Source: a virus | Virus record (IMG/VR): IMGVR_UViG_3300050132_000271 | Coordinates: 1-26,352 of that record | Direction: 5' to 3' (one strand) | Length of the DNA: 26,352 nt | Part shown: positions 1 to 26,352 of the stretch, in pieces | Layout of the letters: each line of letters opens with the position of its first letter | Position numbering within the stretch: position 1 is the first letter of the stretch | Notes under the pieces: generated by a model | What the model was told of the DNA's origin: nothing | The model's database searches: none | What the model saw: only the letters and a program-made list of their open reading frames with translations | Position numbers and translations under genes: made by a program

Positions 1-1
1 C

Positions 2-367
2 AAGGGAATGAAACCGCGCACCCTGGGCGTGCCGGCGTGGGTGCTGCCCTGGATCCTGGCCCTGCCGCGCACCGTGTCGGGCCTGATCTTCCCCGGCGAA
101 GACGGCAAGGCGCACCCGGCCGGCTGGCTCCGGAAGGCCTTGGCGCGCGGGGCCCGGGCGGCCGGTGTGGTTGGCACCCTGGGCAACCACCGGCTGCGCG
201 CCTCGTTCGCCACCCGGCACGCCGCGGGCGGTACGTCACTGGACGCCATCCAGGCGATGATGGGCCACCGGTTCATCACCACCACCCGGGACTACATCGA
301 GGACAATCTGGCGCAGCAGAAGCAGGCCCAGGACGCCCTGGCGACGAAGTTGAGAAAGGGCTCCTGA
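2..367 (+). CDS. int: Tyrosine recombinase / phage integrase, C-terminal part (truncated by window edge)
   Basis: The frame is open to the left edge, so only the catalytic C-terminal part of the gene is visible. Counting from the first visible Met at position 8, the box II motif HRLR gives H61 and R64, the motif MMGHR gives H87, and the motif TTRDYIE gives Y96, the expected nucleophile. Spacing and order match the catalytic domain of tyrosine site-specific recombinases, which integrate and excise temperate phages. The gene ends about 75 bases before a tRNA-Lys 3' fragment, the usual place for an integrase beside its attachment site. The first arginine of the active site should lie upstream of the window. 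The family is clear; whether it belongs to this phage or to a neighbouring element depends on reading the tRNA fragment as attP, which I favour. Confidence 0.9.
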   Translation, partial: KGMKPRTLGVPAWVLPWILALPRTVSGLIFPGEDGKAHPAGWLRKALARGARAAGVVGTLGNHRLRASFATRHAAGGTSLDAIQAMMGHRFITTTRDYIEDNLAQQKQAQDALATKLRKGS

Positions 368-373
368 GTGTGG

Positions 374-407
374 GCCGGGTGTAAGTCCAATTCCAGACCA
401 CTCGCAA
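374..407 (+). repeat. Left copy of imperfect direct repeat flanking the att core
   Basis: The sequence begins GCCGGGTGTA (374-383) and ends CACTCGCAA (399-407). A second copy with the same 10-mer and CACTCGTAA lies at 614-642, on the other side of the tRNA fragment, in the same orientation, with a shorter internal spacer. Paired direct repeats on both sides of a core are typical of arm-type integrase binding sites in an attP. This role is inferred. Confidence 0.45.
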
Positions 408-442
408 ACCCGCACCACCAGAGGGTATTAGAATGCGGCTCG

Positions 443-492
443 CTTGACTCTTAATCAGAGGGTCCAGGGTTCGAGTCCCTGAGGGACCACCA
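443..492 (+). other. Candidate attachment core: 3' half of tRNA-Lys (anticodon CTT)
   Basis: The stretch folds as the 3' half of a tRNA. There is an anticodon loop CTCTTAA at 448-454 with anticodon CTT, a 5-nt variable loop, a T arm CAGGG-TTCGAGT-CCCTG at 465-481, an acceptor 3' strand AGGGACC, discriminator A489 and CCA at 490-492. The 5' half is missing: no GGTCCCT acceptor strand and no D arm occur upstream, and the outer two positions of the anticodon stem pair poorly (C-A, T-G), marking the likely edge of identity with the host tRNA. Phages that integrate into tRNA genes carry exactly such a 3' half to rebuild the gene. I read it as the attP core next to the integrase. An attR followed by a second prophage is the alternative. 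Confidence 0.75.
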
Positions 493-499
493 GAAAAAC

Positions 500-527
500 A
501 GCCCCGAAGCCTAACAACTTCGGGGCT
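500..527. terminator. Hairpin terminator just after the tRNA fragment, possibly bidirectional
   Basis: A perfect 10-bp stem pairs AGCCCCGAAG (500-509) with CTTCGGGGCT (518-527) around an 8-nt loop. On the + strand it is followed by TTTCC. On the - strand it is followed by GTTTTT, which gives the stronger intrinsic terminator for leftward transcription. It would separate the integrase from late read-through, and after integration it would stand directly behind the rebuilt tRNA-Lys gene. Confidence 0.7.
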
Positions 528-613
528 TTCCACGTCTAGGCACAAATTTTACTCCCTCGCGTTTTTCAAGGTTTTCGGTCCGATTTTTGGGCTTTTTCAC
601 TGGTGCGGTGTAC

Positions 614-642
614 GCCGGGTGTACGGCCCAAATCACTCGTAA
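614..642 (+). repeat. Right copy of imperfect direct repeat flanking the att core
   Basis: GCCGGGTGTA at 614-623 and CACTCGTAA at 634-642 repeat the left copy (374-407) in the same orientation. A further partial unit, GGTGTAC, stands at 607-613, so the right side carries two closely spaced GGTGTAC elements. This is a candidate arm-type integrase site; the role is inferred. Confidence 0.4.
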
Positions 643-652
643 GTATTCATAG

Positions 653-841
653 CTAGTTCTCTTCCACGCCCAGCACGTCTCCGATCCGATCGACGATCGC
701 GCTCGCCCCCAGGTGGAGCACCCAGGCCTCATCAGCAGAGAGGGTATCGCCAGCGGCCGCCAGGCGGTGGTGGAGGCACAGCGCCCCCAGGGTGACGCGT
801 TCGGCATCCCCCAAAATTTCGGTGGTGATCTTGTCGTCCAT
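653..841 (-). CDS. Small hypothetical acidic protein (62 aa), divergent from the RHH regulator
   Basis: I do not recognise this protein. It is 62 residues, acidic and helix-prone, without membrane segments or cysteine motifs apart from a single CLHH. The ATG at 841 has a GGAG about 9 bases upstream, which supports this start. A longer frame through the same strand exists in another register and looks like a shadow. The gene is transcribed leftwards, away from the ribbon-helix-helix gene, across a shared AT-rich region with a near-palindrome, and a TATAAT (- strand, 917-912) lies in a suitable place for its promoter. The pairing suggests the two genes are co-regulated, but no function can be assigned. 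Confidence 0.55.
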   Translation of the reverse strand: MDDKITTEILGDAERVTLGALCLHHRLAAAGDTLSADEAWVLHLGASAIVDRIGDVLGVEEN

Positions 842-893
842 GATGCAGGCTCCATACTTTTTGGGGTTTCCAACATGCTATCTGAGCGAAAAT

Positions 894-909
894 AATAGGT
901 GCACTTATT
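894..909. promoter_or_regulatory. Near-palindromic operator-like site between divergent small genes
   Basis: AATAGGTGCACTTATT matches its own reverse complement at 14 of 16 positions (core GTGCAC). It lies in the AT-rich divergent intergenic region (842-953), beside a TATAAT on the - strand at 917-912 and a TATATT on the + strand at 914-919. No good -35 box is visible for either. The position suits a repressor operator controlling both small genes; the ribbon-helix-helix product is the obvious candidate ligand. Confidence 0.4.
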
Positions 910-948
910 TAATTATATTGCGGATTTTTACAAGCGGCGGCGATTCTA

Positions 949-960
949 GGGGCATGCCCA
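949..960. promoter_or_regulatory. Palindromic motif GGGGCATGCCCA, copy 1 (over the RHH gene start)
   Basis: The perfect 10-bp palindrome GGGCATGCCC (950-959) covers the Shine-Dalgarno-like AGGGG and the ATG of the ribbon-helix-helix gene. The identical 12-mer recurs at 1457-1468 in front of the lipoprotein gene. The palindrome's GCATGC core also occurs at 1185-1190. GCATGC is found inside several late genes too, so only the 12-mer match and its placement are notable. It may be an autoregulatory operator. Confidence 0.4.
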
Positions 961-1163
961 TCCGACCCTCACCAGGCCGTCCCCGGAAGGACGAGCCACC
1001 GGCCCCCAGCCGCCGCCGGGTGGTAAGGATGCCGTTGGATGTGGACGAACTGGTGGTTAAACAAGCCGCCGCCCGAGGGCTTAGCTATCAGGCAGCAGTT
1101 CGAGAAGCGATGGTGCTTTGGCTGAAAGCCAAGGACCCAAGTCGCAAGGGGGAGGAGATATGA
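954..1163 (+). CDS. Ribbon-helix-helix (CopG/Arc-type) small DNA-binding protein
   Basis: The product has 69 residues. A basic, proline-rich N-terminal tail (about residues 1-22) is followed by a strand-like RRVVRMPLDV, then two helices (DELVVKQAAARG and SYQAAVREAMVLWLKAK). This is the layout of ribbon-helix-helix repressors, which dimerise and insert the strand into the DNA major groove. The ATG at 954 is chosen over longer in-frame starts because it sits just behind AGGGG and gives a fold of the right length. Neighbours are a divergent 62-aa gene and, 315 bp downstream, the spike-like lipoprotein. A 12-bp palindrome over its own start is repeated before the lipoprotein gene, so it may regulate itself and that gene. 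It could instead be an antitoxin, but no toxin follows it. Fold moderately sure; targets inferred. Confidence 0.6.
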   Translation: MPIRPSPGRPRKDEPPAPSRRRVVRMPLDVDELVVKQAAARGLSYQAAVREAMVLWLKAKDPSRKGEEI

Positions 1164-1244
1164 ATCCTACCCCCGACGAACCCTGCATGCAAAAGGTTAT
1201 TTTTATTTGCGCGTTGGGTCTGGATTGACCTGTGACCAGGAATC

Positions 1245-1257
1245 AATTGTCACAATT
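1245..1257. promoter_or_regulatory. Palindrome AATTG-TCA-CAATT (operator-like)
   Basis: Two 5-bp arms (AATTG and CAATT) surround a 3-bp centre, about 230 bp upstream of the lipoprotein start and 15 bp after a TTGACC. It resembles a small repressor operator, but it is short and no -10 box is clear. Confidence 0.25.
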
Positions 1258-1268
1258 CGAGAAAATCA

Positions 1269-1330
1269 CACAAGGTAAGTTGCAGATAAGCAAGTCAATC
1301 ACTAGTCAGAGTGCAACTTCTTCCCTTGTG
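1269..1330 (+). promoter_or_regulatory. Long stem-loop in the lipoprotein leader (possible structured RNA)
   Basis: CACAAGG-T-AAGTTGCA (1269-1284) pairs with TGCAACTT-CTTC-CCTTGTG (1312-1330). This gives 8 bp next to the 27-nt loop and a further 7 bp outside, interrupted only by a T opposite CTTC. It lies about 150 bases upstream of the lipoprotein start on the same strand. It could be a folded 5' leader, a small RNA or a protein-binding site in DNA. No U-run follows, so a simple terminator is unlikely. Confidence 0.5.
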
Positions 1331-1456
1331 GGGACTGTGAACTTCCCGTTAATCCGATGCCTTCGCAACCAGGGAAGGTTCATGCCTAGATTCGCCAAGC
1401 GATAATCCAAATGCTTGAGGGGAGGCATCCGCAGCGGTGAGATCAGTGGCATAGTT

Positions 1457-1468
1457 GGGGCATGCCCA
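1457..1468. promoter_or_regulatory. Palindromic motif GGGGCATGCCCA, copy 2 (at the lipoprotein ribosome-binding site)
   Basis: This is the same 12-mer as at 949-960. Its last base is the first base of the Shine-Dalgarno AGGAG (1468-1472), which stands 6 bases before the ATG at 1479. A protein bound here, or a short RNA hairpin, would affect translation or transcription of the lipoprotein gene. Confidence 0.4.
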
Positions 1469-1478
1469 GGAGCCACAC

Positions 1479-2723
1479 ATGAGATCAATCTCCCTCCTTG
1501 CCCCCGCTCTGCTTGCAATTTGCGTGGGGTGCAGCGGAGGAGGGACTTCGATCAATACCACCATTAATGCCAAAGACTATGGAGCACTGGGCACGGGATA
1601 TCCTATTGATGATACGGCGGCAATTCTGGCTGCAGCAGCATCCGTACCGGCGTCCGGTGGGACTCTCGAAATTCCAGCCGGAACGTATTACAGCGCGAAG
1701 GGCATCAATATTATCAGGAACAACCTCACCGTCATCGGGGAGGGTATGCCGACCGTCTCTTCAGATTTGCAGAGTCTTAAAGGTGGAACCATCATCCAGA
1801 ACCAGTTCCAGATCGTTGGTTCGAACATCACAGTCCAGCAGTTGGGAGTAGATTCAGGAATCACCTTTTCCAATGCCCACATGGCCGGATCCGGGACCAA
1901 CGGCCTGGTGATCCACGATCCGGCCAACCACGTTATCTATCAAAATGTGAACGTCAAGGACTGCGTCGGCCTGTGCCGCATCGGGAATTCCCAGGACTCC
2001 ACAGCGGCCTTCCACGCGATCCTGCTCGAGGGAATCCAGAATGGAAGCGCCGATAATCTCCTGGGCATAGGCGGCTGGTTCGGCATCGTGCTCAAGGTGA
2101 GTGATTTCACCTGTGGATCCCTTCAGGCCCAAGAGAACGATGCAGCCTCGGTCCTCATTAAATCGCAGTCATATGCTCCTGTGGCCCGCGTCAAGGTCGG
2201 CAGCGTGACAGTCCAGAACAGCGCGAATTCCCGCGGTTACTTTGGCTTCGAGGTAGTCGCGTGCGATGCCGCCCTCAGCGATGTGACCGTGGGAACCGTG
2301 AATGTCACGGGCGGAGGCTCAGCGGTTGGCGTTACCACTGAGGGCTCATTCCCTGTGGATTCCGTATCGATCGGAACGGTCACAGCACAATCCCCGATCA
2401 ACGGCATCAGCGTCCTTGGCACGGTCCAGGGCCTGGTCATCGACAAGGCCACCATCACCCTGCCCACCCTCGGCTTGGGCCTCACCACGGGGCTGGGCGG
2501 ACTTCAGACCACCGATCAGCCGCTCAGCCTCTCCGTCAAAACCCTGCGCGTCGTTCCTGGTCCCTACGCCTGGGCCCTGGACATCGCCAGCCCCTCCACG
2601 GTGGCAACCTTTGGCATCGTCGATGTCAGTAATGCCGATGGTTCAATCGGTGTGAACTCCAAAATTGATGTCCAGCCCAACACCGTCATTGGCCAATGCA
2701 TCGGGACCATCGTTTGCCACTAG
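1479..2723 (+). CDS. Exported lipoprotein-like paralogue of the phage tailspike beta-helix
   Basis: The 414-aa product begins with a short export signal (MRSISLLAPALLAICVGC) ending in a near-canonical lipobox with C18, then a Ser/Gly linker. From about residue 30 to the end it is a pectate-lyase-like right-handed beta-helix (KDYGALGTG, VPASGGTLEIPAGTYY, NNLTVIGEGMP). By eye more than half of its residues are identical to residues about 70-450 of the tailspike at 2885-4606. It lacks the spike's N-terminal virion-binding part and stops where the spike's C-terminal module begins. The ATG at 1479 is preferred over an upstream TTG because AGGAG lies 6 bases before it and the signal starts here. 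It converges on the late operon with a 3-bp gap. I infer a lysogen-expressed envelope protein, perhaps for superinfection exclusion or surface glycan modification. The membrane anchor depends on an imperfect lipobox. Confidence 0.8.
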   Translation: MRSISLLAPALLAICVGCSGGGTSINTTINAKDYGALGTGYPIDDTAAILAAAASVPASGGTLEIPAGTYYSAKGINIIRNNLTVIGEGMPTVSSDLQSLKGGTIIQNQFQIVGSNITVQQLGVDSGITFSNAHMAGSGTNGLVIHDPANHVIYQNVNVKDCVGLCRIGNSQDSTAAFHAILLEGIQNGSADNLLGIGGWFGIVLKVSDFTCGSLQAQENDAASVLIKSQSYAPVARVKVGSVTVQNSANSRGYFGFEVVACDAALSDVTVGTVNVTGGGSAVGVTTEGSFPVDSVSIGTVTAQSPINGISVLGTVQGLVIDKATITLPTLGLGLTTGLGGLQTTDQPLSLSVKTLRVVPGPYAWALDIASPSTVATFGIVDVSNADGSIGVNSKIDVQPNTVIGQCIGTIVCH

Positions 2724-2726
2724 GTT

Positions 2727-2882
2727 TCACTCAGGGTTCAGCTGCGCACGCTCACGTGGATCCAGGCTGGCCTTGAACTCTTCGGCCCGGCGGAAAGACT
2801 CTTGGAGTCGAGCTGCCATTTTCTGGGCCATCCGCTCGGCCCGGGTGAGAGTCTGAACCGGCTCCTCTTTGATCTTCTTCAC
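2727..2882 (-). CDS. Small basic helical protein, last gene of the late operon (51 aa)
   Basis: A GTG at 2882 follows the tailspike stop codon by 2 bases, so translation is probably coupled. The product is 51 residues, highly charged and predicted helical (RAERMAQKMAARLQESF), without cysteines or membrane segments. The frame also continues upstream inside the spike gene, but that part is out of register with the spike and is a shadow. A small gene right behind the spike could be a spike assembly or folding factor; that is only positional. The stop lies 3 bp from the end of the convergent lipoprotein gene, and no terminator is visible between them. Confidence 0.5.
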   Translation of the reverse strand: MKKIKEEPVQTLTRAERMAQKMAARLQESFRRAEEFKASLDPRERAQLNPE

Positions 2883-2884
2883 GG

Positions 2885-4606
2885 TTAGACGCCTCCCGTC
2901 GCGGGGATCTTGGTCGGGAATTTGAGGTCGGTTAGGTTGAACCAGCTCAGCCCAGAATAGGCGGCGCGGTTGGGCAGCAGCGACAGGTTTCCAGAGCTGT
3001 CCATGTTCACAGTAACCGGGACCAGCTGGTTGGTCGTGCCGTTGAACCCGGTCATGTGCGTGATGAACGCAAGACCCGCAGGGTGGAACCCACCGGGCAG
3101 CGTCATGAAAATCTCTGCGGTGGCGCCGGATGCGCTGATGCGCCCGTAGCCGCTGGTCCATCCACCCTGGACCAAGATGCCCGTCGCCTGCCCGTAGGCT
3201 GCGGCCCACCCATTCACCAGGGCCGGGATGGTCCCAGCGTATTTGATGTTTCCGACGCACTGCCCGATGTTGGTGTTGGTCTGCACGTTGATATTCGAAT
3301 AGGCCCCGATACTGCCATCGGAGGCGCTCACATCAACAAGGCCCAGAGTCGCCACGGTGGTGGGCGACGCGATGTCCACCGCGAAGGTGTAGGATCCGCT
3401 GGGAACCACCCGCAAGGTGTTGATGGCGATGGAGAGCGGGTGATCCGTCCCCAGGCCGCCGACTCCCGTGGTCAATCCCAGCCCAGTGGGCTGCCAGATC
3501 GCCGCGGTGCCGATGGTCAGATTGTAAATGGCGCCCCTTACCGCAATGCCATTGGTCCCAAAGCGGGTTGCGATGGTCCCGATGGAAACGGTATCGACGG
3601 GGTTGGCCCCTTCAGTGCAGACGGCGACACCGGTGCAGGAGCTGCCGCCCCACACGCTGACGTTGCCCACCGTGACATCGCTCAAGGCGGCGCTGGAGGC
3701 TACGACCTCCAGGCCGTAATAGCCACGGGAGACAGCGTTGTAGACCGAGACGCAATTGATATTCACCCGGGCCACAGGGGCATACGATTCAGACTTGAGA
3801 ATCACGCCGGCCGCGTCATTCTCCAGCGCTCGCAGGGAACCGCAGTTGAAATCGCTGACCTTGAGGACAACCCCGAACCAGCCGCCGACACCCACCAGGT
3901 TGTCGGCGTTGCCGTATTGCAGACCCTCAAGGAGAATTCCATGGAACGCCGCCGTGGGATCGAGGTTGTTCCCGATCCGGCATAGGCCGATGCAATCCCT
4001 CACGTTGACGTTGTAGTGCATGGCGATGTTGGCTGGATCGTGGATGACCAGGCCATCGGCTCCGGCCCCGGCCAGGTGAGCGGCGCTGAACGTGATGCCC
4101 GAATCGACGCCGAGTTTTTCGACCGTGATGTTGTCGCCGATGATCTGGAATCGGTTCTGGATGATGGTTCCACCGACGAGGCTGTGGAGGTCTGCTGCCA
4201 CCTTCGGCATCCCCTCCCCAAGGACCGTCAGGTTGTTCCGGGTGATGCTGATGCCGACCAGGCTGTAATAGATACCCGCCGGCACATGAAGGATTCCCCC
4301 ACTGGCCGGGATGGCGGCGGCGGCATTCAGGAAGGCCGTGGTCGAATCCGCCACGCCGGTGGGGTCGGCTCCATAATCGAGAACCGACACGTTCTCGGCG
4401 TTTTTCTGATGCTGGGTTCGGGGCACGGCGCCAGTGCCAGCGGCCATAACACCCACCAGGGCATCCCCTTGCCCTGCGGCGGTGGAGGCGAGGGCTGCCG
4501 TCAACCCGACCGCGGCCGCGTAGTTCGGGCCTTGGGGGATGACGTTGATAATCAGCGCCGGAGGGGCCAGGAGGGTGACGAAAATAGATTGAGGGTCGAC
4601 GGCCAT
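2885..4606 (-). CDS. Tailspike / tail fibre with pectate-lyase-like beta-helix
   Basis: The 573-aa protein has three parts. Residues about 1-65 are a short Ala/Gly-rich N-terminus, probably the part attached to the virion. Residues about 70-450 are a beta-helix starting with VSVLDYGADPTG, the usual first turn of phage spikes of the Pectate_lyase_3 type. Residues about 450-573 form a C-terminal module (GTIPALVNGWAAAYGQ, then LKFPTKIPATGGV) that probably trimerises or binds receptor. Such spikes recognise and often cleave surface polysaccharide. I cannot assign catalytic residues. The gene is the penultimate one of the late operon, where receptor-binding genes usually sit, and follows the previous gene by 2 bases. 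Its beta-helix is duplicated in inverted orientation in the lipoprotein gene at 1479-2723. Confidence 0.85.
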   Translation of the reverse strand: MAVDPQSIFVTLLAPPALIINVIPQGPNYAAAVGLTAALASTAAGQGDALVGVMAAGTGAVPRTQHQKNAENVSVLDYGADPTGVADSTTAFLNAAAAIPASGGILHVPAGIYYSLVGISITRNNLTVLGEGMPKVAADLHSLVGGTIIQNRFQIIGDNITVEKLGVDSGITFSAAHLAGAGADGLVIHDPANIAMHYNVNVRDCIGLCRIGNNLDPTAAFHGILLEGLQYGNADNLVGVGGWFGVVLKVSDFNCGSLRALENDAAGVILKSESYAPVARVNINCVSVYNAVSRGYYGLEVVASSAALSDVTVGNVSVWGGSSCTGVAVCTEGANPVDTVSIGTIATRFGTNGIAVRGAIYNLTIGTAAIWQPTGLGLTTGVGGLGTDHPLSIAINTLRVVPSGSYTFAVDIASPTTVATLGLVDVSASDGSIGAYSNINVQTNTNIGQCVGNIKYAGTIPALVNGWAAAYGQATGILVQGGWTSGYGRISASGATAEIFMTLPGGFHPAGLAFITHMTGFNGTTNQLVPVTVNMDSSGNLSLLPNRAAYSGLSWFNLTDLKFPTKIPATGGV

Positions 4607-4608
4607 TT

Positions 4609-5280
4609 TTACACCACCTGGGGAGAAATGAGGGCCGTTCCCTGGAGCAGCCGGGTGACGTTGCCACTGGAATCCGTAATCTCCAGCGCGTAATAGGCTT
4701 GATACCCGGTCGCGTTGGCCGGGTTGCCAAGTGAGTCATAGCCGATGGGCACGGAAACAAGATTGGAAGGCAGATTGGACAGCAGAGCCGTGAGCGCGGC
4801 GGTCTGCGCCGGGGTGGCCGTGATGGCGATCGTGCCGTTGTAGGCCGTCATGGGCTGGGCGGTGACGTTGCCGCCTGATGGGGAGGCGCTGAGGGTGTAT
4901 TGCGCCCCGACTGTCCCGCTCCCGGTGCCGCCCCCGATATAGGTCTGGATGGTGCAATTTTGGGGGACACCGTTCACGGCGAGGACCTGCCCGGCAACGA
5001 CCGCCCCGGTGGAGAGCGTCACCTGGGTGAAGATGGTCCCCACGGTCGCGCTGGTCAGGGTCAAGGTGGTCCCGCTGATGGTGCCGGAGAACGCAGCGTT
5101 CTGGACGGTGCACGTCGGCGCCAGGAGCTGCACCGCCGAGAAGGCCAGGGCGGAGCGCACCACCATGGCCGCGGTGTAGCCGGTCAGGTTCATGGGCACC
5201 CCGGGCGCCGTCTGGGCGACGATGGAGTAGAGCAGGTTGGCCCCGATTTCTATGAGGATGTTTGCGAACCCTGCGGCCAT
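4609..5280 (-). CDS. Minor tail / baseplate-associated protein with an inserted glycine-threonine-rich module
   Basis: The ATG at 5280 has AGGAGA 5 bases upstream, which decides the start. The 223-aa product has two flanking parts, NLTGYTAAMVVRSALAF (31-47) and GYQAYYALEITDSSGN plus RLLQGTALISP (192-220). Together they resemble small beta-sandwich tail proteins that usually follow the tail-tip gene. Between them, residues about 62-146, lies a G/T/S-rich segment (GTISGTTLTLTSATVGT, then GTGSGTVGAQYTLSASPSG) of a kind found as a mobile module in many unrelated phage tail proteins. Without that insert the protein would be about 140 aa, close to the usual size. It sits between tail tip and spike, so a connector between baseplate and spike is plausible. 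Confidence 0.6.
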   Translation of the reverse strand: MAAGFANILIEIGANLLYSIVAQTAPGVPMNLTGYTAAMVVRSALAFSAVQLLAPTCTVQNAAFSGTISGTTLTLTSATVGTIFTQVTLSTGAVVAGQVLAVNGVPQNCTIQTYIGGGTGSGTVGAQYTLSASPSGGNVTAQPMTAYNGTIAITATPAQTAALTALLSNLPSNLVSVPIGYDSLGNPANATGYQAYYALEITDSSGNVTRLLQGTALISPQVV

Positions 5281-5288
5281 TTCTTCTC

Positions 5289-8063
5289 CTATGTGGTGCC
5301 GAATCCTTGGTTTCTGATGATTGTTTCCAGGGCGATCACCTTGTTGTGCATCGCCTGCACATGTGATAGGTCGGTGGCATAGCTGCCGCTGTAGGTGTAA
5401 GCGGCCAGTGTGGTTCCTAGACCGGTCTGCTGCCCCCCCAGCACCTGGACTCCGTTCACCTTGACGACCTGGCCGGCGGCAAGGTTGACCCCGGTGCTGA
5501 AGGTGCCATAGGTGGCCCCAGCAGGGGTGACCACCGGGGTGTGGGTATAGACGGTGGCGCTGGCCAGGGTCTGGTTGCCGTTCCCGCCCCAGAGATTGCA
5601 TGACACCAGCTTGAAATAGAGGAGGGTGCCCATGGCCGAGGGAGGCACGGCATAGCGGAACGGCTGAGAATTGCAGGCCAACACCGGCACACCGGAGCCC
5701 TGCGCCGCGGCCGCGGTCCCGTAGGCGCCCCGCACCGGCAGGGTCAAGGTATAGACATTGCTGGAAACCAGGGTCGCCGTGCTCCAGGCCACGAGCTCGC
5801 CGTTGACCCACATCATGGGGATCAGATTGGTGGCCTGGGTGGTGGTGTAGCTGGGCAGTGTACCACCCGATGCTCCCAGGTTGACCTGGACCCCGCCGGT
5901 CGTGCCGATGGCCGAGCTAGTGACGCCGTAGAGGCAGGGCCCCGAGACCTTCCCGGCCAAGGTGTAGGTGGTGCCATCCAGGCTCACCCAGACCTGGGCG
6001 CTGCCCCAGAGGGGACCGCCCGAGGAAGCGATCAGCAGCTCCGGACCACCGCTCACCGAGAACTGGGCCGGCACGTCCATGATGATCGGGGTGTTCGAGG
6101 CGCCTGGGTCCACCGTTCCGTTCATGACCGGCTGCGTGGTGATCTGCCCCGTGTAGATGGTCGGGGTGCCGACTCCGACCGGCCACGCCTCGGCCGTAAT
6201 GGTGATGCCTCCGGATTCGTCCTTCTTTTCCGGGAAGTCCACCGAGACGATCCGGACCAGCAGGGCATTCAGCCCAAGGAATGGATCGCTGATGGTGATG
6301 AAGTCCATGGGTTCGAGCAGCTGGAACCGCCACCCCACCTTGAAGGTGTACTGGTTCCGGATGTAGACGCTGCGCTGGGCCTGGAGCCTTGAGACCGCCT
6401 GGGCCATGGCGCGCCGGCAGATCATGTGCAGGGTCAGGCCGGAACCCACCTTGGTACCGTGCAGGGCAGTGTCCACCGGTTCCGGATCCTGGACGGCGGA
6501 GACGTTGTAGGCCGACATCCGATCCCACCACTCGACCGGGATGGCGTTGAAGACGTCGCTGGTCGAGGTGCGGGTCACCTGCACCGGGTCGTCTCCGGAG
6601 GGATCCCCGTTCTCATCCACGGCGCCCAGGAAATCGTCCAGGGTTAGGCTGTAGAGCGGTGTGGTGTTCGGGGTGTAGGTGACGCCGTTGGCGGTGACCG
6701 GCGTGTCGCCATAAGGGATCACGTTCAGTTCCATGCCGTTCTGGCCGGCGTGGCAGATGGGCTCGCTGTTGGTCGCCGTGAACAGGTCCTTCAGGTGCTC
6801 GGCGGCCGCCTTCTGCTGGTCGAAGGCCGGCGAGACGGCGAAGCCCATGGCCGTGCAGTAGGTCTGCCAGCTGCCTGGATTGGCGTTCATCCAGGCGACC
6901 TGGGCCGCCACCTGGACCGTGGTCTCCTCCTGCTCCTCGATGGCGTTCCAGGCGATCACCGCGCCGGTGGCCGGCGCTGTGGTGAACGAGATGGCGACAT
7001 AGCCGCCGTTGTTGACGATGGTGAAGCCGCCGAACTGCTGGATGCCGTTGAGGTAGTAGCTCGGGTCCACATAGGCCGTGCCCCAGGGGATGGCGGCGCC
7101 GGCCACAGTGAGCAGGTTGAACACGGTGGTGCTGGCGTTGCCGGTGCCCACCGGGATCAGCGTGGTGGAGGTCAGGTAGGGGCAGCCGGTGATGAGGGCG
7201 GAGATCCGCGAGGTGGACCAGCCAGGCACGCCATGGATGGGAGAGGTCAGGAAATCTACCAGCACAGCCGAGGGCTTGGCGTCGTTCATGATCGCTTCGG
7301 TGGTATTCCAGGCCACCACCGCATTCAAGGGGGGAGCGATCGAGAAGGTGATCGCATAGGCGTTGGATACCTTGCCCACCGTGAAACCGGAGGTCTGCTG
7401 GACTCCATTCAGATAGAAGCCCGGGTTGATGTAGCCCGTGAAGGGCGGCGTGGTGCTGTCGGTGACCTGGGCCCCGTTGGTGTCCAGCAGGTAGAACACG
7501 GTCCGAACCGTGTCGCCCAACCCCAGGGTGGTCAGGCTGTTGGTATCCGGCTCGGTCGCCAGGAGTGCCTGGACCTCAAAGGCATTCGTCGGCAGGCTGG
7601 CGTTGGAGCCCATGTCGAACGTGTCATTGCAGGCCAGGGCGATGCCCGGGTAGCCCACCGCCTTGATCGGGTGATTGGTCTGCCAGGTGCTCCAGGGGAA
7701 CTGCGGCCGCTGGCCGTTGAGCACGGTCATGCCGTAGAAGCTCAGGGTGTTTTCCGCGGCGTTCTGCCACATGCGGTTGATGCCCGCAATGGGCCCCTCG
7801 CACAGCGCCAGGATGGCCCCGGCGCTGTAGGTGTAGCTGGTGGAGACGCTGCCGCCCTTGCCGGTGCGGGTGCTGTTGGCGTGGGTGACGAAGTCGTCGT
7901 AGTCGACCAGGTTCCCGGTTACCCGGGTCGTCCCATAAATCAGCGGCAGGGATCCGCCGTAGGAGCTGGTCTGCAGGTTGATGCCCACCAGCTGGTCGGT
8001 GGAGGTGCGCTTGGTGCCAAAGAGCCCCAGCGGGTCCATGAGGGTGTGCTTGCCGCCGCCCAT
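5289..8063 (-). CDS. Tail tip / baseplate hub protein (GTA gp15-like, phage J-like)
   Basis: The 924-aa product starts at ATG 8063, which overlaps the previous stop as TAATG and has a G-rich Shine-Dalgarno 7 bases upstream; a TTG 15 bases earlier is less likely. The N-terminus (LVGINLQTSSYGGSLPLIYG, VTGNLVDYDDFV) is typical of tail-tip proteins of siphophages and gene transfer agents. The part after residue 470 (DVFNAIPVEWWDR, PMDFITISDPFLG) matches the hub region that closes the tail tube. Two related inserts of about 70 aa (183-254 and 306-375, sharing YLNGVQQ/YLNGIQQ and VVAWN/VIAWN) interrupt the N-terminal half. The C-terminus ends with a helix that could trimerise. It follows the NlpC/P60 gene as in the GTA order. 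Hub role is well supported; adhesion role is inferred. Confidence 0.85.
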   Translation of the reverse strand: MGGGKHTLMDPLGLFGTKRTSTDQLVGINLQTSSYGGSLPLIYGTTRVTGNLVDYDDFVTHANSTRTGKGGSVSTSYTYSAGAILALCEGPIAGINRMWQNAAENTLSFYGMTVLNGQRPQFPWSTWQTNHPIKAVGYPGIALACNDTFDMGSNASLPTNAFEVQALLATEPDTNSLTTLGLGDTVRTVFYLLDTNGAQVTDSTTPPFTGYINPGFYLNGVQQTSGFTVGKVSNAYAITFSIAPPLNAVVAWNTTEAIMNDAKPSAVLVDFLTSPIHGVPGWSTSRISALITGCPYLTSTTLIPVGTGNASTTVFNLLTVAGAAIPWGTAYVDPSYYLNGIQQFGGFTIVNNGGYVAISFTTAPATGAVIAWNAIEEQEETTVQVAAQVAWMNANPGSWQTYCTAMGFAVSPAFDQQKAAAEHLKDLFTATNSEPICHAGQNGMELNVIPYGDTPVTANGVTYTPNTTPLYSLTLDDFLGAVDENGDPSGDDPVQVTRTSTSDVFNAIPVEWWDRMSAYNVSAVQDPEPVDTALHGTKVGSGLTLHMICRRAMAQAVSRLQAQRSVYIRNQYTFKVGWRFQLLEPMDFITISDPFLGLNALLVRIVSVDFPEKKDESGGITITAEAWPVGVGTPTIYTGQITTQPVMNGTVDPGASNTPIIMDVPAQFSVSGGPELLIASSGGPLWGSAQVWVSLDGTTYTLAGKVSGPCLYGVTSSAIGTTGGVQVNLGASGGTLPSYTTTQATNLIPMMWVNGELVAWSTATLVSSNVYTLTLPVRGAYGTAAAAQGSGVPVLACNSQPFRYAVPPSAMGTLLYFKLVSCNLWGGNGNQTLASATVYTHTPVVTPAGATYGTFSTGVNLAAGQVVKVNGVQVLGGQQTGLGTTLAAYTYSGSYATDLSHVQAMHNKVIALETIIRNQGFGTT

Positions 8064-8503
8064 TATTTGCCCCCCCAAGGCGACCAGAACCCGACGAAAT
8101 GCTTGACCAGGTCGGCGTTGCCCTTGGCGTCATCCAGGACGACCATGCCGGCCTTGAGGTAGGCGTGGATCACCTGGGGCCAGCGGGTAACGATGGCGCC
8201 GTGAGAGATCGTCCGGCCAATCCGGTAGAGCACGATGTCCCCCGGGCGGGGTGGACCTTCGATCCGGTGGGCGTACTGCTCGACGTGCGCCAGGTAGCGT
8301 TCCTCATCCTTGTGCATGTGCCAGTCGTGGGGATATTCGGCCGGGATGATCTCCGGCATGACCCCGGCAGCCTCGTAAACCAGGGCCAGCAGTTGGCCGC
8401 AATCCACCCCGGCGCCCTTGACCCGGGCCATGTGGGCGTAGGGCGTGCGCAGCCAGGACAGGGCCTCCTGGACCACGGCGGCGCGCTCGGTTGCTTCGCT
8501 CAT
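8063..8503 (-). CDS. NlpC/P60-type tail assembly peptidase
   Basis: The 146-aa protein has the NlpC/P60 papain-like layout: catalytic Cys in VDCGQLLALVYEAAG (C35), His in SHGAIVTRW (H101) and a third polar position near VIHAY (H113). In phages and gene transfer agents this protein sits at the tail tip and locally cuts peptidoglycan peptides during DNA injection or tail assembly (like the C-terminal half of lambda gpK). The ATG at 8503 overlaps the stop of the DUF2163 gene as ATGA, and GGAG stands about 8 bases before it. Its own stop overlaps the next start as TAATG. Length and active site are complete. Confidence 0.88.
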   Translation of the reverse strand: MSEATERAAVVQEALSWLRTPYAHMARVKGAGVDCGQLLALVYEAAGVMPEIIPAEYPHDWHMHKDEERYLAHVEQYAHRIEGPPRPGDIVLYRIGRTISHGAIVTRWPQVIHAYLKAGMVVLDDAKGNADLVKHFVGFWSPWGGK

Positions 8504-9522
8504 AGCCCACTCTCCGCAGGGGGCACGAAGGGGCAGCCCCTGAAGTAGCCCAGGTTCCAGGCCGTGCCGGTGCCAGCCGCGGTGGCCGTGGCCGTGAAGA
8601 TGGTTCCCACTGCGGCTCCCGCCGGCGCGCCCGCGGCCGTCCAGGTGGTGGTGCCCAGGCTGGTGATCTGGTAGACGGCGCCCACCACCAGGACCGGGCT
8701 TGCGGTGCCCCAGAACTTCTGGCAGGCCGCCATGGAGCGGGCACAGCCGGGGTAGACCGTGAAGGTGTCGCCGGGGGCGGGAGTGGCCGGCAGGGACGTG
8801 GCCGGCGTGATGGTGGTGCCATCGTAGGCCGAGACCGCCACGGAGGTGCCAGAGCAGACCCCAGAGGTGAAGCTCAGCACGCCGTTCTGGTAGTAGTTCG
8901 CGGGCTGGGCCGGCGCGCCTTTGATTGCCGTCGCCGTCGAGCCGCTGGCGGTGGTCCCGATGATGGTCAAGGCTGGGATGCTGATCCCGCAGGAGGCGTC
9001 CCCGAAAGTGTTGGCGCAGGCCGGCAAGAAAAGGGTCCTGGGCATCTGTACGGCGAGCAGGACCGTTGAGGAGGACACGTGCAAGACCACCTCGGTGCTT
9101 CCGAGATCTACGTCCGCCACCAGGCCGTCGAAGAGGATGTATCCCCCAAGGGTCGTGGTGTCGCCCCAAGTAGGCATGACCACTCGGGTCACCAGGACCT
9201 GGGCGTTGTCGAAGGCGCCGTTGTGGGCCGCCAGGGTGCAGTTCACCCCCAGGACCTGGGCCGACTGGCCACAGAACTGGGTGAGGTCCATGGTCGATAC
9301 CTCGAGGCCCCGGGTGTTGCGGATCTCCCCACGCTCGAGCACCGGCTCCCCGGCGTTGTCCACGGCCGCCGTGTAGAGGTTGCCGGCGTAGGTGAGGTTG
9401 ATATCGGCGTCGGTCCACCGGAACACCTGCCCGGTCTGCAGGGAGATCTGGTAGAGATCAGCCATCAGAAAGGTGCTGTTGGCGGCGAGATAGGCGATGA
9501 GGGCGGGGGAGGCGTATCTCAT
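8500..9522 (-). CDS. Baseplate hub protein, DUF2163 family (GTA gp13-like), with inserted module
   Basis: The start ATG at 9522 overlaps the previous stop as ATGA. The 340-aa product begins MRYASPALIAYLAAN and continues VFRWTDADINLTYAGNLY, the N-terminal signature of the DUF2163 family, the hub component of gene-transfer-agent-like tails. The C-terminal cysteine cluster (GCARSMAACQKFWGT, then NLGYFRGCPFVPP) is the second family hallmark. Between those two C-terminal pieces lies an extra segment of about 45 residues (GAVYQITSLGTTTWTAAGA, GTIFTATATAAGTGTAW) that resembles a mobile beta module of phage tails and is not part of the usual family core. Neighbours on both sides complete the DUF2460-DUF2163-NlpC/P60-hub set, which supports the assignment. 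Confidence 0.8.
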   Translation of the reverse strand: MRYASPALIAYLAANSTFLMADLYQISLQTGQVFRWTDADINLTYAGNLYTAAVDNAGEPVLERGEIRNTRGLEVSTMDLTQFCGQSAQVLGVNCTLAAHNGAFDNAQVLVTRVVMPTWGDTTTLGGYILFDGLVADVDLGSTEVVLHVSSSTVLLAVQMPRTLFLPACANTFGDASCGISIPALTIIGTTASGSTATAIKGAPAQPANYYQNGVLSFTSGVCSGTSVAVSAYDGTTITPATSLPATPAPGDTFTVYPGCARSMAACQKFWGTASPVLVVGAVYQITSLGTTTWTAAGAPAGAAVGTIFTATATAAGTGTAWNLGYFRGCPFVPPAESGL

Positions 9523-9899
9523 TTCACGCTCAGAAGCCGGATCGAGCCGCTTTTCCACACGAGATAGACGATCTGCTCAAGGTCGAGCTGGTCCTGCTGG
9601 AACCGGCAGGTCCGGACCACGCCATCCACCGGATCCAGGAAGTTGAAGGTCCCGAATTGGCCGGCCATGGAATCGAAAAAGGTCTTCAGCGCGAGGACCT
9701 CGTCAAATAGCGTCTGGGCACTGAAATTTGCCTGGCGCAGAAAGTTGAAGGTCAGTTCGTAGGAGAACTTCGGGGAGCTCCACCAAGAGGCCCGCTGCTC
9801 CTTGCCGGTGGCGCCCGACTGGACGCCGGTGGAGTAGATCGGTCCGGTGCGCTTCACGGCGATGTCGAGACCGGGCAGGCTGGGGAACGTGGCGGTCAT
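9519..9899 (-). CDS. Distal tail protein, DUF2460-like (GTA gp12-like)
   Basis: The 126-aa product opens MTATFPSLPGLDIAVKRTG, has an arginine/tryptophan-rich centre (KEQRASWWSSPKFSYELTF) and the segment FFDSMAGQFGTFNFLDPVDG, which corresponds to the conserved GxxxxFxFxDPxD part of distal tail proteins. This protein forms the ring between tail tube and hub. ATG 9899 overlaps the tape measure stop as ATGA, and its stop overlaps the DUF2163 start. It is shorter than the roughly 200 aa of the GTA version, so it may be a minimal form. Position between tape measure and hub is exactly as expected. Confidence 0.75.
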   Translation of the reverse strand: MTATFPSLPGLDIAVKRTGPIYSTGVQSGATGKEQRASWWSSPKFSYELTFNFLRQANFSAQTLFDEVLALKTFFDSMAGQFGTFNFLDPVDGVVRTCRFQQDQLDLEQIVYLVWKSGSIRLLSVK

Positions 9900-12247
9900 G
9901 AGCGCCTCCCGTTCCTGGCCATGCCACCAAGGGCACCGGCCAGGGCGGAACGGTTGGAGGACTTGCCCAGGAACTGTTTGACGCTCTTGGCGTCCATGGC
10001 GTGCACGTGGATGACGTTCCCGCCCCCACTGTTCCCGCCGCCCCCGCCGCTGCCCTGGTTGGCGACCATGTCCCGGATCCCGGTGGCCAGCGGGGCGCTC
10101 ATGACCATCTCGTTTTTGTGGATCTGGGCCACCTGGTCGCTCGGGACCTGGTCCCAGCCGCCGGCGGCGGAGGCCATGGCCGCCATCGCCAGGCCGGAAC
10201 TGTAGGCTTCAGCCCCGACCCCCGGCGCCATCGCCCAGCCGTAGACCGGGATCGCCGCGGCGCTGGCCATCGCATTGACCGCGTAGACGGCCGCGGCCCC
10301 GGTGGCCTCGGAGACCCCGGTGGTCTTCTGCATGACCAGGCTGGCGGCCCACTTGATTGCCTCCTGGATGCCCCACTGGACAAAGAAATTGATCAGGCCG
10401 TCCAGGGCCGAGCTCAGCACGTTCTGGAACGCCTGGCCCCAGGTCATGGTGCCGTGGATCAGGCCAGTGATCGACTTGCTGAACCCGCCGGTCATGGAGC
10501 CGAAGAACCCCTCCCACTGGGCCCGCTGCTTGGCCAGCGACTGGTTTTCGAGCTCCTGGATCTTGGTGGCATTCTGCCGGGCCGCGTCCAGCTTCTTGTT
10601 CTGGAGCTTTTGCCAGTCGGCGGTGCTGATGCCCTCCCGCTGCTGCTCCTGGGTGAGGGCCTGGACCTCCATCGTGGCGGTCTGCTGCTGCAGCTGCACC
10701 CGGGCAGCCAGTTCCTGCTGCGCCGACATGCGGGTGGTGGCCACCTTCTGGTTCAGGGCGGCCGTCTGGTTGGCGAGCCCATCCTTGGCGGCCTGGGTCT
10801 CCTCCCGGGCCGTCTCTTTGGCCATGGCGGCGATCTCTTTGTCCGCCTCGTCGGTGCGCTTCTGGAGTTCGGTCCGAGCCTTTGCCTGCTCCTGGGTGCC
10901 CTTCAGGGTCAGCTCGGCGATCTGATGCTCGGTCGCGGCGACGATGGCCTTTTTCTCGTTCTGCAACTTGGCGAATTCGGCGGCATAGTTGATGTCGGCC
11001 TTGCTCAGCTTGGAGATACGGGTGTTCACCGCGGCCAGCTCGGCGGCCGACTCAGTCATCACAGCGGCCTTCTCCTGGGCCAGGGCCTCCATCTTCGTGG
11101 TTGCTTCATCGGCCACGCTCTGGTTGAGGGCGTCCTTCTTCGCCTGGTAGGCCTGCTTCGCGGCCGCGACTTGGCCGAGCATGGTCTGCTCGGCGAGCTT
11201 CTGCGCTGCCTCGGCCTGCTTCAGCGAGTCGTCCTTGGCGTGCGGGTCGACGTAGGTCTTCTTGTTCTCCTCCCCGGCCCGGTGCGCGCCGGCGTCCATG
11301 GAGTCCTTGCTGGTCCGGAGCCCCTCGGCATAGGCTGCGTTCCACTCCTTGGCCTTGGCGATCGCCAGGTCCATGTCCAGGATGACGTTCTTCCGCCAGT
11401 CGTCTGCGGCGTTGCCGGACTGGATGAACCCACGCCGGGCCAGTTCCATGGCGTCGTTGCTGGCGTTCGCGTGCTCGGTGGCCGCGGCCTTCACATTGAG
11501 CCACGCCATTTTCATCACGCTGGCCCAGGCGGACACCCCGGCGGCGTAGGCCTGGTCCGCGTTCTTCAGCCGGCCCTCGGCCTCCTCCATCTGGTGCATC
11601 TGCTCGATGGCGAAGGGGCTGATGATCTGCACGCCCTTGGCTTCCTCGGCGTGCTTCACGAACTCGTCCAGCAGCATGCCGGTCTTGGCGCCGGCCCGGC
11701 CCAGGGCGAGCATCAGGAACTCGTTCTTCTGGAGCGGAGACGCCATCTCGTTGGCGATCTCGTTCACCTTGACCATGTAGTCGCCGAACGTCATGTTCGC
11801 CAGGCTGGCCTTGTCTGCGGCCACGCCGTTCATGACCAGGCCTTCGGCGTTCGACTTCACGGCCCGGGTCATGCCCTGCATCAGCCCGGTGAGGTCCTCC
11901 GTGGATCCGCCCGAAAGCTGGATGGCGGCCACGTACTGGTTCATCTCCTGGTTGCTGGCGCCGGTGCTGTATTTCAGGGTGGCGAAGCTCTTGGCCAGGG
12001 CTGTGGTCGCCTCGATCGACTCCAGGACGTATTCGACCGACGCCTTGATACCTTCGAAGGCGAGACCCACCGCGGCCAGGCCGAGGGCCGCCACGCCCAT
12101 GCTTTCGATCGTCTCGGCCATTTTGCTGATGCTGCCGGTCATGCCCTCGGTGGCTTCCTTGACGGCATCATGGGCCTTGCCCATCCCGGACAGCAGGCTC
12201 TGGATCTGCGCGGTGAACTCGACTTGAACCTTGCTGTCATCGCTCAT
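9896..12247 (-). CDS. Tail tape measure protein
   Basis: The 783-aa protein is largely helical. After an amphipathic start (MTGSISKMAETIESMGVAAL) there is a long Ala/Gln/Lys/Glu-rich coiled-coil region, about residues 310-570, then a hydrophobic segment (AVYAVNAMASAAAIPVYGW, about 620-660). A C-terminal motif QVAQIHKNEMVMSAPLA follows, matching the LHxxExV motif seen near the C-terminus of many tape measure proteins, and then a Gly-rich linker. It sets tail length and is ejected into the cell envelope with the DNA. At the rule of thumb of 0.15 nm per residue the tail would be about 115-120 nm. The gene follows the G/GT chaperone pair directly, with the ATG at 12247 one base after the GT stop. 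Size and position leave little doubt. Confidence 0.92.
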   Translation of the reverse strand: MSDDSKVQVEFTAQIQSLLSGMGKAHDAVKEATEGMTGSISKMAETIESMGVAALGLAAVGLAFEGIKASVEYVLESIEATTALAKSFATLKYSTGASNQEMNQYVAAIQLSGGSTEDLTGLMQGMTRAVKSNAEGLVMNGVAADKASLANMTFGDYMVKVNEIANEMASPLQKNEFLMLALGRAGAKTGMLLDEFVKHAEEAKGVQIISPFAIEQMHQMEEAEGRLKNADQAYAAGVSAWASVMKMAWLNVKAAATEHANASNDAMELARRGFIQSGNAADDWRKNVILDMDLAIAKAKEWNAAYAEGLRTSKDSMDAGAHRAGEENKKTYVDPHAKDDSLKQAEAAQKLAEQTMLGQVAAAKQAYQAKKDALNQSVADEATTKMEALAQEKAAVMTESAAELAAVNTRISKLSKADINYAAEFAKLQNEKKAIVAATEHQIAELTLKGTQEQAKARTELQKRTDEADKEIAAMAKETAREETQAAKDGLANQTAALNQKVATTRMSAQQELAARVQLQQQTATMEVQALTQEQQREGISTADWQKLQNKKLDAARQNATKIQELENQSLAKQRAQWEGFFGSMTGGFSKSITGLIHGTMTWGQAFQNVLSSALDGLINFFVQWGIQEAIKWAASLVMQKTTGVSEATGAAAVYAVNAMASAAAIPVYGWAMAPGVGAEAYSSGLAMAAMASAAGGWDQVPSDQVAQIHKNEMVMSAPLATGIRDMVANQGSGGGGGNSGGGNVIHVHAMDAKSVKQFLGKSSNRSALAGALGGMARNGRRS

Positions 12248-12248
12248 T

Positions 12249-12730
12249 TCACATTCCGTTCAGGAGGTTGACGATCGATTGCACGTCCTGGGGCTGTTCG
12301 GGTTGTTCAAGCTTTTTGGGCTTCTTCTTCGGCTTGGGGCCCATGAGGATGTGGATCGGGGGGTGCTTGGCCCAGTAGCCCACCAGGTTCATCACCTCCG
12401 GCCAGGGGATGGTGTCGGCTTGCGCCGGCAGACACCCCAAGGCCGTGCAAATGAGCCCTGTCGTTTCGCCAAAGTCTAGGGGTTCGGTTCCACCTTGGCG
12501 TTCGCTTCCGGGCGGGAGAACGTCGCCTGGAACAGGGCCAGGGAGGCGGCGAGGAGGTCCACCGGGGCTTCGGCGTCCAGCTGGTCCTGGGTGACGCCCG
12601 CCAGCAGCAGGAACGCATTCGCGTTGTCGACGTTGGTGATGATGTCGGCGGCCGGCGCCGAGAGGGCGTCGATCGCGGCGCGGTTGGCCTTGACCTGGCC
12701 GTAGGTGAGGGGGGGTAGGACTTGCAGCAT
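12249..12730 (-). CDS. Tail assembly chaperone fusion GT, made by -1 frameshift
   Basis: The zero frame (84 aa, ending TAG at 12478-12476) is overlapped by a second frame in the -1 register that runs open to TGA at 12251-12249. Shifting at the last proline codon gives a 160-aa fusion. The extension reads LDFGETTGLICTALG, then PWPEVMNLVGYWAKHPPIH and a Lys/Pro-rich tail. Nearly all long-tailed phages make such a G/GT pair between tail tube and tape measure; the T domain binds the tube protein and G binds the tape measure. The extension has no convincing start of its own. The slip site is CCCC before the stop rather than a standard heptamer, so shift efficiency is uncertain. Confidence 0.65.
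12476..12482 (-). other. Candidate -1 slippery site CCCCTAG
   Basis: The zero-frame codons read AAC CCC TAG. With the stop in the A site, a tRNA-Pro on CCC can slip back one base and still read CCC, after which CTA GAC continues in the downstream frame. No X XXY YYZ heptamer with full re-pairing lies within the overlap of the two frames. Confidence 0.5.
12476..12730 (-). CDS. Tail assembly chaperone G (short product)
   Basis: The 84-aa protein is mostly helical and acidic (LTYGQVKANRAAIDALSA, then DLLAASLALFQATF). An AAGGAG 6 bases before ATG 12730 gives a strong start. It lies directly between the tail tube gene and the tape measure, the fixed place of the lambda G-like chaperone. It coats the tape measure before tube polymerisation and is not found in the virion in known phages. 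Sequence similarity in this family is low, so the call rests on position, size and the overlapping -1 frame. Confidence 0.7.
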   Translation of the reverse strand: MLQVLPPLTYGQVKANRAAIDALSAPAADIITNVDNANAFLLLAGVTQDQLDAEAPVDLLAASLALFQATFSRPEANAKVEPNP

Positions 12731-12739
12731 GGGCGCTCC

Positions 12740-13480
12740 TTAAACGCTGGTGTAGGCGTAGGCGACCTGGCCGGCCAGGTTCTGGCAGGCCTGGAAGTCG
12801 ATCTCGTCGCCGGTGTAATCGTTGTTCTTGAAGGACAGCGCCATCTTGCTGATGGCCACGTTGGGCAGCATGATGCCCGCCTGGCCGCCGATCGGGCTGG
12901 AACTGTAGTTCTCGTACAGCGCGAGCTGGAAGTAGGTCTGGGTGCCCATGAGCTGGTTGGTGAGGCTCACGGTCTGTCCGGTCGCTGCCACGGTCCAGCT
13001 GTAGCAGAGCGCCATCAGGTGGGTGGAGTCGGCCGCGGCGAAGGTGTAGACGCCGGTGGCGGGCACGACCGAATACTGGCCGGTGGTCGGGCCGGCAGCG
13101 ACCCAGGTCAGCCACTTCTGGCTGGTGGTGTCCCAGACGCCCAGGTCCTGCTTGAAGGTGGCGCCGTGCACCGCGGTGATGCTGTTGGCGGTGGGAGTGG
13201 CCGGACCTTCCAGGTAGATGCCCTGGACGTTGCCGGCGGCCACGGTGGCGCCGCTCAGGATCTGCTGCAGCAGCAGGCTGTTCACGGTCTTGAAGGTGGC
13301 CTTCCCGGTGATCTTGCCTTCCGCCTTGGCGATGTCCAGGGCGAACTGGCTCTGACCGATCAGCTCCTTCAGGGTGTAGCTGATGTCGATGTTGACGTCG
13401 GTCAGGACGCCGATGGGGATGGGCTGCGAGCCCACGATGGCGGTGAGGAAACCCACACCGAAATTGACAATCTGGCCCAT
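12740..13480 (-). CDS. Major tail tube protein
   Basis: The 246-aa protein is rich in beta-type residues. It starts MGQIVNFGVGFLTAIVGSQ and ends NDYTGDEIDFQACQNLAGQV, a pattern seen in tail tube proteins, with a central Ig-like stretch (GQYSVVPATGVYTFAAADS). It stacks in hexameric rings to form the tail tube. A strong AAAGGAG lies 7 bases before the ATG at 13480, in keeping with an abundant product. It precedes the G/GT chaperones and follows the tail terminator region. Length is typical for this family. Confidence 0.85.
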   Translation of the reverse strand: MGQIVNFGVGFLTAIVGSQPIPIGVLTDVNIDISYTLKELIGQSQFALDIAKAEGKITGKATFKTVNSLLLQQILSGATVAAGNVQGIYLEGPATPTANSITAVHGATFKQDLGVWDTTSQKWLTWVAAGPTTGQYSVVPATGVYTFAAADSTHLMALCYSWTVAATGQTVSLTNQLMGTQTYFQLALYENYSSSPIGGQAGIMLPNVAISKMALSFKNNDYTGDEIDFQACQNLAGQVAYAYTSV

Positions 13481-13492
13481 GGCGGGGCTCCT

Positions 13493-13801
13493 TTAAAAGA
13501 GGCCCAGGATCCGGGAGCGCAGCTGCGCCGTGAGATCCATGAGCAAGTTGTGGTGGACGGTGGGGATGTGGGCGCTGACGTTGGCGCGCACTTCCTCGGC
13601 GAAGGTGTCGATGTGGGCGTTGATGGCGGCCAGTAGCGCCTCGGTCTCGGCGGGCACGGCCTTGACCTTGGCTTCCACCTGGGCGATGGCCGCTTCTGCG
13701 GCGGCCTCGATCCTCTGGATGGTGGTCTCGGGCAGCTCTGGAGCGGCTTCGACCGGCGCAGGGATGGCGTCCGGGGTGGGAATGGCGGTTTCATCGGACA
13801 C
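13493..13801 (-). CDS. Small amphipathic helical protein between tail terminator and tail tube genes
   Basis: A GTG at 13801 with AAGGAG 7 bases upstream starts a 102-aa product. The first 25 residues are Pro/Glu/Ala-rich and disordered (TPDAIPAPVEAAPELPE). The rest is a long amphipathic helix with many Ala and Glu (RIEAAAEAAIAQVEAKVKAV, then HIDTFAEEVRANVSAHI), apolipoprotein-like in composition. I do not recognise a family. Most siphophages have no gene at this place, so it may be an extra tail factor or a lineage-specific chaperone. The strong ribosome-binding site and GC-rich codon use support a real gene. Confidence 0.6.
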   Translation of the reverse strand: MSDETAIPTPDAIPAPVEAAPELPETTIQRIEAAAEAAIAQVEAKVKAVPAETEALLAAINAHIDTFAEEVRANVSAHIPTVHHNLLMDLTAQLRSRILGLF

Positions 13802-13812
13802 GGCTGGCTCCT

Positions 13813-14256
13813 TCAGTTGACGAGGATGGAGAGGGGGATGATGGCAATGCCCTGGTCGCCCAGGAGGTCGCCGGAAGTGGTGATGGCCCCGTCGATCCAG
13901 ACGTGCTTGACCAGGCCGCCGAGGGTCTGTTGGAAGCCCTGGCCCCAGGGCCCCGGGTTTGCCTGGTGGCCGACCATCTTCTCGAGCTGGTCCAGAAATC
14001 CGTTCAGGACGATGCTGGGCGGCACGGTCGGATCAGGGCTCTGGACGTAGAGGTAGATCTGGGCTTTGAGGGTCCAGACCACGGGGACGCCGCTGGGGTC
14101 GTTCTTCGGATCCTGGTCGCCGGCGCCCAGGAACAGGGCCGGCTGCTGCTCGCGGGGGACTTCCGACCAGTGTTTCGGCCGCCGCGACGGGTTGATCAGC
14201 CCGGGTAGCGTCGACACCAGGGCAAACAGGGCATTGAGGATGGGTTCGCGGTTCAC
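13813..14256 (-). CDS. Tail terminator / tail completion protein (gpU-like)
   Basis: A GTG at 14256 overlaps the previous stop as GTGA and has AAGAGGTG a few bases upstream. The 147-aa product reads NREPILNALFALVSTLPG at the N-terminus, then VVWTLKAQIYLYVQ and a C-terminal beta region ending GIAIIPLSILVN. This alternation and length match minor tail U/terminator proteins that cap the finished tail tube and join it to the head. Gene order (connector, neck protein, this gene, tail tube) agrees. The family call is by pattern and position. Confidence 0.7.
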   Translation of the reverse strand: MNREPILNALFALVSTLPGLINPSRRPKHWSEVPREQQPALFLGAGDQDPKNDPSGVPVVWTLKAQIYLYVQSPDPTVPPSIVLNGFLDQLEKMVGHQANPGPWGQGFQQTLGGLVKHVWIDGAITTSGDLLGDQGIAIIPLSILVN

Positions 14257-14762
14257 AGGGCACCTCTTATGACCTGCTCCAGCTCCAGCCGGATCTGCGG
14301 GCGTAGGTCGTTGAGCGCGGCGCGCAGGAAGGACCGCTCGGGCAGTTTCGTGTGCTGGTTCCGGGTGAACTCGTGGACGAGGAATTCCTGGGCCAGCCCG
14401 AACTTGTGCTTGAGCCGCCACTTCTGGGTCGCGGCGTTCACGCTGCTGCGCATGTACTCGTGGACGGTGACCAGCTTGTGCTGGTCGACGCCGAACTCAT
14501 GGGCCCGGGCATAGACCAGGTTGGTGCCGACCGAGCCGGTGATGGAGGAGCCCTGGTCGTCCACCTTCATGTTGATGCTGCGCCGCAGGGTGCCGGTGAC
14601 GTTGTGCAGGACCTGGCCGGAGAGTTTGTCCTCCTTGACGTGGGTGAGCAGCGTCACGGCCAGGCGCGAGATCCGGTCCTTGAGGCGGTCGTGGATCGCG
14701 GGCCCGGCGACGGCGAAGTGGGCGATGACGGTCTCGGCGCCGACGATCCGCCCGGCTAGCAT
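14253..14762 (-). CDS. Head-tail joining / neck protein, HK97 gp10-like
   Basis: The 169-aa product has the conserved features of the HK97 gp10 / virion morphogenesis group: an N-terminal helix (HDRLKDRISRLAVTLL), the TGTLRRSI turn, VYARAHEFG in the middle, and PERSFLRAAL near the C-terminus. These proteins complete the neck between connector and tail. ATG 14762 lies inside the end of the previous gene (7-base overlap) with AAGG about 7 bases upstream. It overlaps the terminator gene by GTGA. Confidence 0.8.
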   Translation of the reverse strand: MLAGRIVGAETVIAHFAVAGPAIHDRLKDRISRLAVTLLTHVKEDKLSGQVLHNVTGTLRRSINMKVDDQGSSITGSVGTNLVYARAHEFGVDQHKLVTVHEYMRSSVNAATQKWRLKHKFGLAQEFLVHEFTRNQHTKLPERSFLRAALNDLRPQIRLELEQVIRGAL

Positions 14763-15316
14763 GGGACCACCTTCTTCCAGTCCGCCAGGATGGTGGCGAC
14801 GCTGGGCGGGAGGTCCTTGATGATGAAATTGGTCTGCTGGCCGCCCATGGCAATGCTGGCGTTGCCGATCCGGTCCCGCTCCTTCCAGCGCATGGCGGCG
14901 AGCTCGAGGCAGGCCTGCTCCAGGTCCAGAGGGGTGGTAGCGTAGCCAGCCGTGTAGGTGATGACGCAGTTGGCCACGTCGTCATCGTCGAAGGTATAGC
15001 CCCGGAGCGACACGCCATCGTTGGCCAGAACCCAGCCGTCCTGCCCGGGCCCAGGCGACGGAGGGATGGTGATCCCGTCGACCATCACCGACGCCACCGC
15101 CGTCACCGGGTACTGGCCCAGAACCATCCGAGTGCCACCGTTCCCGTCCCGGGTCTCCGTGTAGCTCTGGCTGGTAATGTTCCGGTTGATCAGGCTCTGG
15201 ATGTAGTTCGACACGGCCGTCACCAGGCGCTGCATGTCCGGCACGGTGACAGTGGCGCCCACCCAGGACATGAAGTTGGCGACGGTGGTGAGGTCTCGGG
15301 GATCCGGGCCGGACAT
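14756..15316 (-). CDS. Head-tail connector protein, gp6-like adaptor
   Basis: The 186-aa product starts MSGPDPRDLTTVANFMSWVG, has the helix YIQSLINRNI and the beta segment RMVLGQYPVTAVASVMVDG, then VITYTAGYATTPLDLEQACL. This succession (helical start, YPV beta hairpin, YTAGY, then helix) is that of the gp6/gp15 adaptor family that binds under the portal. The ATG at 15316 has only a weak Shine-Dalgarno, but it follows the previous stop closely. The position after the capsid gene fits. Confidence 0.8.
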   Translation of the reverse strand: MSGPDPRDLTTVANFMSWVGATVTVPDMQRLVTAVSNYIQSLINRNITSQSYTETRDGNGGTRMVLGQYPVTAVASVMVDGITIPPSPGPGQDGWVLANDGVSLRGYTFDDDDVANCVITYTAGYATTPLDLEQACLELAAMRWKERDRIGNASIAMGGQQTNFIIKDLPPSVATILADWKKVVPC

Positions 15317-15319
15317 GGT

Positions 15320-15631
15320 TTAGGCCTTGGGCTGCGGGTTGTTGATGGCGTCGGTGACGGCCTTGATCAGGTCGGGGCGCTTGATGTCGGGCGGCAGCTG
15401 CAGGCCCAGCTGATCCGCCTTGGCCAGCAGGTCGACGTTCTTCCACTGGCTGATGGGGACGGTGACTTCGGCGGGCTCGGCCGGGGCCGGGTCGCCAGGG
15501 ATGATGCCGAAGGCGGCCAGGTCGGCCGCGGCTTCCTCGGGCAGGTCGACCACGCCGTTGGCATCGGCATCTGCCGAATGGTCCTGCCAGCTGACGGACG
15601 TGAGCGGAGAATTTGGGCGGTAGAAATGCAT
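15320..15631 (-). CDS. Small protein with HeH/LEM-like C-terminal motif
   Basis: ATG 15631 has GAGG about 6 bases upstream; the longer frame upstream runs through the capsid gene out of register and is a shadow. The product has 103 residues. The N-terminal half is acidic (DLPEEAAADLAAFGI) and the C-terminal part, VDLLAKADQLGLQLPP plus KRPDLIKAVTDAI, looks like the helix-extension-helix motif found in several small phage proteins behind the capsid gene. Its role is unknown; a minor head or connector-associated protein would fit its place. It is separated from the capsid gene by a strong hairpin. Confidence 0.6.
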   Translation of the reverse strand: MHFYRPNSPLTSVSWQDHSADADANGVVDLPEEAAADLAAFGIIPGDPAPAEPAEVTVPISQWKNVDLLAKADQLGLQLPPDIKRPDLIKAVTDAINNPQPKA

Positions 15632-15649
15632 GGGAACCTCAAAGAGGAA

Positions 15650-15675
15650 CCCGAGAGCCCCGAAGGGCCCCCGGG
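15650..15675 (-). other. Stable UUCG-loop hairpin behind the major capsid gene
   Basis: In the transcript CCCGGGGGCCC pairs with GGGCTCTCGGG (11 bp including two G-U) around a UUCG tetraloop. It lies in the 56-bp gap between the capsid stop and the next start and no U-run follows. Such hairpins protect or partly end the abundant capsid message. Confidence 0.55.
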
Positions 15676-15687
15676 CGGCCGGCAGGC

Positions 15688-17211
15688 CTAGCCGTTGGTG
15701 ATGTTGGTGATGACGCCGAGGCTGGGCGGGAAGTAGTGCTGCAGCACGCCGTCGGCGTAGACGCCGTACTCGTACTTCCGGCTCTTGAGGGGCCATTCCA
15801 GCTGGTAGTAGTCCCGGCGCAGCTTCTTGCGCACCACGTCGGCCACCCCGTTCAGGGGGTAGGGCACGGCGTCGGTGTAGAACAGGATGGTGCCCGGGGG
15901 CAGGAGCGGGTGGACCTGGATGGGGATGTCCACGTTCATGACCTTGTTCAGGTACGAGCCGACCACCGCGCCCGCCGCGATCTTGCCGTCGGCGATCTTG
16001 CTGGCGTCCATCGTGAAGCGGAGCAGGGGCGCGCCGCCGTTGGCGATGATCTTCTTGGTGATGTTGATGCACTCCTGGCTGGACACGAAGATCCGGGTCG
16101 GGCTCAGGCGGTAGCGGTTGTAGAAGGTGGCGAAGGCCAGCTCGAAGTCGGCGATGCCGCCGGCGCCGTCCGAGGTGAGCGCCGTGCCGGTGCCGGCCAC
16201 GCCGGTCGCCAGGGTCGCGTAGTAGGCGTTGGAGCCCGCCTTGGCGGCCAGGGTGAACAGGCCGTCATAGTCCAGGGCGCTGGTGCTGTAGTCGTTGGCG
16301 GTCAGGGCCGAAGCCAGCTGGCCGGAGGCCGGGAAAGTGGTCAGGACCACCGAGTTGATGCTGGTGATGGCGGCCAGGCGCTCGGTGCCGGCCGTGGATC
16401 CGACGAACCAGGCGTAGCCCCAGGCGCCCTTGACGGCGGCCACGGAGCTGGCGATGGAGCCGTTGGGGCCGGTGACGTTGGCGGTCTGCGCGGTGCTCTT
16501 CTGGGCGTTGCCGCCGCCGAAGGTGTCGATGCTGCCGTCGGTGTTGGTCTTGGAGATCTGGCCGGGGACCTGGGCGACGGTCGGGTCGAAGATCTGCCCG
16601 GTGATGCCGTCGTTGTGGCCGGCGACGTCCAGGTAGGCCTGGGGGCCGAGGGCGACGCAGATGACCGAGGCGGTGGCCGCGGTCGCCATGGAGCCGGCGG
16701 TGCCGACGACGTTGGTCGGGGTGGGCGTGGTGCCCAGGGCGTTGCTGGTGTTTCCGCCCAGGTCCAGGCGCTCTTCCTGGATCATGAGGGACTGGAGCAG
16801 CTGCTGCACGGCCAGGGCCTTCAGGTCCATGAATCCGGCGGCCGCGAGGTCCGCCTCGAAGGTGACGAAGTTTTCCAGGCCCCACCCGCGGTAGGCGGCG
16901 AGGTATTCCGTGAGCTGCTGGGCGATCACGCCGCCCCGGTTGCCTTCAGAGACGCCCGCGCGCTGGTTGGCGCTGTTGATGCCGGTGATGGCCTTCCAGT
17001 TGGCCTGGGAGCCGAAGCCGGTGACCCGGCGCGGGATGATGTTGCGCAGGGGCGTGAGGACGGGGATGAGCAGCTTGGCAGGGGCTTCCAGGTCGTAGAG
17101 CTGCATGCCCTGGGTGGCGGTGGCGGTCTGGCTGAAGGACTTGGTCAGCTCGTCCACGATGGGGGCGGACTGGGCCTTCTTCAGCTGGGCAAGGATTTCG
17201 TTGGTGTCCAT
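15688..17211 (-). CDS. Major capsid protein, HK97 fold
   Basis: The 507-aa product starts with a helical segment (NEILAQLKKAQSAPIVDELT), followed by LLIPVLTPLRNIIPRR, typical of the start of the HK97-fold core in capsid proteins with a separate protease. The end, RRDYYQLEWPLKSRKYEYG and VLQHYFPP, is typical of the C-terminal P/A-domain strands. At about residues 230-340 a Gly/Ser/Thr-rich stretch (GSIDTFGGGNAQKSTAQ, YAWFVGSTAGTERLAAI) makes it longer than the usual 300-400 aa and may form a surface insertion domain. GGAGGA 7 bases before ATG 17211 gives strong initiation. It lies behind the prohead protease, as in the standard head order. Confidence 0.92.
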   Translation of the reverse strand: MDTNEILAQLKKAQSAPIVDELTKSFSQTATATQGMQLYDLEAPAKLLIPVLTPLRNIIPRRVTGFGSQANWKAITGINSANQRAGVSEGNRGGVIAQQLTEYLAAYRGWGLENFVTFEADLAAAGFMDLKALAVQQLLQSLMIQEERLDLGGNTSNALGTTPTPTNVVGTAGSMATAATASVICVALGPQAYLDVAGHNDGITGQIFDPTVAQVPGQISKTNTDGSIDTFGGGNAQKSTAQTANVTGPNGSIASSVAAVKGAWGYAWFVGSTAGTERLAAITSINSVVLTTFPASGQLASALTANDYSTSALDYDGLFTLAAKAGSNAYYATLATGVAGTGTALTSDGAGGIADFELAFATFYNRYRLSPTRIFVSSQECINITKKIIANGGAPLLRFTMDASKIADGKIAAGAVVGSYLNKVMNVDIPIQVHPLLPPGTILFYTDAVPYPLNGVADVVRKKLRRDYYQLEWPLKSRKYEYGVYADGVLQHYFPPSLGVITNITNG

Positions 17212-17230
17212 GGTTTGTTCCTCCGAAGAA

Positions 17231-18445
17231 CTAGCGGGTGATGGCGGCGCGCATGTGGGTCGCCTTGATGAGGAGGCGGGCCTGTTCCTCGGGGGGAAGT
17301 TTGGAAATTTCCTCGGCCTGCTTTCTCAGCTCGGCGTCGTCGATGGATTCGGGGTTGCTGACATCTCCGCTCTTGGAGACGACGGAATTGGCGTTCAGGA
17401 CGCCCTTCGGGGCCGCGGGCTCGGCCTCCAGTTGAGCCACGCGCTTGGTGAGGGTGTCGATGGTGGTCTGGGCCTTGGCGAGGTCGGTTTCGAGGCTCTG
17501 CATCTTGACCAGGTCGCCGGCGGCCGCGGCTTTGCCGGTGTCCGCGCCAACTTCGGCGTCCGGCTTCTCCGCCCAGACCTCGGCCAGGGCGTTCACGGCA
17601 TCGACCGCGACCTTGTGCAGGGTCTCCAGCTTGGTCTTGTCGACCGCGGTGAACTTGGCCTTGGTCAGGAGGGTGCCGTCGACATTGACGGATCCGCCGA
17701 TTTCCATGGAGACTTCGCCCTTGGCCAGCTTGGCGGCCATCGCCATCACCTCGACGGTGGGCGGCGCCGGCAGGGTCGCCAGCAGTTCCTCAATTTCCTC
17801 CTTGGCCATGGCCTGGAAGATCTCGGCGCCCTGGGCCAGCCAGTCGCGCAGCGCCGCGGGCACCGGGCTGCTGTCGCCCTCGTACTCGGCCTCATAGGCG
17901 GTGTCCTGGGCCAGCCAGCCGATCTGGGCGATCAGGCCGGCGAAATCCTGGACAGTCCACAAGCCCTTGCGCAGCTCGCCCAGGGTGGGATCGTCGGCGC
18001 CGTCGACCTTGGCCAGCTTGAACACGGCCTCCGGGTTGGAGGGCCGGTCCACCACGGAGATCTCGGTGAGGCGGATGCCGGTGATGATCGACTTGTTGAC
18101 CGAGTCGCGGCTGGTGATCTTGCCGCCGACACTGAAGCCCTTGAGCACGTCCTCCTCGATCTTCATGACGGTCGTGGGGTCCACGATCTTGGTTTCGAGG
18201 TGGGTGACGCCGGCGTCGTCCACTTCGCACTTGATGGCGGAGCCGGCGGCGATCGGCTGGTGCATCTCACGGATCGCGCCGAACTTCATGTAGTCGGGCA
18301 GCGCGGCCTTCATGGCCTCGGCGGTGATGGTCTCGCCGTCGGCGTCCACAGCCTCACTGGAGGCCACGCCGGAGACCAGCATGGTGCCGTCTTCCTGCTT
18401 CTCGACCTTCTCGAAGGCGACGAAAAAAGCGGCTTTGCGTTTCAT
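17231..18445 (-). CDS. Prohead serine protease fused to scaffold-like C-terminus
   Basis: The 404-aa product has an N-terminal protease domain (about 1-160): FVAFEKVEKQEDGTMLVSG, catalytic His in REMHQPIAAG (H62), catalytic Ser in LKGFSVGGKI (S105), and EISVVDRPSNPEAVF, the usual end of the fold. This is the XkdF/herpes-assemblin-like prohead protease pattern. The remaining 240 residues are charged and helical, with a heptad-like stretch (LETDLAKAQTTIDTLTKRV) and a hydrophobic C-terminal helix, as expected for a scaffold that is cut away during maturation. ATG 18445 overlaps the previous stop as ATGA. The fusion replaces a separate scaffold gene, and none is seen nearby. Confidence 0.85.
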   Translation of the reverse strand: MKRKAAFFVAFEKVEKQEDGTMLVSGVASSEAVDADGETITAEAMKAALPDYMKFGAIREMHQPIAAGSAIKCEVDDAGVTHLETKIVDPTTVMKIEEDVLKGFSVGGKITSRDSVNKSIITGIRLTEISVVDRPSNPEAVFKLAKVDGADDPTLGELRKGLWTVQDFAGLIAQIGWLAQDTAYEAEYEGDSSPVPAALRDWLAQGAEIFQAMAKEEIEELLATLPAPPTVEVMAMAAKLAKGEVSMEIGGSVNVDGTLLTKAKFTAVDKTKLETLHKVAVDAVNALAEVWAEKPDAEVGADTGKAAAAGDLVKMQSLETDLAKAQTTIDTLTKRVAQLEAEPAAPKGVLNANSVVSKSGDVSNPESIDDAELRKQAEEISKLPPEEQARLLIKATHMRAAITR

Positions 18446-18729
18446 ACGATCGCTCCCGTGATGGCGTTCCGCCAGTTCTTGCCGTCGAACGTGATCTCCA
18501 CGCCGAGGGTGGTATCGGCGAAGCGCATGTTCTTGGTGGGGTTGGCCGGCCGGATCGAGGTCGTGCCGACGCCGCCCAGCGCCGAGAGGTGCCAGCCGTT
18601 GGCCCGTAGGACGAGGGCGTCCATGTCCGGCACGTCGACCGGCGCGCTGGCGGTGGTGGAGTAGGAACGCCCGTTCACGACGGTCGTGATGGGGTTGTTG
18701 TCGGGGGGAAGCATTCGGATCAGGACCAT
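18442..18729 (-). CDS. Small conserved-looking head-region protein of unknown function (95 aa)
   Basis: ATG 18729 has CGGAGGA 7 bases upstream; the open frame further upstream overlaps the portal gene and is a shadow. The product is 95 aa with a central VPDMDALVLRANGWHLSA and the beta segment TTVVNGRSYSTT. The first part looks like a small beta domain and the last part, DGKNWRNAITGAIV, could be a strand-turn-strand. I do not recognise the family. Its place between portal and protease suggests a head-associated or decoration role, which is only positional. Confidence 0.6.
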   Translation of the reverse strand: MVLIRMLPPDNNPITTVVNGRSYSTTASAPVDVPDMDALVLRANGWHLSALGGVGTTSIRPANPTKNMRFADTTLGVEITFDGKNWRNAITGAIV

Positions 18730-18730
18730 T

Positions 18731-20938
18731 TCAATCCTCCGTTTCGTTGCTGAGGACCGGCAGCAGGTCGCACCGGCAGTCGGGATGTCCGGGGCACTCG
18801 GTGTCCCCGCTGGGCCACGCCTCGGTGGCGTCGCCGGTTTCGGGGTCCATCGGGACCTCAACGTCGTCGTTCGATTCGCATTCAGGGCAGACCTTGTCGT
18901 CGCCCTCGTTCGCGGTGATCCACTTCAGTCCGCCCACCACACCGGAGGCGGCATAGGCCAGGGTGTTGCCGCGCACGTCGGCGAAGGCCCGCTCGGTCCT
19001 GGCGATCAGCTCCGCCCGGGCCTCGCTGAACCCGTAGTCGGAGCTGATGACTTCGGCGATCTGGTCGGCGCTCATTCCCAACTCGATCCCGGCAGCCAGG
19101 TCACCGCGCAGGCTCACCCGGGTGGTGTTGGCCAGCTTGGTCACCAAGTCGGCAGCGTGCTGCTCGGCCCAGGTGACGGCGCGCTCGTTGACCTGGTCCA
19201 GCAGGTCCGCCGTGGTCTTGGCACCCACCTGGGCCAGGCCCTGGGCCACGCCATCCTGGGCGATCGCGGCCAGGATCGGCTCCAGGTCGTCGCCCAGCTC
19301 GTGCCAGTCGATGTTCGAGGCCTCCAGGAGCTGCTTGGCCTCCTCGCTGGACATCTTGGCCATCTTCTCGGCCGTGGGCGGCATGGCGGCGTGCAGGGCC
19401 TCGGCGATGGGCTGGACCTGGGCCTTGAGGAAGGCCAGGGTGGTCTTCTTGAGCTTCGCCTCGAGCTTCTTGACGGTCTTCCGGTCGCGGTTGATCGGCT
19501 TGACCTTCTTCGCCGCCTTGGCGAACTTTGCGGCCGGGGGCGCCGGCGCAGGCTTCGGTTCGGCAGCCGGGACCTGGGCGGGGGCAGCCGCGGCAGGGTC
19601 GGCGCCAGGAACGGCGGGCGCGCCGGGGACAGACCCGGGCACCAGAGTGCCCACCACGGCGATCGGCTCAGGATCCGGCAGGGGCTCAAGCCCGCGGTCC
19701 TCCCGGCACTCGTTGACCTCGCGCACGCCGGAGTTGATGTCGATCTGGTCGACCTGGGCCTGGATCAGCGGCTCCATGGAGGCCTCGTCGCTCCAGACGA
19801 ACTCCAGGTCCGGCGCGCCGAAGCAATCCCGCAGGATCCGGTCCATGAGCGCCTTGACCCACATCATGACGGGCGCCAAGCCCTCGCTCAGGGCCGCCTT
19901 CTGGACGGTGTCGGCCACCGACCTGTTGGTCTGCTTGATGAGGGCGGTGGGGCTGATGGAGAACGCGAAACAGATGATCCGGGCCAGCCAGTCGTCCATC
20001 TCGTCCTTCAGCGCCGCGGCCTTGGTGTCGATCGGCGTCACGCCTTCGGGGATGAACTTCGCGGAGCGGCGCTGACGCAGGTTGCCCTTGTTCATGGAAT
20101 CCCAGTTGTCCTGGAATTTCTTGATCTGATCGACATTCCATTCCTTGGGCACACTGAAGATCAGGTCGGGGGCGTTACCGTCCGTGTAGTAGCTCAGCTG
20201 GTGCAGCTGCCGGCGCAGGGCGATGTTGACGGTCGTCATGACCTGCTCCACCGGGCCGTAGCCGAACGCCCGGTGGGTCCGGGGGTTGCGGGGCATGTAG
20301 AGCAGCTCCTGGCGGGTGTAGTCGCAGACCGGGACGCCCTTGATGATCTGCTGGTAAGCGGGGCCCTTCATGGGGGTCCGGCCGGTGGGGTCCAGGATCC
20401 GCTTGATGGTGGCGCCGTCGATGCACTCCAGGGAGTAGAGCGCGCCGCCCTTGGTCCGCCGGTTATAGACCGCCGGGGCATCCAGGACGAAGACGTCCTC
20501 GCAGAGCATCCGGATCCAGGTGCCGAAGGGGTGCTCCAGGTCCGGGTAGGCCAGGAAGTCGGTGTACTTCTCAATGCGGGGGTCAGGCCCGGCGCCCTTC
20601 TTAACGATCTTCTGGCCGCGCTTCTTGAGCTCCCAGGACAGCTTCTCGATCTGGTCCTTGCGGGTCTCGATCACCAAGCGCAGCAGGTCGTAGCCATCGG
20701 CCAGGTTCCGGAGCTCCGAAAGCTGGACGCCCTCGTAGGGCTTCGGCGTGATCTGGATGTTGTAGCCGGTGGCGAAGTCGAAGGCCCGGCCCTCGGTCTG
20801 CTCCTGGGCGTACGGCTGGAGCGGGACGCCCGGGCCGAAGAACTCGTTGCCGTTGTTGCCGACGGTGAACGACCAGATCCCGGCGCCGCCGGGAGGGACG
20901 TTGAGGTCGGTGGCTTTGCCGCCGGGAGCGGTGCTCAT
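18731..20938 (-). CDS. Portal protein fused to a MuF-like head morphogenesis domain
   Basis: Residues about 1-425 are a portal protein: ETRKDQIEKLSWELKKRG, PFGTWIRMLCEDVFVLD, YGPVEQVMTTVNIALR, and the portal end INSGVREVNECREDRGLEPL. A Pro/Ala linker (430-480) leads to a helical segment and then a MuF/SPP1 gp7-like domain: ELIARTERAFADVRGNTL, W-I-T-A-N-E-G-D-D, and putative metal ligands C684, C687, C715, H718, C721 and C723 in CPEC and CPGHPDCRC. The portal forms the DNA entry ring; MuF proteins are minor head proteins bound to it. Here both are in one 735-aa chain. The ATG at 20938 overlaps the previous stop as ATGA. Portal and MuF calls are strong; the single-chain form should be real because the frame is unbroken. 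Confidence 0.9.
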   Translation of the reverse strand: MSTAPGGKATDLNVPPGGAGIWSFTVGNNGNEFFGPGVPLQPYAQEQTEGRAFDFATGYNIQITPKPYEGVQLSELRNLADGYDLLRLVIETRKDQIEKLSWELKKRGQKIVKKGAGPDPRIEKYTDFLAYPDLEHPFGTWIRMLCEDVFVLDAPAVYNRRTKGGALYSLECIDGATIKRILDPTGRTPMKGPAYQQIIKGVPVCDYTRQELLYMPRNPRTHRAFGYGPVEQVMTTVNIALRRQLHQLSYYTDGNAPDLIFSVPKEWNVDQIKKFQDNWDSMNKGNLRQRRSAKFIPEGVTPIDTKAAALKDEMDDWLARIICFAFSISPTALIKQTNRSVADTVQKAALSEGLAPVMMWVKALMDRILRDCFGAPDLEFVWSDEASMEPLIQAQVDQIDINSGVREVNECREDRGLEPLPDPEPIAVVGTLVPGSVPGAPAVPGADPAAAAPAQVPAAEPKPAPAPPAAKFAKAAKKVKPINRDRKTVKKLEAKLKKTTLAFLKAQVQPIAEALHAAMPPTAEKMAKMSSEEAKQLLEASNIDWHELGDDLEPILAAIAQDGVAQGLAQVGAKTTADLLDQVNERAVTWAEQHAADLVTKLANTTRVSLRGDLAAGIELGMSADQIAEVISSDYGFSEARAELIARTERAFADVRGNTLAYAASGVVGGLKWITANEGDDKVCPECESNDDVEVPMDPETGDATEAWPSGDTECPGHPDCRCDLLPVLSNETED

Positions 20939-21243
20939 TTGCCGACCCCTTCGAGGTCCTTGGCGCAGAAGTCAGGAACCGAGCAGCCCTTGCCCTGCAG
21001 GAATCCGAGCAGGTGCGAATGGGACTTCTCGGTGTCGGTGATCCGCCGCTCGTGCTTGGCGATCTCGGCGAAGGCGGCGTCGATCTTCTCCACCACCATG
21101 GTCTGCAGCAGCTGCTCAACCTGGCGGAGCTGCTGCTGCTGGTCCTGCTGCCGGCTGCGCCGCTCGGAGCGGATCATGCCGTAGATCGACAACCAGGTCG
21201 TGACGAGGATGCCGAACAGGGCGATGGCGATGGTGGGCGTCAT
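20935..21243 (-). CDS. Single-span membrane protein with coiled coil (lysis cassette)
   Basis: The 102-aa product has an N-terminal membrane segment (IAIALFGILVTTWLSIYG, about 5-22), a basic stop (RSERRSRQQ) and then a coiled coil (QQQQLRQVEQLLQTMVVEK, AEIAKHERRITDTEKS). It ends with a two-Cys tail. ATG 21243 overlaps the preceding stop by one base (TGATG), and the end overlaps the portal start. Membrane anchor plus coiled coil in a lysis cassette fits an accessory holin, antiholin or XhlA-like protein. I cannot choose among these. Confidence 0.6.
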   Translation of the reverse strand: MTPTIAIALFGILVTTWLSIYGMIRSERRSRQQDQQQQLRQVEQLLQTMVVEKIDAAFAEIAKHERRITDTEKSHSHLLGFLQGKGCSVPDFCAKDLEGVGK

Positions 21244-21929
21244 CAGAATCTCCAGCCGAGGCGAGCGGTGGCGTCCACAGTTGCGTTCCCGGCCGGCAGC
21301 ACCCGGCGGACCACGTCCACGCCGGCGCGGAAGGGGCCAAGGTCGCGCTCGACAAAGGCGCCGGCGGTGCTGGTGCCGTAGATCGCACCGGCGGCCCAGG
21401 GTCGGGGCTGGCCCTGCAGGGCGGTCACGGCGATTCGAAGGCTGGCGGCCTCGCTCTGGAACCCCACGGCCGCGGTGTGCGCGGAATCGTAAGCGGACTG
21501 GAGAAAGGCGATCTTGGAGGCCTGGGCCTGGGTCAGGTCGGTGAGGTCGGCGATCAGCCGATCCTTGTCCGCGTCCACAGGAGACGCGAGAGGTTCCGGC
21601 ACAGGCTGAGGATCGGGTGCTCCGGGAGTGGCGGGAGGTCGAACAGCGCGGGGAGCGCGGGCCCTTGCCTCATCCAGCGCCAGGCGGGCGCGGTCCTGGG
21701 CAACATTTGACTGCCCGGCGCTGATGGCGGGGTCTTGCGCTTGCGCGGCCTTGGCATTGTTCACCCCCACAGCCAGGGCGTTGACCGCCTTGGCGTCCTG
21801 CTTGTCGGCCTTTGCGATCGCGGCGGATGCCACCTTGTGCGAGCTGCAGGACTGGGCGTCGAAGCCCACCCAGATGCAGCCCAAGGCCAAAACCGCCATG
21901 CCAAGCCACTGCCATTTCAGCGGGTTCAC
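21243..21929 (-). CDS. Spanin-like envelope protein (candidate)
   Basis: A GTG at 21929 stands 5 bases behind a consensus AGGAGGTGA. The 228-aa product has an N-terminal hydrophobic segment (MAVLALGCIWVGF) with a lipobox-like LALGC, then an Ala/Lys/Asp-rich helix, a Pro-rich linker (PPATPGAPDPQPVPEP), a second helix (DRLIADLTDLTQAQASKIAF) and a C-terminal beta region ending in Phe (GRF-like end, ARLGWRF). Spanins join inner and outer membrane to complete lysis of Gram-negative cells and have an N-terminal anchor, helical periplasmic part and outer-membrane contact. The order after enzyme and holin-like genes agrees. The beta end with terminal aromatic could be an outer-membrane-interacting hairpin. 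Family identity is not certain. Confidence 0.5.
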   Translation of the reverse strand: MNPLKWQWLGMAVLALGCIWVGFDAQSCSSHKVASAAIAKADKQDAKAVNALAVGVNNAKAAQAQDPAISAGQSNVAQDRARLALDEARARAPRAVRPPATPGAPDPQPVPEPLASPVDADKDRLIADLTDLTQAQASKIAFLQSAYDSAHTAAVGFQSEAASLRIAVTALQGQPRPWAAGAIYGTSTAGAFVERDLGPFRAGVDVVRRVLPAGNATVDATARLGWRF

Positions 21930-22216
21930 TGGTCACCTCCTGGACGGCGGCGGAAGTTGGACAACTTGACGGCGGCCCAGATCGTGGCGAAGGCCGCGGC
22001 CCAGTTACCGTCGATGTGCGGATGGACCTGCAGCCAGTAGATGGAGAACGGGAACAGCACGCAGAAGGCCATCGCGTCCAGATCCACGACCGGATCATCG
22101 GTGTTCATCGCGTGGGAGATCAGGGTCTTGATCGGCGTCCACGCCCTCTGGTACCACTTCGGGGAATTCCCAGTCGTAGGGTCGGCACAGGGGGCAGTCG
22201 CACATTCGGGGCTCAC
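21926..22216 (-). CDS. Holin-like small membrane protein
   Basis: The frame gives 96 aa from a GTG at 22216 that overlaps the enzyme stop as GTGA. Two hydrophobic segments are visible, AMAFCVLFPFSIYWLQV and NWAAAFATIWAAVKL, followed by a basic end (FRRRPGGDQ), which suits a small class II-type holin. The stretch before them (KWYQRAWTPIKTLISHAMN) is amphipathic. The first 16 codons have poor third-position GC, unlike the rest, while the overlapping frame starting at ATG 22205 (MCDCPLCRPYDWEFP) has good third-position GC there. The two frames could be one gene broken by one base in a GGGG run (22161-22164 on the + strand). Holin function is inferred from context. Confidence 0.55.
   Translation of the reverse strand: MSPECATAPCADPTTGNSPKWYQRAWTPIKTLISHAMNTDDPVVDLDAMAFCVLFPFSIYWLQVHPHIDGNWAAAFATIWAAVKLSNFRRRPGGDQ
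22095..22205 (-). CDS. Alternative 36-aa overlapping frame with CDCPLC motif
   Basis: ATG 22205 starts a short frame reading MCDCPLCRPYDWEFPEVV and ending at TGA 22097-22095, overlapping the start half of the holin-like gene. Its first 15 or so codons use GC-rich third positions like real genes of this phage, and later ones do not. It is either a tiny separate gene or the true N-terminus of the holin-like gene after a one-base frame change in the C-run TTCCCCGAAG. Confidence 0.3.
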   Translation of the reverse strand: MCDCPLCRPYDWEFPEVVPEGVDADQDPDLPRDEHR

Positions 22217-22626
22217 GCGACGACCTGCAGGCGGCGCACGCCGGAATCAGCCACGGCCTGGCGCACGTCATGCGCCTGGATGATGCAGCCCTCGCTGGAG
22301 TTTGCCGGGTCATCCCCGCCGGCGCCGTGCATGAAGAACTCGCCACGGCCGAGCATGTCGTTCTCGGGGTCCGGCGTGAGCTGGAAGGTCAACTGGCCAA
22401 GCTTCGGGTGGTGGAAGGGCTCACTCATCGTGTACCAGCCCACCGGTAGTGGGCCGATGAACCTCACGGCCTGCATGGCCGGATTGTTCCGCCCCTGGAT
22501 GTGGTCGGGGTTCACGCCGACCCGAGAGTCATTCCCAGCCCAGCCAGTGCCGAGCAGGGTTTCAGTGCCATCGTCCTCAACTTGAACAAGCGCGCCGCTG
22601 TCCTGGGTGAACCGGTCATAGGCCAT
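22213..22626 (-). CDS. Endolysin candidate with L,D-transpeptidase-like (DUF2778/Tlde1) active site
   Basis: The 137-aa product reads FTQDSGALVQVEDDG and LLGTGWAGND at the start (the short beta-hairpin opening of this group). It has the catalytic pattern H100-G in FFMHGAGGDD and S111-E-G-C114 in NSSEGCIIQ, the spacing expected of the HxG...S/TxGC motif of L,D-transpeptidase-fold enzymes. Related Tlde1/DUF2778 proteins cut or exchange D-amino acids in peptidoglycan stems. As it stands before a holin-like and a spanin-like gene, it is probably the lysis enzyme. This is an unusual class for an endolysin, and no lysozyme or amidase is seen in the window. AAGGAG 7 bases before ATG 22626 gives strong initiation. 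Confidence 0.7.
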   Translation of the reverse strand: MAYDRFTQDSGALVQVEDDGTETLLGTGWAGNDSRVGVNPDHIQGRNNPAMQAVRFIGPLPVGWYTMSEPFHHPKLGQLTFQLTPDPENDMLGRGEFFMHGAGGDDPANSSEGCIIQAHDVRQAVADSGVRRLQVVA

Positions 22627-22730
22627 GACGCGCTCCTTCTGGAGCCGCCACGATCAACGGCCAAGAGGCCTCCACGGCCCTGCCGGGAAGGCTGAGGGCG
22701 CTTGCGATCGCGGCGGGTTCCAGAGGCATC

Positions 22731-22750
22731 GGGGAGGATCTCCGCTCCCC
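22731..22750. other. Short hairpin in the gap before the endolysin gene
   Basis: GGGGAG (22731-22736) pairs with CTCCCC (22745-22750) around 8 nt, without a U-run on either side. It lies in the 197-bp gap between the small HTH gene and the endolysin gene, in which I see no convincing gene. It could be a weak attenuator or processing site. Confidence 0.3.
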
Positions 22751-22792
22751 AACTTCTCCCGCTTAAGACGACCCGGCTATCAAGTGATCATC

Positions 22793-22828
22793 CCAATTAC
22801 TCCAATGGTTCCAATTACCCCAATTACC
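22793..22828. repeat. Four tandem 9-bp units, CCAATTACC type
   Basis: The units read CCAATTACT, CCAATGGTT, CCAATTACC and CCAATTACC on the + strand (GGTAATTGG on the coding strand). The last units overlap the stop codon of the small HTH gene. AT-rich, helically phased short repeats beside a gene for a DNA-binding protein look like a cluster of protein-binding sites. They lie where the late operon has its largest gap. Confidence 0.5.
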
Positions 22829-23009
22829 CCACTTCAGGCATGACGGTGGCGAGTTCCTGGACAGCCGAGCGCAGCCAGCGGAGCTTGCCGCCCGGGGTCA
22901 GCTTCCAGGGGATGTGGTCGCGGAACTTGATCCGGAACGTCTGGTCGCTGATCCCGCCGTCCAAGATCTCGTTCGCTTCGCGGGTGGTGATCCAGGCGCT
23001 GGTCATCAT
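22824..23009 (-). CDS. Small excisionase-like HTH DNA-binding protein
   Basis: The ATG at 23009 overlaps the previous stop (ATGA) and has a G-run upstream as ribosome-binding site. The 61-aa product, with WITTREANEILDGGISDQTF and KLRWLRSAVQELATVM, resembles the winged or MerR-like helix-turn-helix of small excisionase and AlpA-type proteins: a helix pair, then a wing (WKLTPGGKLRW). Upstream frame extension is a shadow. Such a protein in the middle of a late operon, beside four tandem 9-bp repeats, could be a recombination directionality factor or a local regulator. It could also be a terminase-associated DNA-binding factor. Confidence 0.55.
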   Translation of the reverse strand: MMTSAWITTREANEILDGGISDQTFRIKFRDHIPWKLTPGGKLRWLRSAVQELATVMPEVG

Positions 23010-23152
23010 GCCCCCCAGTAAAGGTCGTGGCTGTCGGGATGGCCGGCGTTCAGCACCACCCAGCAGGCTTTCCGCAGCTTGCGCAGGATGCGGTTCTCGG
23101 CCGGCGTCGGGGCCGTGATCCAGCCGAAGCCAGTGCCAAAGGTTATGGTCAT
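23006..23152 (-). CDS. 48-aa protein of unknown function
   Basis: An ATG at 23152 overlaps the previous stop as ATGA, and its stop overlaps the next start as ATGA. The product, which has ITAPTPAENRILRKLRKACW and NAGHPDSHDLYWGA, fills a stretch that would otherwise be an odd gap in a coupled operon. It has a short basic helix and a G-rich ribosome-binding site upstream. I know no family. The double overlap is the main evidence. Confidence 0.6.
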   Translation of the reverse strand: MTITFGTGFGWITAPTPAENRILRKLRKACWVVLNAGHPDSHDLYWGA

Positions 23153-23463
23153 ACTGGCCCCCACATCGGAAAGAAGTCATCAGGCAGAGCGGCCAGCAGC
23201 GCCCGGCGGAACCCGGGCGGATATGGCGCCTCGGGGTGGTAGCGGCCGGCCTCGAGGTCCCAAGGCACGGCAAACTGCACCACGGCTTTCACGGGGAGGC
23301 CCAGCTGGGGATCGGCCACAACCTCAGCCGTGAACTCGTGCTGGCGCCGATACATAGGCATGCCGACGAGTCTGACCACCTCCGCCACTTCTGGGATCGG
23401 CTGGTAGAGCGCTCTCAGGTCTGGGCCGCCTTCCTCGCGGCTGGGAATGTTTCCAAGGTTCAT
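23149..23463 (-). CDS. Hypothetical protein behind the large terminase (104 aa)
   Basis: ATG 23463 overlaps the terminase stop as ATGA; upstream frame is a shadow. The product is 104 aa with a central AEVVRLVGMPMYRRQHEF and the aromatic C-terminus LPDDFFPMWGPV. It has alternating strands in the middle (LPVKAVVQFAVPWDLEAG). I do not recognise it. No cysteines or membrane segments are visible. Confidence 0.6.
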   Translation of the reverse strand: MNLGNIPSREEGGPDLRALYQPIPEVAEVVRLVGMPMYRRQHEFTAEVVADPQLGLPVKAVVQFAVPWDLEAGRYHPEAPYPPGFRRALLAALPDDFFPMWGPV

Positions 23464-24992
23464 ACCCTCACCCCTCCCATTTCTTCCTCGTCTTGCCCTG
23501 CCCCTGCCATCTCCTGCTCCATCCAGTCGAGCATGCCGGTCATGGCACCGGCACCGATCAGCGCGTGCTTGATGAGCTGGGTGAGCATGTCCACCTGGTC
23601 GTCGTGCTTGCCCTGCGGGAAGGCGTAGAGCTCGGCCAGGAAGTCGGCCGTCCACGGCGCATCCTCCGGCAGCCAGATCCGCCCAGCCTCCCACGTGGGT
23701 GCGCAAGCGATGGTTCGGGAGGTCTTGTCGGTGTCGACCTTGACCTTGACCACCGGCAGGGCCGTGTCGTTCTGCAGCTCCTGGATCAGGCTCTGGCCGC
23801 TGGCCTTGTCCTCCACCAGGAAGGCGTCGGGGCGATGCTTGGCGGCCATGAGCTTGGCCTGGATCTTCAGCTCGGGGAAGCTGGCCTGCTCGCGCCAGAG
23901 GTCGGTGAGCCAGAGGCCCATGAAGCCTGGGATGGTGCACTGGCCCGCGGCGCCGATGACCGAGTAGTCCGCCGTCTTCTCCTTCGAGAAGGCCGTGTCA
24001 GCGCTGAGGAATCGCATGCTGAACTCGGGCTCGGACCCGGTCTTGTAGAACCGGACGTAGCCGGCCTTGAGGATCAGTCCGTCCTTGGGCGCCGGGCGCT
24101 GCAGCAGCTGGCCGGCCGTGCCCGCGGTGCCGAGAACCTTCTTCTGGGCGGCCACTGCCTGCGCCGGGAAACGCTCCGGGAACATCAGCTCGCCTTCGAT
24201 CTGGCGCGGGTCGACCCAGTTGAGGCCGGGGGTGGGGGCCGGGCCGGGATCCTTCTCGGTCGGCACCTCGTACTCCATCCGGATCACCAGGAAGGCCCAG
24301 TCGTCCGGATCCTTGCCCTCCACGTGGCCGGTGAGGTCCTCCTCGTGCACGCGCTGCTGGATGACCACCCGGTGCCCGGTGCTGAGGTCGTTGAGGCGGG
24401 ACCACATGGCGTTGTCCCACCAGTCCTTGACCCGGTTCCGGTCCGCCTCGCCGCCAGTGGTGCTGTTCGGGTCGTCCACGAAGATGTCGTCGGCCCGCTG
24501 GCCCACGATGATGGCGCCGGCGCTGATGGCCTGGCGGAAGCCGGTCTTCGTGTTGACGTAGTGTCCCTTGGCGTTCTGGTCGCGGGTGAAGCGCCAGGCC
24601 GGGCGGAAGGCCTTCTGGTACCAGGAGCTGTCCAACAACAGCCGGCACTTGACTGAGTCACGCAGGGCGACGTCGTCGTTGCCGCTGGCGAACAGGCCGC
24701 GCCAGGACGGATTGCGGGTCCACATCCAGGCCGGCAAGCACACGCTGGTGATCGTGCTCTTGGACGTCCCGGGCGGCACGTTGATCACCAGGTTGCGGAT
24801 CACCCGGCCGTCGCGGATCAGCCGGTCCTCCAACAAGGCCTGGACGTGCTGGCAGATCGCGTCCAGCACCCAGCTCCACTTGAGCGGGGTTTCGGGCTCA
24901 AAGACGTGCCAGCTCTGCTTGACGAACTCGGCCAGCGAGCGCCGGGCTTTCTCCGCCCGGGCGTCCTGGAGGGTGGCGCGCCGGCGGGTCAA
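23460..24992 (-). CDS. terL: Terminase large subunit (ATPase and nuclease)
   Basis: The 510-aa product packages DNA into the prohead. The ATPase domain has Walker A in NVPPGTSKST (71-80) and Walker B in ADDIFVDDPN (acidic D173-D174). The RNase H-like nuclease domain has D332 in LSADTAFSKEKTADYSVIG, E394 in DAFLVEDKASGQS and D464-D465 in GKHDDQVDML. All expected catalytic acids are present. The start is a TTG at 24992 overlapping the small-subunit stop as TTGA, and no ATG fits the N-terminus of the family. Length is normal. The pattern resembles Terminase_6-type enzymes. Confidence 0.95.
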   Translation of the reverse strand: MTRRRATLQDARAEKARRSLAEFVKQSWHVFEPETPLKWSWVLDAICQHVQALLEDRLIRDGRVIRNLVINVPPGTSKSTITSVCLPAWMWTRNPSWRGLFASGNDDVALRDSVKCRLLLDSSWYQKAFRPAWRFTRDQNAKGHYVNTKTGFRQAISAGAIIVGQRADDIFVDDPNSTTGGEADRNRVKDWWDNAMWSRLNDLSTGHRVVIQQRVHEEDLTGHVEGKDPDDWAFLVIRMEYEVPTEKDPGPAPTPGLNWVDPRQIEGELMFPERFPAQAVAAQKKVLGTAGTAGQLLQRPAPKDGLILKAGYVRFYKTGSEPEFSMRFLSADTAFSKEKTADYSVIGAAGQCTIPGFMGLWLTDLWREQASFPELKIQAKLMAAKHRPDAFLVEDKASGQSLIQELQNDTALPVVKVKVDTDKTSRTIACAPTWEAGRIWLPEDAPWTADFLAELYAFPQGKHDDQVDMLTQLIKHALIGAGAMTGMLDWMEQEMAGAGQDEEEMGGVRV

Positions 24993-25561
24993 GCGCCCGC
25001 CTTTTCCTGGAGGGCGATCAGCTGATCCAGCTCTACGTCGCTGAGGGTGCTCATGTCCGGTTCGTCCTCGGGATCCTCAGGCGGCAGCTCGCGGCCCTGG
25101 GTGATGGCCGCCAGGCGCAGGGCCGGGGCCGCGGCACGGTTGGCCGCGAAGTTGAGGGTGTTCACGTCGTCGATCGCCGCCTTGTTTACCATGCTGCCGT
25201 CCTTCGGCTCCGCCAGCGGCACGTCCTTCTTCCGCGCCTCGGCCAGCTCGGCCAGGTACACCGCGGTGGCAGTGCCGGCCCGGGCCATGCGGGCGAGGTT
25301 GTTGGCCATGAATTTCATGTTGTCAGCGAGCGACAACGCCAGGCCGCGTTCATTTACCGGCAGTGACTCAAGTGCCTTATCCGCTTCAAACACTTTGTTT
25401 GCAACATTTTTGATTCGCTCTGCCTTTTTTGAGCAGTGGGCGGAAATCGTGGAAGCGGCGCATTTGAATTCGCGCGCCAGGCCTCGGACGGATTCACCAG
25501 CCGCGACCCGGCGTTTGATCTCCTCGAGTTGGCGCGCGTCGAGCTTGGCTGGCCTACCCAT
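24989..25561 (-). CDS. terS: Terminase small subunit
   Basis: The 190-aa product has an N-terminal helix-turn-helix (AAGESVRGLAREFKCAASTI, about 20-45) for recognising the packaging site, a helical middle (LADNMKFMANNLARMARAG) that would oligomerise, and an acidic C-terminus (PEDPEDEPDMSTLSDVEL) of the kind that contacts the large subunit. GGAGAG 6 bases before ATG 25561 fixes the start, which lies inside the end of the preceding micro-gene. It directly precedes terL with a TTGA overlap. Confidence 0.88.
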   Translation of the reverse strand: MGRPAKLDARQLEEIKRRVAAGESVRGLAREFKCAASTISAHCSKKAERIKNVANKVFEADKALESLPVNERGLALSLADNMKFMANNLARMARAGTATAVYLAELAEARKKDVPLAEPKDGSMVNKAAIDDVNTLNFAANRAAAPALRLAAITQGRELPPEDPEDEPDMSTLSDVELDQLIALQEKAGA

Positions 25562-25646
25562 GCTGCTCTCCCATGTCGAGAATCCAGATCACGAGGCCCA
25601 CGGCCAGGATCACCACCAGGTGCGCGAAATCCACCAGGCGGCTCAT
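25554..25646 (-). CDS. 30-aa single-span membrane micropeptide
   Basis: ATG 25646 overlaps the stop of the preceding gene as ATGA, and the TAG at 25556-25554 overlaps the start of terS by 8 bases. The product is almost all membrane segment (VDFAHLVVILAVGLVIWILD) with an Arg before it and an acidic end. Conserved overlaps on both sides argue for a real gene. Possible roles are a small holin or pinholin-like peptide, or an exclusion factor; context gives no more. Confidence 0.6.
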   Translation of the reverse strand: MSRLVDFAHLVVILAVGLVIWILDMGEQHG

Positions 25647-26014
25647 AGCAGGTTCACCGCGACGAGGGGCTGGACATTGCCGCGGTTCTTCGCGTGTTCG
25701 GCACGGTAGGCCAGCCGGCGCAGGAACTGGTGGGTGTCCTCCCGTTCGAGGCAGTTTGGATCCCCGCAGGTCTCCCGGGTGCCGACGCCGTTGATCGGGC
25801 GGCCCTCGTGGTTGAGCATGACCTCGGGGTCGGTCTTGTAGGGCTGGCGCTCGTGTCCTTCGACCTGGTAGGTGAAGAAAATATCACTGCACCAGGGGCA
25901 GCGCTTGCCGAGGGAGCGGGTGTAGACCCTGTCGTCGCGCACCACCCGGGTCTCCTCGTGGGGCTGACTGGCAGAGGCCTTCTGGTCGGCGAACCATTCC
26001 TGCTCGGCGGTCAT
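25643..26014 (-). CDS. Putative zinc-binding protein upstream of terminase (123 aa)
   Basis: ATG 26014 overlaps the previous stop (ATGA), with GAGGTGG about 6 bases upstream. The product has CPWC (GKRCPWCSDIFF) and CGDPNC (RETCGDPNCLERED), a four-cysteine set that could hold a zinc ion, with a charged helical C-terminus (HQFLRRLAYRAEHAKNRG). No HNH endonuclease histidines are visible, though HNH proteins often lie beside terminase genes. I do not assign a function. Confidence 0.65.
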   Translation of the reverse strand: MTAEQEWFADQKASASQPHEETRVVRDDRVYTRSLGKRCPWCSDIFFTYQVEGHERQPYKTDPEVMLNHEGRPINGVGTRETCGDPNCLEREDTHQFLRRLAYRAEHAKNRGNVQPLVAVNLL

Positions 26015-26352
26015 GAGGCCACCTCGCTGAGCGGCAGCAACTCACCGTTCGCGCTGGGAGGCCTGGGCCGTGGTGGTGGGTCAGGAGGAGCCCCGGCGGC
26101 CTGGTTGGTGACGTGGGCCTGGTAGTAAGCCTTCCAGGGGCCCTTCTCGCCGAAGAAGTGCTGGGCGGCTTTGATCCACTTGCCGCGGGACTTCCACTCC
26201 ATGACGGCGCGCTCTGCCAGGGCCTTACAGACCTCGAGCTTGCCGCCCTCCTTGACGATCACCGCGAGACGATCCGCCAGGAGGGGGGCGCTGCTGAAGG
26301 GAACCTTCTGCGGATCCTTGCCGGGATCCACCGGCTGTTCGTCGACCTTGTG
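26011..26352 (-). CDS. Hypothetical protein, N-terminus beyond window edge
   Basis: The frame is open to the right edge. A GTG at 26331 is a possible start, but seven more codons continue without a stop, so the true start may be outside. The visible part (from that GTG, 106 aa) has a helical centre (LADRLAVIVKEGGKLEV, EWKSRGKWIKAAQHFFG) and a Pro-rich C-terminal tail. No family is recognised. It is coupled to the next gene by ATGA. Confidence 0.55.
   Translation of the reverse strand, partial: HKVDEQPVDPGKDPQKVPFSSAPLLADRLAVIVKEGGKLEVCKALAERAVMEWKSRGKWIKAAQHFFGEKGPWKAYYQAHVTNQAAGAPPDPPPRPRPPSANGELLPLSEVAS

Follow-up and report, generated by a model that had tools for sequence, protein, structure and literature searches.

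The DNA analysed here (hereafter the window) is the whole of the IMG/VR virus record IMGVR_UViG_3300050132_000271, 26,352 bases long. Its late genes lie on the - strand and are transcribed leftwards, whereas the gene at the centre of this work, a second copy of the beta-helix of the tailspike, is found on the + strand, convergent with them. The relevant features are the following.

1..367, + strand: C-terminal third of a tyrosine integrase (8-367), the gene being truncated at the contig start (PF00589, E 2.3e-10)
446..492, + strand: attP core, corresponding to the 3' half of a tRNA-Lys(CUU) gene (Rfam tRNA model; core found in relatives)
653..841, - strand: short ORF resembling the ORF that adjoins attP in the related contig L098 (7056-7319, - strand; translations compared by eye)
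954..1163, + strand: small Arc-like ribbon-helix-helix protein (phrog_6506, E 3.6e-4; 39% to L094 2616-2449)
1468..1472, + strand: ribosome-binding site AGGAG (from the sequence; 6-nt spacer to ATG 1479)
1479..2723, + strand: spike copy with an export-type N-terminus, 414 aa (BLASTP to the spike, codon alignment, family alignment, tree)
1479..1532, + strand: signal peptide (residues 1-17) and lipobox-like Cys18 of the copy (sequence; relaxed lipobox scan)
1575..2711, + strand: residues 33-411 of the copy, its beta-helix (64% identity with that of the spike; low-confidence model rich in strands)
2727..2882, - strand: ORF of 51 aa that follows the spike and converges on the copy (reading frame; phrog_12020, E 0.001)
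2885..4606, - strand: virion tailspike, 573 aa (PF12708, E 2.7e-6; PHROG tail spike families; N-terminal match to Sf6 tailspike structures)
2888..3241, - strand: C-terminal domain of the spike, residues 456-573, missing from the copy (shared by contigs L104 and L105)
3242..4378, - strand: beta-helix of the spike, residues 77-455 (alignment to the copy and homologues)
4379..4606, - strand: virion-anchor region of the spike, residues 1-76, missing from the copy (Sf6 match, family alignment)
5289-8078, - strand: tail tip, late gene
8500-9558, - strand: baseplate hub, late gene
9896-12247, - strand: tape measure, named from position and size
15688-17211, - strand: probable major capsid protein, from position and size, its PHROG having no function
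18731-20938, - strand: portal, late gene
23460-24992, - strand: terminase, late gene

The window is a temperate phage in its non-integrated form, although a tandem prophage would look identical. The end of its integrase is 83% identical to that of L093/L094; the same tRNA core occurs in L093 and L098, and two contigs other than the window combine this core with an integrase whose end is 83% identical. ARAGORN detected no whole tRNA in the window, and the Rfam tRNA model scores the attP core at 22 bits, below the gathering score, fitting only with the acceptor stem unpaired. L093 and L098 are identical through the terminal CCA of the core and diverge beyond it, as they should if one contig spans attP while the other spans a junction with the host. 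As integrase, tRNA core and tail region are contiguous, in this order, in both the window and L098, these two are attP forms. Used as a query, the core matched no host genome. In both attP forms, a terminator-like hairpin follows the core (window 500-527; L098 after position 6689), which after integration would stand just behind the restored tRNA. Both also encode an Arc-like protein by attP (window 954-1163; L098 6780-7010), in opposite orientations, with a similar short ORF beside each.

The copy is located at the att end of the phage, outside the late operon; such a position, convergent with the late genes, is the usual site for a lysogenic-conversion gene. Since attP is beside the integrase end, integration would leave the copy at a prophage end, close to the restored tRNA. 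Its GC3 is 0.68 versus 0.92-0.97 in the terminase, portal, capsid and tape-measure genes. The copy therefore has the place of a moron: it belongs to a temperate phage, lies outside the lytic operon, has its own orientation and shows a distinct composition. No promoter was recognised upstream of it.

An ORF finder also lists TTG 1455 as a start, but the more likely one is ATG 1479, which AGGAG (1468-1472) precedes by six nucleotides. The protein begins with MRSISLLAPALLAICVGC (18 residues), followed by the linker SGGGTS. This N-terminus includes a positive n-region with one Arg, a hydrophobic h-region (a 14-residue stretch with a mean hydropathy of 2.4) and a lipobox ending in Cys18; among the 798 ORFs of at least 60 aa in the window and related contigs, the copy is one of six that pass a relaxed lipoprotein filter. 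Leu, Val or Ile is usual at position -3 of the strict lipobox, [LVI][ASTVI][GAS]C. The copy has Cys there and thus falls outside this pattern, so that its lipidation at Cys18, predicted from these residues, is likely but not certain. An initial sequence-only reading had proposed that a signal with a lipobox-like Cys18 replaces the virion anchor; the anchor is indeed absent and a hydrophobic export signal with Cys18 stands in its place, but the lipobox is atypical at -3. No PHROG, Pfam or PADLOC match assigns the copy to the Cor/Llp family.

The copy and the spike are paralogues. The almost gapless alignment over about 380 residues announced by the sequence-only reading was recovered by BLASTP (243 of 382 residues identical, 64%; 426 bits, E 3e-150, 7 gaps). 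The same reading placed the end of the copy where the C-terminal module of the spike begins, and this also holds: the last residue of the copy matches spike residue 454, and the domain that spans 456-573 is common to full-length homologues. The copy thus lacks the first 76 residues of the spike and its last 118. It does not qualify as a virion tailspike, having neither virion-binding N-terminus nor C-terminal domain, both of which are present in its own spike and in full-length homologues. In a maximum-likelihood tree of the helix from six family members, the copy and the window spike are sisters with a support of 100/100; the copy therefore derives from the branch of its own phage's spike.

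The codon alignment (375 codons) shows 66% nucleotide identity, or 0.73/0.84/0.42 by codon position, and dN is 0.25 against a dS of about 1.8, which is saturated (dN/dS about 0.14). Therefore, the protein sequence was kept while synonymous sites changed. The copy retains 78 of the 89 helix columns that are invariant in virion spikes, including all the invariant Asp, Glu, His and Lys (D168, H189, D216, H222, E227, K249, D264 and K271 in spike numbering); Y231, N282, N315, R357, Y361 and N440 are among the invariant residues that it lost. Changes in the copy are rarer on invariant columns (11/89) than elsewhere (an estimated 65/286), with a rough p of 0.03. In the mirror test, the spike lost 4 of 82 invariant columns, and the difference between 11 and 4 losses is not significant (p 0.12). 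Acidic residues of the copy are not significantly enriched among those kept (21/26 versus 232/349 for other residues, p 0.19), and catalysis is accordingly not claimed. The helix of the copy (window 1575-2711) contains 19 Gln versus 6 in the spike, many of which stand at charged or aromatic spike residues (R152, E163, K164, Y198, R259, E273, Y289, R348, Y361).

By sequence, both proteins belong to the pectate-lyase-like tailspike family, the spike being above the PF12708 cut-off and the copy matching a tail-spike PHROG at 5.6e-5. Structure models built from two-sequence alignments have a mean pLDDT of 48 and 42, too poor for mapping a binding groove. Searched with Foldseek, these low-confidence models gave beta-helix glycan enzymes and the HK620 tailspike as best matches, none with E < 0.1. 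The start of the copy helix weakly matches secreted glycan enzymes and the surface-anchored streptococcal beta-helix protein PfbA (E 0.075-0.15 for the latter). PfbA is a cell-surface protein encoded by a host gene and anchored to the wall, with no known phage spike partner.

As a test, the sequence-only reading named the recurrence of signal-bearing paralogues beside other spikes, and no such recurrence was seen in the contigs found here. A search of IMG/VR with a degenerate DNA motif for GWFG-x-V-x-KV identified seven other contigs, all encoding spike relatives (38-57% identity). Each has one spike, and the copy is found in 0/7 of them, all possibly fragments; nor was an integrase seen in any of these seven possible fragments, so that the copy is known only from the family member with temperate evidence. 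As the spikes of L099, L100, L103 and L104 are identical or almost so, the independent spikes number about four. Where present, the N-terminus of these proteins varies between phages, as virion anchors do, and the C-terminus is a domain LVNGWA...GG common to members. Peptide-pattern searches for the copy, the spike and the tail-tip proteins in IMG/VR, and for the copy in GTDB genomes, gave no match; such searches miss diverged relatives, seven of which the DNA motif later found. Named phages gave mostly 26-30% matches, to tailspikes of E. coli, Salmonella and other phages, and plasmids gave none. About 2 kb from the spike, L100 (4026-4196) and L104 (8236-8066) show a further match to spike residues 59-119, which may belong to another tail protein that shares the linker. 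Among relatives of the phage as a whole, G003 and G004 have terminases 61-62% identical to that of the window, and the structural genes common to the window and G003, G004 or L098 are 29-82% identical. Their tail ends are different or missing, and none of the three carries the copy.

The explanation that we favour, while putting it slightly short of an even chance, is that the copy is a superinfection-exclusion lipoprotein that masks or trims the receptor. The receptor-binding beta-helix of the lineage's own tailspike would have been duplicated, and the duplicate, stripped of virion anchor and C-terminal domain, would have acquired a lipoprotein signal. A lysogen would express it near attL from a separate unit. 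The protein, after export probably a lipoprotein of the outer membrane, would be exposed at the surface and would bind, or bind and trim, the surface glycan used by the virion spike; incoming phages with the same spike could then no longer adsorb. Several lines of evidence point this way: the 64% identity to the neighbouring spike and the sister grouping, the retention of 78 of 89 invariant columns with every D, E, H and K at a dN/dS of about 0.14, the ribosome-binding site and export signal, the lower GC3, the position at a prophage end on the other strand from the late genes, and the lack of the copy in relatives with other tail ends. Moreover, known exclusion lipoproteins adjoin receptor-binding genes (PMC9586334, PMC12685063), and purified receptor-binding protein of T5 blocks infection (PMC9586334).

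Other data weigh against this explanation. The copy is a single instance, found in 0/7 other spike-family contigs, its export is predicted from a signal with Cys at -3 of the lipobox, and no promoter was recognised. Lipoproteins of the outer membrane are usually oriented towards the periplasm, and a domain located there would be out of reach of an adsorbing phage. Spikes related to that of the window act as trimers, and the copy, devoid of the C-terminal domain, may not trimerise. It has also lost the spike-invariant Y231, N282, N315, R357 and Y361. As to the lysogenic-conversion gene advanced by the sequence-only reading, a spike-derived paralogue with an export signal, at the att end of a temperate phage, opposite to the late operon and with conserved residues kept, is what was found; lipidation, display on the outer face, binding or cleavage of a glycan, lysogen expression and phage exclusion stay at the level of proposals, and recurrence was not seen in the seven other contigs. 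The broader proposal, in which a temperate phage sends to the host envelope, as a lipoprotein, a second version of the domain with which it binds or cleaves its receptor, thereby blocking phages of the same spike specificity by masking or removing the receptor, is somewhat less likely than not.

The same export and conservation evidence would also fit an exported glycan-active lipoprotein that was not selected for exclusion but changes the lysogen surface or serves feeding, be it by adhesion or by trimming capsule or O-antigen in the periplasm or at the surface; the weak matches of the helix start to secreted glycan enzymes and PfbA agree with it. However, the copy adjoins the phage's own spike and is closest to it, whereas a gene for host fitness need not have the specificity of the spike; we regard this alternative as rather unlikely. 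A further alternative, which we hold to be less likely still, is that the copy is a remnant: a discarded or incoming spike, now decaying, that acquired a signal-like N-terminus through a chance fusion, or else a cassette serving as donor in spike switching. Its somewhat longer branch (0.31 versus 0.19 for the spike) and its 11 losses of family-invariant residues versus 4 (p 0.12) lean in this direction, but the frame is intact, a ribosome-binding site and an export signal are present, and invariant residues are mostly retained; besides, a longest exact in-register DNA match of 22 nt at 66% identity is poor for recombination. With DNA identity at only 66% and a signal peptide acquired, the reading as a second cassette for spike switching was rejected.

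That the copy acts in lytic growth only, occupying or stripping the receptor on debris and neighbours and thus sparing progeny virions, has a parallel in T5, where soluble receptor-binding protein blocks the receptor (PMC9586334), but is improbable: the gene is not part of the late operon and faces it, so that late transcription would be antisense to the copy. Finally, immunity through an antisense RNA to the spike gene, made by read-through from the copy, has a precedent reported for STnc6030 of the Salmonella prophage BTP1 (PMC7067206) and agrees with the spacing of 160 nt between the convergent genes, for which no strong terminator was found, but it leaves a conserved, exported protein frame unexplained and is very improbable.

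Among known systems, Llp of T5, Cor of T1 and phi80 and Rtp45 of Rtp are exclusion lipoproteins whose genes adjoin the receptor-binding gene, and Llp and Rtp45 target the same receptor as the receptor-binding protein of their phage (PMC9586334, PMC12685063). Like them, the copy is a phage gene beside a receptor-binding gene, and its product is likely, although not certain, to be a lipoprotein. Unlike the copy, they are small, are not described as copies of a receptor-binding protein and bind a protein receptor, Llp doing so periplasmically; the copy has about 400 residues, is itself a copy of a receptor-binding domain and presumably addresses a glycan. Tailspikes of the Sf6/P22/HK620 type are related through the N-terminal linker of the window spike, which matches Sf6, and the copy has the helix of that spike; it differs from them by the lack of virion anchor and C-terminal domain and by its export signal. 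The GtrABC genes of prophage P22 modify the O-antigen receptor and thereby prevent phages that depend on it from adsorbing (PMC10883804). They alter the glycan itself, whereas the copy, as proposed, would cover or cut it with the spike's own domain; by analogy, a lipoprotein built from the helix of the spike itself would fit between Llp/Cor/Rtp45 and the O-antigen change of P22. PblA and PblB of streptococcal phage SM1 are virion tail proteins themselves, without signal peptide, and no exported duplicate of them is known. They are prophage-encoded and work as surface components of the lysogen (PMC2920869), as proposed for the copy.

In the literature searched, mostly outside subscription journals, we found no description of a tailspike domain with an exported duplicate. 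Known exclusion genes are numerous, and none of those in the literature examined derives from a receptor-binding protein. If the proposal is true, exclusion through a duplicated binding domain and a signal peptide would have built-in specificity, always matching the phage's own receptor, and would be a bacterial counterpart of interference by envelope proteins of endogenous retroviruses or of a receptor-destroying enzyme. It would also predict spike-matched exclusion genes in other temperate phages and offer a handle on glycan receptors of uncultured hosts.

Other lipoprotein genes hint that phages of the group of the window keep such genes in prophage-expressed positions. G004 encodes an unrelated 134-residue lipoprotein, MKVYALILASAALMACGP..., at its distal end, convergent with the late genes (L088:14788-15192, - strand). 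A similar small lipoprotein of G003, MKKMLIVPALVALVGCAS..., adjoins a repressor-like gene (L086:9978-10343, + strand), matches phrog_2320 and, weakly, a Cor profile, and looks like a homologue of that of G004; both are candidate exclusion genes. In L098, the region from attP to the tail genes contains no lipoprotein passing the relaxed filter. The related phage contigs L089 (8818-9765, - strand) and L093 (5865-6671 and 6879-7520, both + strand) encode proteins that consist of short repeats in tandem (NTGxxNTG; pentapeptide-like ADLSEANL; AAGAAA).
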